A stretch of 64,000 bases of DNA, taken from Novipirellula galeiformis (lineage in GTDB: Bacteria; Planctomycetota; Planctomycetia; Pirellulales; Pirellulaceae). Every line of letters starts with the position of its first letter. Position 1 is the first letter of the stretch. The stretch is from positions 820,212-884,211 of the forward strand of contig NZ_SJPT01000001.1 of assembly GCF_007860095.1 (NCBI RefSeq), given 5' to 3'. Shown here in pieces: positions 1 through 64,000 of this stretch. Position numbers and translations under genes: made by a program. The notes beneath the pieces were generated by a model. That model was not told the DNA's origin and searched no databases. It saw only the letters and a program-made list of their open reading frames with translations.

Positions 1-655
1 AGTGCACCGCTGCTTGGCCAGCATCGCTATCGCCAGGAAAGAAGTGCCCCTGGAAATCTTGTTCGTAAATGCGTTTGATTTGTTGCACGAGTGTCGGTTG
101 CCGTCCGTAGTCGGTGTAGATGCCTGCGACACGCAAAAAGACCGATGGCACATCGGGATGCCCTTCTCGAATCAATCGCTCCGTCTCAATCTTACTCGCC
201 GGGTAAGGCCACTTCGCTTGGAGTGGATCGTCCTCGCGGATCGTCTCGCCTACCACGCAAGGAGCATGCACTAGCATGGTGCTGGTAAAGATAAACTGCT
301 CATACTCGAAATCATCTAGCGCGTTCAGTAAGCGGTCGGTTCCTTTGACCGTGACAGTGTCGTAGAGGTCGCTGTCTTCGCCGGAGAAATCGTAATAGGC
401 CGCCATGTGAACCACGCTGGCAAGTTTCCCCGATGACAAACGGCGGACTTTCTCAACCGCACCCTGGACCGTCGAATAATCGGTTACATCACATTCAACG
501 TCGTGCACGTGCGGATGGGCTTTGGGTGGTTCGGGTAACCCGACGCGATCGAATCCAAACACTTCATAACCCGCTTCGGCCAAACGATGGCAAACGGGTT
601 GTCCGAGCAAGCCGGAACTGCCGGTGACGATCACACCAGGACGTTCGATGGACAT
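1..655 (-). CDS. NAD-dependent epimerase/dehydratase, extended SDR family (C-terminus beyond the window)
   Basis: An open frame runs leftwards from ATG at 655 and leaves the window at base 1, giving about 218 residues. Seen: a Rossmann start MSIERPGVIVTGSSGLLGQ with the TGxxGxxG nucleotide-binding pattern at residues 11-17, a VHMAAY stretch matching the NNAG-like position of extended SDRs, a catalytic serine region (FTSTMLV) and the YPASK active-site Tyr-x-x-x-Lys. The family reduces, oxidises or epimerises nucleotide sugars or related substrates with NAD(P); the substrate cannot be told here. The C-terminal substrate-binding part is missing only because the window ends. The frame gives uninterrupted, typical SDR sequence and there is no sign of decay. 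Confidence 0.9.
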   Translation of the reverse strand, partial: MSIERPGVIVTGSSGLLGQPVCHRLAEAGYEVFGFDRVGLPEPPKAHPHVHDVECDVTDYSTVQGAVEKVRRLSSGKLASVVHMAAYYDFSGEDSDLYDTVTVKGTDRLLNALDDFEYEQFIFTSTMLVHAPCVVGETIREDDPLQAKWPYPASKIETERLIREGHPDVPSVFLRVAGIYTDYGRQPTLVQQIKRIYEQDFQGHFFPGDSDAGQAAVH

Positions 656-779
656 CGTTGTGATGGGGTTGAGAGTCTCGAGATGAATTAGGACGTTGGT
701 GTCCGCAACGACATCCACAGCGACGCAACTGGCATGCCAAGCCCCTTCACGCCAAGTGAATAACGCGGCGTTACACGGT

Positions 780-1166
780 TTAAAACACGGCCAAACCCGC
801 CAGACACACCCGGCGGTGGGCTCCTAGGACATTGGACGCCGCCATGCGGCAGGCCCCCAACCGCACTGCCGAATAAGTGGTGCTCAGGCCTGGTAAACGG
901 GTCGCTAACGCAACCAAGCTCGCCCCCAAAATACTCTGGCCCATATCGGATTGATCCGCGATCACTTCGCCAGAGACGGCGACGAGGTAACCGCCGACAA
1001 GCACGGTCTCAGTAGGCCTGCTGATGGGAGAGCAACCAAGGCGATCAATGTCACACCAGCCATCTTGAGAGAGGAAGGAAGTAAAAATAAGGTCAACGGT
1101 CAACGACGGAGCACAACCGCATCGGTCGTGTTTCGATCGCGTTCCTCCAGGCGGCACTGCATGCAA
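780..1166 (-). pseudogene. Relic of a sodium/calcium exchanger family membrane protein
   Basis: A minus-strand frame of 128 codons contains a stretch (about residues 55-110) that looks like the second alpha-repeat of Na+/Ca2+ antiporters. GEVIADQSDMGQSILGASL is followed by VALATRLPGLSTTYSAVRLG and a SNVLGA stretch; intact members have the order G(T/S)SLPE...R.G..D.A.GN..GSN. Key positions are changed: RLPG replaces SLPE and the GSNxFN ending becomes GAHRRV, so the calcium-binding Glu and Asn are lost. A second minus frame over about 1020-1070 reads like the preceding membrane helix (MAGVTLIALVALPSAGL), which suggests a frameshift. The N-terminal half of the family is absent. I infer a decayed gene that cannot transport. 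Confidence 0.6.
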
Positions 1167-1170
1167 AATG

Positions 1171-1200
1171 CTGCCCTGCCCTGCCCTACCCTGCCCTATC
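1171..1200. repeat. Pentanucleotide tandem repeat (CTGCC-like, 6 units)
   Basis: Six 5-bp units, CTGCC three times then CTACC, CTGCC and CTATC. They lie between the exchanger relic and the 3' end of the DedA gene. A purer run of the rotated unit CCCTG occurs at 37862-37881. Confidence 0.8.
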
Positions 1201-1215
1201 TCAATTTAACTCCAC

Positions 1216-1824
1216 TCAACTGTTAGCTCGGTTGACGGTTTGTTTGACGACTCGCCAAATCCAGCCGACAAACAAGCCCAACACAATCGCTGTGCTGACC
1301 CAGCTCAACGGACCGACCAGATCCTGGTATTGGTCGCCAAACCACCAGCCAATTCCCGCCAATAATGCAGTCCAAATCACCGTGCCAATCGCAGTCAACA
1401 GCGAAAAACGACCGAGCGGCATCTCGGTGAATCCAGCGGGCACGCTAATCAAAGTGCGCAGTCCTGGAATCATTCGGCACAACAACACTGCGGCACTGCC
1501 CCAATCATCAAACCACGCTTCAACGCGGTCCAAGTCTTGACGCCCGAGTGTCAGCCAAACGCCGTGACGGTCAATCCAGTGGGCGAGTCGTTCTTTACCT
1601 ATCCAACGGGCAAGCAGGTACCACGCCATGGCACCGGCAAACGACCCCGCACTACCAGCGACGACGACAGCGATGAAGGAAGCATCGCCTTGGCTGACCG
1701 AATAGCCTGCCCAGGGCATGACGACTTCCGAGGGGAGCGGTGGAAAAAGGTTTTCCGCCAGCATCAAAAAGCCGACACCCACGGCGCCGAACTGTTCTAG
1801 AAATTGAGTGATCCATTGATTCAT
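1216..1824 (-). CDS. DedA family (SNARE-associated/VTT domain) membrane protein
   Basis: Start taken at ATG 1824 (MNQWITQFLEQFGAVGVGF), because the 56 residues upstream in frame look noncoding and a TAGGGGG purine run precedes this ATG. The product of about 202 residues has the DedA layout: an N-terminal helix, then ENLFPPLPSEVVMPWAGY, which carries the family's E-x-x-x-P-x-P-x-E signature, several hydrophobic helices, and the conserved CRMIPGLRTLISVPAG segment (family: R-x-x-P-x-x-R, then P-A-G). It is an inner-membrane protein. DedA/VTT proteins are known as lipid scramblases and are needed for membrane and proton-motive-force homeostasis. It stands alone and is divergent from the NADH dehydrogenase gene. 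Confidence 0.93.
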   Translation of the reverse strand: MNQWITQFLEQFGAVGVGFLMLAENLFPPLPSEVVMPWAGYSVSQGDASFIAVVVAGSAGSFAGAMAWYLLARWIGKERLAHWIDRHGVWLTLGRQDLDRVEAWFDDWGSAAVLLCRMIPGLRTLISVPAGFTEMPLGRFSLLTAIGTVIWTALLAGIGWWFGDQYQDLVGPLSWVSTAIVLGLFVGWIWRVVKQTVNRANS

Positions 1825-2171
1825 GCCCCCTAACCGTGGCAATTTGCGTGCCGAAGGCAAATCGCTTGCGGGTGTCAACGCATTGCGTTGGCCTAGCAGA
1901 ACCGTGTTGCTGACAGCGACCCTAATCCCAGCCGACCTCGACGAAGACTCATGCTCGCTTTCTTCTTTGCTTGGCTTCCTCGGTGGGATCATAGGAGATT
2001 ACATTGCCGGTTCCCCTCGTTGATAATCGAGAGTGTCTCTTTCGGTCGACAAGCGTTGCTTGGTGGTCGTTGCGATTGAGATGTATGATTGACCGCGGCA
2101 GGATTCGTTTGCAAGCTGAAGTACAGCTTGGACCTTGGATCGATACCCAACCGAGAACGCAAAGTCACAGG

Positions 2172-3518
2172 ATGAAAACAAAACCGCATGTCGTTATTGT
2201 GGGGGGCGGCTTCGGCGGGCTCGAAACCGCGAAGCGACTCCGCAAAGCGGATGTTCGTGTGACGTTAATCGATCGTCGCAATTATCATCTCTTTCAACCG
2301 CTGCTTTACCAAGTCGCCACGGGAGGGTTGTCACCGGCAAACATTGCCACCCCGCTGCGCGCGATCCTTGGCAAGCAAGCGAATTGTGAAGTGGTGTTGG
2401 CCGAAGTGACAGGTTTCGACGTCGCCAATCAGACTCTCTTGTTGGCCGATGGCGAGCTTGAATATGACATTTTGGTGGTCGCCGCAGGAGCAACCCATAG
2501 TTATTTTGGCCGTGATGATTGGGAGCCACTCGCTCCGGGGTTGAAAACGATCGGCGATGCCACTCAGATCCGCCGACGCATCTATTTGGCGTTCGAAGCG
2601 GCCGAACGGGAGACCGATCCGGAACTACGCACCGCGCTGATGACCTTTGTCATTGTCGGCGGTGGGCCAACCGGCGTGGAATTGGCCGGGGCATTATCCG
2701 AAATCGCCGAACATACGTTGAAGCATGACTTTCGGCACATCAATCCCGAAGACGCACGAATCATGATCGTCGAAGCCGGCCCGCATCTTTTGGGGTTTTA
2801 TCCCGAGGAACTGTGCAAACGAGCCGAAGAAAAAGTGCGTTGCTTTAACATCGAAGTTCACACGCATACCAAGTTGGTCGAAATCACCGGCGAGCACGTC
2901 CGCTTGCAGACCGGCGAAGGAGACGTCGTGGTGCCGACTCGGACGGTGTTGTGGGGCGCCGGGGTGAAGGCCAATCCGTTAGGGAAAAAACTCGCCGCCG
3001 CTTGTGCGATGGAAACCGATCGAGCGGGACATGTGGCCGTCAATGAACACCTCAACCTTGCCGGACACGAGAATGTCTATGTGATCGGTGACATCGCCAC
3101 CTGCCTTGGCGAGCAAGGTAAACCGCTACCGGGACTCGCGGCGGTGGCGATCCAACAAGGGGCGTATGTCGCCAAGACGATCGCCGCCCGAGCGAACCAA
3201 ACTTGGAAGCCCACGCCCTTTCGCTACCACGATCGAGGGACGATGGCGACAATCGGACGCGCCGCCGGGGTGGCTCAGATCGGAAAACGACAATTCTGTG
3301 GCTTCTTTGCTTGGTTATTGTGGTTGTTCGTCCACCTGATGTTGATCGTGCAATTCCAAAATCGCGTGCTGATTCTGTGGCAATGGGCGTGGAATTATGT
3401 CACGTTCAATCGCAGTGCTAGACTGATCACAGGCGATGAAGAGGAAGTGATTGTCCGTCCGCATCACAAGAGAGAACCAGAGCACCGAGATGCCGACGAG
3501 AGAGAATCGCTCGTGTGA
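2172..3518 (+). CDS. Type II NADH dehydrogenase (NAD(P)/FAD-dependent oxidoreductase)
   Basis: Start at ATG 2172 (MKTKPHVVIVGGGFGGLETA). The frame extends further upstream but that part is not protein-like. Two dinucleotide folds are visible: VVIVGGGFGGLETAKRL at residues 7-23 for FAD and FVIVGGGPTGVELAGALSE around residues 160-178 for NADH. A GDIAT motif follows (FAD ribityl contact), then QQGAYVA and a C-terminal hydrophobic, membrane-attaching stretch (FFAWLLWLFVHLMLIVQF). Length (448 aa) and motif order fit NDH-2, a peripheral inner-membrane enzyme that passes electrons from NADH to quinone without pumping protons. It is followed 80 bp later by the DUF1003 gene on the same strand. Confidence 0.95.
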   Translation: MKTKPHVVIVGGGFGGLETAKRLRKADVRVTLIDRRNYHLFQPLLYQVATGGLSPANIATPLRAILGKQANCEVVLAEVTGFDVANQTLLLADGELEYDILVVAAGATHSYFGRDDWEPLAPGLKTIGDATQIRRRIYLAFEAAERETDPELRTALMTFVIVGGGPTGVELAGALSEIAEHTLKHDFRHINPEDARIMIVEAGPHLLGFYPEELCKRAEEKVRCFNIEVHTHTKLVEITGEHVRLQTGEGDVVVPTRTVLWGAGVKANPLGKKLAAACAMETDRAGHVAVNEHLNLAGHENVYVIGDIATCLGEQGKPLPGLAAVAIQQGAYVAKTIAARANQTWKPTPFRYHDRGTMATIGRAAGVAQIGKRQFCGFFAWLLWLFVHLMLIVQFQNRVLILWQWAWNYVTFNRSARLITGDEEEVIVRPHHKREPEHRDADERESLV

Positions 3519-3598
3519 CATCGCAAACTTGTTTCCGTTCATTGCATCCACGGCAAACGAACAAGGTTTCATCGGTCAATCACCACGGAAGACGCTTC

Positions 3599-4297
3599 AT
3601 GAGTAACCGTCATCAAGTCACGTGTTCAATTTGTAAGAAAAAATTCCCACTCGCCGAAGTCACGCCTAGCCGGTTGGTTCGTCCAGCGATGGCAGCATTG
3701 ATTGTCGCCGATCATCCCGATTGGGACCGCGATAGCTATGGGTGTCACAATGACTTGAATCATTATCGCAGCCTGTATATGCAGGACATCCTGACCGCCG
3801 AAAAAGGTGAGTTGAGTTCGCTTGAGAAGGAGGTGCTCGATAGCCTCCGCGAACACGATATTTTGACTCAGAATCTCAACGAAACGGTGGACGAGGAAGC
3901 CACGCTAGGGCAACGTTTAGCGGATCGCGTTGCGACGTTTGGCGGCAGTTGGACTTTCATTCTGTTCTTTGCCAGCGTGTTGATCGTGTGGATCACGATC
4001 AATTCGATCGCGCTGCTGAGCAAACCCTTCGATCCCTTTCCGTTCATCTTGCTGAATTTGGTCCTCTCGTGTCTCGCCGCGATTCAAGCCCCGGTGATCA
4101 TGATGAGCCAGAATCGACAGGAAGCGAAAGATCGTTTACGGTCCGAGAATGATTACCGGGTGAACCTCAAAGCTGAGCTCGAAATTCGCCACCTTCATTC
4201 CAAACTCGATTTGTTGTTGACGCATCAATGGCAACGTTTGCTTGAGATTCAACAAGTGCAAACCGGTTTGTTGGAAGAGCTCGAGAACAAGCGATGA
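3599..4297 (+). CDS. DUF1003 domain membrane protein
   Basis: Start at ATG 3599 (MSNRHQVTCSICKKKFPLAE); the upstream in-frame part overlaps the 3' end of the dehydrogenase gene and is rejected. The 232-residue product begins with a CSIC metal-knuckle-like pair and has a later Cys-His (YGCHNDLNHYR). It then carries the DUF1003 core: LADRVATFGGSWTFILFF opening the first membrane helix, a second helix (ILLNLVLSCLAAIQAPVIMMSQNRQ), and an acidic/basic helical tail (LRSENDYRVNLKAELEIRHLHSKLD) of the kind that ends DUF1003. The biochemical role of the family is unknown. Proximity to NDH-2 may mean shared expression but does not show function. Confidence 0.9.
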   Translation: MSNRHQVTCSICKKKFPLAEVTPSRLVRPAMAALIVADHPDWDRDSYGCHNDLNHYRSLYMQDILTAEKGELSSLEKEVLDSLREHDILTQNLNETVDEEATLGQRLADRVATFGGSWTFILFFASVLIVWITINSIALLSKPFDPFPFILLNLVLSCLAAIQAPVIMMSQNRQEAKDRLRSENDYRVNLKAELEIRHLHSKLDLLLTHQWQRLLEIQQVQTGLLEELENKR

Positions 4298-4328
4298 ACG
4301 GAAAAGTATCGCCCATTTCCGCCCCTCT

Positions 4329-4450
4329 CTAAGCAGCTAGGCAGGAGTCTTTCGGTAGTTTAGCCGCTTGAGCGTTAGCCACGGTTGAACCGGGCTAACG
4401 CTCAAGCGGCTAATGGGATTTCACCCAATCATGCCTGCCTCCCTGCTTAG
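4329..4450. repeat. MITE-like inverted-repeat element, intact copy
   Basis: A 122-bp element. Its imperfect 17-bp terminal inverted repeats start CTAAGCAG at the left and end CTGCTTAG at the right, and each arm also carries GGCAGG. At its heart is a perfect 20-bp palindrome (4361-4380 pairing with 4393-4412) around a 12-base loop. It has no coding capacity. A second copy, split by an insertion sequence, lies at 52450-54075. It lies about 30 bp past the DUF1003 stop, so the hairpin could also end transcription, although no T-run follows. Confidence 0.85.
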
Positions 4451-4505
4451 CATGGCGTTCGCGACGGTGGGGGCATCCGCAAGGGATTCTCGCTGCGGGT
4501 TTCTC

Positions 4506-4547
4506 GGTGACGTTGATGCGGTGACGTTGATTCAGTGACGTTGATTC
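4506..4547. repeat. 14-bp tandem repeat, three copies
   Basis: Three near-identical units of (G/A)GTGACGTTGATTC, the first with GC in place of TC at its end. They lie in the gap between the MITE-like element and the 3' end of the Gfo/Idh/MocA gene. Confidence 0.75.
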
Positions 4548-4632
4548 GGTTCATCGTCGCCCACCGTTCGTGAGGTTTCGGGTGAATCGATTGGTAACTT
4601 CGCTGTGTTCAAAACCTTCTTAGCCGCGTCGA

Positions 4633-5766
4633 TCAATCTCTTGACAACGTAAACTCGGGTAAACGAACCACTTCGCCACCCTTCATCGCTGATTCGTGAG
4701 CACAGATGCCAACGCAAGTCCAATTGGCACTGGTCACCGCGTCGGGAACTGGGCGGCGATTCTCGAGCACACTGCTGACAAACTCGTTGACCAGATGGGG
4801 GTGCGATCCGCCGTGACCGCCGCCTTGCAAAAACGACAAGTGATCGGCGTCGTGGATTTCTTGTGGCAAAGTAAAGCGGCGAATTGCATCGGGCAGTCGA
4901 TGAGCAAAATCGGGGACTTCGACTGTCTCGGCAATCTCGTGCTCTGGCTTTTTAGCCGTGTGAATCACGTGCGGTTCATTTTCAATGAGCGTCCATTCAA
5001 AACTCTTCTTCGTCCCGTACACATCAAAGCTTTCGCGGTATTGCCGGGCCACGTCATACAGTGAACGCCAAATGTGGGCGGTCAAATCGGTGTCTTTGAT
5101 TTTGATATGACACGTTTCGACGGCAAAGCGATTGCCCGATTTTTCAGCGATGTCTTCGCGGACCGTGCCCGAGCCGAAACAGCTGACGTACTCGGCCAAC
5201 CCATCGACCAGCCCCAGACAAGGGCTGACGACATGCGTTGCATAATGCATTGGAATCATCTTTTCCCAATACGAGGGCCATCCATCCATGTCTTGAGGAT
5301 GCGAGGCGGCAAGGTATTGGATCTTGCCTAGTTCGCCACTCTCATACCGTTGCTTGATGAACAGATACTCGCGACTGTAGACCACCGTTTCGGCCATCAT
5401 GTAGTGCAGTCCGGTCTCCTGTACCCTCTCGACAATTTGTTGGCACTCTTCGATGGTGGTCGCCATCGGTACCGTGCACATCACATGCTTGCCCGCGTCG
5501 AGCGCCCGGAGCGACATCCAAGCGTGATCGGAGATCGGCGAGTTGATGTGGACCGCATCCACGTTAGGGTCGGCAATTAAATCATCGAACGACGTGTAGC
5601 GCCCGCCGATTTCGAATTGGTCGCCACACTCATCGAGTCCCGCTCGATCGCGACGGCAAATCGCGGCCACTTCCGCGTTGGGGTGAGCTTGGTAAATCGG
5701 AATGAACTCGGCTCCAAAGCCAAGCCCGACCATTCCTATTCGCAATTTCTTTGAGGTTTCTGACAC
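4633..5766 (-). CDS. Gfo/Idh/MocA family NAD(P)-dependent oxidoreductase
   Basis: The frame is open back to ATG 5901, but residues 1-45 of that version are not family-like. GTG 5766, preceded by GAGAG at a suitable distance, gives the expected start VSETSKKLRIGMVGLGFGAE. Seen: the Rossmann pattern GMVGLGFGAEF, an AICRRD strand end, VHINSPISDHAWMSLRALDAGKHV (the conserved loop ahead of the catalytic region) and CTVPMATTIEEC, which stands where members usually have E-K-P. The C-terminal domain ends with HPHLVNEFVSSV. Members oxidise, reduce or rearrange sugars and cyclitols with NAD(P); the substrate is unknown. VPM in place of EKP removes the usual active-site Lys and may mean a different chemistry. 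No exported signal is visible from the GTG start. Confidence 0.9.
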   Translation of the reverse strand: MSETSKKLRIGMVGLGFGAEFIPIYQAHPNAEVAAICRRDRAGLDECGDQFEIGGRYTSFDDLIADPNVDAVHINSPISDHAWMSLRALDAGKHVMCTVPMATTIEECQQIVERVQETGLHYMMAETVVYSREYLFIKQRYESGELGKIQYLAASHPQDMDGWPSYWEKMIPMHYATHVVSPCLGLVDGLAEYVSCFGSGTVREDIAEKSGNRFAVETCHIKIKDTDLTAHIWRSLYDVARQYRESFDVYGTKKSFEWTLIENEPHVIHTAKKPEHEIAETVEVPDFAHRLPDAIRRFTLPQEIHDADHLSFLQGGGHGGSHPHLVNEFVSSVLENRRPVPDAVTSANWTCVGICAHESAMKGGEVVRLPEFTLSRD

Positions 5767-6439
5767 GATCGATGCTCTCGGTGAAGGACTTTGGGATGTA
5801 AAGGGAGGAGATTGAGGAGCCTGCTCAACCGCAGGAAACCGTAGGTGACTTGCCGGACAATAAACACACTCAAGGTGAATCAAGCATGCATTGTCGGCCA
5901 CTCGTGATGCTGCGTCGATGCGATATCACGCTAAAGCTTTGAGATATTTTACGATTGTTTTCTGCAGCTTTGTTAGGTGGTTCCTCGTGTAATATTCAGC
6001 TCACTCCGGTCATCGTCGATGCCTTTGGCAGAGCTTTTGCGGCGATTTGACGTCGCTCCGTCGCGGATGATTGAAACCACCAACGCAGATGCGCGAGGAT
6101 TGGTGTCCAGAATCGTCGACGACATCTACATCCATTTGCACGATGCTTGGTCGATCGGTTTGCCCGCGTAAGAGGGTGCTGATCCGCCGCCTGAATGAAT
6201 TCGGCGTTGGGAAGGAGATGGGATCAGTGCCCGGATTGAAATCAAAGAGATCGTAGGGTCACTACTGAATCCCGGTCACGGTAGAAGATCCGAATTCCAG
6301 TCGTGGATGCTAGCGGCGCCCGTCGCTATCGCGGCATGCAGATGCGAAACCAAGCAAACGCCCACTCCGTTTCGAAAAAATGTGACCCATCCGGGGCGTA
6401 ATGCGGTGCTCGCAAACGAACGACGATGCGTCGTCGCGG
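5767..6439. other. Noncoding gap between oxidoreductase and KaiC-like genes
   Basis: About 670 bp separate the start of the oxidoreductase gene from the 3' end of the KaiC-like gene. Short frames exist on both strands, but none has a recognisable domain or ribosome binding site. I see no repeat, tRNA or terminator in it. Confidence 0.5.
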
Positions 6440-7321
6440 TTATCGCATCAACTTCAAACCGCTTTCGGCGATCGTGTAAGGCACGATCGATTCGTCGCAC
6501 GCGCTGCCGCGATGTTTGGCAACCTGCAATGCACGTCCCATCTTATTGCCGTCGCGGGTCTTGCCCATCAAGATGATGGTGTTTGCATTGGATAGCACAT
6601 CGCCACTTTCAATGGGACGAACGAGCAAATCATCGAGCATCACTTCGTGGCTGGTGTACAGCAGCATGCACCCAATGTCGCGATGGTTGTAAGCATGCGT
6701 TTCAATCGATTCCTGATTCGCACGAAAAGCGGCTCGAAAGAGGTCTCGGGCAACCCAGTCATATTCTTTGCGGAGAATTTGGTGGTAGATGTACTCAAAC
6801 ATCTCAAATTGGATCGAGTCAGCGGCTTTGTTCGTCGGTTCCACGCCGTCAATCACACAGCGGCGAACGCCGTGAGCAAAGTTGCCATAGAAGAACGCGA
6901 TCGCTTGGTCCAGTTTCTTGGCCTGTTCATACTTCCATTCACGCCAAGCGTCTGAATCGAGATCGCTGGCGGTCACGCGGCGTCCGGAGTGCTGGAACAC
7001 ATGCATGTAATCGCGGCGCGAGAGGGCTGTGTTCCAGAGGTTCGCCGCGTCTCGTTGGAGATCCGTCTCAAATTCGCTCAGTTTCCAATCACACAATCGC
7101 CGGGCGTAGTCCGCGTGGTTCTGAGAATCACCGCGAGCGGTCAGGTCGAACAGGATGCCTGAGTGTTGCTCTTGCTTGGTTCCCTGGTGTGCGAAGCCTA
7201 CCCCCAATTGGGTTTTTCCAATCCCCGAAGCCCCCATCACGACCGTCAACGTACCCGGGATCAACCCACCACCGAGTAGTTCATCCAGTTCGGGGATTCC
7301 AGTTTTCAAGCGATCGGACAT
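6440..7321 (-). CDS. KaiC-like RecA-fold ATPase, single domain
   Basis: Start at ATG 7321 ([20 protein letters not shown]); a TTG three codons upstream is less likely. The opening is the hallmark of KaiC/RadA-like proteins (S.R..TGI..LD.LLGGG), followed by Walker A GASGIGKT near residues 31-38, a hydrophobic Walker-B-like strand ending in Asp ([12 protein letters not shown]) and a C-terminal strand-turn ([27 protein letters not shown]) typical of KaiC domains. There is one domain where clock KaiC has two, and no KaiA or KaiB is nearby. At 294 residues it is a stand-alone KaiC-like ATPase, usually regulatory; its partner is unknown. Confidence 0.85.
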
Positions 7322-7597
7322 AGCGGGCAAGTGGGGGTTAGGGCAGTCGTGGGGAGGTGCGTCGTGGCGTCACCAGAGTGACCGCCGCGACGTGAGTGAG
7401 GTTCACGCTCGACACGCCGGGTAATGTAAAAGACCGATGAAAAAGGTGCTAGTCAGAGACGCCGCGATTACCCCACGCCGCAATCTGCAATCGACTTGCG
7501 GTATGCTGTGCGTGATTCGGATTGCGAACACGCCCTTTCCGCGGGAAGGGTGAGTGCGACGCCCCCCCTATTTTTGTGGAAAGATAACGAGAACAGA

Positions 7598-8263
7598 ATG
7601 CGAAAGAGAATCAATGAATCGGTAGGCTTCCTGCGTTCCACGGCGATTGGGGGGATTTTTTTCTTGTTGCCGTTGGCCGTCATTCTCGGTCTGTTGGGGC
7701 AAGTCTATGGGATCGTTTCCGCAGTCGCGGTCCCGCTGCAGAAATGGATTCCAGGGAATCAACCGCTGGGAATCGCGATTTTGTTCGCCGCAGCGGTGGC
7801 CGTTTTGGTGTTGATGTGTTTCGCCGCTGGCGTGATCGCGCGGCGGGCGATTGGTAAGAAGTTTTCATCCACCATCGAGAAGCAATTGATCACCGTGTTT
7901 CCAAAATACGCGATCTACAAAGATTTGTTGGCGGGCAATTTGAAGCACGACAGCGACGGGCCGACCTTGTCGCCAGTCTTGGTGTCGTGTCCCGAAGGTT
8001 ATCGCGTCGCGATGGAAGCGGACCGCTTGCCGGGCGGATTGGTAGTGGTCTATTTCCCTGGGGCACCCGACACCTGGATTGGTTCGGTGGTGTTGGTTCC
8101 CCAGTCACGCGTGTTTGCCACCGAGTTGGACTTCAACGAAACCCTCGGTGTGTTCGAGCGTCTCGGACGCGATTCGAGTCAATTCCTGGCACCGGTCGAA
8201 AGTTTGGTCAACAATACGCCCGCTCCGTCTACTACTCACACGGACTCACCCGAGGTTCGCTAG
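7598..8263 (+). CDS. DUF502 family membrane protein
   Basis: Start at ATG 7598 (MRKRINESVGFLRSTAIGGI); the longer in-frame start is not family-like. The product of about 221 residues begins with a basic segment, then a first helix (IGGIFFLLPLAVILGLLGQVYG) and a second (LGIAILFAAAVAVLVLMCFAAGVIARR). A soluble part follows with PKYAIYKDLLAGN, PVLVSCPEGYRVAMEAD, VVYFPGAPDTWIGSVVLV and the late LGVFERLGRD stretch, the pattern of DUF502. The function of the family is unknown. It is convergent with the vWA gene, whose stop lies 50 bp downstream. Confidence 0.9.
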   Translation: MRKRINESVGFLRSTAIGGIFFLLPLAVILGLLGQVYGIVSAVAVPLQKWIPGNQPLGIAILFAAAVAVLVLMCFAAGVIARRAIGKKFSSTIEKQLITVFPKYAIYKDLLAGNLKHDSDGPTLSPVLVSCPEGYRVAMEADRLPGGLVVVYFPGAPDTWIGSVVLVPQSRVFATELDFNETLGVFERLGRDSSQFLAPVESLVNNTPAPSTTHTDSPEVR

Positions 8264-8313
8264 CGAGTCGGCGTGGGGTCGCCAAGCAAATGTTCTTGTC
8301 GTCTCCCCAACGA

Positions 8314-9723
8314 TCACGGTACCTCGACATAGTTGCCGGGGCCGTTCATTGTTGCGAGACGCTGTAAAGTTCTGACGTGAGAGCCGATTGCCATGCAATT
8401 GATTTGCGTGTTTTTACCACCGCTTCGATTTTGCTGTGTGACTTGGTCAACCACCGAAGGCGTAAACTCGCCGTCGGAAAGCAAGACGACGGCATCGGGT
8501 TTCAATTGAATGGCAAGTAGCAGAGCATCCAATGGATCCGTGCCACCCTTGGGCTCAATCGCCTGTAATTCGGTTTGTAATCGGCTTGCACCTTTCAATC
8601 CGGCACTGCGATAGCCACCACCGCGAATTTGTAACGCATTGGTATTGAACAGCAGCAACGCAAATTGTTGCTTGGCACTCATTTGCCCGACAGCGTCGAC
8701 AATCGCGGCTTGCGTGCGGTTAAAACGATCGCCCTGCATGCTGCTACTGCAATCGAGCACGTAGATGACGGAGGCCACGTCGGGAGGCAGTATGAGTAAA
8801 TTCTGAGGGCCTGTTTGCAGGGAGCTTCGCAAGACACCCACCTCCAAACGCTGGCCCGTCTTTTTATCTCGAATGTCGTCAAACCGAGAGTCGTTGCTGC
8901 CCAACGCGGATGCCAAATCGGTGGGCCCTGTACCGGCGGGGTGAACCACTTCCCAGCCGAGCAGGCCCTGACTGGTGCTCTTCGTTGTGGGCATCGGAGT
9001 GCTTGCCGTACGGGGGCTGCGCGGTAAAGCAACGCCGTTGTTTTTAGCGACGCCCACGCTCGCACCAGAGTGCGGTTGGGCGTCCGATGACATCGATTCG
9101 CTCGTCACGATACCGCTAGGTGGCGTTTGAGTTCGAAGTGAACCGCTCGAAGACGACCCGGCATGACGATACGGAGGTGAACGCGAAGGCAACGGGTTCG
9201 AAGACGACGCAGCATTGGAAGGAGACGCCGTCCCCGAACGGGATGTACCCCCTGCGTTTACAGCGGCGGGTAAAGTGCCTGTGAACGCGTTGGTAGTCTG
9301 GCCACCGGCCTGGGAGGACGAGGTGTTTGCTGAACCCGAGGCGATGCATTGGCCACTACTGCTGCTACATTTTCCGCCGATCATCGGAGAACGGCAATTT
9401 TTGCACACGGCATTTCGACGTGGCGGCGAAGATGATGAGGGTATCGGCCTCCCGATCGTTGCCGACGTCGGCGACGAGTCTATGGCGGTTTGCGTTAGGT
9501 CCGGCTTCGTTGAGTTCATCGCTGCCGGCGGTGTCACGGATGATCGAGAACTCGATTTCTTCTTTAGGGGCGTCAGCGACATCGAATGAAGGAAGCGGCG
9601 GAATAAAATCGATTGTGGTTCCGCAGCAGATTTTTCGGGTCGTGGTTCGTCGCCACATGCCAAACTCGTCGACATCACGGTGGTCATGATCCCCAAACGA
9701 AGCAATGGGCTTAATGTTCGCAT
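8314..9723 (-). CDS. von Willebrand factor A domain protein, last gene of the GTPase/MotAB-like operon
   Basis: Start at ATG 9723, one base after the stop of the preceding gene; a TTG at 9753 is rejected. The 469-residue product has a hydrophobic N-terminus (MRTLSPLLRLGIMTTVMSTS) followed by LAC, so it could be a lipoprotein or exported. A long Ser/Pro/Thr-rich linker contains the Cys pair CKNC plus two further Cys (about residues 105-130). A vWA domain fills the C-terminal 150 residues with an intact metal-dependent adhesion site: DCSSS at 324-328, GGTD at 393-396 and LSDGE around 415. vWA domains bind protein partners through the metal. Tight coupling to the membrane genes suggests it is the outermost or ligand-sensing part of the complex. 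Confidence 0.85.
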   Translation of the reverse strand: MRTLSPLLRLGIMTTVMSTSLACGDEPRPEKSAAEPQSILFRRFLHSMSLTPLKKKSSSRSSVTPPAAMNSTKPDLTQTAIDSSPTSATIGRPIPSSSSPPRRNAVCKNCRSPMIGGKCSSSSGQCIASGSANTSSSQAGGQTTNAFTGTLPAAVNAGGTSRSGTASPSNAASSSNPLPSRSPPYRHAGSSSSGSLRTQTPPSGIVTSESMSSDAQPHSGASVGVAKNNGVALPRSPRTASTPMPTTKSTSQGLLGWEVVHPAGTGPTDLASALGSNDSRFDDIRDKKTGQRLEVGVLRSSLQTGPQNLLILPPDVASVIYVLDCSSSMQGDRFNRTQAAIVDAVGQMSAKQQFALLLFNTNALQIRGGGYRSAGLKGASRLQTELQAIEPKGGTDPLDALLLAIQLKPDAVVLLSDGEFTPSVVDQVTQQNRSGGKNTQINCMAIGSHVRTLQRLATMNGPGNYVEVP

Positions 9724-9724
9724 T

Positions 9725-10630
9725 TTATTGAACACTTGAAGCTCCTCCGCCAAGGAATACGATTAACGTTTCGCCATCGGATTGTGGCCACAATTGATAG
9801 GGTACCCCTTGCTGGATCATCTGTTCACGCAATTTTTCGAATTCGTCGTAAGATTCGGGCCAGATCGCAATGGTCATGGAATAGGCTTGTGACTTCGCAT
9901 CCTGAATGAGGTTGCGGAACTCTTGTTCTGCGACGCCGCTCGCCAAGTCCCATCCCGCACCGGGAATGGGATGGACCTGAATGCCTTTATCGGCGTTGGT
10001 TTTGGTGGATACCTGCGTGCTATTGAATCCTTGGTCAAACAGTGCCGGCATTTTGGCCAGGTACAGCGAACCGTCTCGAACCAACAGTAGGACGGATGTC
10101 ATGTTGCTCGAACGTACGCGTGGCAGTCGCAAGGTTTGCTGTTTCGCCTCGGCAAGACTCGCGTAATCGGCTTGAGCCTTGTTCAGTTGCTTGGTCGCTT
10201 CGTCAAGCTGTTGCGGAATTCGCTCGTTTTCAGTTCGTTGTTCTGCGTTTTTTTCCAACGTTTGGGCAAGCATTCGACTTGCGTTCGTTTCTGCATTGAT
10301 CGAGGTGTCCAATTGTTCCTTAAGTTGACTCTGGATGTAAGTTAAAGTTTGCAGCTCGGAGTCGTCAACGATCGAGGTCGATTGGGGGAACGCCGCCAGC
10401 GACATCTGCAGTTGTTTATATTGTGCCGATGCATCTTCGAGTTCAGCCATCGCGATTCGGACTTGTTCGGGACTTGCATGCTCGCCTTCATTGTTTTCTG
10501 ATTTCACAATCGACTGGTTTTGAATCATGATTGCAAGTAAGATTGCAAGGAAGACGATGCCGCCGAAGGTATTGCAGATCGTGTCAAGGAAAAGGTCAAA
10601 ACTCGCGGTGGTATCTCGCTGGCTTCTCAT
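9725..10630 (-). CDS. MotB/ExbD-like single-pass membrane protein, second stator subunit
   Basis: Its ATG overlaps the stop of the upstream stator gene (ATGA), and its TAA is one base before the vWA start, so it is translationally coupled on both sides. The 301-residue protein begins SFDLFLDTICNTFGGIVFLA, a membrane helix with an Asp just inside it, the position of the proton-carrying Asp of MotB and ExbD. A coiled coil follows at about residues 50-165 (QLKEQLDTSINAETNAS and similar), then a globular C-terminus of about 120 residues ending near LWPQSDGETLIVFLGG. No OmpA-like peptidoglycan-binding motif is visible. Known family logic: MotA-type channels drive such stators with the proton gradient. 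Confidence 0.75.
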   Translation of the reverse strand: MRSQRDTTASFDLFLDTICNTFGGIVFLAILLAIMIQNQSIVKSENNEGEHASPEQVRIAMAELEDASAQYKQLQMSLAAFPQSTSIVDDSELQTLTYIQSQLKEQLDTSINAETNASRMLAQTLEKNAEQRTENERIPQQLDEATKQLNKAQADYASLAEAKQQTLRLPRVRSSNMTSVLLLVRDGSLYLAKMPALFDQGFNSTQVSTKTNADKGIQVHPIPGAGWDLASGVAEQEFRNLIQDAKSQAYSMTIAIWPESYDEFEKLREQMIQQGVPYQLWPQSDGETLIVFLGGGASSVQ

Positions 10631-11457
10631 GGCGTGATCTCCAGTTCGTAGCTCAGGCGTACGGCATGATTTCGCCCTACCACCGTGAAGCCATAACTTG
10701 CTTTGTTGCTCGTGGACAATTGTTCGACCGTTTGGAAGTCACTTGCCCCGTCAGGTTCCACCAGCACTAATAGATGACGATGGGACATGGGCGTGGTTGA
10801 AAACCACTTCTTGAGTTGGCTGAGTCGCTTGGGGCCTCGAAAGACTTTCGCAGATCGCGTTAACGCATCGCGAATCTCAATCCTCCCGGACCCTAGCGTG
10901 ATCAGAGTCAGGTAGCGTCCTGCTTCGATTTCATCCCGATAGATTGTTGATTCGTCGCCGAGAAGCACATTCGCTTGCTCTTGAATTTGCTCGGCTTTCT
11001 TTGTTTGTTCTTGGATTTGGTTCCGCTGGGATGCAAGCTGAGCGGATTGTTCGCTTAGACGCGCCGTTTCTGCGTTGGCGATCGTGTTCTCCGCAGCAAG
11101 CTGGTTCGTCTTAGCGTCGGAAGTTTCGATTTGAGATTCGAGTGAGACATTCTGTTGTTTTAACTGCTCGACCTTGTCCTCAATGTTAAACGCGTTGACG
11201 TCCGAGGAACGGTTGGTCGCTTGAAAGCGTTCCGTGAGTTCGGATTCGATTTGTTCAATCTGCTGACGCAGCGTTGCGATCGTTTCGACGATCGGTTGGA
11301 TGTCTTCGGTGGGGGCCGTACTGGCGGTTTCCACCCGCTGTGCTAGTTCAAGAACCAAGATCAGCGTGATCAAGATAAAAATGCCAACCACCGCAGTGAT
11401 GATATCTTGAAAAGCGAAAAACGAGATTCCGGGCCCCGTGTTGCGACGTTTTGCCAT
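10627..11457 (-). CDS. MotB/ExbD-like single-pass membrane protein, first stator subunit
   Basis: The gene starts 12 bp after the MotA-like gene and overlaps the next gene by four bases. The 276-residue product starts MAKRRNTGPGISFFAFQDII, leading into a helix TAVVGIFILITLILVLEL with Asp at residue 18, as in ExbD and MotB. A strongly predicted coiled coil covers roughly residues 50-165 (many Gln, Glu and Ala, e.g. EQLKQQNVSLESQIETSD). The C-terminal 100 residues form a compact alpha/beta segment with RHLLVLVEPDGASDFQTVEQ. It resembles the second stator gene in plan but not in sequence. Having two different B-type subunits beside one A-type channel suggests a heteromeric stator. Confidence 0.78.
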   Translation of the reverse strand: MAKRRNTGPGISFFAFQDIITAVVGIFILITLILVLELAQRVETASTAPTEDIQPIVETIATLRQQIEQIESELTERFQATNRSSDVNAFNIEDKVEQLKQQNVSLESQIETSDAKTNQLAAENTIANAETARLSEQSAQLASQRNQIQEQTKKAEQIQEQANVLLGDESTIYRDEIEAGRYLTLITLGSGRIEIRDALTRSAKVFRGPKRLSQLKKWFSTTPMSHRHLLVLVEPDGASDFQTVEQLSTSNKASYGFTVVGRNHAVRLSYELEITP

Positions 11458-11469
11458 CGGACTCGTCCC

Positions 11470-12348
11470 CTAGGCTTCCCGCGTTTGTTCGTAAGGTAGG
11501 ATCTTGATGCGGCTCACGATTTGCTTCAAACAATAGTCTTGGCAATCGTCTAGAAACATCTCTTCTGCTTTACGCTGCGACGTGATCCAGAGCTGTATCA
11601 CCAGCGCTACCACTAGAGCCAATAGCGTCGTTTCAAAAGCGGTGCTCAACCCTCCGGTGACTTCTTTTAAAGAGCCGACAATCCCGGCAACGTCCGATTG
11701 CTTGTCGAGTAAGCTGCTGAAATTGCCAATCGCCCCGGCTAATCCCAACACGGTGCCGATAAACCCCAGCACCGGAATGGCCCACAGAAAGCCACCTAAA
11801 GTCGCAAAGGATGTTTGGTGTGACGATTCATCACGCTCCGCACTGGCTCGCAAAATGTCGTCGATGTCGCTGACGCGGCCTAGGTTTTTTAGATTCGAAA
11901 GAGCAATCAAGATGCGGTTGTAAACTAGAAAACGATTTGGATCATCGGCCAACGCATGGATGTTGCGGATCACATGATCGGCGGTTTGACTGGTCAATAC
12001 GAACTCATGATTCTCAGGAATGACGGCATGATCGAGGGCTTTACGTTGAATCGATAGCTTGCCGCGTTTAAGTAGCAAGATCACGATGCTCCAAAACCCA
12101 AGCAGCACCGTCGCATGTTGGGTCGGCCCACGCTCCAGTAGCATCGCTCGAAAATAATGCTCCGGCATCAAATGAACACCTGCGAAAAATGACGTTGTCA
12201 GCACCAACGCAATGATCCCCGAGAAACCAGTGTTGACAGCGGTTCCGTTTCCAGCCCCGACGCCAAATTTACGTTCCGGATCCGATTTGGCCACACTCAA
12301 CGGGCGCGGAAGTGGTGGGGCAGCTGGAGAGCGAGGAGGTAGACTCAT
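11470..12348 (-). CDS. MotA/TolQ/ExbB proton channel family protein
   Basis: The ATG lies two bases after the stop of the GYF_2 gene. The 292-residue product has a Pro-rich N-terminus (about 30 residues) and two early helices (GFSGIIALVLTTSFFAGVHL and TVLLGFWSIVILLLKRG). A cytoplasmic stretch follows, then the family signature: TLGGFLWAIPVLGFIGTVLG and GLSTAFETTLLALVVALVIQ. This is the pattern of TolQ/ExbB, with the conserved G-x-x-G-T-V-x-G and T-A-x-x-T-T-x-x-G/A-L positions. It is an inner-membrane channel that converts ion flow into movement of B-type partners, here the two genes just downstream. It lacks the long cytoplasmic tail known from ZorA of Zorya systems. Confidence 0.9.
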   Translation of the reverse strand: MSLPPRSPAAPPLPRPLSVAKSDPERKFGVGAGNGTAVNTGFSGIIALVLTTSFFAGVHLMPEHYFRAMLLERGPTQHATVLLGFWSIVILLLKRGKLSIQRKALDHAVIPENHEFVLTSQTADHVIRNIHALADDPNRFLVYNRILIALSNLKNLGRVSDIDDILRASAERDESSHQTSFATLGGFLWAIPVLGFIGTVLGLAGAIGNFSSLLDKQSDVAGIVGSLKEVTGGLSTAFETTLLALVVALVIQLWITSQRKAEEMFLDDCQDYCLKQIVSRIKILPYEQTREA

Positions 12349-12350
12349 AC

Positions 12351-13331
12351 TTAGTTCACTGCGTTGGAAGCCGCTGCGGCCATGACAAGGATCAGTACCG
12401 CAGTACCGACGAACAAAACGAGGAAAACGATGAAGACGGTCGCACTGTACCTCCAGAATGTGTATAGCTTCTGAATCGCCAACCCCAGGTGCACCATATT
12501 GCGCTGGCGATTGAGTGTCTTCAGGCTGGTGGCGTAATTCAATAGCAAGATCGCTCCAGCGATAAAGACGCCACAGTTAACCAGCCCCGATAAACCATAG
12601 ATGACCGAATAGGAACCGCCACGGGGAAACCATTTGGCATCCGCACCGACCACCATTGCGGTAACGAAATAGAGGACCGCAAAACCCGAACCCACGAGCG
12701 TGAAAATACTGAGCATCAACACCCAGGGACGGTGACGGAGGAATTGCTCACATACGTCTGCGGGAACCGAAGAGGTTGTGCCTCCGCTGGATACGGATTG
12801 GGCAACAGAATTGCCGTCTGGTTCGGTGACCGCCGCAGTGGTCGGAGCAAAGCGTTCCGGCATGCAAACGCTGGCCGGTCGCCAATCGTCGTAGCCCGCA
12901 CGCCATACCAACGTGTCGCGATGCACATCGCCGGTGCTAATCCACTGGACGAGCGTCTGGGAATTGATCGGGCCTTGGTTATCGCCGTTGACGTGCGCGT
13001 ACCACTGCACTCCATCCTCTGGCATCTGTCCGGGAATCGGTGCCGAAGTGGTCGAGGAGGGCTGGGCTGTCGCGTTCTGGGGCGTTGAGGTTCCTCGCGA
13101 TGGCGCGCTGGAGGTCGTTGCCGGGACGGTTGCGACCGCTTGAGGTTGATCTTGGTTTCGCTTTTGGAAAATGTCACCAAACGCTTCAGCACGCTGCCAT
13201 GCCAAACCATCGGACGACAATTCGTGCATCCGCGTGATTTGACCCCGGCGGATCAGTTCGCGAACTTTAGTATCGGTAAGCGGGCCTAACGTTTTGCCTT
13301 TGAAACGAACGTAGATGCGGTCATCACTCAT
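12351..13331 (-). CDS. Double GYF_2 domain (DUF4339) membrane protein
   Basis: Two copies of the GYF_2 fold are visible in the 326-residue product. The first spans residues 5-55 (IYVRFKGKTLGPLTDTKVRE then RRGQITRMHELSSDG). The second spans about 105-165 (VQWYAHVNGDNQGPINSQTL, then DTLVWRAGYDDWRPAS). GP, a G-x-I/V turn and a Trp near the end are the family's marks. Two or more helices follow (PWVLMLSIFTLVGSGFAVLYF; LSGLVNCGVFIAGAILLLNY; FIVFLVLFVGTAVLILVMAA). GYF domains bind proline-rich peptides in known cases, and the upstream GAP1-like protein carries a strongly Pro-rich linker, a natural candidate partner (inference). It lies in the operon between the large bitopic protein and the channel. 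Confidence 0.85.
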   Translation of the reverse strand: MSDDRIYVRFKGKTLGPLTDTKVRELIRRGQITRMHELSSDGLAWQRAEAFGDIFQKRNQDQPQAVATVPATTSSAPSRGTSTPQNATAQPSSTTSAPIPGQMPEDGVQWYAHVNGDNQGPINSQTLVQWISTGDVHRDTLVWRAGYDDWRPASVCMPERFAPTTAAVTEPDGNSVAQSVSSGGTTSSVPADVCEQFLRHRPWVLMLSIFTLVGSGFAVLYFVTAMVVGADAKWFPRGGSYSVIYGLSGLVNCGVFIAGAILLLNYATSLKTLNRQRNMVHLGLAIQKLYTFWRYSATVFIVFLVLFVGTAVLILVMAAAASNAVN

Positions 13332-13337
13332 GGGTAT

Positions 13338-16232
13338 TTACTTTGGATAAGAAAAAATGGGTCTTCCGGCGACGAGGTCCGCGTGAGAGTCCGACAATCG
13401 CGGTTGCCCCGCCTTCATTTCGCCCACGGAGACCCACTCCGCCTTGGTTTTGTCGCGTGGCGACGGGCGAACGATTGCCAAATTACAATCCGACTCCGGA
13501 GGGAGTTGGAGTTGCGGAGCGATTTGCCCACTGGTATTTCGGACGAGGATCCCCACCCATTCAAACCGTTGGTTACGAATCTGTGGAGCGATGGTTTTGG
13601 GGTTGGGACGTTCGGAATACAGACTCGCTAGTCGCGGAATCAATTCTTGTTCAATCGGTGGCGTAAACGTTGTGTTCTGGTTTGTTGGCTCATACCAATT
13701 TGCGATCTCGACATTGCGTTCCTTTAGCAATTGCAATTCGTTGACCAGGTTCGTGGACAAGTAATCGCTTCCCTCGCACGCTCCACTTAACAAATGTTGA
13801 AGCAACATTTCTTTGATTTGACCGTCAAGGTTTTCACGTTTTCTCAGGGTTGCTACCAGTTTTAGGAACTCGCCATCCCAGTCATCTAGTAATTGATTGT
13901 GCTGAGTTTGGTAGGCGACGAGCAGGTTGTGGATCGTTGCGTAGGGTTCTTTGTGAACGACGTACTCTCCGGTTAACAGTTGCGTTGCAACCGCTCCGGT
14001 ATCGTTGGTCACGACCTCGATGCTTCGCTGTTTGCTTGGTCCCTCGGGAAACGGACCAAAGCGGTCTTTGCTTCTCTGTTCGAAATAGGTTTTATAAATG
14101 AAGTGGCGGTTGCCGTTGCCATTGGACTCCACCACCGTAAACAGGTCGGCGATCACGGTATCGGGTAATCCACCGAGGACATTCTTGAGGATGCTACGAC
14201 GCTCGTCATATCGATCCAAACGGTCCATCGCCAATGCAGGCAGTTGAATAAGTGATTGATTGACCTGGGATTGCATCGCTGACTTGGAACTTTGCATCTG
14301 CATCATATTTCTCTCAGATAAAGTCGACTGAAGCGGTTTTACAACCGCGTCGACGTATTCGTTCCAGCTCAATGCCTGATCCCATATGGAGCGTTCTTCG
14401 GCGACGCGTTTGAATTCCTCCGCCATTGACGATTCAGGTAAACGCGAGGCAAATCGTTTCATTTCGGTGGCGAGTTGATCGAGTGACTTCGCCTCCAGCA
14501 ATGAGCTCAACAAGCGGCTTTCTTCCTCAACGCGTCCCATTTTCTTTTCAATCGCATTTCGCATCGAGATCACGCGTGGGCGAACCGAAGCAATTTGATT
14601 GCGAGCCGAGGTGGAGGCGCGAAGGTAGGAGCTTTGTAGTGAAGTCAATTCGTCGAGAACGTCGCCGAGCTGCAGTCGTGCGTCCTGGTTTGCCGGGCCA
14701 CGTTCAATCGTCTCGACTCGCTCGTGAATGGCCGTTAATTGTGCGAGCAATTGTTCGGTATGCTGGGACGCGATGGCAGATTCCCAATCGCTTTTACGTC
14801 GCTGCATGACGAAGACTTTGCCCCGTTCTTCGTCACTTTGGGCAAGCTCCTCCGCTCGGTGGAGTGCGGATAAATCAATATCGGAATCGAGCTCTGCGTC
14901 GGCTTCCGCCAAGTACTTTTCAAACTGAGCTTGACGCTCCTGATTTTGATTGATTCGCGATTGCAATTGTCCAGCAAACGAGGCGATCTCGGGAGTCGCG
15001 GCGAGCTGAGGATCGACTGCTGCTAGCTTGTTGTAGAAGGTGCTAGCGCCGTCGAGGTTGTCGCTATCCAGCAGCGATTGAAATTCGCTGGCTGTCTTGG
15101 CGATCCGCTTCTGTTGAGCCGACTCCAGTTGCCACCAAATCAAGGCAACGATCAGAATCGTCGCGGTCGCGAGGATCGCAGAGATGATTGCCTGGAATCG
15201 CCGCTTCTTGGTGAGTTGCAGTTCTTCAACGACGACATGATAGCGTTGGACCAATTCCTCTGGAGGCGGTTCGTCGTACAGGCTCGTTTGTTGATAGGCT
15301 CTTTCCAGATCATCAAGCGATAGCTTACGGTCGAGTGCCGATTCTAATTTGCCAATTGCCGCGGCGCGTTGGTTGCGTCGCAACGTCTCGCGATCCACTT
15401 CTTCGAGCCATAAGATCACGGGCTCGACCTGTTCGCGAAGCGCTGCGGGAAGCGGCGAACTCAATTGTTGGAGCAATTCGTTCCAAACCGTGAGTTGTTG
15501 GCGAGCGGTGGGCTCATCGAATTCACAAAATGCATCGTAGAGGGTGGTCGCGACGCTTTCGAGCTGCGCCAGTGTTTGAGAATCCGCGAGACGAGTGAGC
15601 GCCGCCTGAACTTGTTTGGCGATCTTTGCATCGGGACGAATGCGCCAAGCCGTTTGAGTCAGCTCTTCTTGCAGGCTGCGTAGCGTTTTAGGGTCTGCGG
15701 TGGAAATCAAGCGGGGGGCTTCGGTGGCGATTTGTTTATGCCGAACCTTTTCCCAGCTCTCAATATCCTCTTCCCAAACACTCGAACTCGCATCGACCTC
15801 GGCAATCCGCCGCAAGATTTTTAATCGCCAAGCGAGCGGAGCCCGGGCAATTGCCAGTCGACGGTGCCGCTTCAGTAGCGACTCGATCGGCTGGGTTTCG
15901 ACGATTGCTTCATTGAGCTGCTCCACATGATCGTGGTTGAGCGTCGGCGGAACGGGGATGTCGAGGAACTGCAAGATGTCGAACCAGCCCTCCAACTCCG
16001 CTTCGGGTATGTCAAGTTTGATTGCGTCGTCGATCGCATTGGGAGGGACGGAGGCTGATTGGATTGCCTCGCTACGCAGTCCCTTGTGCAGTAATGCGAC
16101 GGCCGCAGAGAGTCGGCCATTGACGCGTGTGACCTCGACGGCATAGGTCGCCGCCAGCGGTCGCAACGCCGCTTCGGAAATCCCGTCACGTTTGGCAAGC
16201 GATTGCCGAATCAATTCAACGATCGTCGCCAT
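13338..16232 (-). CDS. Large bitopic coiled-coil protein of unknown family
   Basis: The ATG shares its A with the TAA of the upstream gene (TAATG), showing translational coupling. The 964-residue product has no signal peptide. Residues 1-345 are helical and hydrophilic (for example LNEAIVETQPIESLLKRHRR), residues 346-368 are one membrane helix (FQAIISAILATATILIVALI), and about 600 residues follow, rich in Gln, Glu and Leu with long heptad-like stretches. The end is more globular (YEPTNQNTTF, then PQLQLPPESDCNLAIVRPSP). Positive charge before the helix (KKRR) predicts that the N-terminus is cytoplasmic and the coil periplasmic. I recognise no domain. Its topology matches that of the GAP1-like protein, so the two may run side by side across the membrane. 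Confidence 0.8.
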   Translation of the reverse strand: MATIVELIRQSLAKRDGISEAALRPLAATYAVEVTRVNGRLSAAVALLHKGLRSEAIQSASVPPNAIDDAIKLDIPEAELEGWFDILQFLDIPVPPTLNHDHVEQLNEAIVETQPIESLLKRHRRLAIARAPLAWRLKILRRIAEVDASSSVWEEDIESWEKVRHKQIATEAPRLISTADPKTLRSLQEELTQTAWRIRPDAKIAKQVQAALTRLADSQTLAQLESVATTLYDAFCEFDEPTARQQLTVWNELLQQLSSPLPAALREQVEPVILWLEEVDRETLRRNQRAAAIGKLESALDRKLSLDDLERAYQQTSLYDEPPPEELVQRYHVVVEELQLTKKRRFQAIISAILATATILIVALIWWQLESAQQKRIAKTASEFQSLLDSDNLDGASTFYNKLAAVDPQLAATPEIASFAGQLQSRINQNQERQAQFEKYLAEADAELDSDIDLSALHRAEELAQSDEERGKVFVMQRRKSDWESAIASQHTEQLLAQLTAIHERVETIERGPANQDARLQLGDVLDELTSLQSSYLRASTSARNQIASVRPRVISMRNAIEKKMGRVEEESRLLSSLLEAKSLDQLATEMKRFASRLPESSMAEEFKRVAEERSIWDQALSWNEYVDAVVKPLQSTLSERNMMQMQSSKSAMQSQVNQSLIQLPALAMDRLDRYDERRSILKNVLGGLPDTVIADLFTVVESNGNGNRHFIYKTYFEQRSKDRFGPFPEGPSKQRSIEVVTNDTGAVATQLLTGEYVVHKEPYATIHNLLVAYQTQHNQLLDDWDGEFLKLVATLRKRENLDGQIKEMLLQHLLSGACEGSDYLSTNLVNELQLLKERNVEIANWYEPTNQNTTFTPPIEQELIPRLASLYSERPNPKTIAPQIRNQRFEWVGILVRNTSGQIAPQLQLPPESDCNLAIVRPSPRDKTKAEWVSVGEMKAGQPRLSDSHADLVAGRPIFSYPK

Positions 16233-18997
16233 TACTTAGCCTCCTCGGTGAGCGTGAGTTGCAATGAGAGAGAAAAATCTACTTCAAAACTATCTTTGCT
16301 AGTTTGGAAAAGGTTAGCGCCTTTGCTTTGTTTTAAAAGAAAAAGTTTTTCTTCGGGCACCGGAGTTGGTTTTGACAACTCGCTGATTAGTACATTTATC
16401 CGTTCTTGTTTAATTATGAATCCGTTCAGGTTCTCTAGCCGCAACGGTAGCGGCGTTAGGTATCCAGAATGTTTTTGAGACTCTTGAATGGCTTTTATAC
16501 CGTCGTGGTGTTTTTGGAGCTCTTTTAAGGGAGCGTTTGTTAGGTGTTTCCAGTCCTTCTTGATCAGCGATTGAACTTCGCCACGTATCTTATTTATCTG
16601 TTCTATTTCAGCGTTTTGGGATTCAAGTGCCTGCTTTCTTTCCGTGTCCTTTTCGGCTTGGATTTTTGAGTCAAGGAACGTTTCTTCTGTCCAATTGTTT
16701 ATTGCTTTTTTTAACGCATTGGCTTCATCGAGCGTTTTTATTAGTTCGTTGCAATTAGCGTCAAAACTTTCCGTAGACGATTCGTTGTAGCGAGGACCGC
16801 CTTTCGCCGTTATGCGCGGCCGATATTCAATGATTATTTCAGAGCTTTCCTTTGGGGACTCTGATTGGATCTTGAGTTTGAGGAAGTTTTGATTTGGATA
16901 GTCGACTTCAGCGATTTCACCTTTCTTAAGTTTCTTAAACGAGAGACTGGCTGTTTTATCTTTTGCATCTTGCTCCCATCGAAACGATTCCATTTCGGAT
17001 CTCTTCAAACTGATGGGAAGTGTCTTGGCTCCCGAAATATTCGTAGGATTTTGAGAATCGAAATTGATTCGCACCAACAGCAATTTTTCTTTCTCAACTT
17101 GTTCTTGCGCAATTTTTTGCGTGGCAATGTGTTTATCCAACTCCTTTTGAATTTCCACGATCTGCTTACTGACTATCAGGGCTTTATCAATTCGTTCTTG
17201 AAGCATTGAAAATGCTTCAAGTTTTTCTTCCCATTGTTGTTTTAGTGCAGTTTCTTCTCTCGCTAGTGCGGCTTCATCGATGGGGAGGAATGCTTGGTTT
17301 GCAATTTGTTGCAATTTTTTCAAGCGAGTGGATGCCTCTGGAACCAAAACGAAATATTCCTCGTTTGCGTTCATAAAAACGTTGAGATGGTCAATCATCG
17401 TTGCAACGCGTTCATTGAAACTGGATTCTTCTTTCCTTCGTGTCGCGTAATACTCGCTAATTGACTTGAGGTTTTGATCGATTGAAGCAATGCTTGCTAC
17501 CAAACCTGATGGGGGCTCAGTGTCTCGTACTCCGCGAAACTGCTTCAACGTTTCCTGTCTCACTTGATCGCCTATTGTTTCGCCGACCTCAGACTTCAGT
17601 TGTCCAACAATTTCAGTCTGATCCACAGAGAAATCAACAGATTGCTGGGGGTCAAATCGAAGCTTCCCAATTGCGTCCTCGATTTCCACAAGCGCGGCTG
17701 GAGCAACTGGGCTGCTCAGGTCGAGCTCTGGTTTAGTTGTTTTTGTGACGTACTTCAGATCCTTGATTTCGTTCTCAAGCTTGAGAAACGGAATTTCAGC
17801 AGTCTCTTGTATTCGCCGACGTTCGCCGATTTCGTCTACTTGTTCATTGTCTGAACCTTCGATGTCTTTAGACGATACGGATTTGTGTCCATCAATTTTC
17901 CAGTTGAGAATAATAGGAACTGCGCCGGCAACAATCAGTAGCATGAGACCGGCGATTCCAAGCAAAACAGCGGTTCGGGAAGAGCGAGGATTGGATCGAA
18001 AGGGGGGCTCTGATGGAACGCGTGGTGGTGGCCGTCTCGAACCTGTGGCAGGACGAGGGGTTGGCGGTTGGAGTGCGTAAGACGGATCGCTCATCTGTGG
18101 CGGTGACCCTGCACCCACCCCGGCGGCGGGCGAATCGTGGGCCTGCGTGATCGACGGTGCGGCGTTTGTCGCCCCGACCGGGTCGGCTGCTTCCCCTGTT
18201 TTGAAGCCGTTTCTAGCCAGCTCGATCAGCGGTGAAGTGGCGGTGAGCGTTTGAGGCTGCGTGAGATCAATGACGCCGCCGCGTGCCGATGCCAAACGCG
18301 CTTCCTCGGTCCCGGCGAGGACGCAGCGGACTCGGCACTCAATCTCGGGCGGCAAGTTAGTGTAATAGGTGCTGAAAGTGGTCAACCAACGCTCCGCTTC
18401 CGGAAGAAGTGCGATCGATTCGTTAAGCAGTGACAACAGTTCAGCGTTTTGCGATAGATCGAAGATGATCCACAATGGCCGTGCGGCGGAAGCACGAAAC
18501 GTGTCTGCGACGTGACCACCCCAACCGGCATCGCCCATCACCGCTTTCCAGGCTTGGCAGATCGCGGGCACTTGGTTTTGCATCGGAATGGCGGGACCGG
18601 TCGGAGGCGTTTCGTTGTTGCCATCCCACTGTTCACGCAAAATTGCTTTTTGACTTAGCACCCACGCGGGTCCTGCCGGAGCCTGTTCGAAAGCTTCCGC
18701 CACAACATGGTGCGCCAACTTGTTGCTCCGACCGCTGTAGTCCACCCCATACGCAGATATCCGCGATAGGACGCTTGAAGAGATTCCCCCAACCTTGACT
18801 CGCAAATGCGAATAACAAATCGGGTTCGTCTCCGCGTTGGCATCCTGGGGCGGAAACACATGACGATAACCCGAGAGTGTTTCGAGCCGCGAGGCGAGAT
18901 TGACCGGCATTCCGGCGGTACTCAATACCGTGCAAAATCCGCGACTGCCTTGGCGTAGTCCCGAGGTCGTCGAGGTGTACAGCAATTCCAAACTCAT
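16232..18997 (-). CDS. GAP1-N2-like (GTPase-associated) bitopic coiled-coil protein
   Basis: The gene overlaps the GTPase gene by four bases (ATGA). Residues 1-245 of 921 have the pattern I associate with the GTPase-associated protein 1 N-terminal domain: LLYTSTTSGLRQGSRGFCTV, LSGYRHVFPP, CYSHLRVKVGG, and DYSGRSNKLAHHVV at 87-100. A Pro/Ser-rich linker follows (about 270-340, PPTPRPATGSRRPPPRVP), then one membrane helix (342-364, AVLLGIAGLMLLIVAGAVPI), then about 550 residues dominated by coiled coil. Family knowledge, from memory: GAP1 genes sit beside TRAFAC GTPases in predicted conflict or signalling systems. From about 16250 to 17900 the bases are visibly AT-richer than in neighbouring genes, so the coiled-coil part may have a separate origin. 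Confidence 0.8.
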   Translation of the reverse strand: MSLELLYTSTTSGLRQGSRGFCTVLSTAGMPVNLASRLETLSGYRHVFPPQDANAETNPICYSHLRVKVGGISSSVLSRISAYGVDYSGRSNKLAHHVVAEAFEQAPAGPAWVLSQKAILREQWDGNNETPPTGPAIPMQNQVPAICQAWKAVMGDAGWGGHVADTFRASAARPLWIIFDLSQNAELLSLLNESIALLPEAERWLTTFSTYYTNLPPEIECRVRCVLAGTEEARLASARGGVIDLTQPQTLTATSPLIELARNGFKTGEAADPVGATNAAPSITQAHDSPAAGVGAGSPPQMSDPSYALQPPTPRPATGSRRPPPRVPSEPPFRSNPRSSRTAVLLGIAGLMLLIVAGAVPIILNWKIDGHKSVSSKDIEGSDNEQVDEIGERRRIQETAEIPFLKLENEIKDLKYVTKTTKPELDLSSPVAPAALVEIEDAIGKLRFDPQQSVDFSVDQTEIVGQLKSEVGETIGDQVRQETLKQFRGVRDTEPPSGLVASIASIDQNLKSISEYYATRRKEESSFNERVATMIDHLNVFMNANEEYFVLVPEASTRLKKLQQIANQAFLPIDEAALAREETALKQQWEEKLEAFSMLQERIDKALIVSKQIVEIQKELDKHIATQKIAQEQVEKEKLLLVRINFDSQNPTNISGAKTLPISLKRSEMESFRWEQDAKDKTASLSFKKLKKGEIAEVDYPNQNFLKLKIQSESPKESSEIIIEYRPRITAKGGPRYNESSTESFDANCNELIKTLDEANALKKAINNWTEETFLDSKIQAEKDTERKQALESQNAEIEQINKIRGEVQSLIKKDWKHLTNAPLKELQKHHDGIKAIQESQKHSGYLTPLPLRLENLNGFIIKQERINVLISELSKPTPVPEEKLFLLKQSKGANLFQTSKDSFEVDFSLSLQLTLTEEAK

Positions 18998-20343
18998 CGC
19001 TTGTCTCCATTACGTGATGCTGCGCTCGGGTTAGCAAGTTGATGTTGCGATGAAGCGACCCGGCGTTGGGATCCGATCAAACCACGCGACCATGTCGCCA
19101 AGGCGTAAAGCATCGGAACTTCGACCCAGTAAGGTTTGATATTGCGGGGACGGATGCCGAGCGTCCCGGTTTCGGTATCGACTTCGGGACCGACACCCGT
19201 GGCACTGACCGGAACAAAAACAAGATCGCGTGCAAATCCTTGTGCCGACGCAACAATCTCAGGACAAAATTCTTGCAGTAAAGCTTCGACTGCGTCGGAG
19301 GTTTCGCGAATGCGATCACTATCGAGCGTCCGCAGAGAATGATTTTGATGATCGATGTAGGGATCCTTCGTGCTCAACTCCGGTAACAATTCCTTCCAAC
19401 TATCCCATTTCGTGACTACGATGATCATCGGCCGTTGGTGTTGTTCGTCTTCGCGCAAGCCCGCATGACGCCGCACTCGACTGATCGCTTCCAATAAGAT
19501 CGTGTCTTGACGAACGCTTGCTTCACGTTGCAAGCGAGCGTTTCGCGGTTGCATTTGCGGATCGTGACTCTTGCCTTCACAAGCGCGCCGGAATCGCGGG
19601 TCCTGTGTGGGGTCAAAACAAAAGAAAAGGCAGGCGGAGTGAGCCAAGTGTCGTGTTACGGGACTGGTGACCGAATCGGCTCCTGGCAAGAAACTTTCTC
19701 CGGCGTTGTCATACAAACAAATCACGCGTGAGGCGGATTGCGCCTGTGCGTGATTTGGGTGTTGCGCGATCGGTTGCAGTGTGAACAGAAAAGGACGAGG
19801 CAGCGTGATCGAGTGATCGCCCATTTTGACTTGGTCGTACAAGTCGCCTTGGGTTTCCGTTTTGGCAATTGAGACCAATTCGTCGGGATCAGCACTCAGA
19901 AATTGTTGCTCCTCGTATCCGTGCAGCCTCGCGTTGGTGGAGGCGTCCGCATCATTGAGTGAAACTTTGAAATGGCGTGGCAGAAGTTGTCGAAGTTGCC
20001 AGGTCATCGACGCCAAGAAATAGCTTTTGCCGCAAGCGGGTGCCCCCAGAATTGAATAAAAGATCGCCGGCAATTGGTAAAGAGGACGCGAAACTTCGAG
20101 ATGACAATTCGGACACGCTAATCGTGTCGTGCGGTAACCCTCGGTGTCGATTGCATCTCCTTCCGGTGAAAAACGCGAAGGTAAGAAACGGACCGCATGC
20201 ATGTCACCCAGTTTGGCATCGCCTAGTAAGTCGGGATGTTCTGAGACCCATAGCGAATCTTCTGGGGCAAAAGCGTGCCAGCAGTGAGGACAGGTGACTT
20301 GATTCAATAGGGTCAAACGACCCGCAGACGGTGAGGAGGACAT
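18994..20343 (-). CDS. Zinc-ribbon GTPase of the double-GTPase (DO-GTPase2-like) type
   Basis: Start at ATG 20343; the TTG at 20361 is less likely. The 449-residue product opens with a split zinc ribbon, C18-x-x-C21 (VTCPHCWHAF) and C77-x-x-C80 (LACPNCHLEV). A P-loop follows, GAPACGKS, at 100-107. A G3-like CLYDNAGESF has the Asp at 212 and Gly at 215, and the G4-like VVTKWDSW has TKWD at 311-314, which together identify a GTPase and not an AAA or kinase P-loop. SATGVG late in the chain fits the G5 position. No membrane helix is present. The family is known next to GAP1 proteins. Here it is the first of eight coupled genes and is likely the cytoplasmic switch of the machine. Confidence 0.85.
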   Translation of the reverse strand: MSSSPSAGRLTLLNQVTCPHCWHAFAPEDSLWVSEHPDLLGDAKLGDMHAVRFLPSRFSPEGDAIDTEGYRTTRLACPNCHLEVSRPLYQLPAIFYSILGAPACGKSYFLASMTWQLRQLLPRHFKVSLNDADASTNARLHGYEEQQFLSADPDELVSIAKTETQGDLYDQVKMGDHSITLPRPFLFTLQPIAQHPNHAQAQSASRVICLYDNAGESFLPGADSVTSPVTRHLAHSACLFFCFDPTQDPRFRRACEGKSHDPQMQPRNARLQREASVRQDTILLEAISRVRRHAGLREDEQHQRPMIIVVTKWDSWKELLPELSTKDPYIDHQNHSLRTLDSDRIRETSDAVEALLQEFCPEIVASAQGFARDLVFVPVSATGVGPEVDTETGTLGIRPRNIKPYWVEVPMLYALATWSRGLIGSQRRVASSQHQLANPSAASRNGDKR

Positions 20344-20403
20344 GCAGGGCTCGGAGGACAAGCGGGGCGATGAATCAGAGGGTGGGGGCGTTCAGTACAG
20401 CGG

Positions 20404-21231
20404 TTAGAATTGAGAACGCGAATATTCCGCTAACTTTGACTGATAGCGTGATAGGAACGCTTCGTGTTCTTCTAAAAGTGTGCCAGAAAGGGCACGTACG
20501 TTTTCGACGTAAAAAGTGAATTGGTAGCTGTCCCGAGCAACGGAGTACCGGATCCACCCTGAGCGACGGCTTTTTTGCTGATCCCCTGAAATTGGCGATG
20601 TCCGCTTTTGCCGTGCAAATTGGATTTTGGCAAATGAATTGCGATTACCTTCCGATAATTGCCCCTCGACTCGAACAATACTCCCCATCTTCAGTTGCCT
20701 CGCTTGACTCGGAGAAGTCACTACTGTGATGTTTGCGGCGTATTCATGCCCCGGAAAGGTTGGATCACCAAGGGATAAAAGGAAGGCTTGCTTGTGACGG
20801 TTCAAAGACTTGCCTGGATCAATATCCTTTAATGTAAAGTGAATGGCAAGCTTCTGGCCTTTGAATGCACTCGAGTAGTTCTCTCTAGCCGTTTGTAGCA
20901 AATCATCCCTGACGAGTGGATTGGCCGCCGTCTCCGCCTCATCCGAGGCGGTTTCCAAGGCAATGATCGCACCGTCAATCACTTGTAACACAGAAAAAAA
21001 CTGACGTTCCCATGCAGGAACCGCTAACCGCGTTTCCTCAAGGTTTGAATGCTCATCAGAGACGGTGGGGCGATCCGACTCCGATTTTCGTTTGAGCAGT
21101 TGGGCGTGACCAACGCTAGGGAAAACCAGCGTAGAAATAGCAAACAATGCAGAAACAACCAATCGTGCAATAATGCGTTGCGCTGAGACGCGGAGGTGGG
21201 GAAAGCAGTGTGGCGTCTGTATTGCCTGCAT
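20404..21231 (-). CDS. Exported protein of unknown function, first gene of the GTPase cluster
   Basis: Start taken at ATG 21231, because it gives a signal peptide: basic region HLRVSAQRIIAR, hydrophobic core LVVSALFAISTLVFP, and a cleavage-like GHAQ near residue 45. The frame is open further, to 21381, without protein-like features. The mature part (about 230 residues) is hydrophilic, has KLAIHFTLKDIDPGKS and a beta-rich stretch with a GSIVRVEGQLSEG turn resembling an OB-fold-like strand pair, and ends with a helix-rich LLEEHEAFLSRYQSKLAEYS. I do not recognise a family. Its stop is 60 bp before the GTPase start on the same strand, so it probably shares the operon, as a periplasmic part or a transcriptional neighbour only. 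Confidence 0.7.
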   Translation of the reverse strand: MQAIQTPHCFPHLRVSAQRIIARLVVSALFAISTLVFPSVGHAQLLKRKSESDRPTVSDEHSNLEETRLAVPAWERQFFSVLQVIDGAIIALETASDEAETAANPLVRDDLLQTARENYSSAFKGQKLAIHFTLKDIDPGKSLNRHKQAFLLSLGDPTFPGHEYAANITVVTSPSQARQLKMGSIVRVEGQLSEGNRNSFAKIQFARQKRTSPISGDQQKSRRSGWIRYSVARDSYQFTFYVENVRALSGTLLEEHEAFLSRYQSKLAEYSRSQF

Positions 21232-22388
21232 GACAAATTCAAAAGGTAGGGTTGAGCGAGTTGACGGCACTCCAGTGCTAATTGTCGCTCGGGTTGCTGG
21301 TGGGGTGCGAATAGCTTGATCGGTGCGCTGTTGCAAAGCAAGTGCAAATGGGAATTGCGGAGTTGCGTGCAGAACGCACATGTTTCATCGAATCTGTGTC
21401 CGAGGTGTCGCTCAATCATCTTGATGGAGAGTCTTCAAGACCATTTTCCGTTCGTGCCCAAATTTTGCTAGTTGCTAGAAGACGCCTATGTAGGTTATGA
21501 GAACGCAGTAGGAATGAGAAAGAGTTAGAACAAGTGATGTTGGCCATAGAGAATCAATTCGCCGACAAGTCAACGATTTGCTTTTGCGAAAAAAGCTCCA
21601 ATCTGATGCAATGGGCTGGTCCCGGTCGAAGGCAATCTCCGTTTCAAGTTTTTGAGCGAAGCAGGCGGGGCCGAATGAAAGTGGCGAATTCAGTTGCGAT
21701 ATCGAATGACAATGCGTCACGTTGGATGAACATGCGGACAGACATCAATGGGTGCTTGCATCATGTATGGCGGTGACGTCGTTCACGGTTCGCGATGAGA
21801 GGGGGCAGAATCGCGGACCTCACATCCGATGCGCAGCAACACATCTCTGTCGTTGCCTTCGGAAATCAAAAATGCCACCAGATTGTATTTCGACTCGAAC
21901 CACTGCGCGAGAATGAACACCATGGTGGTCTGCTGCCCCAGTGCCGCCGCTTCGCTGTATTTCGCTAGCCGCCGAGGCCTAAGGGATGCGTCCCGTCCGC
22001 AGGTTCGAGCGCAACGGTCCGGTGTGTTCCGCAGAGGGGTGCGGACGCCTCTGTTTGTCTGACGCCGCAAGTATCTAGATACCCATTGGGGGCTGGGATT
22101 CGACGTGGCCGTACGTTCAGTGAGCAGTCGTTATATTTTGCAAAAACCTTCTATTTTAACACCAGGAGGTTGATTGCGCTGGCTTGATCATTAGGATGCT
22201 CTTCTGAGTCACCCCCTCCGAAGAAGGCCTTCTGGAGACGTGCTTGCATGAAGTTCTATGGCGGGGTGTTTGGGAAGTTGAGCGTCATTGAGGGCGCGGT
22301 CAGGCACTGAGAGATTCCCCGATATTCGGTCGGGGAAAGGGGGCAAAACTTAAACGAATTTTTTAGACAAAGAGATTGAGATCTAGAG
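21232..22388. other. Noncoding gap upstream of the GTPase cluster and the PEP-CTERM gene
   Basis: About 1.15 kb with divergent genes on both sides, so promoters for the nine-gene cluster (leftwards) and the PEP-CTERM gene (rightwards) must lie here. A minus-strand frame at 21783-22070 has a protein-like middle (TTMVFILAQWFESKYNLVAF) but no ribosome binding site or known domain; it could be a gene remnant. No repeat array or RNA gene was recognised. Confidence 0.5.
22315..22337 (+). promoter_or_regulatory. Leader hairpin upstream of the PEP-CTERM gene
   Basis: TTCCCCGA pairs with TCGGGGAA across a 7-base loop, 51 bases before the ATG at 22389. No T-run follows, so it is unlikely to be a simple terminator. 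An RNA-level control element or mRNA-stabilising hairpin is an inference. Confidence 0.4.
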
Positions 22389-23051
22389 ATGCGAACGGTT
22401 CTGTTAGTAATGCTTGTGATTCTTTTCACGTCCTCGCAAGTGGAGGGGGCGATTTCAGTCACGTTTGACTTGACGGATTCGAGTTTAGCTGAATCCGCTG
22501 GTGGAGTAGCTCACGGAACGTCGCTTGCCTTCGACGTAATCCATAGGGAGTTGTCTTTGGAAATCAATGCGAAAGTGGAATTGATCGCAGAATCTGGGTT
22601 TATAGTTTCTAATCCCGGTGGTACCGGTCGACTCGGTTCAAGATCTGGTTTTTTTACGGACGCTACCGATATTCGGTTCACCGCTCCGATCCCTACGGTT
22701 TCGGGAGGGACTGTGACGTTCGAGGGGTTTCAGTCGTTTACACTTGTGGGAGATGCTTTGCCTTATAAATTCAAGGTGACGGACCCAACCGCTTCAGTAA
22801 GCGTTTCCAATGACTCGGTTACTGATCCGGTGAGTGTATTTGAGTTTGTTGAACCGCTAAAGACATTTAATCTCTCGCACGTCAGTGGTGCATTTCAAGT
22901 TAGCCAAGTCGTCGGTCGGTATTCCATTAATTCAACGGGGGAAGCATCCGCAGTGCCCGAGCCTGCATCTGCGGTTGGGTTCGCGATTGCTGGTTCTCTT
23001 TTTCTTATTCGTCGACGTTGGTCTCAGGTGAAATGCCTGGATGACGATTGA
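22389..23051 (+). CDS. PEP-CTERM sorting domain protein
   Basis: The 220-residue product has a signal peptide (MRTVLLVMLVILFTSSQVEG), a beta-rich mature region (for example GTVTFEGFQSFTLVGDALPY), and the diagnostic C-terminal tripartite signal: VPEPAS, then a hydrophobic helix (AVGFAIAGSLFLI), then RRRW. PEP-CTERM proteins are known to be recognised by exosortase in the inner membrane and delivered to the surface or the extracellular matrix. No exosortase gene is in the window. The bases are AT-richer than most neighbours. The molecular role of this member cannot be told from the sequence. Confidence 0.9.
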   Translation: MRTVLLVMLVILFTSSQVEGAISVTFDLTDSSLAESAGGVAHGTSLAFDVIHRELSLEINAKVELIAESGFIVSNPGGTGRLGSRSGFFTDATDIRFTAPIPTVSGGTVTFEGFQSFTLVGDALPYKFKVTDPTASVSVSNDSVTDPVSVFEFVEPLKTFNLSHVSGAFQVSQVVGRYSINSTGEASAVPEPASAVGFAIAGSLFLIRRRWSQVKCLDDD

Positions 23052-23173
23052 TGGACTGTGGACGTGGTGTGAGTCTTTAGGTTACTCACATGTCTGGCAA
23101 TGGCTGAAATATGAGAAACAGGCTTGATCGTTCCGCATCGATCGCACATGACGGTTCGCATGCACCGCTTCAG

Positions 23174-25543
23174 TCAGGGATTGTAGGTCGTCGTCTTAAC
23201 TTCTGTGATCTGGGCAGCATCAATTCCGTTCGCGGCAGCGAAAGCGTCTTTGTCTTCGGCTCCAATGACAGTGATTGACGCGTCCGTGCGATTGGTGAGC
23301 AAGACCGTTCCGTTGCCCTCTTCTAGCTGGTTACGCTTGAAGTCGATTTTCGGATTCGTTAACTCGCGAACCACATCAACATTCACCTCAAACGATTGTG
23401 CCGAACTAATCTGGCTATCGTAGACCGTGGCAGCACTGTTTCGTTCGATTCGAAGCCCAGCAGAACCATTGCCGGTGGTGACCAGGGATCCGTTGTACAT
23501 GAACAGTGTTGCACGATCTTGCAATTTAACACCATGGGCATAGGCGCCGGTTGTGGATACCCGTGAACTGTGATCAACCAATGCGGTAGCGTCGTGCCCG
23601 ATGAAGATTCCGTACGCTGCAGATCCGCCCGTGTGAATCTCGCTGCTGTTATCCAATGTTACCAACGAGAAATTTAAACTCTGGGTGCCCGAAGAGGATT
23701 GGCCAATGGTGTAAATGGTCGACGCGTTGTCCAACTTCATGGAGGAGTTGCCCGTGGTATAACCTCCCGCCGCCGCGAGCCCTGAGGTAAATACCGAGCT
23801 GCCGTGATCCACCAATGCGGTGGCGAAGTCGGTGGTATAAACTCCGTCGGCAAGCATGCCACTAGTGGAGATGCTGCTTCCATTGTCGACCGTGATCGTG
23901 GCATTTCCTTGGGCCGTGATTCCGTCGGCATCGAAACCACTTGTCGTGATGCTGCTGTCGTTATCGATCAAGGCAAACGCCGTATCGAAGGCTGCGACGC
24001 CGTACGCGTTATCCCCTGAAGTCGAAATCGTGCTTTGGTCTAAGGTAATCCGCGACGTGCCGGAGGTGAAAATCCCGTAAGCGTCGTAACCGCCGGTGCT
24101 GATGTTACTGTCGATCATGTGCACGTCGGACGCTCCGTCGAGGGCGACGCCGTAGAGGTTGTCTGCGGTGGTGGTGATCGAGGTGTTGGCGATGCGGACT
24201 CCGCTGACGTCCAGGCCTGAGATGCCGGCGCCGGAAACTGGGTTGAGGATCGAAAGGTTGTCCACGACGGAGTTGTTGGCCAATTGGATTGCATCGTCCG
24301 TTGAGTTCATCAACACCGGAGCGGTTCCGTCGATGTCGCGAACATTCGGTAATACGATCGATCCGAGCTGTTGTGTGTCGACATGGTGGGTGTAGTGATT
24401 TCCCTCTCCAAGCAAGCGTTGACCATTTTGAAGCGTCAATGTGGTTTGGCCGTCATACACGCTGTTGGCATACAGATAAACGATGTCGTTGGGGAGGGAG
24501 GATGCGTTGATGTCTGCCACGTTGTTGAGCGGATTTTCAAACGTACCGTCTCCGTTGCTTGCTTGTCCGCCATCGACATGCACAATTCGCAAGTCGCTTC
24601 CGTCCGGGTTTTGGAGTCGAGTGCCAATGAAGGCCGGGGGCGCGCCGATGGTGCCGCGTGCAATCATTATCCCCGACCGCCGCGTGACGGGGTCATTCAT
24701 GCGGCGGTCGATCGAAGGGAGTTGCGAACGCCAGCGTTGGTTCAAGACGCCTGGGTAAAACGTTACCCCCAGTGTGCCACGGGTGCCAAAAAAATTGTCA
24801 TCTTGGACCCCGACATTGATATCGAGATTATCAAAAGGTTTCACATTCAACCGCGTGAAGACCCCCGTCACATCGTCGAGGTCTGGGTTCTTCGCGCCAT
24901 AGATGCCGACGTAGCCATCGACCTTGGTGCGGGTACCGAGCAGGTCGTCGAACAAGCGACCGCCCATTTCAAGGTCGTATCCCCGCAGCGATTGTTCGAT
25001 CTGGGATTGGTGATCGTAGATCCAGCCAAACTCTAAGAAGTTGTCTTCGAATACCAATAGCGGCGCCGCATCACCGATGATGCCCGACGGGGCCGTTTTC
25101 ACGATGCTTCGCTGGTTGCCGACCGGCAGATAAGTGTTGTTGCGTATTTCCAACCAGTCGAAAAGCAATTCGAAACCGAGACCGACTTGACGGTAGTTCG
25201 CAAACCCGGTGCGGCGCTGATCCGTAAATAAGTTCGCGCCCCAAATCGTGTCGAACTCTTCGAGGTAGCCCCGCATGCCCATCCCAAGGTTGTAGCCAGG
25301 ACTGAGCCCTTCGCTGCTGAGTAACAGTCGCCCGTCCAGGAACAGCATGCCTTCGCGTTGCCCGAAGGGAACAAAGGCACGGATATCCGAGTACGTTTCC
25401 TCGACGCCATTGTGTGGCGACTGGGTATGGATTCCGATTCGACGTTTGAAGGGCTCAGCGGCGCGCGCTGAAACGCTGCACAGCAATAGCACCAACGCAC
25501 TGATCCAGATTCGGAATCGGCGATTGGGGGGCTGCGTGATCAC
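23174..25543 (-). CDS. Inverse-autotransporter-like surface protein with beta-helix repeats
   Basis: Start GTG 25543. The 789-residue product has a signal peptide (FRIWISALVLLLCSVSARAA, residues 10-29). Residues 35-270 resemble the inverse autotransporter/intimin-type beta-barrel: QREGMLFLDGRLLLSSEG, NLGMGMRGYLEEFDTIWGAN, GLGFELLFDWLEIRNNTYLP. A beta-helix follows. It begins with GTFENPLNNVADINASSLPN, where parallel beta-helix proteins often start, and then runs for about 250 residues of 20-21-residue rungs of the form STISTSGDNAYGV, with Asp/Asn/Ser/Thr ladders. The end (NRTDASITVIGAEDKDAF) is globular. In the known family the barrel sits in the outer membrane and the rest is exposed. I infer an adhesin-like or surface-layer role. 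Confidence 0.8.
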   Translation of the reverse strand: MITQPPNRRFRIWISALVLLLCSVSARAAEPFKRRIGIHTQSPHNGVEETYSDIRAFVPFGQREGMLFLDGRLLLSSEGLSPGYNLGMGMRGYLEEFDTIWGANLFTDQRRTGFANYRQVGLGFELLFDWLEIRNNTYLPVGNQRSIVKTAPSGIIGDAAPLLVFEDNFLEFGWIYDHQSQIEQSLRGYDLEMGGRLFDDLLGTRTKVDGYVGIYGAKNPDLDDVTGVFTRLNVKPFDNLDINVGVQDDNFFGTRGTLGVTFYPGVLNQRWRSQLPSIDRRMNDPVTRRSGIMIARGTIGAPPAFIGTRLQNPDGSDLRIVHVDGGQASNGDGTFENPLNNVADINASSLPNDIVYLYANSVYDGQTTLTLQNGQRLLGEGNHYTHHVDTQQLGSIVLPNVRDIDGTAPVLMNSTDDAIQLANNSVVDNLSILNPVSGAGISGLDVSGVRIANTSITTTADNLYGVALDGASDVHMIDSNISTGGYDAYGIFTSGTSRITLDQSTISTSGDNAYGVAAFDTAFALIDNDSSITTSGFDADGITAQGNATITVDNGSSISTSGMLADGVYTTDFATALVDHGSSVFTSGLAAAGGYTTGNSSMKLDNASTIYTIGQSSSGTQSLNFSLVTLDNSSEIHTGGSAAYGIFIGHDATALVDHSSRVSTTGAYAHGVKLQDRATLFMYNGSLVTTGNGSAGLRIERNSAATVYDSQISSAQSFEVNVDVVRELTNPKIDFKRNQLEEGNGTVLLTNRTDASITVIGAEDKDAFAAANGIDAAQITEVKTTTYNP

Positions 25544-26282
25544 GGTTCACATCCTTCATCATGCCGTTTGTGTACGATACGAACGACGGTAGCGGGCCCC
25601 GTGGCTAGTGATCGTACAAAGCGTTGGCGGACTGAAGCAGCGAAGCAATATATCTCTTCAGTATCCAGCAGAGGGGTGCCGGGGGCGCGGGTTATGCTTG
25701 TATTAACCAGGCACGATGGCGCCGAGGATGGTGAACATTTGAATTAGGCGGCAAGCCGCCTTTGCCGCGGAGAGGGTGTGCGGCAAAAAACGGATGATCG
25801 GCAAAGTCGGGAGGGGGAGATTGCTTCGTTCGTCCCCCGTTCTGTGGAACGGGGGACCTTCTTTTTTTAGAAATTGCGTTTGTTTTCAAGGGTTCGGTCA
25901 ATCGATCATCCACCGCCGCGATGCGGCCCTGCGTGTGCAAGCACAGGAGGCCATGCACGCTCAAAAACGCGATGTCATCGGCTTTCGGCTTGGATTTTAA
26001 TCCGGTGGCGGCGTACCGTGATGGGTGGGCACGGTGGGAGAGTGTGACTGGATTGAGTTGGATCGAGAGGCGTTTGCTCTACAGGTTTTTCATCAACAGA
26101 GGGGGGTGGTTTGCTCAGGGTGACGATTTTGGCGTGGGGCGACGCTGGCGAGAGCGAAAAGGGCAGGCGAGCGGCTAGAAGTGCCTGTAGTGCGTCGGCG
26201 GATCGTTTGGCCAAAGCGGTGGAAAAAAATCCTCAATGCACTTCCTCTGGACGATTCCGCTCGCGTTCGCTCCACTCTTGGC
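25544..26282. other. Long leader region upstream of uup
   Basis: About 740 bp with no convincing gene. The only strong signal is the plus-strand terminator at 25832-25872. Small frames over this terminator on the minus strand translate the hairpin and look spurious. Confidence 0.5.
25832..25872 (+). terminator. Intrinsic terminator with no upstream gene on its strand
   Basis: A perfect 11-bp stem, GTCCCCCGTTC with GAACGGGGGAC, closes a TGTG loop and is followed by CTTCTTTTTTT. This is a textbook plus-strand intrinsic terminator. The gene upstream (23174-25543) is on the minus strand, so the terminator can only end an unannotated transcript or attenuate transcription into uup 410 bp downstream. 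The run GGGGGA at 25813-25818 could pair with TCCCCC inside the stem, a possible anti-terminator. Confidence 0.75.
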
Positions 26283-28088
26283 ATGACGCTTATATCGATT
26301 GACAATCTGACTATTGGTTTTCGTGGCCCTTCGCTTCTTGATTCGGTTTCGGCCAAGATCGAGATGGGGCAACGGATTGGACTTTTGGGCCGCAACGGGG
26401 CCGGAAAAACCACGTTGATGCGCATTTTGACGGGGGATGTGGTGCCGGACAGTGGTTCGGTCACGCTTCGTTCGGGCGCGCGCGTCGCGAGACTCTCTCA
26501 GGAGGTACCGCGTGATTGGTCTGGAAGCATCCGATCGATCGTGCTGGGGGATCAGGAAGCGGACCACGACGATTATGAGGAAGCGTGGAAGATCGAACAT
26601 GCGGTCGATTCGACGTTGTCGCGGATGCAATTGGATCCTGATACCGATTTCCAAACATTATCGAGCGGGCTGAAACGCCGTGTCTTGTTGGCTCGTGCGA
26701 TTTCTCGTGAACCCGATGTGTTACTGCTCGATGAGCCGACGAACCATTTGGACATTGCATCGATCCTATGGCTCGAGAACTTTTTGAGTCGCTGGGAAAA
26801 GACGTTGATCTTTGTGACGCACGATCGTTCGTTTTTGCAAAACCTAGCGACACGAATTTGGGAGATTGATCGGGGCCGATTGTTCGATTGGTCGTGCGAC
26901 TACGAGACGTTCTTGCTGCGGAAAGACCAGGCGCTTGCGGCGGAAGAAAAGCAGAACGCATTGTTCGACAAAAAGTTGGCCGAAGAAGAGGTCTGGATCC
27001 GGCAAGGCATCAAGGCGCGTCGGACCCGAAATGAAGGGCGTGTTCGCGCGCTCAAAGCGATGCGTGAAGTTCGCGGGGATCGACGCAGCGGCGAAGGAAA
27101 GGCCAAGCTGAATTTACAAGAGGCTCAGCGAAGCGGTGCGTTGGTAGCCCAGCTTAAGGAGGTCTCGTTCTCGTTTGAGGACAAACCGATCCTGAATGAT
27201 TTCTCGACCACGATCATGCGTGGTGACAAACTTGGCATTATCGGGCGCAACGGGGCCGGGAAAACAACCTTGCTGAAACTGTTGCTCGGCCAGCTTGAGC
27301 CACAAGCAGGGAAGGTTCGTTTGGGGACGAATCTCAAGATTGCCTACTTCGATCAGCTTCGCGATACGCTCGATCCTGAAAAAACGGTGCAAGAGTGCGT
27401 CGGAGACGGCGGGAACCAAATTCAGGTCGGTGACAAGACAAAGCACATTGTCGGTTACTTGCAAGATTTTCTGTTCACGCCGGAGCGGGCTCGCACTCAG
27501 ATCAAGTTCTTGTCGGGCGGTGAGCGGAATCGAGCCCTGCTGGCTCGTTTGATGACTCAGCCTGCGAACGTGATCGTGTTAGATGAGCCGACGAATGACT
27601 TGGATTCCGAAACGCTTGAAATGCTCGAAGAGCAGCTCGTCAATTTCGCTGGCACCGTGTTGATGGTTAGCCATGACCGGACGTTCCTCAATAACGTGGT
27701 CACCAGTACGATTGTGTTTGAAGAAGAGGGAGTGAACGAGTACGTCGGCGGTTACGATGATTGGCAAGCCGCGCTTGAGCGTCGTCGTGAGAGCGAGAAG
27801 AAGCTTGCGGAGTCAAGTAAAGCCGAAGCGAAGGAGAAAGCTCCAGCGGCAAAGCCGGTGAAGACGGATGCGAAGAAGCTTTCGTTCAAAGATAAGTATG
27901 AGTTGGAACAGTTGCCTGCCCAGATTGAAAAACTGGAGACCGAGATCGCTCAACTTCACGAGCAGATGGCGGATCCCGAATTTTACCAACAAGGGGGCGC
28001 CAAGATCGCCGTGGTGACTGGCAAGTTGGCCGAGTTGGAACAGCAGCTTGCTACCGCGTTTGCGCGATGGGAAGAATTGGAAGGTTAG
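26283..28088 (+). CDS. uup: ABC-F family ATPase, Uup-like
   Basis: Start at ATG 26283 (MTLISIDNLTIGFRGPSLLD); the extra 34 codons upstream are not family-like. The 601-residue product has two ABC domains and no membrane helix. Domain 1: GRNGAGKTT Walker A, signature LSSGLKRRVLLARAI, Walker B LLLDEPTNHLD. Domain 2: GRNGAGKTT, LSGGERNRALLARLM, VIVLDEPTNDLD. The linker between them is charged and helical, as in ABC-F proteins. The C-terminus has a Lys/Ala-rich stretch and a coiled coil (LPAQIEKLETEIAQLHEQMA) that matches the C-terminal DNA/RNA-binding domain of Uup. Known members act on the ribosome or on branched DNA. The long leader with its terminator suggests attenuation control, as seen for other ABC-F genes. 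Confidence 0.93.
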   Translation: MTLISIDNLTIGFRGPSLLDSVSAKIEMGQRIGLLGRNGAGKTTLMRILTGDVVPDSGSVTLRSGARVARLSQEVPRDWSGSIRSIVLGDQEADHDDYEEAWKIEHAVDSTLSRMQLDPDTDFQTLSSGLKRRVLLARAISREPDVLLLDEPTNHLDIASILWLENFLSRWEKTLIFVTHDRSFLQNLATRIWEIDRGRLFDWSCDYETFLLRKDQALAAEEKQNALFDKKLAEEEVWIRQGIKARRTRNEGRVRALKAMREVRGDRRSGEGKAKLNLQEAQRSGALVAQLKEVSFSFEDKPILNDFSTTIMRGDKLGIIGRNGAGKTTLLKLLLGQLEPQAGKVRLGTNLKIAYFDQLRDTLDPEKTVQECVGDGGNQIQVGDKTKHIVGYLQDFLFTPERARTQIKFLSGGERNRALLARLMTQPANVIVLDEPTNDLDSETLEMLEEQLVNFAGTVLMVSHDRTFLNNVVTSTIVFEEEGVNEYVGGYDDWQAALERRRESEKKLAESSKAEAKEKAPAAKPVKTDAKKLSFKDKYELEQLPAQIEKLETEIAQLHEQMADPEFYQQGGAKIAVVTGKLAELEQQLATAFARWEELEG

Positions 28089-28117
28089 GCGTCGGAGTGT
28101 TGTGCCAGCCACGGCGG

Positions 28118-29479
28118 CTATTGCGGTGGCAGCCGTCGCTTCTTGAAGCGTTCGTCGTGGGACGGTTCGGTATCGATCGAAACGCGGACCGGGATCTGTT
28201 TCGGTGACAGGTGGTTGCGACAGTGCTCACGCACTTTGCGAGTCAATTCTCTCTCCGGCACGACGTTCGGAGGGGACAGTTTGACCCGCACGCAGACGAT
28301 CATTCCCATGATCGCATTGGTTTCGCCGTAGGCTGTGGCGGATTGGATCTCCGGCATCGCTTCGATCACCTCTTCGACTTCAGCGGGGTAAACCTTTTCG
28401 CCCCCGACGTTGATGATTTCGCCGCCTCGTCCGAGCACTTTGATAAATTCGCCATCGACTTGGACCGCATCGCCGGTGACGAACCAGCCATCGGTGGTGA
28501 ACGGGGACGGGGCGTTCAAGTAGCCGAGCATCGCCGAGCGTGATTTGATTTGCAGGACGTCGTCGACAACGCGCGTTTGGGTGTCGTCGCCACCTAATTG
28601 CATCCACAAGGACGACGAGTCTTTGGACTTCGAGCGCAGGATGCCCACCTCCGACAGGCCGTACGTTTGCTTGAAAGTCACGTGCGGGAGGATTTGATGC
28701 AGGGTAGCAAGAATGCTCTGTGGCATCGGTTCGGTGCCATACGTGATCATTTTCAGCGAACGAAGATCGTAGTCGTGGTAAGCCGCGCTGATCAGCAGTA
28801 GCTTCAAAAAGGTGGGTGACGTGGGCAGCAATTCGACGGCGAAGTCTTGGATTGCGGCGAGCACCGATTCCACCGATCGGTTGGGAGTCACGACAATGCA
28901 TCCGCCGCTCGAAAGGGTGTGCAAGAGCGTGTTTAGTCCGCCGATGTGATCGTAGAGTAAGAAGGCCAAGGTCCGTGCCGGTCGACGGGGCAATCGGAAT
29001 TTTTCGAGCAGCAGGGCGAAGTCGTGAACGGTGGCTTTGGGTTGTCCGCTCGACCCCGACGAGAACAATACCAAGCCGGGGTGTCGGCTCTGTCTCAATC
29101 GCGTGTAGAGTTCATGGTGTGCCGGGGCAATGTTCTGTGTTTGATGGATTGAGATCTCTTCATGGCTGGAGACCTCGATTTCGATTTCACATTGTGAAAT
29201 GCGTTCGTAGGCTTGTTTCTTGTTTACGACGGAGCGGGTCATCGGCACAATGATGGCCCCGCGTTGGGCCAGCGCGAGCAGCATCGCCACCGAGTTGGGG
29301 GAAAAATCGGCCAGCAAACTGGTGACCGTGCCGGCGCGAACTTCGCTTTGTTCGAGGCGTTTGCTGCAGCGATCGATCGCCTCGGCGAGCCAGCGGTAGG
29401 AGCAAGATTGTCCTTGCCACACCATCGCTTCGCGGTCACCGGCGTCGTGGAATCGCTCTTTCAAAAAACGTAGGGGCAT
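28118..29479 (-). CDS. AMP-binding acyl/aryl ligase (ANL superfamily)
   Basis: The 453-residue product has the adenylation motifs in order: LVLFSSGSSGQPKATVHD (phosphate-binding A3 loop), YGTEPMP, QTYGLSE (A5), GWFVTGDAVQVDGEFIKVLG (A7/A8, with TGD) and GGEKVYPAEVEEVI, leading to the C-terminal subdomain. The end HDERFKKRR supplies the likely catalytic Lys. At 453 aa it is shorter than typical acyl-CoA synthetases (500-550), mostly at the N-terminus. The enzyme activates a carboxylic acid as an acyl-AMP. Because an acyl carrier protein and a ketoreductase-like SDR lie just upstream on the same strand, loading of an acyl group onto that carrier protein is the likeliest job; no CoA-specific feature decides it. 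Confidence 0.9.
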   Translation of the reverse strand: MPLRFLKERFHDAGDREAMVWQGQSCSYRWLAEAIDRCSKRLEQSEVRAGTVTSLLADFSPNSVAMLLALAQRGAIIVPMTRSVVNKKQAYERISQCEIEIEVSSHEEISIHQTQNIAPAHHELYTRLRQSRHPGLVLFSSGSSGQPKATVHDFALLLEKFRLPRRPARTLAFLLYDHIGGLNTLLHTLSSGGCIVVTPNRSVESVLAAIQDFAVELLPTSPTFLKLLLISAAYHDYDLRSLKMITYGTEPMPQSILATLHQILPHVTFKQTYGLSEVGILRSKSKDSSSLWMQLGGDDTQTRVVDDVLQIKSRSAMLGYLNAPSPFTTDGWFVTGDAVQVDGEFIKVLGRGGEIINVGGEKVYPAEVEEVIEAMPEIQSATAYGETNAIMGMIVCVRVKLSPPNVVPERELTRKVREHCRNHLSPKQIPVRVSIDTEPSHDERFKKRRLPPQ

Positions 29480-29493
29480 GAATCGGAAGCGGT

Positions 29494-30231
29494 CTAGATG
29501 CCGCCCAGGTAGATGACTTGTCCGGTGATGAAGTTGCTTTGCGGACGTACGAAAAAATCAATCACGTTGTAAACGTCTTCGACTGTCGCCATGCGTTTGA
29601 TCGCTTGTCGGTTCGTCAACTGCTTGATCTTCTCCGCTCCGACCCCGCGAATTAAATCGGTCTGGATGGGAGAGGGGCCCACGGCGTTGACCGTGATCCC
29701 GTACGGAGCGAACTCATGCGACATGATTTGCGTCAGATTGGCTACTGCCGCTTTGGAGGCCGCGTAGGCGGATTCGCCTTCGAGTTTTAGCGGCGAAGCA
29801 ACGCTGGCGAGATTGATGATGCGGCCGTTGCGATTGGCGAGCATCCATTTTGCTGCCTCTTGGCAGAATAGGAATGTGCCGATGACATTGGTTTCGAAGA
29901 TGGACCGAACGGTATCGATGGGAGTCAACAGACAGTGGTTCATCGACGCGATGCCTGCGTTGTTGATCAAAACATCCAAGCGACCGTGTTGCTGTTTGAG
30001 CTTATGAAACAGCGCGAGAACGGCGGTTTCATCTGCCACATCGAGACAGTGGTGTTCGTAGCGATTGCGGTACTCCTCAGGCAATGGAGTCGTGGGAACG
30101 CTGCGGCTGCAACCGATCACGTGATCGCCTTGGGAGGCAAATTGCTCTGCCAGATAACGTCCGATCCCTTTGCTCGATCCCGTGATCAAGATCACGCGCC
30201 CCGTCGTGGGGATTCCGTCCTTATTGGTCAT
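29494..30231 (-). CDS. SDR family oxidoreductase, 3-oxoacyl-ACP reductase-like
   Basis: Start at ATG 30231 (MTNKDGIPTTGRVILITGSS), overlapping the end of the carrier protein gene by 11 bases; the longer frame runs into that gene. The 245-residue product shows the classical SDR pattern: TGSSKGIG (residues 17-24), NNAG, Asn in FETNVIGTF, catalytic Ser in NLASVASP, and YAASK. The ending FFVRPQSNFITGQVIYLGGI is the usual FabG-type C-terminus. The family reduces ketones or oxidises alcohols with NAD(P)H. Next to an acyl carrier protein, reduction of a carrier-bound 3-oxoacyl group is the natural reading, but substrate specificity is not visible. Confidence 0.92.
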   Translation of the reverse strand: MTNKDGIPTTGRVILITGSSKGIGRYLAEQFASQGDHVIGCSRSVPTTPLPEEYRNRYEHHCLDVADETAVLALFHKLKQQHGRLDVLINNAGIASMNHCLLTPIDTVRSIFETNVIGTFLFCQEAAKWMLANRNGRIINLASVASPLKLEGESAYAASKAAVANLTQIMSHEFAPYGITVNAVGPSPIQTDLIRGVGAEKIKQLTNRQAIKRMATVEDVYNVIDFFVRPQSNFITGQVIYLGGI

Positions 30232-30529
30232 CGGATGTTTCGACCACTTTGGTGGCGAAGGCGACAAGGGAAGCGATGTTCTTGAAGGGGCTGCGGGTTT
30301 CGGACATCGCTTTTTCATCCGTCAAGCGAATCGGACGCCCGAACGATTCTGAGAGCGACGTCTCGAGGTTGACGAGCAGCGTGACTAAGTCGATCGATTC
30401 GAGCGAGCTTTGCGCCCCGACCAGCGGTGTGGTATCGGTGAACTCAATTCGGTTTTCCGAAGGGAGTTCGGCGTTGAAGTCTTCAAAGACCTCTTCGAAG
30501 ATTGCCGCAATTTTCTCGCTGGAATTCAT
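30221..30529 (-). CDS. Acyl carrier protein-like
   Basis: The 102-residue acidic product begins MNSSEKIAAIFEEVFEDFNA (helix 1) and carries SSLESIDLVTLLVNLE at about residues 41-56, where the Ser in ESID stands at the phosphopantetheine attachment site of acyl carrier proteins (usual D-S-L/x-x-x-E-L). The sequence has Glu-Ser in place of the common Asp-Ser. Length is slightly above the usual 75-85 residues, with a tail of helices (SPFKNIASLVAFATKVV). The stop overlaps the SDR start, so carrier, reductase and ligase form one operon. It is not the fatty-acid housekeeping carrier, which normally neighbours fabD, fabG or fabF. Confidence 0.85.
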   Translation of the reverse strand: MNSSEKIAAIFEEVFEDFNAELPSENRIEFTDTTPLVGAQSSLESIDLVTLLVNLETSLSESFGRPIRLTDEKAMSETRSPFKNIASLVAFATKVVETSDDQ

Positions 30530-30699
30530 GACGCAGGGGATGGGGGTGCAGTACGGGGGAGCCGTTTTTTTGCCGGAGCAAGCGGATGAAGCAACCGCAA
30601 CACGCTCAGTCTAGTTGCATCCCAGCGCAGGCAACATCGGGGGCGATATGCAACGCGCGTTGGAGGGGGCGCGCGGCTCCACGCCGCAAACGCTGCGGC

Positions 30700-30751
30700 G
30701 GTTGGGAGCTGGCGCGGTTGGGAGTTGGCGCGGTTGGGAGTTGGCGCGGTC
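30700..30751. repeat. 16-bp tandem repeat, three copies
   Basis: Three units of CGGTTGGGAGTTGGCG, the first with one change, and a partial fourth. They lie between the acyl carrier protein start and the stop of the proline-rich exported protein. Confidence 0.8.
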
Positions 30752-30776
30752 ACTCCGCTAGCTGGAGGTGTCCTGT

Positions 30777-31754
30777 TTAAGGAAAGAAGTAGCGGACCCA
30801 ATTGCGGACGCCTTGACCGGGCACATAGGCAACCGGTTGTCCCCAGAGTCCTTGCCCGACTTGGACCGGATACGCTTCTTGCCCGAGTGTGAACAGCGAT
30901 GGGACCGGGGCTGCCGTGCCAGCGGCCAGCGGAGCGCCGTAGACCGCAGGAGGAGCCACGCCGGTGGGTGGCAGAATCGCGGCCGGGGCGTAAGTGGGAG
31001 GCAGCGTCGCGGGGACGCCACATGCGGCGGGGCCGCTGTAGCTGGTCGGCGTGACGTATTGCGGTCCGAAGGCTGCGGAGTAGCCACTGGGAGCTGAGAC
31101 GCACGCGCAATTTCCCATCGTCGCAAATTGGGTTTGCAATTCTGGGGTAGGCAGTGGCGTTAGGTCGCTGCTGCTATTGGGGTGGTAGGGCAATCCCGGC
31201 GGGTTGCCCGACTGGATTGAAGTTGGCGGGGCCGCAGGCGCGAAGGCATTGGGCGGCAGCGTCGCGCGAGGAGCTGGATTCACCGGCGGCGAAGCGACCG
31301 GCGGTGAAGCGACCGGCGGTGAGGATGGCAATGGTGGTGGATAGGCAGGCGGATTGGGGGAGGGGCTGGCAGCGCCAGGTGGAGTGAAGGCGTTAGGTGG
31401 CAGTCCCATTCCAGCGCCGCCCGAATTTGGGGCGAGGGAGTTCGGGTCATTGGGCAATTGGGGCGCCGTTACGGATTGCGGGGCCATCATCATCGCTTGG
31501 CGCACTTGCGAGCTTCCGTCATTGCCTCCGGTTTGGCGATAGCGAGCCGTTTCGGGGGGCGTTTGGCGATAGCGATCGACCGCGCTAGAGGAACCGATCG
31601 GGCGCAGTCGCGTTTGCGGGGTATCGATCGATGTGCGGCCCGAGACGCTTTGAGATGGAGGGACCGAATTCGCGTATTGTTGACCATTGGCACGCGTTTG
31701 TAGGCCTACCGCGAACGCCAAGGGAATCGTCAGAAAAAGGGTGTGTCGATTCAT
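30777..31754 (-). CDS. Proline-rich exported protein of unknown function
   Basis: The 325-residue product has a signal peptide (MNRHTLFLTIPLAFAVGLQT, cleavage near ANGQ). The mature part is low in complexity and rich in Pro, Ala, Ser and Gly. It has internal repeats: GLPPNAFTPPGAA and TLPPNAFAPAAPP, and PPVASPPVASPPV. The C-terminal 130 residues are richer in aromatic residues and end with PVAYVPGQGVRNWVRYFFP. Two Cys pairs (CACV and AACGV) could form a disulphide. There is no membrane helix beyond the signal. Such proteins are common in planctomycete genomes and may be structural cell-wall or envelope components, but no domain supports a specific role. Confidence 0.75.
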   Translation of the reverse strand: MNRHTLFLTIPLAFAVGLQTRANGQQYANSVPPSQSVSGRTSIDTPQTRLRPIGSSSAVDRYRQTPPETARYRQTGGNDGSSQVRQAMMMAPQSVTAPQLPNDPNSLAPNSGGAGMGLPPNAFTPPGAASPSPNPPAYPPPLPSSPPVASPPVASPPVNPAPRATLPPNAFAPAAPPTSIQSGNPPGLPYHPNSSSDLTPLPTPELQTQFATMGNCACVSAPSGYSAAFGPQYVTPTSYSGPAACGVPATLPPTYAPAAILPPTGVAPPAVYGAPLAAGTAAPVPSLFTLGQEAYPVQVGQGLWGQPVAYVPGQGVRNWVRYFFP

Positions 31755-31998
31755 CCGTGTACCTCATCCAGAGTAAGCGTCATCGTTGAGCCTGAGTGTT
31801 ATTCATTTTTAGAAGGCCTGTGTTTCAAAGGCCAGTGCAATAGGGATGCCGAAATGCCGTAGGGTAAGAAATCGCGGCAAAAAGGGGGCTGCGGTCGCTG
31901 GGGTTGGGTGTTTTATTACAAAAGCGATGTAGGACTTTCAAGACATTTGTGCTTTGGCGAGTGGGGGGCATCCCTCGCGCAAGCGTCGAGTTGCGGGA

Positions 31999-33594
31999 TC
32001 AACCACCCGAACCGCGTTGCAGTGGTTCGTCGAGTCGGCTGCCGAAAAAGCGAACGATCATCGCCAGGGCGGCCGTGCTGAGGATGAGGCAGATCCAGGG
32101 GGAAAGGCCCAGTGCCGCCGGGATCGTTCCCAATCCCATGCCGACCACGGCGACCACGATTGCATACGGCATTTGGGTTCGAACATGCTCCAGATGGTCG
32201 CATCCGCAGGCGCGGCTGGAGAGTACCGTGGTGTCGGAGATGGGGGAGCAGTGATCGCCAAGGATCGCGCCGGCCAGGACGGAGCCGGCGGTCGCTAGGC
32301 AGATCACGCCGCTGGGGCCATCGAGCGGGGCGAGTTCAAGCGAGAGCGTGACCGAAAGTGGCGTCAGGATGGCCATCGTGCCCCAGCTCGTTCCTGTGGC
32401 GAAGGCGACAAGTCCCGCGAGCACGAAAACCACCGTGGGCAGCGCCCTTGCGTCGAGGCGATTCGAGAGCACGTGGGAGAGGTAATCGCCGGTGTGCAGC
32501 CCATCGGGCCCGGTCATCGCGCTTAACGCCCAGGCCATCCAGAGGATCACCATCGCTGGCATCATTTGCCATCCGCCTCGCATCGTACCGACGCATAGAG
32601 AGCGAATGTTGCATTGGCCGAGTGTCGCGTGAGTCACCCATGCGGTGACGAGTCCCGCACCGCCACCGAGGATCAATGCGAGGTACGCTTCGCCGTTTCC
32701 AAGGATTTCGATGGCCCGCCTCAGCAGGCTCGCCTCCGCGTGCAGTGCTGCGGATTGTGAACCCGTGACGATCAACGTGATCATCAAGCCGGCGACACAG
32801 GCCGCGATCGATAGCACCGCTGCCAACCACAATCGCGGTGGGAATGTGGGGGTCGCTGCCGTCGCTTCGGCTCTCGCCGGTGATCCTGAGGAGGTGGTTG
32901 ACGCGAGTTCGGCACGCCGCATGGGGCCGAAGTCGCGTCCGGTGGCCGAGGTTAAAAACACCATCACCAGCGCCAAAATGGGATAGAAACGGTAGGGAAT
33001 CGATTCGATAAACAGGGTGAATCCGGCCGATCGGTCGGTGATCCCGGCATCGACCAAACCTTCGCTCATGTAGCTGATTTCGATCGCAGCCCAGGTGCTG
33101 ATTAACGACAGTCCGGCCACCGGGGCTGCCGTGCTGTCGACAAGGTACGCGAGTTTTTCGCGTGAGACTTTGTATCGGTCCGCGGTGGACCGCATCGTTC
33201 CGCCGATCAGCAGCGTATTGGCGTAGTCGTCGAAGAAGATGGCTAAACCGCTAAGTGAGATCATCACTTGGGCGTTTTGGCGAGTTCGGATCCGACGTGA
33301 GAATTTTGCGATCAACGCTTCGATGCCGCCGCCGATCTCCATGACTCCGATCATCGCGCCGAGCAACAGCGTGAAGCCAAGCGTTTGGATGTGGTCCCAG
33401 TCGGCGATGCTGGCGTAAATCGTCGCCACAAAGATTCCAAACGAATCAAGCAGCGTTTTCGGAGGGTCGTTGTGCGCAAGCAAAAATGCACCCGCAAGCA
33501 CGCCGGCTGCGAGTGGAACGACGACACGACGCGTTGCGATTGCTAAAAAAATCGCAACCAGCGGTGGAGCTAGGCTTTCGAATCCGTGCTGCAA
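31999..33594 (-). CDS. NhaC family Na+/H+ antiporter
   Basis: No ATG is available. TTG 33594 gives (M)QHGFESLAPPLVAIFLAIAT and avoids overlap with gatC; an upstream TTG at 33678 would overlap gatC by 49 bases with poorly protein-like residues. The 532-residue product has 10 or more membrane helices and family stretches such as LLLGAMIGVMEIGGGIEALI, SGLAIFFDDYANTLLIGGTM (the FDDYANT stretch, a strong NhaC-type mark), VDSTAAPVAGLSLISTWAAI and GTSWGTMAILTPLSVTLSLE. It is an inner-membrane exchanger of Na+ (or malate/lactate in some family members) for H+. It follows gatC on the same strand. Confidence 0.88.
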   Translation of the reverse strand: MQHGFESLAPPLVAIFLAIATRRVVVPLAAGVLAGAFLLAHNDPPKTLLDSFGIFVATIYASIADWDHIQTLGFTLLLGAMIGVMEIGGGIEALIAKFSRRIRTRQNAQVMISLSGLAIFFDDYANTLLIGGTMRSTADRYKVSREKLAYLVDSTAAPVAGLSLISTWAAIEISYMSEGLVDAGITDRSAGFTLFIESIPYRFYPILALVMVFLTSATGRDFGPMRRAELASTTSSGSPARAEATAATPTFPPRLWLAAVLSIAACVAGLMITLIVTGSQSAALHAEASLLRRAIEILGNGEAYLALILGGGAGLVTAWVTHATLGQCNIRSLCVGTMRGGWQMMPAMVILWMAWALSAMTGPDGLHTGDYLSHVLSNRLDARALPTVVFVLAGLVAFATGTSWGTMAILTPLSVTLSLELAPLDGPSGVICLATAGSVLAGAILGDHCSPISDTTVLSSRACGCDHLEHVRTQMPYAIVVAVVGMGLGTIPAALGLSPWICLILSTAALAMIVRFFGSRLDEPLQRGSGG

Positions 33595-33629
33595 TGGACA
33601 CCAGCCAGTGGCGGGATTCTCAGTTCTCT

Positions 33630-33935
33630 CTAGTTCTTCGCTCCGGCGGTGCCGAGAACGGGAGGGACGAGAAAGCAATCGTCATCGCGCGCAGGGGCAT
33701 TTTGCAAGGCTTGATCGTTGGTCAAGCCCGGCTGTATGTCATCGTCGCGCCAACGGTTGTCGACGTCCAATGCCGTGGTCATGGGGTCGATGTCCTCGGT
33801 GTCGAGTTCCGACAATTGCTCAACGAACCCCAAGATCTTGCTGATCTGAGGTCCCATCGCATTGACTTCGTCATCGGAAAGCTCCAGCCGAGCTAGCAGG
33901 GCTAGCCGCCGAACATCGTCCGCAGAGAGGGCCAT
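33630..33935 (-). CDS. gatC: Asp-tRNA(Asn)/Glu-tRNA(Gln) amidotransferase subunit GatC
   Basis: The 101-residue product matches GatC in length and pattern: LSADDVRRLALLARLELSDD at the N-terminus, ISKILGFVEQLSELDTEDID in the middle and a C-terminus with ALQNAPARDDDCFLVPPVLG (members: A-P-x-x-x-x-x-x-F-x-V-P). GatC wraps around GatA and stabilises the GatCAB complex, which converts misacylated Glu-tRNA(Gln) and Asp-tRNA(Asn). gatA and gatB are not in the window. The gene sits between rpmB and the antiporter on the same strand. Confidence 0.96.
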   Translation of the reverse strand: MALSADDVRRLALLARLELSDDEVNAMGPQISKILGFVEQLSELDTEDIDPMTTALDVDNRWRDDDIQPGLTNDQALQNAPARDDDCFLVPPVLGTAGAKN

Positions 33936-33986
33936 CGAAAATCCCTAATTGTTTGGGTTGGTACCCGTCACACGCAAATAAACGCG

Positions 33987-34256
33987 TTACTTCTTGGCGC
34001 CACTAACGTCAAACGGTTTGGTTTTAACCGTCTTACGAATCGCACCGCTACGAATGCACTGAACGCAAATTCGCATTGTCTTGTTTTGGCCATTAGGCAT
34101 GGTTACATGCACTTTCTGGAGGTTAGGGACAAATTTCCGGCGTGTACATCCGGTGATCTTTGTACCAACACCACCAAGGTATTTGGCCTTACCACGTGTT
34201 TCGATTCGGTTGCCCATTTGGACGCTCTTACCGCACGTTTCACATTGCCGTGCCAT
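33987..34256 (-). CDS. rpmB: 50S ribosomal protein L28
   Basis: Start at ATG 34256 (MARQCETCGKSVQMGNRIET), with GGAGAAG upstream as a clear ribosome binding site; the longer frame is rejected. The 89-residue basic product has the L28 pattern, including the zinc-ribbon form of the protein with CETC at the start and CVQC later (MRICVQCIRSGAIRKTV), plus TRRKFVPNLQKVHVTM. It is a structural protein of the large ribosomal subunit. The four-Cys version binds zinc in other bacteria. It is the first gene of the group rpmB, gatC, nhaC-like. Confidence 0.96.
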   Translation of the reverse strand: MARQCETCGKSVQMGNRIETRGKAKYLGGVGTKITGCTRRKFVPNLQKVHVTMPNGQNKTMRICVQCIRSGAIRKTVKTKPFDVSGAKK

Positions 34257-34497
34257 CGATCTTCTCCGCCACTTATACGTGGTAAAAAGCAAAAATTCAT
34301 GTTCTGGGAAGCTCGGCACTATAGCGATCGATGCTCGCCACGTGAAGAAGGAAACAGCGAAACCGACCAGGTTCTTCAACGAATTTTGTGACTTTTCCGT
34401 TTTTGATGATGATTTGCAGGAGGAAATGCCGATTGGGTGTTATGTCTAGCCTAACCCGCAAAGTTTAACATCCACCACGTAGCTAGTGAGACTTCAC

Positions 34498-35055
34498 ATG
34501 TCCTCCCTCACCAATGGCCGACGCCGCTTGGGTTTGGTTCTCCATCCGTTGGCCACACTCTGCTTCGCGGTCGCGGTCGTTTCGAGCGTCGGCTGCAGCA
34601 CGTTCAAATTGCCAGGATTCAATACCACGCCTGTGGGTGGGGCATACAGTACCGGAGAGCTGGGCGGGGTCGATGAAACGATGGACATGGACGTCTATCA
34701 AAAGGTCCGGCAAGCTCAGGCGGAGAACTCGATTGTGTTGCAGGTTGCCAGCGACGACGACGAGCCAGTTCGTGTTTTGCCTTTACCCCCCGAATCAAGT
34801 GGCCGAGCCGTGTTCGTCAGCGACCTGCTGAAGCAGACCGGTGTGATGCAAAAGTTGGGTTCGGTCGAGGCGACGCTCTACCGCAGTTCACCGCAAGTGA
34901 TCGGTGGTGTGCGTATGAAGGTTCGCATGAGCGAAGGACGCACGGTGGTTCTGCCGGAGTCGGACTACTCGCTGCGGCCGGGCGACCGTCTCTATGTGGC
35001 AAAGTCGACGAACACCGTGATGGATACGTTGCTTAGTGCGGCGTTGGGGATCTAA
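34498..35055 (+). CDS. Small exported lipoprotein with an SLBB-like end
   Basis: Start at ATG 34498 (MSSLTNGRRRLGLVLHPLAT). A hydrophobic segment (LATLCFAVAVVSSVG) ends in VSSVGC, an acceptable lipobox, so the mature protein probably starts at Cys33 with a lipid anchor. The mature 150 residues hold an acidic stretch, FVSDLLKQTGVMQKLGSVEA, a Val/Arg-rich strand pair, and SDYSLRPGDRLYVAKSTNTV. The last resembles the L-x-P-G-D-x-I/L-x-V turn of SLBB and polysaccharide-export domains. A role in envelope polymer handling is possible but not shown. Confidence 0.75.
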   Translation: MSSLTNGRRRLGLVLHPLATLCFAVAVVSSVGCSTFKLPGFNTTPVGGAYSTGELGGVDETMDMDVYQKVRQAQAENSIVLQVASDDDEPVRVLPLPPESSGRAVFVSDLLKQTGVMQKLGSVEATLYRSSPQVIGGVRMKVRMSEGRTVVLPESDYSLRPGDRLYVAKSTNTVMDTLLSAALGI

Positions 35056-35317
35056 ACGCCCTGGACTGATCTTCCCGCGCAGCGGTGGCGCCGATGCGAA
35101 TGGATTCCGCTTGATTGATTTCGCTGCGGCTTGTCCTGCTTGCTCGTCTTGCTAGCTTCGCCTGATTTGCTTGCCTTGTCATTGCGTCGTGGTGGTGGGT
35201 TGCTTCAAAATTCAGGGAAAGAAGCTAGTCGTTCGGCGTGGTTCGCGGTACAACGAATGTACGTTTGTTCTTCTTTTTAGGAACTCACTCTATCAGCCTG
35301 CAACTCAAAGGCGGCTT

Positions 35318-35572
35318 ATGAGTTTTCTACGACGTGTTTGTTTCTCGCAAACGACCTCTTCGGCTCAAATCTTTTCGACTCAGGCAGCGCGAACGAAGTT
35401 TTTCCTCTTCGGGCTTTCTCTGGTTGCCCCCGTTTTTCTTTCGCTCCTGTCGCCCGGTTGTGCCAGTCACAGTGGGGGCGTGGTCGAAGAAACCGAAGAG
35501 TATTCTTACGATGACATTATGGCTCAAGCGGCGGCGGAGGAATTGGCCTCCGAGGCGGAACGAGAGCGGTAA
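35318..35572 (+). CDS. Short lipoprotein of unknown function
   Basis: Start at ATG 35318 (MSFLRRVCFSQTTSSAQIFS), behind AAAGG. The 84-residue product has a long basic leader, a hydrophobic core (FFLFGLSLVAPVFLSLLSP) and a lipobox-like LLSPGC. The mature part of about 37 residues is strongly acidic (VVEETEEYSYDDIMAQAAAE). The hydrophobic core and Cys placement argue for a real, exported lipoprotein. No homology is recognised. The 260 bp before it carry no other gene. Confidence 0.6.
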   Translation: MSFLRRVCFSQTTSSAQIFSTQAARTKFFLFGLSLVAPVFLSLLSPGCASHSGGVVEETEEYSYDDIMAQAAAEELASEAERER

Positions 35573-35710
35573 GAGGCGGGGAACTTTCGTCGTGGTTTGC
35601 TCCTAGACGCATACGGTTGATCGGCGTTGACGAAGGTTGACGTGGAGGATGGATCGTCGGTTTGGATCGATTCATCGGTGTCGGAGTGGGATCGATTGGA
35701 AAGACCCATC

Positions 35711-36937
35711 ATGCAGCGTCAAACCGTTTCAGACCCACGCGTCGCCTTCACGTTAGTCGAGTTATTGGTCGTGATTGCGATCATCGGCATCTTGGTGGGG
35801 CTTTTATTGCCTGCGGTCCAGTCCGCTCGCGAGGCCGCACGGCGCATTCATTGTGGTAACAATGTGAAGCAACTCGGGCTCGGGATGCACCACTACCATG
35901 CCACCTTCAAGCAATTGCCCATTCACGGGGTGGGCCCCACCAACGAGAATACTAATGACACGGCGTTAGCCGACAAGCGAGATGGCACCGCCTTCACCCG
36001 TCTTGAGTTGTCTTATTTGGTGGGGATTTTGCCGTTCATCGAACAGCAAGCCTTGTGGGACCAGATGAGCCGTCCGATGGTCGAGGCCGATGGGGATCGC
36101 TGGCCCGCGTTTGGACCGCGGCCTTGGAATGGCCATTATCCTCCTTGGGCAACCGAGATTCCGACTTTTCGTTGCCCGAGCGATCCTGGGGTGGGCGTAC
36201 CCGCGTTGGGGCGAACCAACTACGCCGCTTGCACTGGGGATGGTTTTTATGATGCCGAACACGGCGTCACGATTTGGGATGGAGTTCGTTGGCGTTACAA
36301 CAGCGACTCCGACGCACGGATTCGCGCTAGGTGTGGGTTGCGAGGGGCGTTTGTGCCTCGCAAAAGGATGAAGTTCCGAGACTTCCTCGATGGCTTGTCT
36401 AATACGATCGCCGTCGGCGAAATCATCACGGGATTAGGCGATCGCGATAATCGAACGGTCGGTTTTAGCAATGCGAAGGGGGGCTTTTTTGAGGTCGCCA
36501 ATCATCCCAAACGCTGTTTTGATCTGGGCTACATCGATCCCCAGCAACCTCGGTATTGGATCGACAGTGCGAAGGTTTATAGCTCCGTTTCGCAGCGAGG
36601 TTTTCGCTGGGCTGATTTTCATACGTTGCAATCTCAGTTCAATACGATCTTGCCACCCAACGCGGAAATTTGTCTGGTCGGCCACTCCGATACCTATGGG
36701 ATTGCGCCCCCGAGTAGTCACCATCCGGGAGGCGTTCAGGTGTTGATGGCCGACGGCGCGGTGAGGTTCATCAGCGATTCGATTGAGGCGGGCAATGTCA
36801 ACACGCCCTGTGTCTATTGCATTGCGTTGAGCGCCCGAAAGAACAGCGTCACTCGCGCTGGCTCGCGAAGTCCTTATGGAGTCTGGGGGGCGCTCGGTAC
36901 ACGCGCCTCTAGGGAACCGATCCAGGCCAATTTTTAG
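35711..36937 (+). CDS. DUF1559 pseudopilin-like protein
   Basis: Start at ATG 35711 (MQRQTVSDPRVAFTLVELLV); the frame upstream is not family-like. The 408-residue product has the type IV pilin-like N-terminal segment AFTLVELLVVIAIIGILVGL with Glu at mature position 5, then PAVQSAREAARR, the DUF1559 continuation. The C-terminus has the H-x9-DG motif: HHPGGVQVLMADGAVRFIS. Cleavage would have to follow Ala, not the usual Gly. DUF1559 proteins are very numerous in planctomycetes. They are thought to be handled by a prepilin peptidase and type II secretion-like machinery; the role of individual members is unknown. Confidence 0.92.
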   Translation: MQRQTVSDPRVAFTLVELLVVIAIIGILVGLLLPAVQSAREAARRIHCGNNVKQLGLGMHHYHATFKQLPIHGVGPTNENTNDTALADKRDGTAFTRLELSYLVGILPFIEQQALWDQMSRPMVEADGDRWPAFGPRPWNGHYPPWATEIPTFRCPSDPGVGVPALGRTNYAACTGDGFYDAEHGVTIWDGVRWRYNSDSDARIRARCGLRGAFVPRKRMKFRDFLDGLSNTIAVGEIITGLGDRDNRTVGFSNAKGGFFEVANHPKRCFDLGYIDPQQPRYWIDSAKVYSSVSQRGFRWADFHTLQSQFNTILPPNAEICLVGHSDTYGIAPPSSHHPGGVQVLMADGAVRFISDSIEAGNVNTPCVYCIALSARKNSVTRAGSRSPYGVWGALGTRASREPIQANF

Positions 36938-37307
36938 CCGCCACATCACCGCTCCTTGCCGATCGCTTGGCGCGGCAGCGACGGGGGGCTCATTCTTGAA
37001 GTCATGGCGGGACTCCTCGCACGCCCATTTCCCGCCGGTCACGATCTCTCCGTGTGGGCCTCGCTCTCGACCCGCGCGCCTCACTCTCGCCCCGCGCGCC
37101 TCATTCTCGACCCGCGCGCCTCATTCTCGCCCCGCGACCAACTTCGGATTTCCGTAAGGGGGATTCGGCGTTCTGTTGGGGGGGAGGTGTTGCCTTTCGA
37201 TATGGGTGGATTTAGCCTGCTGCCCACTACTCAGAGATGACTCTTTCGAGCGTCTTGTTTCTACTGATCCATTCATCTTCTTTCGTTTTCTAATCGGAGA
37301 GATCGCC
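36938..37307. other. Noncoding gap with tandem repeats
   Basis: About 370 bp between the DUF1559 gene and the thioredoxin-like gene. Apart from the 20-bp repeat at 37061-37140 I see nothing in it; the reading frames crossing it translate repeats only. Confidence 0.5.
37061..37140. repeat. 20-bp tandem repeat, four copies
   Basis: Four units of TC(A/G)(C/T)TCTCG(A/C)CCCGCGCGCC, the last one diverging at its end. Alternate copies differ at the same position (CGACCC, CGCCCC), which suggests duplication of a 40-bp block. Confidence 0.85.
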
Positions 37308-37796
37308 ATGAAACGAATCATGGTTCGCCCCCGGCATGTCGCCTGCTTGGGAACTGCATTGGCTGCAATACTGTTAACGTTCACTCAGGGAGGTCCGGTG
37401 GCGGCCGAGATGCCGCGATTGAACGCCGTCACGCCGCTGAATCAGGTGCCCAAGCCGACGGTGGGTTGGCATCGTACGTTGCGCTCCGGGTGGCTGGAGG
37501 CGCGCAAACGCAATCTTCCGATGGTGATTTATATCTCCAGCGATCACTGTGCCTATTGTGACGCGATGAAGCGTGATACGTGGAGCAATCAATCGGTCGA
37601 GCAGCGTGTCTCGCAAGACTTTGTGGCGATCCTGTTGACGCCTCGAGAGAACGCAGAGACGTTGGGACGCGTGAACGTTTCGATGTACCCGACCACGTTA
37701 GTCGGCATGCCTGAAGGCAAGATCGTCGCTCACCGCGCGGGATATCAACCCGCCGCGGCGCTACACCAATTCTTGTCCGATGCGTTAAAGCGATAG
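37308..37796 (+). CDS. Exported thioredoxin-fold protein
   Basis: Start at ATG 37308 (MKRIMVRPRHVACLGTALAA), preceded by CGGAGAG. A signal peptide is visible to about residue 33 (VAAEM). The mature part has SGWLEARKRNLPMVIYISSD, then HCAYCDAMKRDTW, with CAYC in the place of the thioredoxin CxxC, and VSMYPTTLVGMPEG with the cis-Pro loop. The plan matches the DUF255/thioredoxin_7 group of redox or thiol-disulphide proteins in the periplasm. It is 162 residues long. Its position after the DUF1559 gene gives no functional clue. Confidence 0.85.
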   Translation: MKRIMVRPRHVACLGTALAAILLTFTQGGPVAAEMPRLNAVTPLNQVPKPTVGWHRTLRSGWLEARKRNLPMVIYISSDHCAYCDAMKRDTWSNQSVEQRVSQDFVAILLTPRENAETLGRVNVSMYPTTLVGMPEGKIVAHRAGYQPAAALHQFLSDALKR

Positions 37797-37861
37797 CGTT
37801 TCGAACGCGGTCGAATTGACAAGGCTGCTGGGCATACGTGATGCGTCACGAGCTCGGCTCC

Positions 37862-37881
37862 CCCTGCCCTGCCCTGCCCTG
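37862..37881. repeat. CCCTG pentanucleotide repeat, four copies
   Basis: Four perfect CCCTG units, the same motif as at 1171-1200, lying 14 bp before the heptamer repeat in the thioredoxin/mlaD gap. Confidence 0.8.
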
Positions 37882-37894
37882 CATCCGTTGCTTT

Positions 37895-37997
37895 GGGCTT
37901 TGGGCTTTGGGCTTTGGGCTTTGGGCTTTGGGCTTTCAGTTGCGTTGGGCTTTCAGTTGCATTGGGCTTTCAGTTGCATTGGGCTTTCAGTTGCATT
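37895..37997. repeat. Compound tandem repeat: GGGCTTT x6 then a 17-mer x4
   Basis: Six copies of GGGCTTT run directly into four copies of GGGCTTTCAGTTGCATT (the first with G for A). The 17-mer contains the heptamer, so it seems to have been built from it. Neither period is a multiple of three, so frames here are not coding. It lies between two convergent genes. Confidence 0.9.
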
Positions 37998-38035
37998 GGG
38001 CTTGTTGCGTCGGCACGCCGTGATGACTCTCGCTG

Positions 38036-39259
38036 CTACTTCAACCCCGAGCCAGAGGGGCGTTTTGACAACGCACCGCGAACCCCAAGTTCGCGTGGAT
38101 CTCGGGCGATTTTATCACTGAAGATGCGGACGTCATCGAGAATCGGGCGAATGCGTGCCGAGGCCGCTTCGACGTTTTCGATCGTGCGTCGAATTTGCCA
38201 ATAGATCTCGTCGTCCTCAAGGAAACGTTTGAACGATCCATCGCTGTTGTTCACGGATCGGCCGAGCGTTTCAAACTCGGACAGCGCCAAGTCGGCACTG
38301 GCCAAGGTCGAAATCACTTGTTCGACCAATTCACCCCCGCGATCTCCGAGCGGTTCGGTGAACTTTTCGACGTTGTGAATCGTGCGATCAAAGCTGGCAA
38401 CGGACCGCTTCGCCGTCGTGATGGTTTCCTCGGCGGCGGCACCGACTCGCTCGAATCGATCGCCCACGCGGCGGAAGCTTTCAAAGGTTTCGCGGGTGCT
38501 GTCGAGCGTCTTTTGGGCGTCGAGCAACAGTCGTGGTAATTGTGACATCGAGTCCTCAAGCCCTTTTTGGATCGTGGGACTGCCCACAATTTTACGCACA
38601 TCTCGAATGGCACCTTGGAATTCTTCGAGCGTGTTGACCGCTTCTTGAGCCAGTTGATCCATTCGCTGATCTGCCCCGCCGACGGTTTGTTGAACGTCGA
38701 TCGCTAATTCGTTGACGGTGGTGCCCGCGACTGCGATTGAATCCCCGGCCTGGCGGATGGATTTCATCGTTTCGAGCATCTCTTCTTCCATGCTGAACAG
38801 AGCGGAGTAGGGATTTTTTGATTTTTTGCCGTAGTCCAAAAAGTCGTCGTCTGCGAAAGGGGTGTTCACTAAATCCAAATTGTCCGAGAGGACCTTGCGC
38901 AGTTCTTGCTCATCGGCACGCACGAACTCGATCGCGGCATCGCCGGTCACCAGCGAGCTGTTTCCGATCGTGGGGATGTAGTGGCGATCGATCGGTTGGG
39001 TGCTGTCCATTGCCAACGACACCAAGACTCCGCCTTCGGGCAGCAGGGTGATTTTATCGACGCGTCCGATCCGAACGCCATCTCGCAGTACCGACGTATT
39101 GGGGCTGACCCCTTCGGCCGATGGGAACTTCACCGTCAACATGTAGCTTTGGCTGAGCACGTTAGGAAACGCCCCAAACAAAAACGTTAAAATGATCCCG
39201 ATGCCAATCGCCGAAACGACCAGCACGCCGACACCGAACCGAAGTTTATTATCATCCAT
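38036..39259 (-). CDS. mlaD: MlaD family lipid-transport substrate-binding protein (MCE domain)
   Basis: The 407-residue product opens with a membrane anchor (FGVGVLVVSAIGIGIILTFL), followed by one MCE domain: YMLTVKFPSAEGVSPNTSVL, RDGVRIGRVDKITLLPEGGV, and SLVTGDAAIEFV. A long helical, coiled-coil-like C-terminus of about 270 residues follows (SIRQAGDSIAVAGTTVNELA and similar). In known systems MlaD forms a hexamer that ferries phospholipids between the ABC transporter in the inner membrane and the outer membrane. The long C-terminal helices fit proteins that build a periplasmic tunnel. It is last in the mlaE-mlaF-mlaD order, 9 bp after the ATPase gene. Confidence 0.9.
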   Translation of the reverse strand: MDDNKLRFGVGVLVVSAIGIGIILTFLFGAFPNVLSQSYMLTVKFPSAEGVSPNTSVLRDGVRIGRVDKITLLPEGGVLVSLAMDSTQPIDRHYIPTIGNSSLVTGDAAIEFVRADEQELRKVLSDNLDLVNTPFADDDFLDYGKKSKNPYSALFSMEEEMLETMKSIRQAGDSIAVAGTTVNELAIDVQQTVGGADQRMDQLAQEAVNTLEEFQGAIRDVRKIVGSPTIQKGLEDSMSQLPRLLLDAQKTLDSTRETFESFRRVGDRFERVGAAAEETITTAKRSVASFDRTIHNVEKFTEPLGDRGGELVEQVISTLASADLALSEFETLGRSVNNSDGSFKRFLEDDEIYWQIRRTIENVEAASARIRPILDDVRIFSDKIARDPRELGVRGALSKRPSGSGLK

Positions 39260-39268
39260 GGTCTATTC

Positions 39269-40237
39269 TTAACCTTCGCTGTGAAGCGACATCTCCTTCA
39301 ATCGTTCGCCCGCTTCGCCGCGGACAAACTGGCGGACACGACGATCGTCGGCGTGCTCCAGATCACTGGGCGACCCATCAAACAGCACTTGCGATTCATC
39401 GACGCCGAGCCGGCGACGTGGATAGAACATCAGCACGCGATCGGCCACCTTGCGCGCGGTGTGCATGTCGTGGGTGACCACAATGCTCGTCACCGGATAG
39501 CGACGCCGCGTCTCGAGGATCAATTCGTTGATCACGTCGCTCATGATCGGATCGAGCCCTGTCGTTGGCTCGTCGTAAACCACCAACTCGGGGCGCAGAA
39601 TCAAGGCGCGGGCCAGCCCCACTCGCTTTCGCATCCCACCGGATAACTCCGCCGGGTACTTTCGCGCCACTTCGCTTGGCAGGCCGACTTCGAACAAATG
39701 CTGCATCACACGTTCGTGAACTTCGGTTTCTGGAACGACTTCGTTCTGCCGCAATGGGAATGCCACGTTCTCAAAAATCGACATGCTGTCGAAGAGGGCC
39801 GCATTCTGAAAAACAAATCCAAATCGTTTTCGGGTTTGAGTTAGTTCGGTCATGCTCATTTGGTCGAACCGGCGACCATCAAACGAGACCGAGCCGTGGG
39901 TCGGGGCGATCAAGCCCACCAATGTTTTCATGAATACCGTTTTGCCGCATCCGCTTTCTCCGATTACCGCAATCGTTTGGCCGCGCAGGATCGAGAGGTC
40001 GATGTCTTGCAGAATCGTTTGTCCTTGAAACACCACACTCAAATCGTCGACATCGATCAATACCGGGCTGTCGTGGGTGAACGTGTCATCGGGTTCCACT
40101 TCCGCGTACGCGACCTCATCCTGTTCATGCTCGGTGGGGTTGCTCTTGTCATCGTGTTCGATTTCGCCATGTTCCATCTCATCATGGTGATGGAGCTCTT
40201 CTTCGTCGTCGAACTCAGCTTCGTTGTTGGAGTTCAT
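39269..40237 (-). CDS. mlaF: MlaF family ABC transporter ATPase
   Basis: Start at ATG 40237, overlapping the permease stop (ATGA). Residues 1-60 are an acidic, His-rich low-complexity extension (EAEFDDEEELHHHDEMEHG). The ATPase domain follows: Walker A GESGCGKT, FVFQNAALFDSMSIFENVAF (Q-loop region), signature LSGGMRKRVGLARAL, Walker B LVVYDEPTTGLD, and the switch His in VVTHD. The order and motif style match MlaF, which powers lipid transport through MlaE. The acidic His-rich N-terminus is unusual for MlaF and may bind metal or protein. Confidence 0.92.
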   Translation of the reverse strand: MNSNNEAEFDDEEELHHHDEMEHGEIEHDDKSNPTEHEQDEVAYAEVEPDDTFTHDSPVLIDVDDLSVVFQGQTILQDIDLSILRGQTIAVIGESGCGKTVFMKTLVGLIAPTHGSVSFDGRRFDQMSMTELTQTRKRFGFVFQNAALFDSMSIFENVAFPLRQNEVVPETEVHERVMQHLFEVGLPSEVARKYPAELSGGMRKRVGLARALILRPELVVYDEPTTGLDPIMSDVINELILETRRRYPVTSIVVTHDMHTARKVADRVLMFYPRRRLGVDESQVLFDGSPSDLEHADDRRVRQFVRGEAGERLKEMSLHSEG

Positions 40238-41127
40238 AGGATCGAAGTTCCTCCGGGGTAGAGTTGGAAGTACACCGCGTCGAGGAAGATATTGAGAACT
40301 AGGTCGATCGCTAGGATCAACACAAACGAGTAGACGAACGCTGCGGTCGCAGCTTTGCCCACCCCTTCGGCTCCCGCTTCGCAATTGAATCCGCGGTAAC
40401 AACTGACGATCGCGATCACGCCACCAAAGAAGAAGCTCTTGAAGATGCCATTGAACAGGTCAAAACCACGCACGCCTTCGCGCGAATGATTCAGGTACGC
40501 GGCATGGTCGATCCCAAGGATGATCACACTGTAAAAATAGCCTCCGACAATCCCCATGAAATCGGCCATCAACGTTAGCGCGGGGATCAACAAGATGCAG
40601 GCTAGAAAACGAGGCACGACGAGATAATGGATCGGGTCGGCCCCCATCGTCGTCAAGGCATCGATTTGTTCGGTGACTCGCATCGTTCCCAGAACTGCCG
40701 CCATCGCACTGCCAACGCGTCCCGCTAGCATGGTCGCGGCAAGCACCGGGCCGAGTTCGCGGACCAAGGAGGTGTTGATGACGACGCCCAAGCGGTTTTC
40801 CAGCCCGAACGCGTGGAATTGGTAGTAACTGTTGACGGCCAAAACCATTCCAATGAAGGTTCCCGTCAAAGCCACGACGGGCAAGCTCAGCACGCCCACT
40901 TGATAGAAATTGATCAATAGGGTGCCGCGACGCGGTAGCCGCGTGAACAACCAAACAAACATCTTGTAGGCGAAAATCGCGATATCGCCGACGGTGATGA
41001 TGCCGTCGACCACCGCCGAGCCCCATTCGGTGACCCAGCGCACCAGCGGACTTTCATTGGGGATGTTCCCCTGGGAAGAACCGTTGGGACGAGATGACGG
41101 CAATGCGGCGGTACCCTGCTGAGCCAC
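40234..41127 (-). CDS. mlaE: MlaE family ABC transporter permease
   Basis: Start GTG 41127; the protein has 297 residues. After a hydrophilic lead (to about residue 45) it shows the MlaE pattern: SLPVVALTGTFIGMVLAVNS, SLVRELGPVLAATMLAGRVGSA with the conserved E-L-G-P-V-L and G-R-x-G-S/A, MAAVLGTMRVTEQIDALTTM (E-Q-I-D-A), and five or so membrane helices. It is the channel of the lipid ABC transporter in the inner membrane. It starts the three-gene operon, which in planctomycetes would serve outer-membrane lipid balance. Confidence 0.94.
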   Translation of the reverse strand: MAQQGTAALPSSRPNGSSQGNIPNESPLVRWVTEWGSAVVDGIITVGDIAIFAYKMFVWLFTRLPRRGTLLINFYQVGVLSLPVVALTGTFIGMVLAVNSYYQFHAFGLENRLGVVINTSLVRELGPVLAATMLAGRVGSAMAAVLGTMRVTEQIDALTTMGADPIHYLVVPRFLACILLIPALTLMADFMGIVGGYFYSVIILGIDHAAYLNHSREGVRGFDLFNGIFKSFFFGGVIAIVSCYRGFNCEAGAEGVGKAATAAFVYSFVLILAIDLVLNIFLDAVYFQLYPGGTSIL

Positions 41128-41475
41128 GTTTCTGGTTACTCCCTATGCTGAGAACTCAGCAAAAATCGATTCGCGACCACGGATATCTCGATGGGGGCAT
41201 ACGCGTCAGTTGCCTTCCCATTGTTCACGATAGGACATTCTTCTCGCGATCATCTTGTCGTATGTTGAATTGTATCGGTCAGGCAGACGTTGAGGATTAG
41301 CGAAAGGTTTTGGATCGTAGGTCGATGGCACTGCCACATTTCGCTTTCGGCGCGGTTACAATGGCAATCCTCCCCCAAACCGGGGTCCCCTTGGGGCGAT
41401 TGAAATGCAGCCTTTTTGATCGATACCGAACGATTGAGACTTACTGAACTGACACGAGCGGGCGAGAACATCTTG
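41128..41475. other. Divergent intergenic region between mlaE and the sugar isomerase gene
   Basis: About 350 bp separate the divergent starts, so promoters for both directions should lie here. I see no repeat, terminator or small gene. Confidence 0.5.
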
Positions 41476-42459
41476 ATGGCTAACCCAACCCAAGCATCCC
41501 CTCCTTTATCGCGGCGAGAGGGTATCTCACGGCGAGATTGCGGCATCGCGATGGGAGCGACCGCTTTGCTAGCACCTTTTCTTTCGATGGTATCGGACTC
41601 CGCCGCACGGGCCGAGTCGGAGTCGTCGGAGTCCGCTGCGTTCTCGCTTCGCTACCTGCTGTCCAGCGCCATGTATGGCTATACCTCGCTGAGCGAGATC
41701 ATGCCGGAAGTACAGAAGATTGGGGCGTCGGGTATCGACATTTGGCCCAAAGTGCATGGCAACCAACGAGAGCAAGTGGACGAAATGGGCGAACAAGCCT
41801 TTCGTGAGTTGCTGGACTCGCATGACGTTTCGCTGCACTGCATCACGCAATACAGCTTAGGGCCGTTTCGATTGCAAAACGAGATGCGGTTTGCCCAGCG
41901 ATTTGGTTGCCACACGATGGTCACTGGTGCCTCAGGCCCCAAAGGTTTGGCGGGCAGCGAATTGAAATCTGCCGTCGCGAAATTTGTCGAGGCGATGAAG
42001 CCACATCTCGCTGTGGCTGAGGAAACCGAGGTCACGATTGCGATCGAGAATCATAGCAATAGTCTGATTGAGTCGCCCGATTCGTTGAAATGGTTGGCGG
42101 AGATGCTGCCATCAAAACACCTCTCGATCGCGTTTGCTCCCTACCACTTGGAACAAGATTCCGAGCAAATGGCGACACTGATTCGCGAGCTTGGTAACTC
42201 CATTTCCATGTTCTATGCATGGCAGCACGGCAAGGGATGTCACGTCAAGTTGCCCAAGGAAGAGGAGTTGCTACAGATGCCCGGTCGCGGCGAATTGGAG
42301 TTTGCTCCGATCCTCGCCGCATTAAAAGCGATCAAGTATCAAGGATGGACCGAAGTCTTTATGCACCCCGTGCCGCGTGGGGTGCCGATCTTGGAATCGA
42401 CGGCGGAAGTGACCAATGAAATCAACCGAGGACGCGGGTATCTTGATGAACGGGTGTAA
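41476..42459 (+). CDS. TAT-exported sugar phosphate isomerase/epimerase-like protein
   Basis: Start at ATG 41476 (MANPTQASPPLSRREGISRR). A twin-arginine signal is plausible: SRRDCGIAMGATALLAPFLS, with RR then a hydrophobic core. The mature part is a TIM-barrel of the xylose-isomerase-like family: IMPEVQKIGASGIDIWPKVH (strand-helix ending in D-x-W), SLHCITQYSLGPF, VTIAIENHSNSL (metal-binding Glu and His), IAFAPYHLEQD and GWTEVFMHP. The 327-residue product would work outside the cytoplasm on a sugar or inositol derivative. It overlaps the cytochrome gene by 14 bases and likely shares its operon. Confidence 0.85.
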   Translation: MANPTQASPPLSRREGISRRDCGIAMGATALLAPFLSMVSDSAARAESESSESAAFSLRYLLSSAMYGYTSLSEIMPEVQKIGASGIDIWPKVHGNQREQVDEMGEQAFRELLDSHDVSLHCITQYSLGPFRLQNEMRFAQRFGCHTMVTGASGPKGLAGSELKSAVAKFVEAMKPHLAVAEETEVTIAIENHSNSLIESPDSLKWLAEMLPSKHLSIAFAPYHLEQDSEQMATLIRELGNSISMFYAWQHGKGCHVKLPKEEELLQMPGRGELEFAPILAALKAIKYQGWTEVFMHPVPRGVPILESTAEVTNEINRGRGYLDERV

Positions 42460-44992
42460 TCAGTGGTTGGACGGGTTGCGATCCGCGTGGAGTTGTAGGC
42501 TGCTATTGGCTGGATTGCTGATCGGCGTCTGCGCGAGTGACGCGGGTGCGGAAGACGAGGCTGCGCGATCACCTTTCGTGGCAGGTTTTGAACGTTTTGG
42601 ACGGCACGACGAACTCGATTCCAATGTTGCCGGAGCGTTGTTGGTTCGAGAACTCAGTTGTACGGCATGTCACGACTCGAGCGTGGAATCGTTTGCGGCG
42701 AAGCGGGGGCCCAAGCTCAACGCAGCGGCGCGGCGCTTGCAACAAGATTGGGTGGTTCGTTATCTCGATGCGCCGCACCGAGTCAAACCGGGGACCACGA
42801 TGCCCGACGTGTTGGCGCATCTTCCTGCCAGCGAAAAGGCGGAGGTGCTCGATGCCTTGGTCGCGTTCTTGTCGACTCAGCAGGCAGCGTTTCCAACGCT
42901 GGTCGCCAACGGAGGGTCTCCGCTGAGAAATGAATTTTGGAACAAGGGTGATTTGGCGCACGGCAAGAAGCTCTATCACGAAGTGGGCTGTGTCGCCTGT
43001 CATGCGTCTGACGCAGATTACGAGGTCGGTGAGGTTGAAGAGTCGGCGATCGACCGACTGATGGAAGAACTTGACCCCGAGGAGCTCGCCGAACTCGGGT
43101 TGTCCGGAGCCGCGCGTCGAGTGGAATCAATTCCCTTAGGGGAACTTGACCAAAAATACACGCGTCGCTCATTGGCTCACTTTTTGCACGATCCTCATCG
43201 CGACCGTCCCGCATCGCGGATGCCCAAGTTGAATTTGACGCCGACCGAATCGGCTGACATCGCTGAGTATTTGTTGCGTGAGCAAGTCGCTCGGGAGCAA
43301 GCGTTCTCGATCGAGCCCAATGCCGACAAGGCTTTGATCGAAACCGGACGCCAATTTTTTGTTTCGATGGGCTGTGTGAATTGTCATGAGGCGAGCTCGG
43401 TGACGGTGAAGCCGGCATCGAGCACGAAGCCCATGCGGGCAAAACCACTCAAGGCACTTGATGTCACGGCATCTGCTTCTTGTTTCGAGTTGTCCTCGGG
43501 GGCTAAGTTGTCTTCGGAGTTCAGCGCACACTACCCACTCGATGCGATGCAGGTCGATGCGATCAAGGACGCCCTTTCGGATGTCCTCACGGAGCAGGAC
43601 GATGCCCATCTAGCGGTGGATCAAACCCTGTTGTCGATGAATTGTTATGCTTGTCACGAGCGGGCCGAGTTGGGGGGAGTCGGGCGTTACCGGAAAGCTT
43701 ATTTCGAGACCGTTCGACAAATCGATTTGGGTGACGAAGGACGCTTGCCGCCTTCGCTTTCCGACGTCGGCAAAAAATTGACAACGCCGTGGCTCAAGCG
43801 AGTGCTCGCTGGGGAGAAGGCAACGCGGCTTCGTTCCCACATGACCATTCGCATGCCTGTTTTTTCGCATCCGAGCGTTGCGGAACTCAGCGATGCCATC
43901 ACTCGTGCGGATGAGCCCGACACCGCGAGCGAGCAGGAGGTGTTTGGCAAACTCAATGCCAAAACGGTTGCCGAACGAGCTTCGATCGGACGCCAATTGA
44001 TGGATGTCGGTTGCATCCAATGCCACGCGTTTGAGCATGACGCGTTGCCTGGCGTTGTGGGAGTCGATTTAAGTGGGGTGCCTGGTCGCGTGTACCCAAG
44101 TTGGTTTCGTGATTTCGTCATGGACCCCGCCAGTTTGAAACAACGCACTCGTATGCCGACTTTTTTTCCCGATGGAAAAGCACAAGATCCGAATTTGTTG
44201 GACGGCGATCCCGTTCAGCAAATCGGTGCGATGTGGAGCTATTTGAAACACATTAAACAGCAGGGCGTTCCTGAGAAAATCGCTGAAGCGCGATCGGCAA
44301 ACTACGAATTGAAACCGAGCGATCATCCGATCGTGTTGCGAACGTTTATGAAACAGGCCGGCACGCATGCGATCGCGGTTGGTTTTCCCAGCGGCACCCA
44401 CTTCGCATTTGATGCCCAGCGTCCCAACCTCGTCTTGGGGTGGAAGCAGCAGTTTGTCGATGCACGCAGCACTTGGTTCGAGCGTTTTGCGCCCGCGATT
44501 GACCCGCTCGGTGAATCCACCACGGAGTTGTCCCGTGGATTCGCGATCGTTTCCAAAGAACCGGGCAAGCAGGAATTGGCCGATGATGAGACGTTCCAGG
44601 ACGACTCGCGTTTTTCAGGCTATCGACTGGATTCGAATCGGGTGCCCACGTTTGTGTATCAATTCGGTGACTGGAATATCGAGGATACGATCCGCTCGGA
44701 TTCCGAAACGGGGTTGCACCGGGTGCTGCATTTCGAGACCTCGGAACGCGATCATGCTGATTCGTCTCAGCCGGTGGCAAACGAGTCGACACGGCGTTTG
44801 TACTTTCGTGCTTTGGTGGGCAAGACGATTGCGAAAACGTCTCCCACCGCATGGCGACGCCAGGATGGATTGGTATTGACGCTCGTGGGGAATGGTGCCA
44901 GCGAAGGTGAAGTGATTACGCAAGCGGGGACGAGCCAATTGCTCCTGCCGATTCATGGAAAAACTCAAGTTGAGGTGAACTACCAATGGTAA
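42446..44992 (+). CDS. Exported c-type cytochrome with five heme-binding motifs
   Basis: Start at ATG 42446 (MNGCNQWLDGLRSAWSCRLL); another ATG at 42416 is possible. A signal peptide ends near CASDAGAED. Five CxxCH motifs can be counted: SCTACHDS, GCVACHAS, GCVNCHEA, NCYACHER and GCIQCHAF, around residues 70, 180, 310, 400 and 530. Conserved Met ligands probably lie in stretches such as GTTMPDVL, ASRMPKLN, TIRMPVFS and RTRMPTFF. After the last heme there is a beta-rich domain of about 280 residues without known motifs. It is a periplasmic electron carrier or redox enzyme, coupled to the next gene by a 7-base overlap. Confidence 0.9.
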   Translation: MNGCNQWLDGLRSAWSCRLLLAGLLIGVCASDAGAEDEAARSPFVAGFERFGRHDELDSNVAGALLVRELSCTACHDSSVESFAAKRGPKLNAAARRLQQDWVVRYLDAPHRVKPGTTMPDVLAHLPASEKAEVLDALVAFLSTQQAAFPTLVANGGSPLRNEFWNKGDLAHGKKLYHEVGCVACHASDADYEVGEVEESAIDRLMEELDPEELAELGLSGAARRVESIPLGELDQKYTRRSLAHFLHDPHRDRPASRMPKLNLTPTESADIAEYLLREQVAREQAFSIEPNADKALIETGRQFFVSMGCVNCHEASSVTVKPASSTKPMRAKPLKALDVTASASCFELSSGAKLSSEFSAHYPLDAMQVDAIKDALSDVLTEQDDAHLAVDQTLLSMNCYACHERAELGGVGRYRKAYFETVRQIDLGDEGRLPPSLSDVGKKLTTPWLKRVLAGEKATRLRSHMTIRMPVFSHPSVAELSDAITRADEPDTASEQEVFGKLNAKTVAERASIGRQLMDVGCIQCHAFEHDALPGVVGVDLSGVPGRVYPSWFRDFVMDPASLKQRTRMPTFFPDGKAQDPNLLDGDPVQQIGAMWSYLKHIKQQGVPEKIAEARSANYELKPSDHPIVLRTFMKQAGTHAIAVGFPSGTHFAFDAQRPNLVLGWKQQFVDARSTWFERFAPAIDPLGESTTELSRGFAIVSKEPGKQELADDETFQDDSRFSGYRLDSNRVPTFVYQFGDWNIEDTIRSDSETGLHRVLHFETSERDHADSSQPVANESTRRLYFRALVGKTIAKTSPTAWRRQDGLVLTLVGNGASEGEVITQAGTSQLLLPIHGKTQVEVNYQW

Positions 44993-46551
44993 ATCGATCA
45001 CGCATCCTCGTCGCTCTCGTCTGCGCGGGAGTTTGGGTCGGCCTTTGGGGCGCCGTCGCGGGCGCGGCTGATGAGAGCGATTATTATCGCATTGTCTCCA
45101 TTGCCACCTCGTCGACCTCGTTGGATTCTCGCGATCCGAACTGGAAACCAAGTGAGGATGGAATCGCATTGGAGGTCAGCGGGATCGCCGTTCTGGATTC
45201 CTCCCGCGTCGCCGTGGCGATTCGCAAGGGGGAGATCTGGATTCTCGATGGCGTTTACGACGATCCGCCGAAAAACGTGACGTACAAACAATTTGCCACC
45301 GCACTTCATGAACCGCTCGGGTTACTCAAGCTCGATGATTCGCTGGTGACGACTCAGCGAACCGAGTTGACCGCGATACGCGATCTGGATGGGGACGAGG
45401 TCGCAGACGAGTACAAGACGCTTGCCAGCGGTTGGGGCGTGACGGGCAATTATCACGAGTATGCTTACGGTCCGAAGCTCGATCGCAATGGGGATCTGTG
45501 GGTCACGCTCAATATCGGGATGGGGATCAAGGGGGATATGTTCAAGCACACCGTTGCCGATCCGACGCTCGGTTATCGCCAAGGGAAATGGCGCGGATGG
45601 GGATTGAAACTGAGTTCCGATGGCGATTTGAAACCGGTTTGCGCGGGGATGCGTTCACCTAGCGGACTCGGAGCGAATGCCGATGGCGATATGTTTTACA
45701 CCGACCAACAAGGCAACTGGGTGGCAACGAACTCGCTGCATCATATGCGTGAAGGCGTGTTCTTTCATCACGCCGAAGCACTGGCGTCGATGAGCCAACC
45801 CGGGTCGACGATCACCGGGGTCAGTAAGGTGCCCAATGGTTTGCCGTTGCCTCAGGCTCTACGCCAATTTCCACAAATGCAACCACCGGCGGTTTGGTTC
45901 CCGTATAAAAAAATGGGGCAATCGACCACCGATATAATGCTCGATACCAGTGATGGGGAATTCGGTCCCTTCGCCGGCCAATTGTTTGTTGGCGAGTTTA
46001 CTCAAGCGGCGATCAATCGAGTGTTCTTGGAAAAAGTGGATGGCGAGTACCAAGGGGCTTGTTTCCCCTTTCGGCATGGCTTTGCCTCGGCGGTGTTGAG
46101 AATGGCTCAGGGGACCGACGGCAGTATGTTTGTCGGGTTATCCAATCGCGGATGGAGCAGTTTAGGCAGCGCGTCGTATGGACTCGAGCGTTTGGTGTGG
46201 ACCGGCAAAACGCCATTTGAGATCAAGGAGATGCGGGCGACCTCCGATGGCTTCGAATTGACCTTTACCGGCCCCGTCGATCCAACCACCGCAGGCGACG
46301 TCGCATCCTATGCAATGAAAAGTTACACGTATCTGTACCAATCCGCTTACGGAAGCGACGAAATCCAGACGCAAACGCCCAAGGTGACTCAGGCGATCGT
46401 GGCAGAGGACCGCATGAAGGTGCGGTTAGTCGTCGAAGGTTTGCGAGAATTGTATGTCCACGAGTTAGACGCAGCGGGCGTGCGCAGCGCCGCTGCGGAA
46501 CCACTCTTGCATCACGATGCCTATTACACGCTCAATCGGATTCCCAAATAA
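44986..46551 (+). CDS. Exported beta-propeller protein (PVC-type dehydrogenase-like)
   Basis: The ATG overlaps the stop of the cytochrome gene. The 521-residue product has a signal peptide (ILVALVCAGVWVGLWGAVAG, then AADESD) and a propeller-like body: ALEVSGIAVLDSSRVAVAIR, KGEIWILDGV, EPLGLLKLDDSLVTTQRTEL, RDLDGDEVADEYKTLASGWG, GRNGDLWVTLN-like blades, and FAGQLFVGEFTQAAINRVFL. This is the pattern of the putative membrane-bound dehydrogenase propellers frequent in Planctomycetes and Verrucomicrobia, which are commonly paired with cytochromes c. The cytochrome directly upstream is therefore the probable electron acceptor. The substrate is unknown. Confidence 0.82.
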   Translation: MVNRSRILVALVCAGVWVGLWGAVAGAADESDYYRIVSIATSSTSLDSRDPNWKPSEDGIALEVSGIAVLDSSRVAVAIRKGEIWILDGVYDDPPKNVTYKQFATALHEPLGLLKLDDSLVTTQRTELTAIRDLDGDEVADEYKTLASGWGVTGNYHEYAYGPKLDRNGDLWVTLNIGMGIKGDMFKHTVADPTLGYRQGKWRGWGLKLSSDGDLKPVCAGMRSPSGLGANADGDMFYTDQQGNWVATNSLHHMREGVFFHHAEALASMSQPGSTITGVSKVPNGLPLPQALRQFPQMQPPAVWFPYKKMGQSTTDIMLDTSDGEFGPFAGQLFVGEFTQAAINRVFLEKVDGEYQGACFPFRHGFASAVLRMAQGTDGSMFVGLSNRGWSSLGSASYGLERLVWTGKTPFEIKEMRATSDGFELTFTGPVDPTTAGDVASYAMKSYTYLYQSAYGSDEIQTQTPKVTQAIVAEDRMKVRLVVEGLRELYVHELDAAGVRSAAAEPLLHHDAYYTLNRIPK

Positions 46552-46589
46552 GCGTGAGGCGTGATGCGGTCTCGTTTTCGATTCGCGAC

Positions 46590-47441
46590 TCACTCCGCGA
46601 CGCAGGGATTGACGAGCGTGCCGATGCCATCGATTTCGACTTTGCAGACGTCGTTTGGTTTTAGGAAGACAGGTGGCGTCTTGGCCGCGCCAACGCCGGG
46701 CGGAGTGCCGGTGAAAATCAAATCACCAGGCTTCAGGGTCATGATTTTCGATAGGTGGGAGATCAGTTCGGGGATATTGAAAATCAGTTGTGCGGTGGTG
46801 CTGTTTTGCACCACTTCGTCGTTGAGATGCAATTTGACCCGCACATCGCTGGCGTCTGGCAACTCTTGCGACGTCGCAATACAGGGCCCTACCGGTGCGA
46901 AGGTATCAAAGCTTTTGGCGAGTAACCATTGGCCGCCGGGGCGTCCTTTTTGCCAATCTCGCGCCGAAACATCGTGGCCGCAGGTGTAACCGTACACGTA
47001 ATTCATTGCCTCGTCGGTCGAAACGTGCTTGGCCGTTTTGCCGATCACGACCACCAATTCGGCTTCGTAATCGACTTGCTCTGAAACACGCGGTAAACGA
47101 ATCTCCTCGCCATGGCCGACAAGCGCCGTATTGAACTTGCTAAACACGATGGGTTCGGAAGGGATTTCGGACCCGGTTTCGATCGCGTGATCACGGTAGT
47201 TCAAGCCAATACAGATGATCTTTTCCGGCGCATCGATCGGCGGCAGCAAGCGATCCGGAGCCGGTTGCCATTGCGAATCGGAGGGGGTGGGTAATTCGGC
47301 GAGCCACGTTGCCCCTCCGGCCAATAACTCCGCTTGCGTGGGAGCAGTCTTGGTCAGCAAGGCGATGGGACAAATCCGTGAGCCATCGTAAATCGCAAAC
47401 TGCGAGTTTCCATCGGCATCGGTGAATCGGCAAATTGGCAT
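46590..47441 (-). CDS. Fumarylacetoacetate hydrolase family protein
   Basis: The 283-residue product has the FAH-family core: [20 protein letters not shown] (K-x-x-x-x-G-x-N-Y), [40 protein letters not shown] with the metal-binding E-x-E (here YEAELVVV), [31 protein letters not shown] (K-S-F-D-T-F/x-x-P-x-G-P) and [14 protein letters not shown]. The family hydrolyses or decarboxylates beta-keto acids, using Mg2+ or Mn2+, often in aromatic or sugar-acid catabolism. It is cytoplasmic. It lies alone on the minus strand between two exported propeller genes. Confidence 0.95.
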
Positions 47442-47653
47442 AACTCTCTATCCTGTGAAAATCAATCGAATCGGGGTGTGTTTGATGCGATGGCGTTTCG
47501 CGATCTGCCACAGTGTAGCATTGCGGCTCCAATGTTCATGCCACCCCAAACGAACGGCAAATGCGATTCCGTTATAATGCGCGACACGCAACGTCAGCGA
47601 AAGTTCTCCCCCCCCCTCCCCTGCCCCAAAATACGATTAGGCATTCCATCCCG

Positions 47654-48952
47654 GTGAAGTTTGTATCCTCGAGACGAAACGCGTTAAAAACAATCGCTTC
47701 GGCAACCGCTTTGGCGTCGGTCGGCCGAATCAGCCATGCAGAGCAAGCAAGTGCCCAAGTAGCGGACTCGCTTCCCCCGGTGCGGCAAATCACTCGGGGG
47801 CCACTGAATCATTGGTTCGGCTACTACGACAAACTTGAATTTGATCCAACCAATCGTTTTGTTTTGTCAGGTCAAGTGGCGTTTGAGCATCGCACCCCGC
47901 GTGCGGACGACACGATTCGCGTCGGCATGGTCGACACGGCGGACAATGACAAATGGATCCCGCTCGGTAAAAGTAGTGCGTGGGGATGGCAACAAGGTTG
48001 TATGTTGCAGTGGCGTCCGCAATCCGAGTCGGAAGTGGTTTGGAATGATCGCCAAGGCGACCAACATGTTTGCCGGGTGATGGATGTGAAGACCCAAAAG
48101 CTTCGCACATTGCCGCGACCCATCTATGCACTCAGCGGAGACGGGAAATGGGCGATTACGGCCGATTTTTCACGGATTCAGCGGATGCGTCCAGGCTACG
48201 GCTATGTCGGGTTGAATGATCCTTGTTCACAATTGCGAGCACCTGAGGACTCGGGCGTTTGGAAGATGAACATGGAAACGGGGGAGTCCGAGTTGATCTT
48301 TTCGCTCGCAGCTGCCGCTCGAATCGACCATCAAGGCAAGTCATTGGCCGACAAATGGAACTACTTTAATCATTTGCTTGTTAGCCCCGACAGTTCCCGA
48401 TTCATTGTCTTGCATCGCTGGCGCGAGAGCACTGGTGATGGGCCGGATGCGGAGCCGGCCGGAAGATTCACGACGCGAATGTTTACCGTCGGCATGGACG
48501 GTAGCGACCCCTTCATTCTCGATCCATCGGGGGAAACGTCTCATTTTATTTGGCGGGATCCGTCGCATGTTTGTGCGTGGACGAAACCCACGGGCAAGCG
48601 GTCAGGGTTCTATCTGTTTCGCGATCAAAGCGACGAAGTTCAGACGGTGGGCGAAGGAGTGATGAAGCGAAATGGGCACAATACCTATGTGCCACATACG
48701 GACAATGAGTGGATTCTCAATGACACTTATCCGCAAAAAGGAGCCCGTACGCAGGATCCGTATTTGTATCACGTGCCTTCGAATCGTGTCGTTTCGCTCG
48801 GTCATTTTCATTCGCCGCCCGAATACACCGGCGAGTGGCGTTGTGATACGCATCCGCGAAACAGTAACGACGGAAAGTCGGTGGTGATCGATTCGCCGCA
48901 CCACGAGGGACGGCAGTTGCATCTGATTGATATCAGCGAAATCGTGGCATGA
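47654..48952 (+). CDS. TAT-exported propeller protein, oligogalacturonate lyase-like
   Basis: ATG 47561 begins the open frame, but GTG 47654 gives VKFVSSRRNALKTIASATAL, a good twin-arginine signal, so it is preferred. The mature protein (about 400 residues) reads as repeated propeller blades: FGYYDKLEFDPTNRFVLSGQ, DTIRVGMVDTADNDKWIPLG, GDGKWAITADFSRIQRMRPG, WNYFNHLLVSPDSSRFIVLH and HNTYVPHTDNEWILNDTYP. The N-H-L and H-N-T-Y-x-P positions resemble the metal-binding sites of oligogalacturonate lyase propellers. It probably acts on a carbohydrate outside the cytoplasm, but catalytic residues cannot be proven from this reading. Confidence 0.8.
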   Translation: MKFVSSRRNALKTIASATALASVGRISHAEQASAQVADSLPPVRQITRGPLNHWFGYYDKLEFDPTNRFVLSGQVAFEHRTPRADDTIRVGMVDTADNDKWIPLGKSSAWGWQQGCMLQWRPQSESEVVWNDRQGDQHVCRVMDVKTQKLRTLPRPIYALSGDGKWAITADFSRIQRMRPGYGYVGLNDPCSQLRAPEDSGVWKMNMETGESELIFSLAAAARIDHQGKSLADKWNYFNHLLVSPDSSRFIVLHRWRESTGDGPDAEPAGRFTTRMFTVGMDGSDPFILDPSGETSHFIWRDPSHVCAWTKPTGKRSGFYLFRDQSDEVQTVGEGVMKRNGHNTYVPHTDNEWILNDTYPQKGARTQDPYLYHVPSNRVVSLGHFHSPPEYTGEWRCDTHPRNSNDGKSVVIDSPHHEGRQLHLIDISEIVA

Positions 48953-48968
48953 CCCTGCATCATTCCTC

Positions 48969-49036
48969 TAGTGGATCTTGTTAAATATCCACTATTTAAG
49001 GATTGATGGCGGAGGGATCTTTAGCAAGATCCACTA
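48969..49036. repeat. Inverted repeat between convergent genes, supplying a stop codon
   Basis: TAGTGGATCTTG (48969-48980) is perfectly matched by CAAGATCCACTA (49025-49036), and the arms extend inwards with a few mismatches to about 22 bp. Its right end contains the TAG stop of the hydrolase gene (minus strand). Such a structure could act as a bidirectional terminator or be a REP/MITE-type element. Confidence 0.75.
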
Positions 49037-50332
49037 CGGCGCGGGCGTCGGGTCTTGAAATTGAACTGGCGTAGTGACCATCGCGTTGCGCTGGTCCGTG
49101 ACCGAGACGAACCAGGTATTGGCATCCTGGGGCGGTTTCGTGGCGATAATTGTTTCGTTATTGACTTTGGCGGGAGTGCTTTTCCATTTGCGTTTGGATC
49201 GAATCCCTGTGTCCGTGGTGTAGTGAAGGGTCGCTGATTTGAGCGGAGCTTGACTCTGATAACGGACGTGCATTTCGTTGCCATCGATGACCGGAATTTC
49301 AAGCGATGCCAGCGGCACGCCGCCGCGACAATGCGCATCGATGAACAAACCGATTTCTTGCGGAGCCCAGCCGGGCGGATGGCCATGCGGCATGTTGACT
49401 TCGATGCGCATTTGCTTTTCACCGGGAACAATCTGAAAGCTTTTTTGGTAACTGTCCAACGGGTAGTGAATGTCATTGGTGCCGTTGACAAACAGAATCG
49501 GGACGCGGCATTGACTTAGCACGCTGGAGGGATCGTAAGCCTTGATCCAAGCTTCGCGGCGCTCGTTCAGTTTGTCGATCGCAGGCTTTTGAACCGACTC
49601 GCCTTCGAATAAGAAACCGCAACCATAAACGGGAACGGCGGCGTTAAAGCGATCGTCAAGCGATGCAGCGAGACAGGTCGTGTAGCCGCCCCAACTGATT
49701 CCGGTCACCGCGGTTTGTTCGGCATCGACTTCGTCAAACGATCGGATCAGTGAATGAGCACGAAGCACGTTGGATGCCGCATGGAAGGGCCAGTCATCGG
49801 AAGCGTTGCCATCGATCGAATCAAACTTGGTGTCGTGTCCTTGATCGGGGCCGCCAAGCGGCAAACGCGTTCTTGTTTCGTGACCTGCGGTTTGATTGCG
49901 GATCGGGACTCCGGTTTTCGGATCGTAAATCGGATCAATCGGACGTGATCCAGCCAAGTCCATTGCAATTGCAGCATAGCCACGCTTGGCCCACAGCCAA
50001 GCCCACTCGGCGAACGCGGTTCCGCCGCCTCCGTGGATCAATACCACCGCGGGATAGGGACCGTCGTCGTTGCCCTCGCCGAGAGTGGATGGCGACGCAT
50101 AAAAGGCAAACACTTCGGTCGGATGTCCTTGGTACGATTCTCCCTCGTAGATCAATTGGTGTACCGGCCCCGATTGGTCTTCCCACCGCATCTTGGGCAC
50201 TTGCTTTGCCGCATTCACCATTGCATACAGCGGGTTGGTTGTGCGCGGGGAAGACGCGGTGGAGGGTTCTTGCGCCGTAAGCGGGACTGAGAGCCAGGCA
50301 GACATGGCAAGCGAGAATAAAGCTCGTTTCAT
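49034..50332 (-). CDS. Exported alpha/beta hydrolase (prolyl-oligopeptidase-like)
   Basis: Start at ATG 50332 (MKRALFSLAMSAWLSVPLTA), a signal peptide with cleavage near TAQ. The 432-residue product has the alpha/beta hydrolase fold: PAVVLIHGGGGTAFAEWAWL (oxyanion loop H-G-G-G-G), YAAIAMDLAG, TAVTGISWGGYTTCLAAS with the nucleophilic Ser in G-I-S-W-G-G, FVNGTNDIHYPLDSYQ with the acid Asp, and NMPHGHPPGW with the His. The C-terminal 100 residues form a beta-rich, immunoglobulin-like tail. The activity could be on esters or peptides, in the periplasm. Confidence 0.88.
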   Translation of the reverse strand: MKRALFSLAMSAWLSVPLTAQEPSTASSPRTTNPLYAMVNAAKQVPKMRWEDQSGPVHQLIYEGESYQGHPTEVFAFYASPSTLGEGNDDGPYPAVVLIHGGGGTAFAEWAWLWAKRGYAAIAMDLAGSRPIDPIYDPKTGVPIRNQTAGHETRTRLPLGGPDQGHDTKFDSIDGNASDDWPFHAASNVLRAHSLIRSFDEVDAEQTAVTGISWGGYTTCLAASLDDRFNAAVPVYGCGFLFEGESVQKPAIDKLNERREAWIKAYDPSSVLSQCRVPILFVNGTNDIHYPLDSYQKSFQIVPGEKQMRIEVNMPHGHPPGWAPQEIGLFIDAHCRGGVPLASLEIPVIDGNEMHVRYQSQAPLKSATLHYTTDTGIRSKRKWKSTPAKVNNETIIATKPPQDANTWFVSVTDQRNAMVTTPVQFQDPTPAP

Positions 50333-50663
50333 CAGTGACAGCTTTCTTGAGCGAGTGGAGGGACTTGGTTGAAGTGGCTTGGGCGGGACGCTCACGCCGG
50401 GGTCAGGCTTTGCGGTCGGTTTTCACCACGCTCGCCGAACCGACTTGCATTGCCGGATACCGCACGCAAGGCACTGAGAGTGATGCGATAAATCGGATGA
50501 AGTCCAGACGGAAAGGGTTTAACGACAACGGGAAATGCGAAGGGGGTAAGGATACCAAAGGCACTGCGGGAACGGTTCTCGGAGACTTTGTTTTCCCTGG
50601 AGCCTTTGTCTTTCCACAAAAAAAACGAGGCTCCATGAGTGGAAGGGAGACAACCTTGCCATC

Positions 50664-51905
50664 TTAGGGGTCTGTTTTTGGCACGGGTTTCTGCGATGTT
50701 TGCGTTGCAGAACCTTTCGCTTTTACAGCACGCGGATGGTCTTCTTTCCATTGCGAGTCGTGGCTTTTGGAAGTGATCTTTGTATCGTTCGCAGACGTTG
50801 GTGTATTGTTCTCAAACGTGCTTTTGCCAGTAAACGTGACGCCGTAAGAAATGTTCTTCATTGGTTTTTGAGTTGTTCCAAAATCATTTCCACGAATGGT
50901 GGCATCACGCAATTCGCCCGTGGGATTAGTGCGAACTTTGACAAATTTGCCCAGTTGCGGATTATATAAAAATTGCATCTCGGGAAATATTCCCCGAACC
51001 CGAACTGAAATATCGCGAAAGGTACAGCCAATCACAGAGATGTTGCGATTTTCCAATTTTTCTTCGCCCGACAGGGTGAACATCGCGCCCCATGTGTCGG
51101 TGTTCATGTCACCAGCATGACGGCCGTCAAACTCGCAATTCACGAATGCGCCATCGCGCACAAACTGACCTTGGTTGGGTTCAATGTCTGAATGATACAA
51201 ACCCCACAACGATCCGAAGCGGCAGCTGGAAATTAGAAAGTTTTCATCATTGCCAACCATCGAGATGAGATTGCGTCCGGCACGATCGAACTCGCAATCA
51301 AGCACACGCAGATTTTGCGAGCCGCGTGTGTATAAGCAATCGTAACGGCATTCTTTGGCACTGACATTGCTGATGACCACATCCTTGGCAATCATCGTTG
51401 GCGTGTTCCCCACGCGAATGATATGCGAAGTCCACGCCGAACCTCCCTTGCCAACTCCTCCTGTCCCCACTCTCCAAAACTCACCCGAAGATGCACTCTC
51501 GGGAGTTCCGTAAGCCGTGAAGTTATGCAGTTCCCCGCCCTCCATCTCAAACATAATCCCTTTGTTGGCAGCACGGAAAATCGTTTGCTGCCGATCTGCT
51601 CCGATGATTTTGACACCGGGCTTCACGGAAAGCCCACCCACACGATAGACGCCTGGTCCAAATATCAACGATCCACCATCCGGATTCTTTGCCAGATAAT
51701 CGATCGCCGCCTGCACTGCCTCGCTGCTATCGGTTGTACTATCACCCACTGCATTTTCATCGGCTATTTTGAGCCGTGTCAAATCAACGCTGGCATCAAT
51801 GAAAAGCGGCGCGGAATAGACCGTTTGGCCAAGGCATGTCACAGCCAGCAATGCAGTTACTCTTAGCGAATGCATCAGCGTCATCATTGTCAATCCTATC
51901 GTCAT
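50664..51905 (-). CDS. Exported right-handed beta-helix protein, pectate lyase superfamily-like
   Basis: The 413-residue product begins with a signal peptide (LRVTALLAVTCLGQTVYSAP). The mature N-terminus has the pectate-lyase-superfamily opening: ADENAVGDSTTDSSEAVQAA, IDYLAKNPDGGSLIFGPGVY (family: D-G...D-T-x-A-x-Q-x-A-I, then V-x-x-P-x-G-x-Y). Beta-helix rungs follow with VISNVSAKECRYDCLYTRGS, LRVLDCEFDRAGRNLISMVG and ISVIGCTFRDISVRVRG. The late ISYGVTFTGKSTFENNT is another rung. The end is low in complexity (Lys/Ser/Thr). Polysaccharide binding or cleavage is likely; no canonical catalytic residues are identified with certainty. Confidence 0.82.
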   Translation of the reverse strand: MTIGLTMMTLMHSLRVTALLAVTCLGQTVYSAPLFIDASVDLTRLKIADENAVGDSTTDSSEAVQAAIDYLAKNPDGGSLIFGPGVYRVGGLSVKPGVKIIGADRQQTIFRAANKGIMFEMEGGELHNFTAYGTPESASSGEFWRVGTGGVGKGGSAWTSHIIRVGNTPTMIAKDVVISNVSAKECRYDCLYTRGSQNLRVLDCEFDRAGRNLISMVGNDENFLISSCRFGSLWGLYHSDIEPNQGQFVRDGAFVNCEFDGRHAGDMNTDTWGAMFTLSGEEKLENRNISVIGCTFRDISVRVRGIFPEMQFLYNPQLGKFVKVRTNPTGELRDATIRGNDFGTTQKPMKNISYGVTFTGKSTFENNTPTSANDTKITSKSHDSQWKEDHPRAVKAKGSATQTSQKPVPKTDP

Positions 51906-52449
51906 CTTTATGAATCCACCCGTAAAGAAGTTTCATCGGGTTTAAAATAAACAGCACGGCTGGGTCCGGTGCTGGAAATGGCCGTCGTTGAAATTCCGGC
52001 GTTGGACATGGTGGCTTGAGGTCCAGTGAGATCATTTTTGCCTGCGAACGCCTGCCGCCAGCGACGAGTGATCGAGCCGAGTGATCAAGCACTGCCCAGA
52101 GCGATCGAGCACTGCCCAGAGCGATCGGCTACTGCCGAGAGCGATCGGCTACTGCCCAGAGCAATCGGCTACTGCCCAGAGCCATCGGCCACAGCCCAGA
52201 CAATCGGCCACGGCCAAAACGTGTGGCTTCGCCGCTCCGCTGTGGCACGCTCCGCATGGGCGCGATGCCACTTCGTTCGGGAATTCAGTCCCCTGTGTAT
52301 CGTTCACGTCATTTCAACAAGGGAGCTATCATAGCAGATGAACAGCTCGTGAAGAATCAATCCTGTCTATGGAGAGTGAGCGTTTGCGGAGTCGCGCAGA
52401 GCGCTGGCAACCGCTTGTATCCCAATCGATTTCGCCTCGCTTCAGCCTG
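51906..52449. other. Noncoding gap with a 20-bp tandem repeat
   Basis: About 540 bp between the beta-helix gene and the MITE-like element. It holds the 20-bp repeat at 52081-52215 and, at its right end, the 5' part of the broken WD40 copy. The rest shows nothing I can name. Confidence 0.5.
52081..52215. repeat. 20-bp tandem repeat, about 6.75 copies
   Basis: Units of G(C/T)GATCGGCTACTGCCCAGA, starting at 52081 and ending with a partial unit near 52215. Copies differ at scattered positions, most at the two ends of the array. There are no spacers between units, so it is not a CRISPR. Confidence 0.9.
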
Positions 52450-52451
52450 CT
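52413..52451 (+). pseudogene. Broken WD40 gene copy, 5' part of the remaining fragment
   Basis: Translated on the plus strand, the end reads RLYPNRFRLASAC, matching LHLHPDQLRLASAC of the intact WD40 protein at 57490-58590. About 30 of the last 36 bases are identical. The frame stops inside the MITE-like element (TAA, 52451-52453). The continuation is found at 54076. Confidence 0.75.
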
Positions 52452-52533
52452 AAGCAGGTAGGCAGGAGTCTTTCGGTAGATTAGCCGTTTTGGCGTTAGC
52501 CACGGTTCAAGCGGTTCAACCGGGGCTAACGCC

Positions 52534-54020
52534 CAATGGCACTCACTTTGACGTTGGGTCTTCTGGATCGTTGGGTTTACTTTTCTTTTTTCGTTTCTGG
52601 AAGTGGGTGGTTTTGGGGCGGCGGGCGTAGGCTTCGCGTGGATAACTGCGGCCTGGGCGGTTGGGAAGCTTTTGCTGTGAGGCGTAGTGCAGCACGCGAT
52701 CCAAACGTTCGATCCAACGACTGGGGGCACTGACTTCAACCCCCTGCAGCATGTGACGGTAGACAGACCACACGCCCGTAAAGCTTAATTCGCGTGGCTC
52801 ACACTCGGCAATCACTGCGGCTTGGCGACGCAATTGGGTCGCTAAATTGTACGCTACCATCGACAAGGCGAACTCTTTGAGAAACATCTCCTTCGACTTC
52901 GCTCGGATCTCTTCGGTGCCGATCACCAGTTTGATGTTGCGGATGTCGACTTCGATATCGTTGCGTTTCCAGTACAGATCGCGCAGTTGCTTGGGCGTCG
53001 CATCGATATCCTCGACGAGGTAGAGGCTCTCTTCCCCGATCTTCAATTCATGGATCATCGCCGCTATGACACAGTCTGCTGGGAGGTCCGGATTGGTTAC
53101 TCGTTCCTTGGCTGAAGGAGTCCAGGACACCCGGTAGCATTTCGAAGTGGTTGTCGAATGGATTAGCTCTGCCCGCTTCCGAATTCGATTGAATCGATCT
53201 TTCTTAAGCCGTAGAACAAAATTGTGTCCGTTCAAATGGGCGTGATAAGCAGTCGAAAATATTCCGTACCCAGCGTCGGCCATGATGATGGATTTAGCCG
53301 GGAGTCGCTTCATGAGAGTTTGAGCAAGCCGAGTTTCTGAGACGGCGTTTGGGCCATACATAGCTCCAATCTCTTCAGGCACTGCTGCACCGGAGCTAAG
53401 TTCATGTGCGAAAACCACATACGCAATTGGCCACACACTTTCGCCGTGTTGGTTGGAGGCGGGTGGGTAAGCGGCCTGAAGCTCGGCCACTGGAGCCAGT
53501 GTAAAGGTCGTTCCATCGATCAAGAACACACGCCGGTCACCCCATGTCGGCGCCGTCGAGTTAACGATCGACGACGCGACACGCTCTTGGAACCAATGAG
53601 CTGCCTTCAAGCTGAGCCGATGCCGTGCATCGCTGTAACTGCTGCTCTTCGTCGAAAGCGAACCCTCACGAAGTCGCTTGTTAGTCTTGAGTTCCGAGGG
53701 AGCCGTTTCGACAAAGTGGAGCACGGCATCTCGCAGACTCGCCTTGGGGTTAAGGCGTTGGAAGAGCATCAGCCACAGAACGACACTCGTTTTATAGACG
53801 GCCGCTGGCCCCAGCTCTTCAAACACATCGGCATCGCCGATGTCCGTCCACTGTTTGAGCAGTTCGAAAGCCGCACTAAGGTTCTGAGTTCTTGCATCGC
53901 TCGACATGGAATGGCTCTTTTTGGCAGTCAAAAGAAAACCAAACCGCTCGCGCAAATTCAGTGCCAATCACATGTGGTTGGGAGCATAATGTTCCTGGAA
54001 TGTGAAAATGAGTGCCATTT
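52534..54020 (-). mobile_element. IS4-family insertion sequence, about 1487 bp
   Basis: Ends: AATGGCACTCACTTTGAC at the left and, reversed, AATGGCACTCATTTTCAC at the right, inverted repeats that agree at 16 of 18 bases. A 10-11-bp direct repeat, GGCTAACGCC(C), lies at 52524-52534 and 54021-54031, the expected target duplication for IS4-family elements. One complete transposase gene fills it. The direct repeats are identical, so insertion looks recent. Confidence 0.9.
52543..53907 (-). CDS. IS4-family transposase (DDE type)
   Basis: Start at ATG 53907 (MSSDARTQNLSAAFELLKQW); a TTG further upstream is less likely. The 454-residue product shows the DDE core: FLIDGTTFTLAP (first Asp), IIMADAGYGIF (second Asp) and YWKRNDIEVDIRNIK, which fits the IS4 signature Y-(2)-R-(3)-E-(6)-K exactly and contains the catalytic Glu. 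The stop codon lies within the left inverted repeat. The enzyme cuts and joins the element's ends. It has no frameshift or internal stop and may be active. Confidence 0.95.
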   Translation of the reverse strand: MSSDARTQNLSAAFELLKQWTDIGDADVFEELGPAAVYKTSVVLWLMLFQRLNPKASLRDAVLHFVETAPSELKTNKRLREGSLSTKSSSYSDARHRLSLKAAHWFQERVASSIVNSTAPTWGDRRVFLIDGTTFTLAPVAELQAAYPPASNQHGESVWPIAYVVFAHELSSGAAVPEEIGAMYGPNAVSETRLAQTLMKRLPAKSIIMADAGYGIFSTAYHAHLNGHNFVLRLKKDRFNRIRKRAELIHSTTTSKCYRVSWTPSAKERVTNPDLPADCVIAAMIHELKIGEESLYLVEDIDATPKQLRDLYWKRNDIEVDIRNIKLVIGTEEIRAKSKEMFLKEFALSMVAYNLATQLRRQAAVIAECEPRELSFTGVWSVYRHMLQGVEVSAPSRWIERLDRVLHYASQQKLPNRPGRSYPREAYARRPKTTHFQKRKKKSKPNDPEDPTSK

Positions 54021-54075
54021 GGCTAACGCCCAAGCGGCTAATAGGATTTCGCCCAATCATTCCTGCCTCACTGCT

Positions 54076-54250
54076 ACCAGGCGAACAGACGCACCGGAAA
54101 CGGGCGGCACGCCCAAAACGTTGAGTACACAAGCAACCATTGTGCGTTGAATAATGGTGCTTTGAAGATCTGCAGCTTATTTGGATCACCCAACGATGAG
54201 GAAGCCAAAGTCAAAACATCGATCGTAATTCAAAAATGCCTGTGTTTGCC
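54076..54250 (+). pseudogene. Broken WD40 gene copy, 3' part and its flank
   Basis: Directly after the MITE end the plus strand reads YQANRRTGNGRHAQNVEYTS, then NNGALKICSLFGSPNDEEAK. This matches YQANGRTGNGRHTDKTEYTS and NNGALKVYSLFEQPNDEKAK of the intact WD40 protein. A few extra codons (HCAL) and a deletion of about 50 bp that removes the stop codon show decay. The similarity continues into the 3' flank (ATCGATCG(T/A)AATTCAA), so the duplicated unit reached beyond the gene. Confidence 0.85.
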
Positions 54251-54426
54251 CCGGGGGACCATTGTGGATGCGATCGAGATCAGGGGACAACTCCTCAACT
54301 TGTTAAATCGCACACCCTTCGCGGCTAAGGGCACGCAACGATTGCAGCAAATGTCGCAATGGAATTAGCACCGCTCACGCCCCAAAATCGATGGCTTACC
54401 ACTCGATACGGAACTTGGCAGAAAAT

Positions 54427-56049
54427 ATGACGAAACCAAGTCAATGTAGAGCCTCGATACGTCTATGTGCAATGATTGCGGCAATAGTCTCGTTGTCCGC
54501 CGCGTTGGGCGTGATCGCACCGGCGGCAATGGCTGCTGAGCTACACGATACGATTGACCAACAGATTGCAAAGCGGGCGGGCGGCCCCGTTGCAGGTTTG
54601 GCAGGTGACGCGGAGTTTCTCAGGCGAATTTCAATTGATTTGACTGGCAAATTACCGACACCCACCGCAGCGAAGAAATTCTTTGCCGACCCCGACGCAG
54701 CGAAGCGAACCAAACTGATCGACCGACTGCTCGCTAGTGAGGACTTTCCCCGTCGCATGCAAGAGGCGTTCACATCGATGCTTCTAGAGCGGCGTAGCGA
54801 TGCAAAGATTCCCGACGCCCAGTGGGAAGAGTATCTACGTGATTCCTTTGCCGCTAACAAACCGTGGGACCAACTCGTCAGCGAATTGTTGTTTGTCGAC
54901 GAGGAAGACGAAGCGATTAAGCCGGCATCAAAGTTCTTCCTCGTGAGCGGTCGTAACGACGCGAATCTGAAGACCGAAGACGTCGCTCGATTGTTTCTTG
55001 GTCGCGACATTGCTTGCTCGCAGTGCCACGACCATCCCACGGTAAACGACTACACTCAAAGTGAATATTTCGGGCTGTTCACTTACCTGAAAGACAAGCC
55101 AGCCGAAGCAACGATTGAATTCGAGTCGGTTTTCATCTCGGGAAAGCATACAACCGGCCCGCGGCTGCCGGGCGGCGAAGAGTTAAAAATCCCCACCTTT
55201 GAGAAAGATCAACAGCAAGAAGCCGCCAAGTACCGTCCGCGAATGCTGCTTTCTCGCGACCTGCCCACCGCGGGCAACGAACCGTTCGTTCGCAATAGCG
55301 TCAACCGGTTGTGGTTTCTCATGATGGGACGTGGTTTGGTGCATCCGCTGGATCAGCACCATTACGACAATCCGCCTTCGCACCCCGAATTGCTCGACGC
55401 ATTGTCCGCTGCGTTTGTCGCTCACAAGTTCGACATCAAGTGGCTGCTGCGCGAGATCGCCTTGAGCCAAAGTTATCAACGAAGTAGTCAACTGCCCGAG
55501 GGCGTCGCCTTGAAGGACGCCCCGCCGCAACTCTACCGCGTGGCGGTCCTTAAACCGCTGACTCCCGAGCAGATGTGTTGGTGCGTTCTCGGCGCGAGCG
55601 GCAATCTCGACAGGGTACTCAACACGCCTGCTCCTGAAAAATCAGAGTTCTCGCACTTCAGCTATATCAACGGTCTCATCGACCAATTTCCCGAGAACGT
55701 TCCCGAGGTGATGAAATTGTTCGTGGGCGTTTATGGCAATCCACCAGGCGAGCCCGAAGTCGACTTCACGCCGGCGATGGGGCACGCCTTGTTCTTAAAG
55801 AACGATCAAGGCGTACTCGAATGGTTGAAACCTCAGGCGGGCAACCTGGTGGAGCGGCTTGCAAAAATGAAAGATGCGGCCACCATTGCCGACGAACTTT
55901 ACGTGAGCGTGTTAACGCGAATGCCAAGCGAGGAAGAAACCGCCGAAGTTGCCGCATACTTAGCTCAGTTCAAAGATCGCCGCAGCGAAGCACTGGGCGA
56001 GTTGGCGTGGGCGTTGCTTGCGTCGGCAGAATTTCGCATGAACCATTAA
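54427..56049 (+). CDS. DUF1549/DUF1553 exported protein with one heme-binding motif
   Basis: Start at ATG 54427 (MTKPSQCRASIRLCAMIAAI). The 540-residue product has a signal peptide (AALGVIAPAAMAAEL). DUF1549 features follow: AEFLRRISIDLTGKLPTPTA, LIDRLLASEDFPRRMQEAFT, DNWDQ-like KPWDQLVSELLF, and ARLFLGRDIACSQCHDHP, the CxxCH site where a heme may bind. DUF1553 follows with NEPFVRNSVNRLWFLMMGRG, HPELLDALSAAFVAHKFDIK and LLREIALSQSYQRSSQLPEG. Such proteins are found almost only in Planctomycetes and relatives, always next to DUF1501 genes, as here. Their biochemical role is not established; a part in polysaccharide or sulphatide breakdown is often proposed. Confidence 0.93.
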   Translation: MTKPSQCRASIRLCAMIAAIVSLSAALGVIAPAAMAAELHDTIDQQIAKRAGGPVAGLAGDAEFLRRISIDLTGKLPTPTAAKKFFADPDAAKRTKLIDRLLASEDFPRRMQEAFTSMLLERRSDAKIPDAQWEEYLRDSFAANKPWDQLVSELLFVDEEDEAIKPASKFFLVSGRNDANLKTEDVARLFLGRDIACSQCHDHPTVNDYTQSEYFGLFTYLKDKPAEATIEFESVFISGKHTTGPRLPGGEELKIPTFEKDQQQEAAKYRPRMLLSRDLPTAGNEPFVRNSVNRLWFLMMGRGLVHPLDQHHYDNPPSHPELLDALSAAFVAHKFDIKWLLREIALSQSYQRSSQLPEGVALKDAPPQLYRVAVLKPLTPEQMCWCVLGASGNLDRVLNTPAPEKSEFSHFSYINGLIDQFPENVPEVMKLFVGVYGNPPGEPEVDFTPAMGHALFLKNDQGVLEWLKPQAGNLVERLAKMKDAATIADELYVSVLTRMPSEEETAEVAAYLAQFKDRRSEALGELAWALLASAEFRMNH

Positions 56050-56203
56050 GCTGAGCCACTAAGCGTTGCGCGGAAAATAAGTGACGTGTTTCCCTGTAGC
56101 GGAAGTCGTCAAGACTTTTGTTTTTTTTCCAGTCAGGCCGAAACTCTTAACGCGTTTCGCTACGACAGTCATTGCTACGCAGAACTAAGCTAAGCGAGTC
56201 ACC

Positions 56204-57493
56204 ATGAGACACAACTACGCCTGCAACGGCGGCGGGCATGAATTCTCACGCCGTCAAATCTTGGGATCGTTCGCCGGGGCGGCCGCAGGCACCCTTGGGA
56301 TGGGGACGCTGCTGCATCCTGCGCTGGCGGAAGAAATCAAATCGCAGGGCAAGCAAGTTCTGTTCATCTGGCTCGACGGCGGCATCAGTCAACTTGAAAG
56401 CTGGGATCCCAAACCGAACACCGAGTTTGGCGGCCCCTTTCGCTCGATTCCGACTTCGGTCCCAGGCGTGCACTTCAGCGAACTTGTTCCCGAAACTGCC
56501 AAGCGAATGGACAAACTGGCGGTCATTCGCAGCATGCACACCGTGGACCAGAACCATTCGACCGGCGTGCCCCGGGTGCAGCGTGGCGACCCCAAGAACC
56601 GCGGCGTCGACTATCCGTTTATCGGCTCGGCGTTATCGAAATTGATGAAACCGGTGGAGAACAATTTGCCGCCCTACATTCACATCAAACCCGGTCGTGG
56701 CGGCTACATGTACAAGGATGCTGGTTTTCTAGGGGCGAAGTACGGCGCGTTGGCTTTGGGCGACGGCAAACCACCGATTCATATTCATCGACCCCCTTCG
56801 ATTGACGATGCGATTGACTCGGCCCGTGACGGCTTGCGCCGCAAAATGAACGAACGTTTTCGCAAACGCCGCACCAATTCGGAATTAGACGCCTACGAGT
56901 ATTCCTATCAGGTCGCCGAGAAGTTGATGAAACGCAAGGAGTTGTTCGATGACTCGCTACTACCCGCCAAAGATGTTGAGCGTTACGGTTCGCATCCGCT
57001 GGGCCGGCACTTGTTGCAAGCACGTCGCTTGCTCGAGGCGGGCGTGCAGTTTGTCAAAGTGACGTCGTTCCACTGGGACACCCACGGCGACAATTTTAAT
57101 ATGCACTTAAATCTCGTGCCGCAAATCGACCGTCCGTTCGCAGCCATGATCGACGACCTCGAAGATCGAGGGATGTTGGATAACGTGTTGGTGGTGCTGA
57201 TGTCCGAATTTGGCCGCACCCCGAAAATCAACACGCGGGTCGGTCGCGATCATTGGCCCGAAGCGTGGTCGCTCGTGCTGGCGGGTTGCGGCATCAAACG
57301 CGGTGTGGTCGTTGGTCAAACGACCGCCAACGGCGCCTGGGTCGATACCCAAGAGTACGATATTGGGCATTTGTTTCACACGATCTTCCACACCATGGGA
57401 ATCGATGCCAACAAAACCGAGTATTTGCACAACGAACAACCGCTTCCGATCGCCCACGACGATCACCACAAAATTACCGAGGTGCTCGCATGA
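56204..57493 (+). CDS. DUF1501 TAT-exported protein
   Basis: The ATG at 56204 starts a 429-residue product. A twin-arginine signal, SRRQILGSFAGAAAGTLGMG, is present at about residues 15-34. The DUF1501 pattern follows: KQVLFIWLDGGISQLESWDP (family: F-L-x-G-G-x-S-x-x-D/E-x-W-D-P-K), FRSIPTSVPGVHFSELVPET, VIRSMHTVDQNHSTG, FVKVTSFHWDTHGDNF and LMSEFGRTPKINTRVGRDHW. These residues resemble the alkaline phosphatase/sulfatase fold (Asp, His metal ligands). Function unproven. Its stop overlaps the start of the WD40 gene (ATGA), so the genes are co-translated. Confidence 0.94.
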   Translation: MRHNYACNGGGHEFSRRQILGSFAGAAAGTLGMGTLLHPALAEEIKSQGKQVLFIWLDGGISQLESWDPKPNTEFGGPFRSIPTSVPGVHFSELVPETAKRMDKLAVIRSMHTVDQNHSTGVPRVQRGDPKNRGVDYPFIGSALSKLMKPVENNLPPYIHIKPGRGGYMYKDAGFLGAKYGALALGDGKPPIHIHRPPSIDDAIDSARDGLRRKMNERFRKRRTNSELDAYEYSYQVAEKLMKRKELFDDSLLPAKDVERYGSHPLGRHLLQARRLLEAGVQFVKVTSFHWDTHGDNFNMHLNLVPQIDRPFAAMIDDLEDRGMLDNVLVVLMSEFGRTPKINTRVGRDHWPEAWSLVLAGCGIKRGVVVGQTTANGAWVDTQEYDIGHLFHTIFHTMGIDANKTEYLHNEQPLPIAHDDHHKITEVLA

Positions 57494-58590
57494 TGGCTGA
57501 ATCGAGCCTCCAATTCGATCCCACCAAAATCTGGGAATCACAGTCGTTTGAGCACGATCGTGTGTTGACGGTGTGCGCGTTTAGCCCTTGTGGAAAGTAC
57601 GTCGTCGCCGGGGCGCGGCATGAAGATGTGCAACGTTGGCAACTCGAAAGCGGCGACCGCATGCCGTTGGTTGCACATCGTAGCTGGGTGATGGCGATGG
57701 CGTTTCATCCCGACAGCAAGCGATTGCTAACGGGCGACTACCACGGTGTGGTTCATTGCTGGAATTACGCCGACGCAAAACCAACGCCGTTGTGGACCAT
57801 CCAAGACACCGGGCATGGGTGGGTTTGCGATTTGGCGATTGCTGCGGATGGTAAATATTTCGCAACCGCCGGCAACGATAAAATGGTGAAGTTGTGGTCG
57901 AGTGACGATGGAAAACCGGTTGCCGAATTTGCCGGTCACGAGCATCATGTTTTTAGTCTGGCCTTTGCTCCCGATAGTCAAACTTTCTATAGCGGCGATC
58001 TGCTGGGGATGGTTCATCAATGGAGTGTCGCAACCGGTAGTGTGCTTCGCACGCTGGACGCCAGTGCGCTGCACGAACGTAAGGAAAATTACCTTGCCGA
58101 TGTCGGCGGTGTTCGTCGCATGGCGATCTCTCCCGACGGAAACTTGCTGGCGTGTAGTGGAATGACCGAAGCCAACGGCAACACGTTTTGCGTCGGCAAG
58201 GCGGCCGTGTTGGTTTTCGATTTGGCCACCGGGAAGCTCAAGCAGACGCTTCGTCCCAAGACAAAAATGGACGGCCCGCTCGAAGGGCTTTGCTTTCTAC
58301 CGGACGGAACCATCGCCGCTCAGGGCCAACTGCTGCACAGCACGACCTCGATCGAATTCTGGAAGCCCGACACCGCAGAGCCCTTTCATGTTCTCAAAGC
58401 CCCCACCGGCTACAGTCTGCATCTGCATCCCGATCAACTTCGCCTCGCCTCCGCCTGCTACCAAGCGAACGGACGTACCGGCAACGGACGGCACACCGAC
58501 AAAACGGAGTACACCAGCAACAACGGTGCGTTGAAGGTCTACAGCTTATTCGAACAACCAAACGATGAAAAAGCCAAAGGCAAATCATAA
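57490..58590 (+). CDS. WD40 repeat protein of the DUF1549/DUF1501 operon
   Basis: Start at ATG 57490, overlapping the DUF1501 stop; the long frame upstream is a shadow. The 366-residue product consists of WD-type blades: VLTVCAFSPCGKYVVAGARH, VMAMAFHPDSKRLLTGDYHG, VCDLAIAADGKYFATAGNDK with MVKLWSSDDGKPVAEFAGHE, VFSLAFAPDSQTFYSGDLLG and VRRMAISPDGNLLACSGMTE. At least six blades are visible, enough for one propeller. No signal peptide is seen, so it may stay in the cytoplasm. It probably acts as a scaffold. A broken paralogue lies at 52413-54250. Confidence 0.92.
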   Translation: MMAESSLQFDPTKIWESQSFEHDRVLTVCAFSPCGKYVVAGARHEDVQRWQLESGDRMPLVAHRSWVMAMAFHPDSKRLLTGDYHGVVHCWNYADAKPTPLWTIQDTGHGWVCDLAIAADGKYFATAGNDKMVKLWSSDDGKPVAEFAGHEHHVFSLAFAPDSQTFYSGDLLGMVHQWSVATGSVLRTLDASALHERKENYLADVGGVRRMAISPDGNLLACSGMTEANGNTFCVGKAAVLVFDLATGKLKQTLRPKTKMDGPLEGLCFLPDGTIAAQGQLLHSTTSIEFWKPDTAEPFHVLKAPTGYSLHLHPDQLRLASACYQANGRTGNGRHTDKTEYTSNNGALKVYSLFEQPNDEKAKGKS

Positions 58591-58900
58591 GCAGGTACGG
58601 CGAATAGAGGTCTTGTGGAATGAATTCCCCCAACCTGCATCGATCGAAATTCAATAACGCCTGCGTTTTACCGAGACAGCGACATTCGGTCCTGGAGCCT
58701 TTTCTTGGTTGGAGATTCCCTCACTCACGCCTCGGGTGACGATGCGAGACAAGTGATCCAGCCTCGATAATTCAAAAATTCAAAAATTCAAAAATTCAAA
58801 AGCCCTCAAAGTCCGAGGAGTATCCAGGAATCGCAGCCCCGATGTCGGTACAATCGTGAGGTCGTTTCTTTTCATGTGTATCGGCAAGAATGTGAGCGTC
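58591..58900. other. Noncoding gap after the WD40 gene
   Basis: About 310 bp. The first part (to about 58690) resembles the flank of the broken WD40 copy. An octamer repeat, AATTCAAA four times, fills 58769-58800. No gene was found. Confidence 0.55.
58769..58800. repeat. Octamer tandem repeat AATTCAAA x4
   Basis: Four perfect units, unusually AT-rich for the region, about 100 bp before the start of the next exported protein gene. Confidence 0.9.
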
Positions 58901-60346
58901 ATGAACTACCCAACTCGACGGACGTTTCACGTTGTGATGATCGTGACCCTCGTGAGTACCGTGGTGTCGGTGCGCGGGGCGGCCGAGGAGGATTCGCCGA
59001 CGGTTCTGAACATCGGTTCGCGGCGAGAACTGTTCGTCGATCGACACCTTGTCGGCGGGCTCAATGGAACATCGCTGAAATTGCACACGCCGCAGTTGGC
59101 GGCACCCGTCTCACCGGCTCGACCGCATGGTCACTATGCGACCGTGCTCAAGGACACGGACAAATTTCAGTTTTACTATCGTGGCGATACCAAGCCGGGT
59201 AACCACTGGAAGCAAGGATGGGAGCAGTATCATGAAGGCGAAGTGACGCTGTACGCCGAAAGCAAGGACGGCATCACTTGGACGTTACCGAAACTCAACA
59301 TCTATGACGATCATCCGACCTTCCCGGCGGGCAACGTCGTGTTGATGGACGAGTTTCTGGTGACGCACAACTTCACACCGTTCATTGACACGCGGCCCGG
59401 AGTGCCGGCAGCCGAGCGATACAAAGGATTGGGCGGTTTGGCCTACCAACCTCACGCGGAGCATCTTGAGGTTCGGTTGCGCCGTGGCCCAGGCGGCCTA
59501 AAGGCGTATGTATCGCCCGATGGCATTCACTGGCGGCGACTGCGTGACGAGCCGGTCGTCCCCGAGGAGTGGGGCAAGTACTTTGATTCGCAAAACTACG
59601 CATTCTGGTCGGACTCGGAGCAGGCGTACGTTTGCTATTTTCGCCGCTTCATCAAGGGCTGCCGGGGGATCGCTCGAACCACGTCCCAGGATTTCCTGAA
59701 CTGGACACCGTTCGTGGAAATGGAAGCGAATTTGCCGAATGAGCATCTCTACACGCCATGTACGCAGCCGTACTACCGGGCGCCCCACATTTACATCGCC
59801 CTCCCAACCCGGTTCATGGCAAATCGTGGCGCGGCGACCGACATTTTGATGATGAGCACGCGGGGAGGCGCGAAGTTTGATCGCGAGTTCACGCAATCGT
59901 TTATTCGTCCGGGGATCAGTAGCGCCGGGTGGGCGAACCGCGCGAATTACTCGGCGATCGGGATTCATGCGACGAGCCCGACGGAAATGTCGATGTTTTT
60001 GACCGGTGGTCGACGCTACACGCTGCGGATTGATGGTTTCGTCTCGGTCAATGCGCCATTGGCCACGGGCGAATTTATCACCAAAGTCTTGTCGTTCGAG
60101 GGTTCGGAACTGGAAATCAATTACTCGACCAGCGCGGCGGGTGAGCTACGCGTCGAGCTTCAAGACGCGGTCGGCAAACCACTCGACGGCTATTCGCTGG
60201 ACGACTGCGAACCGATTTACGGGGACCATATTTCCCGCGTCGTCACCTGGAACGAGAGTGGCGATGTCAGTGCCTTGGTGGGGAAGCCGATACGAATCCG
60301 GTTCGAGATGTCGGATGCGGACTTGTACGCGTTGAAGTTCAACTAG
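58901..60346 (+). CDS. Exported glycosidase-like beta-propeller protein
   Basis: Start at ATG 58901 (MNYPTRRTFHVVMIVTLVST); an earlier ATG at 58856 is also open. A signal peptide ends near VRGAAEED. The 481-residue mature part opens SRRELFVDRHLVGGLNGTSL, frequent in planctomycete glycosidase-like propellers, then blades YATVLKDTDKFQFYYRGDTK, EVTLYAESKDGITWTLPKLN, FQNYAFWSDSE-like blades and SPTEMSMFLTGGRRYTLRID. The C-terminal beta-sandwich (GSELEINYSTSAAGELRVEL) is a typical accessory domain. It resembles the GH43/GH32-like five-bladed fold, but I cannot name catalytic acids with certainty. Extracellular or periplasmic carbohydrate work is likely. Confidence 0.8.
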   Translation: MNYPTRRTFHVVMIVTLVSTVVSVRGAAEEDSPTVLNIGSRRELFVDRHLVGGLNGTSLKLHTPQLAAPVSPARPHGHYATVLKDTDKFQFYYRGDTKPGNHWKQGWEQYHEGEVTLYAESKDGITWTLPKLNIYDDHPTFPAGNVVLMDEFLVTHNFTPFIDTRPGVPAAERYKGLGGLAYQPHAEHLEVRLRRGPGGLKAYVSPDGIHWRRLRDEPVVPEEWGKYFDSQNYAFWSDSEQAYVCYFRRFIKGCRGIARTTSQDFLNWTPFVEMEANLPNEHLYTPCTQPYYRAPHIYIALPTRFMANRGAATDILMMSTRGGAKFDREFTQSFIRPGISSAGWANRANYSAIGIHATSPTEMSMFLTGGRRYTLRIDGFVSVNAPLATGEFITKVLSFEGSELEINYSTSAAGELRVELQDAVGKPLDGYSLDDCEPIYGDHISRVVTWNESGDVSALVGKPIRIRFEMSDADLYALKFN

Positions 60347-60743
60347 GCGCAACTTCCGCAAACGGTCGAGTTGCAATTCGACGAACAACTCGCCTGGCAA
60401 GTACAGCAGATAGCTCGACCCCAGTTTGAGAATTCAGCAGGTGCTGCCCGCTTCGATTTTGCCCCTGGATCTCAGACCCCGCGGGCCGTCAATGTCATTG
60501 CCGGGGCTGATAAACCTCGCTGCCAAAGCCCAGGGAAACCTGACCACTGAATTCCCCAGTCGCATTGCGACGGTCCTGGATAGCTCCGCTGAACTTCGCT
60601 TCGAGCCTGCGGACGTAAAAACGCTCACCCGACGGAGTCGAGTGGTCTCGGCCATTTCGCTAGAGTTAGGCGGTAGATGCTGGCCGCGGTGCCGCGCGAC
60701 TCGTGGCTGAAGACGCCGATGTTCAGCCCCGTGGAATGCGGCG
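60347..60743. other. Gap with an orphan open frame after the propeller gene
   Basis: About 400 bp. A plus-strand frame without a start codon (about 60355-60549) reads protein-like (PQTVELQFDEQLAWQVQQIA), and the next stretch (about 60540-60708) also lacks stops. No family is recognised, so it may be a gene relic or chance. CGAGTTG and CAACTCG form a short inverted repeat near 60368-60395. Confidence 0.4.
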
Positions 60744-61034
60744 TTAGCGACGGAAGCGACTGCGTGCATAATCGATGATCATCCACTGGATGACGACCAA
60801 GAGGAGTGGCGCCATAAAAAGGATGAACTGCGACGCTTCAGGTTTCTTGGCCCAGGCGGGGAAATTCGACTCCGCTGCGGTTAGCAACGCCATCACGAAA
60901 GAGGCGTTGAAAAATAACAGCACACACGTTACTGCGACGGAGCCCAGCGTTGCGGCGCATCCCAGCAACGAGGGGTTGGCGATTCGGCCCCTTGGATCGC
61001 GTGGATTCGAGGGCGGGTTGGGGGCTGCACTCAC
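60744..61034 (-). CDS. Small membrane protein of unknown function
   Basis: GTG start at 61034 overlaps the stop of the GntP gene by four bases (GTGA). The 96-residue product has a polar lead and two helices (LGSVAVTCVLLFFNASFVMA and FILFMAPLLLVVIQWMIIDY) and ends in basic residues (ARSRFRR). The coupling with the permease argues that it is a true gene. No family recognised. Confidence 0.7.
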   Translation of the reverse strand: MSAAPNPPSNPRDPRGRIANPSLLGCAATLGSVAVTCVLLFFNASFVMALLTAAESNFPAWAKKPEASQFILFMAPLLLVVIQWMIIDYARSRFRR

Positions 61035-62968
61035 AAACTGGCTCGCAACGGTAGCACTTGGCTTAACAATAATGTCGCTACGAGTCCGGTCAGGGACAGC
61101 ACGGCTAGCAACGGCGTCCAGCTGCGCAGCGACTCGCCTTCGGTCAGGCCCCCCATTTTAGTGAAGACCCAAAACCCGCTGTCGTTCATCCAGCTGCCCA
61201 TCAACGAACCGGCGCCGACTGCGGTGGCGATGTAGACCATATTGTACTCTGGCTTCGCATCGCCGATGATCGCCGACATCATGCCGGCACCAATGATCAT
61301 CGCTACGGTGCTGCTGCCCTGAGCGATTTTCAATACCGCAGCGATGCTCCATCCCAAGACAATCAACGCCATTCCGGCGCCGCCTTGGTTTTCGAACGCT
61401 TGTTGGATCGTGTCGCTAATGTTGGTAGCGGTCAACATCGATCCGAACGCACCCCCGGCTGCGGTGATCAGGATGATCACGCCGCCACTCATCAGCGATT
61501 CTTCTACGTCGGCGGCCAGCTCTCGCCATGACAGGGTACGTACGATTTTCAGCGTCAACATTGCGCAGATCGCCGCCAACATCAAGGCAAAGTTCGGGTT
61601 GCTCCAGAGCGTCAATGAACTTGCAAATTGACGTTTCGGGGTGTCCCATTCGTGCTTCTTAATCAGCTCAGGAAAGGCGTCTTCGAGCAGGGCGCGATTC
61701 ATTCGCCGACGATCCACCGGTTTCATTCGCAATTGGTTGGCGTTGATATGGGTTTTAGCCACGTCCGACAACGCGACGCCGAGAAACGCTTCCTCGGAAT
61801 AGATGTCGGCGTCCAGGAGCACTTCATTGAGCAGTTCCACCACCTCGATTTTTGCCGCATCGCTCATCGCCGGTTGGGTTAACCGTTCCGCTTCGGTTTC
61901 ATTGAGCGTTCCGCTGGCGAGGATACGACCGGCCGGCGAGTTGGGGGCCGCGTTTGATAATTCGTTGGCGAGGGCGTCGAAGTTTTGGATGTCGGTGATG
62001 CTGAGCAGCGCGCGGTCTTCGCGATCGGCGACCGTGGTGGCTAAGGTCCCGGCGCCGATCAAAACGACCGGTAACAAGACCGGCAGCAGGGCAATCCACA
62101 GCGAGGGCAATTGGTCATCGAGCAGCGGTTTGTGCTTGTTTTCGTTGGCGCTCAAGGGACGCATGACCACCGGCGTTTTGTTGTCGACGACGATTGAAAA
62201 AATCAGCCCCACGATCGCTGCAGGAATGGCAACCAAGGTGCCCACCAGCATCATCATGCCAATGTCGACGCCCAGGATGGAGGAGACGAGCAATGGCCCC
62301 GGGGTGGGAGGGACAAGCGTGTGAGTGATTGCCCCGCCGGTGGCAATTGCCATCAAGTAACGAAGGTAGTTTTTGTTGGTGCGGCGGTGCAAACTTCGAG
62401 CGAGGGGCACGAGCAGATAAAAGACCGTGTCAAAGAAGACGGGGACGGCGAGCACAAATCCGCTCACCATCAATCCCAGCGACGCTTTCTTTTCGCCGGT
62501 GACATGGACGGCACTGCGGACGATGCGGTCGGCCGCGCCGCTGTCGAGCATGCACTTGCCAATGATCGCTGCCATTGCGATCACAATGCCAATGCTTCCC
62601 GCCGAGCTTCCAAATGCGGAAACGACGGCATCCATGCGAGCTCCCGCTGATCCCTCCCCGTTTATCCCGACCAACAAACTGACGATCAGCGCGGAAAGGA
62701 TCAGGGCCAGAAACGCATTGAGTTTTAGCCCGATGATCATCCCCAAGACCGAGAAAATCCCCACCGCTAGAACGATCACGGGAGTCGGGTCCAATCCCGT
62801 CGCGGTGCTCAAGTCGGCGGACGAGGGGATCGATTCGGCGTTGGCAACCTCTTCGGCGATTGGCACGGCTTGAGCGATTGCCGCGTGCGAAAAGAGGCCA
62901 TTTGAAACGAAGCAAAGTGCCAACGCGATGAGCAACAATAAAGGGGGAAAGCGTAGGGGGCGCGTCAT
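61031..62968 (-). CDS. GntP family permease with a soluble inserted domain
   Basis: The 645-residue product has GntP-family features: PTPVIVLAVGIFSVLGMIIG, AFGSSAGSIGIVIAMAAIIG, MLDSGAADRIVRSAVHVTGE, GFVLAVPVFFDTVFYLLVPL and ATGGAITHTLVPPTPGPLLV (the H-x-x-V-P-P-T-P-G-P motif). Late segments such as ITAAGGAFGSMLTATNISDT and AQGSSTVAMIIGAG also fit. Family members have about 440-450 residues. Here an N-terminal signal-like stretch of about 35 residues and an inserted hydrophilic domain at about 313-452 (TTVADREDRALLSITDIQNF to HEWDTPKRQFAS) account for the excess. The protein transports gluconate or a related organic acid with H+. It lies in the inner membrane. The small membrane protein downstream is coupled. 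Confidence 0.92.
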   Translation of the reverse strand: MTRPLRFPPLLLLIALALCFVSNGLFSHAAIAQAVPIAEEVANAESIPSSADLSTATGLDPTPVIVLAVGIFSVLGMIIGLKLNAFLALILSALIVSLLVGINGEGSAGARMDAVVSAFGSSAGSIGIVIAMAAIIGKCMLDSGAADRIVRSAVHVTGEKKASLGLMVSGFVLAVPVFFDTVFYLLVPLARSLHRRTNKNYLRYLMAIATGGAITHTLVPPTPGPLLVSSILGVDIGMMMLVGTLVAIPAAIVGLIFSIVVDNKTPVVMRPLSANENKHKPLLDDQLPSLWIALLPVLLPVVLIGAGTLATTVADREDRALLSITDIQNFDALANELSNAAPNSPAGRILASGTLNETEAERLTQPAMSDAAKIEVVELLNEVLLDADIYSEEAFLGVALSDVAKTHINANQLRMKPVDRRRMNRALLEDAFPELIKKHEWDTPKRQFASSLTLWSNPNFALMLAAICAMLTLKIVRTLSWRELAADVEESLMSGGVIILITAAGGAFGSMLTATNISDTIQQAFENQGGAGMALIVLGWSIAAVLKIAQGSSTVAMIIGAGMMSAIIGDAKPEYNMVYIATAVGAGSLMGSWMNDSGFWVFTKMGGLTEGESLRSWTPLLAVLSLTGLVATLLLSQVLPLRASL

Positions 62969-63448
62969 GCGGTAGCCGTGAAGAAAGAAAGAGGTCGAGA
63001 AGCAGGAAGTAAAACAGACCGTAATTCTAGTCTGTTTTTCATGGCTCGTGGGGTGGGGTTGGGGGTGAGGTTGGAGGGCCGAAGGGGACGCGGAAAATGG
63101 TTCGACCGCATCGCAAACCGCCGCTGGTCGGCACCTCCGCCGGCTGCGAATGACGGCAAGTGTCGTTCGATCCAGCCTAAGAGCATCTTGGAAATGGGGG
63201 TGGGAACCGGCCCTGCGACCGATCTAAGAATGCCCTAGCCCGTGATCGGAGGTTTTCCCGAGAAACGTCATTTTTTGGGGGGTGACGCTCGATCGCCTCC
63301 GCCATCCAACGCAATGCGGGACCTCAAAGGCGAAGTGCATCTGTAAACGCGGCAACCGCATGCCGCCTCGTCAAAACCGACCTGGACGCTCTATGATGTG
63401 GGTCTTGGAATAACCTTCTTGAATCCCACAAGCGATGAAGTGAAACCG
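62969..63448. other. Divergent intergenic region between the GntP and fumC genes
   Basis: About 480 bp. Apart from the inverted repeat at 63011-63038 it holds no gene that I can support. Promoters for both genes must be here. Confidence 0.5.
63011..63038. promoter_or_regulatory. Inverted repeat upstream of the GntP permease gene
   Basis: AAAACAGAC pairs with GTCTGTTTT across a 10-base spacer, about 45-70 bases before the permease start. It resembles an operator for a dimeric repressor (arm of 9 bp, short spacing) more than a terminator, though the T-run on its right strand keeps that open. Confidence 0.4.
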
Positions 63449-64000
63449 ATGACCCAGTACCGTACCGAACACGATTCCATGGGCGACGTCCAAGTGCCCG
63501 CCGACGCCTATTATGGAGCTCAGACTCAACGCGCCGTTGAAAATTTTCCGATCAGCGGTTGGCCATTGATGCCGTCGATGATCTCGGCGATGGGATTGGT
63601 CAAGTACGCGTGTGGAGTTGCCAACCGCGATCTTGGGAAATTGACGGGCAGCGGGAAAAATCCACTCTCGGATGCGCAAGTCGAGGCGATGTTGCAAGCG
63701 GCACAAGAGATTGCCGATGGACAATTCGCAGATCAGTTTCCAATCGACGTTTTTCAAACGGGATCGGGAACCAGCAGCAACATGAACCTCAACGAGGTGA
63801 TCAGCAGTCGTGCGACCGAGATCGCCGGTGGGGATCGTCTGGGCACCGAAAAATTGATCCACCCCAATGATCATGTGAACATGGGGCAGAGCACTAACGA
63901 TACCTTCCCTACCGCGATCCACGTGGCGACGGCGATCCAGATTCAAACCAAATTGCTTCCCGCGCTTCGCAAAATGCACGCCTCGCTTGCGGACAAGGCG
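63449..64000 (+). CDS. fumC: Class II fumarate hydratase (C-terminus beyond the window)
   Basis: The ATG at 63449 gives [20 protein letters not shown] and 184 residues up to the window edge. Seen: [17 protein letters not shown] (class II N-terminal mark), [20 protein letters not shown] with the GSGTSSNMN substrate loop, and [20 protein letters not shown] with the catalytic-loop motif (N-x-x-Q-S-S/T-N-D). This identifies fumarase C and not aspartase, which differs in the G-S-x-x-x-M-x-x-N loop details; argininosuccinate lyase is ruled out. It hydrates fumarate to malate in the TCA cycle, in the cytoplasm. The signature near the C-terminus lies beyond the window. Confidence 0.95.

Follow-up and report, generated by a model that had tools for sequence, protein, structure and literature searches.

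The window analyzed here, a 64,000-nucleotide stretch of the Novipirellula galeiformis genome, carries eight co-directional minus-strand genes with gaps of no more than 12 bp, running from a GTPase gene through genes for GAP1, a large protein that we call "big", a double-GYF protein, a MotA-type channel subunit and two stator-like proteins (stA and stB) to a vWA gene. Adjacent genes overlap at GTPase/GAP1 (4 bp), GAP1/big (1 bp) and stA/stB (4 bp), and are otherwise separated by 6 bp (big–GYF), 2 bp (GYF–MotA), 12 bp (MotA–stA) and 1 bp (stB–vWA, the ATG of the vWA gene lying one base past the stB stop). The original prediction of a locus that combines GTPase/GAP1 with MotA/MotB-like genes was confirmed at its coordinates, all on the minus strand. 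Its count of nine genes holds for eight and is too high, because the exported protein placed at the head of the locus (20,404–21,231, minus strand; signal-peptide-like, with an ATG inside a longer open reading frame and no Pfam match) has a relative in only one of 92 loci (L028), a count in which many of the 92 loci show only part of the neighborhood; we do not retain it as a member.

For statements on gene order, 25 of the 92 loci that stop short of big and 14 with less than 2.8 kb beyond big (3 of them T2SSE loci) were dropped, leaving 53 informative loci, in which the GTPase and big are both present and the sequence continues for 2.8 kb or more past big.

The GTPase, its partner GAP1, and big

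The GTPase gene (18,994–20,343, with an ATG start in an open reading frame that runs from a TTG at 20,361) adjoins GAP1 on its upstream side and encodes a DO-GTPase with N-terminal zinc ribbons: two CxxC pairs, a GxPxxGK P-loop, a DNAGE motif (Walker B with Glu) and a KxD motif are present, and C24/C27, C83/C86, G106, P108, G111, K112, D218–E222, K318 and D320 are invariant in all 12 family members. The window protein alone falls below the Pfam cut-off (DO-GTPase2, E 0.019); the same model is matched by 11 of the 12 members (E ≤0.1; best 3e-10). GAP1 (16,232–18,997) matches GAP1-N2 (E 9e-24) and GAP1-M (E 1e-10), both above the Pfam cut-off, and has one transmembrane (TM) helix at about residues 345–363, between the cytoplasmic GAP1-N2/M domains and a large periplasmic part. 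The periplasmic part is hypervariable and fast-evolving, with a mean pairwise identity of 10.2% compared to 38.4% for the cytoplasmic part (n=20). Both assignments stand in profile searches, and the profile failure that the original prediction had named as telling against it did not occur. The 12 GTPase-bearing genomes are also the 12 strongest GAP1-N2 matches (at least 87 bits) among 199 genomes. The pairing of GAP1 with the GTPase, which the original prediction had assumed, is present; the name itself means "GTPase-associated protein 1", a partner rather than a demonstrated GTPase-activating protein (PMC7159879).

The third gene (13,338–16,232) encodes big, which comprises a helical cytoplasmic domain, one TM helix at about residues 348–366 and a periplasmic part, and is conserved beside GAP1. 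An AlphaFold model of its N-terminal 349 residues is all helical (mean pLDDT 92.4). The protein matches no Pfam family above its cut-off; Foldseek returned a best E of 0.029 with TPR proteins among the top matches, and the best VIA comparison (Z 9.2 over 128 residues, rmsd 20.9) was no better than helical background. Judged by its conserved position, big is the third constant component beside the GTPase and GAP1.

The GYF protein (12,351–13,331), a putative adaptor, carries two GYF_2 domains (Pfam, two stretches, E 9.3e-20) and three TM helices predicted from hydropathy; in 41 of the 53 informative loci a relative follows downstream on the same strand. PP motifs occur in the juxtamembrane linker of GAP1 in 29 of 43 GYF loci versus 3 of 7 T2SSE loci (p 0.23), and in 6 of 56 linkers of big; docking of the GYF protein to the PP motif of the GAP1 linker may be taken as a weak lead. 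Docking on the proline-rich N-terminus of MotA was considered and rejected: that N-terminus is present in the window protein and is not general among 27 rows.

The channel, two stator-like proteins and the vWA gene

The channel subunit (11,470–12,348) is of the MotA/TolQ/ExbB type, as originally proposed: it matches MotA_ExbB (E 3.3e-11; 43.5 bits, Pfam cut-off 22.9), and G198 and T231, together with the pore threonines T199, T240 and T241, are conserved in 27 of 27 rows. A search of PDB sequences with the MotA profile gave no match at E 0.01. Downstream lie stA (10,627–11,457; N-terminal TM helix with Asp18, coiled coil, conserved C-terminal domain) and stB (9,725–10,630; N-terminal TM helix with Asp16, coiled coil, putative TolR/ExbD-like periplasmic domain), which are paralogues of each other (hhalign probability 98.8, E 9e-17). 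The aspartate lies within the TM helix and is conserved in 32 of 32 rows for stA and in 23 of 24 for stB, the remaining row being a fragment. A fold comparison, which covers stB only (model pLDDT 75.7), ranked TolR 5by4 (Z 6.7, 86 aligned, rmsd 3.0) and ExbD 8pek (Z 5.8, 78 aligned, rmsd 2.8) first and second among 999 chains aligned with VIA-align, both below the Z 8 guide. No TolR or ExbD appeared among the best 50 Foldseek matches listed for stB, and the best matches of stA to solved structures were coiled-coil. We take stA and stB as stator-like because of the conserved TM aspartate and the ranking of TolR and ExbD at the top for stB; the MotB/ExbD-like label of the original prediction holds to this extent but not at the level of Pfam, where no MotB/ExbD model matched either protein, and hhalign against 10 ExbD domains of the same genome gave probabilities under 1.

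The last gene (8,314–9,723) encodes a vWA-domain protein (Pfam VWA_2, E 2.7e-8) with a long Ser/Pro-rich N-terminal stretch. Among the 15 loci where the place after stB was visible, a vWA gene follows stB in 5 (the window, L030, L038, L046 and L068) and not in the other 10 (L016, L017, L021, L027, L047, L048, L053, L055, L060 and L064), so that the vWA gene recurs as the end of the locus, as had been predicted, but is not constant. A vWA profile matched in 2 of the 92 loci, most of which end before the vWA position, and a vWA motif scan of four tandem loci (L073, L076, L088 and L095) found none. The four relatives, in L030 (L158), L038 (L159), L046 and L068 (L167), all consist of a TM helix, a linker and a vWA domain; these four, and a cut open reading frame of the same kind at the vWA position of L043, have a PP.P motif within their first 40 residues, ahead of the TM helix. 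The window copy has no TM helix in any minus-strand frame and lacks the PPP tail of its relatives. The GC content at codon position 2 of its N-terminal half is 0.66 compared to 0.38–0.49 in the other genes, which the Ser/Pro-rich linker can explain. The window vWA gene may reflect decay or an error in the start site.

Linked inheritance of the core and the motor cassette

The GTPase–GAP1–big core recurs across Planctomycetota and relatives, with the GTPase found in 12 of 199 genomes. The expectation that homologues would be found together in other genomes was borne out, gene order being kept across distant planctomycetes. A MotA-family channel lies downstream on the same strand in 21 of the 53 informative loci, 20 of which have stA and 17 stB (the remaining 4 are cut off by the locus edge), and upstream or divergent in 5. 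The remainder hold a GYF-T2SSE pilus-type ATPase (4 loci; matches of E 1.7e-96, 2.3e-96 and 4.7e-96), a PilM-like gene (6 loci; PilM_2 E 1.3e-6, 6.7e-8 and 7.5e-11, with AAA also in L091 and L106), an unrelated 880-aa membrane protein (7 loci) or no engine that could be seen (10 loci). Redundant loci were kept in these counts: L089 and L095 come from overlapping parts of one contig and have a single cassette between them. With L032–L034 being near relatives as well, the loci are not independent.

Strong stB matches occur in 6 of the 199 genomes, all six among the 12 GTPase-bearing ones (Fisher p 1.2e-8, relatedness ignored); in one of the six (G102) stB lies on another contig. The linkage is far above chance, because the channel lies downstream in 21 of 53 loci and stB is confined to GTPase genomes (6/6). 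Across 20 loci, the window included, MotA and GTPase distances correlate with r=0.73, a value reached in 0 of 500 permutations, and those of big and the GTPase with 0.71; this co-inheritance may mirror species relatedness. A channel tree of 40 rows, several with long branches, places 25 same-strand GTPase-neighbor channels on one side of a branch (support 65/96), apart from three GTPase-less cassettes (65/96, not starred).

These data bear on two alternatives in which the GTPase is not the switch of the motor. GTPase–GAP1–big–GYF and MotA–stA–stB could be two adjoining, functionally separate operons: in 27 of the 53 informative loci no channel was visible, and related cassettes exist without a GTPase. 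Given the 2-bp GYF–MotA gap in the window, the repetition of the linkage across families with its co-divergence, and the restriction of strong stB matches to GTPase-bearing genomes, we regard such a separation as very improbable. Alternatively, the cassette could be a Tol/Ton-like outer-membrane energy module for uptake or envelope constriction, with GTPase/GAP1/big tuning its expression or position. The genome has 12 MotA_ExbB matches (the window's own included) and 10 ExbD matches; a cassette with MotA, stA and stB relatives and no GTPase lies elsewhere in it (G000:C1:423904-428662), and another genome (G203:C46, L162) combines a big-like gene with MotA–stA–stB and shows no GTPase within the 19 kb visible. 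PMC12204202 proposes that vWA proteins of PVC bacteria, encoded beside tolQ and a pair of tolR-like genes, are TolA/TonB-like transducers, and vWA proteins with a TM helix and linker occur in the four relatives above. This module is nevertheless improbable, as the nine window proteins have no TonB, TolA, TolB or Pal Pfam match, the GTPase-neighbor channels separate from the GTPase-less cassettes in the tree, and strong stB matches are again limited to GTPase-bearing genomes of the sample.

A proposed GTPase switch for envelope machines

Each half of the locus has a published counterpart. Kaur et al. (2020, eLife, PMC7159879) described GAP1-N2 systems of planctomycetes that include GYF-TM genes, in a main text where TolQ, ExbD, ExbB, proton, flagell- and MotA do not occur; compared with these GTPase-centric systems, our locus adds big as a constant third part and a proton-motor cassette, and its nine window proteins have no fibronectin-III Pfam match up to E 1, a threshold that a divergent periplasmic FNIII domain could escape. 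For PVC bacteria, gene clusters that combine vWA, tolQ and two tolR-like genes were described in 2025 (MBE, PMC12204202), in a main text without the word "gtpase". Like these force-transducer clusters, our loci have a TolQ-like channel, two heterologous TolR-like genes and, in 5 of 15 cases, a vWA gene downstream. The transducer architecture (TM helix, disordered linker, vWA) is held by L030, L038, L046 and L068, whereas the window copy has the vWA domain and a low-complexity linker beside channel genes but no TM helix. According to PMC12204202, the TM helix of many PVC vWA proteins contains an SHLS motif, which was not seen by eye here, and a TPR gene co-occurs there; the GTPase/GAP1 core is constant in our system. 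The original claim that the combination is not a named system thus stands for the join of the GTPase/GAP1 part with the motor cassette, of which we found no description in the literature open to search, but not for the halves.

The locus resembles Zorya (ZorA/ZorB) in pairing a MotA-type channel with a single-TM partner, and differs in having two different partners, a GTPase core and no ZorC or ZorD. Membership in Zorya was rejected: matches were weak and generic (ZorA2 E 4.8e-5, ZorB1 E 0.024), and the ZorC, ZorD and ZorE models had no match in eight of the nine proteins and, for stA, none among the best 25 of 26 matches. A conflict system against phages or other invaders, in which GAP1 would sense the invader, the GTPase would set a threshold and the channel would depolarize or remodel the envelope in a Zorya-like manner, is an unlikely alternative. 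GAP1-N2 systems, with a constant core and variable effectors, are so classed in PMC7159879; the locus is patchy (12/199 genomes), the GAP1 ectodomain is hypervariable and the engine differs between loci; and L053 has LeoA-like and LeoBC-like matches, with an HSP70/MreB-like gene just upstream. Variable parts around a constant core also fit such a system. However, the pilus-type ATPase and PilM engines are not known as toxins, motor and GTPase co-vary, and ZorC and ZorD are missing. PADLOC (E 1e-8) matched 3 of 10 neighbors across six related loci (in L053 the LeoBC-like and LeoA-like proteins, in L016 a weak phospholipase-effector match). At E 1e-5 it matched one of the 10 proteins that flank the locus in the window, which Pfam identifies as an ABC-transporter-type ATPase. 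With these results a defense-island setting was rejected. The one Pfam family for motility or secretion among the same 10 flanking proteins was an inverse autotransporter, which weighs against the motor reading favored below.

A further system close to the locus is the Agl/Glt gliding machinery of Myxococcus xanthus, which likewise has one MotA-like channel (AglR), two Asp-bearing MotB/ExbD-like subunits (AglQ and AglS) and GTPase control. Within that machinery, GltJ has a zinc ribbon as well as a GYF domain. The two systems differ in that the GTPase there, MglA, is small and Ras-like and its GAP, MglB, is of the Roadblock type, whereas our locus has a DO-GTPase and GAP1-N2 with no Roadblock match; and AglQ/AglS match Pfam ExbD, whereas stA/stB do not.

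The reading that we favor, at somewhat better than an even chance, is a planctomycete GAP1-N2 GTPase system with a proton-driven 5:2-type envelope motor as its output; its protein contacts, gating, stoichiometry and cellular purpose we infer as follows. The periplasmic part of GAP1 would sense something in the periplasm or at the surface, and its GAP1-N2/M domains would control which nucleotide the zinc-ribbon GTPase carries; big, with its helical domain, TM helix and periplasmic arm, would be a fixed scaffold between switch and engine; the double-GYF protein may dock proline-rich tails, for example the GAP1 linker or, in the vWA protein, a cytoplasmic tail that bears PPP; a MotA-type pentamer and the two stator paralogues, each with one protonatable Asp, would turn proton flow into periplasmic force, perhaps as a 5:1:1 heteromer; and a membrane-anchored vWA protein would pass this force on in some loci. 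The GTPase-gated motor of the original prediction is thus supported in its parts, GTPase/GAP1 being joined to a channel and two stator-like proteins, while the gating itself stays putative; the 10 loci without a visible engine and the 7 with the 880-aa protein count against it.

In relatives the core has a pilus-type ATPase linked to GYF, or a PilM-like gene, as its neighbor, so that it would serve more generally to switch envelope machines for surface force or transport. We propose tentatively, as a possibility that falls short of probable, that in the planctomycete group GTPase–GAP1–big acts as the common switch of exchangeable force engines in the envelope: in some loci a 5:1:1 proton motor with one channel, two different Asp-bearing stators and a vWA transducer whose PPP tail would be held by GYF; in other loci a GYF-tethered PilB/GspE-type ATPase; and in Lentisphaerae/Victivallales a PilM-based inner-membrane platform.

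Gene context is the basis on which GAP1-N2 GTPases have been placed among immune-like systems, with no function tested in the passages of PMC7159879 consulted, and the recurrent link to proton-motor and pilus-type engines gives them a concrete, measurable output. The locus is a candidate second case in bacteria of an ion-driven motor gated by a GTPase. With its two different stators it would also allow the idea of heteromeric 5:2 motors to be examined, which PMC9389320 leaves unsettled for AglQ/AglS. In Myxococcus, one GTPase, MglA, stimulates both type IV pili and the proton-driven gliding machine, as described in PMC9481161 and PMC9120999. If the exchangeable-engine proposal is true, the planctomycete switch would be an independent counterpart of this control of gliding and pili, and this part of the "conflict system" class would be surface machinery.

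A conserved core beside a variable engine

The ORF map of the window bears out the tight minus-strand gene run of the original prediction: eight packed genes lead from the zinc-ribbon GTPase (18994-20343, minus strand) through GAP1 (a GTPase-associated protein), a helical bitopic protein that we call "big", GYF, MotA and two stator-like proteins (stA and stB) to the vWA gene (8314-9723, minus strand), each neighbouring pair either overlapping by 4 or 1 bp or lying no more than 12 bp apart. GAP1-N2, GAP1-M, the GYF_2 pair, MotA_ExbB and vWA all have Pfam matches; the window GTPase by itself falls under the Pfam cut-off, yet 11 of 12 members of its family hit DO-GTPase2 with E values no higher than 0.1, and two CxxC pairs, the P-loop and the DNAGE (Walker B) and KxD motifs are invariant in 12/12. 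The exported-protein gene, which ends 60 bp before the GTPase ATG, had been counted as part of the set and is no longer counted with it here, as a profile search found a relative in 1 of 92 loci, many of them showing part of the neighbourhood. About 2 kb upstream of that gene, on the same strand, lies a gene for an inverse autotransporter beta-domain protein of repeat-like sequence (23174-25543, minus strand; Pfam IAT_beta, E 2e-12).

The GTPase is present in 12 of the 199 genomes sampled from the phylum, and these are the same 12 that have the strongest GAP1-N2 matches (87 bits or more) among 17 with any match. The best 80 of 424 relatives from a scan of named genomes, and 12 further stretches, made up the 92 loci, in which profile searches of the ORFs identified GTPase-GAP1-big as the constant core. 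The gene order expected in other genomes recurs in this core, with a MotA-type channel downstream in 21 of the 53 loci that have at least 2.8 kb past big, to which all engine counts are restricted. Loci are not independent in these counts: L089 and L095 overlap and have one cassette (MotA-stA-stB) in common, and L032-L034 are near relatives. stA was found in 20 and stB in 17 of the 21 downstream-channel loci, the other four stopping at the locus edge; the channel is upstream or divergent in 5/53, four of them tandem arrangements. A GYF relative follows big in 41/53 loci. A membrane protein of 880 aa that belongs to no Pfam family occurs in 7/53, a PilM-like gene in 6/53, and a GYF-T2SSE fusion in 4/53 (plus 3 in loci too short for the count); in 10/53 no engine of these kinds was seen. 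Upstream of the GTPase, L073, L076, L088 and L095 have a MotA-stA-stB cassette that looks like a second system, and L073, L076 and L095 an additional stA-stB pair without its own channel. The locus of the closest relative, L027 of Rhodopirellula solitaria, has a DDE transposase gene upstream (7752-9371); downstream of stB, its 20397-21299 protein has no Pfam match and resembles a REP/Y1-type transposase.

The locus is genuine and conserved, and it represents a variant within a class already described: PMC7159879 names GAP1-N2 systems and their zinc-ribbon GTPases, and includes a planctomycete form in which a GYF pair goes with a TM-rich region. PMC12204202 (2025) describes clusters of vWA, tolQ and two tolR-like genes in the PVC group, with the vWA proteins proposed as TolA/TonB-like transducers. 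In word searches of the two texts, neither PMC7159879 nor PMC12204202 was found to name the other's half; among open-licence papers, none was found that joins a GAP1-N2 switch with a channel/vWA cluster, and the output module was not found reported there. PMC7159879 interprets GAP1-N2 systems as conflict systems; a defence role for our locus seems rather unlikely to us. In L053, the stretch upstream of the GTPase locus (2613-8722) has matches to LeoBC-like and LeoA-like proteins, and an HSP70/MreB-like protein is encoded there too. The window protein at 26181-28088 (plus strand) matches PADLOC mad3 of the anti-phage ATPase models (E 2.4e-46); Pfam classes it as an ABC ATPase, with ABC_tran matched twice (E 3e-53) and ABC_tran_CTD once, and its defence match is probably generic.

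A candidate ion-driven motor

We lean slightly towards a reading in which a putative GTPase/GAP1 switch would gate a proton motor of the 5:2 type, as the most economical one for the locus. Judged by its alignments, the channel carries ion-motor residues: Thr199, Thr231, Thr240 and Thr241 of MotA are invariant (27/27 rows); Asp18 of stA is present in 32/32 rows; and Asp16 of stB is present in 23/24, the odd one being a fragment. stA and stB are paralogous (hhalign 98.8). Sequence profiles gave no tie of either to ExbD or MotB, and Foldseek alone gave no TolR/ExbD match for stB among the first 50; upon VIA realignment of the stB periplasmic domain against 999 chains, TolR ranked first (Z 6.7) and ExbD second (Z 5.8), both below the guide value of Z 8. 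Given their position beside MotA, we treat stA and stB as putative stators of the TolR/ExbD type, going by their architecture and likely fold.

MotA and GTPase pairwise distances are correlated (Spearman r 0.73, n = 20; 0 of 500 permutations as high), big comes close to this value (r 0.71), and GAP1 is lowest (r 0.39; 2 of 500 permutations). When split at the TM helix, GAP1 has a mean pairwise identity of 38.4% in its cytoplasmic vs. 10.2% in its periplasmic part, the latter 341 to 840 in length, and big has 30.0% vs. 18.3%. These values suggest that GAP1 tracks the GTPase least because its periplasmic part is so divergent; it is this divergence that gives GAP1 the look of a receptor whose outer part evolves quickly. 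The MotA tree has a branch (65/96, unstarred) that sets the 25 same-strand GTPase-neighbour rows apart from three cassettes without GTPase and from other MotA/ExbB proteins of the window genome. Strong stB matches (128 bits or more) occur in 6/199 genomes, every one with the GTPase, and the next match has 66 bits; in one genome, G102, stB and the GTPase are on different contigs.

The three cassettes without GTPase—L143, L145 and a second MotA/stA/stB-relative cassette of the window genome (G000:C1:423904-428662; L140:5904-10662)—have the Asp in stB and, by eye, not in stA; GTPase-linked cassettes have it in both. In two further places, a big-like gene accompanies stator genes, and the visible stretch contains no GTPase. 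In L162:9170-14143 (G203:C46), the second channel cassette in the genome of L048, MotA, stA and stB come after a gene similar to big (225 bits), and the 19 kb seen contain no GTPase; L142:7903-12067 (G056) has stB-like (131 bits), weak stA-like and weak big-like ORFs, with neither GTPase nor MotA relative in the 16 kb seen. This pairing hints that big belongs on the motor side. A succinylarginine dihydrolase gene lies upstream of the L162 cassette.

The vWA gene

Most loci end before the place of the vWA gene, and we therefore read further downstream in ten genomes. In 5 of the 15 loci (window counted) with 900 bp or more visible past stB—the window, L030, L038, L046 and L068—a vWA gene lies directly 3' of stB. 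The proteins of the four relatives (L158:2410-3423, L159:334-1317 and L167:5529-6569 in further reads of L030, L038 and L068, respectively, and L046:16487-17431) begin with a PPP-rich tail, after which come a TM helix, a linker of low complexity and finally the vWA domain; a cut ORF after stB in L043 encodes an N-terminus of like kind. L068 is from Botrimarina colliarenosi. Neither PPP tail nor TM helix was found in the window copy, which may be altered. In L048 and L053 the place is taken by a trypsin-type gene, from similarity to L047 of Stieleria tagensis. It is plausible from these sequences that the PPP tails would be ligands of the GYF domains.

Other engines beside the same switch

In L063:13674-15617, L077:13813-15660 and L085:9706-11598, the gene directly after GTPase-GAP1-big fuses GYF_2 to a type II/IV secretion ATPase (Pfam T2SSE, E 1.7e-96, 2.3e-96 and 4.7e-96, respectively), and GAP1 is short, terminating at the TM helix. 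L081 has a GYF-trypsin fusion, a form mentioned in PMC7159879 (2020). In Lentisphaerae/Victivallales loci, a PilM-like gene is first or second after big, followed in L091:15527-20469 and L106:15689-20602 by genes for a pair of short proteins and then for an AAA ATPase; in L091 the PilM-like protein has a TM helix and the short proteins are single-TM. The short Victivallales proteins, of 295 and 217 aa, are termed PilO/PilP-like from size and topology alone. One switch thus stands beside at least two types of force engine. Myxococcus MglA, which stimulates pili and also the gliding motor (PMC9481161, PMC9120999), offers an analogy, not a homology: two machine types under one GTPase.
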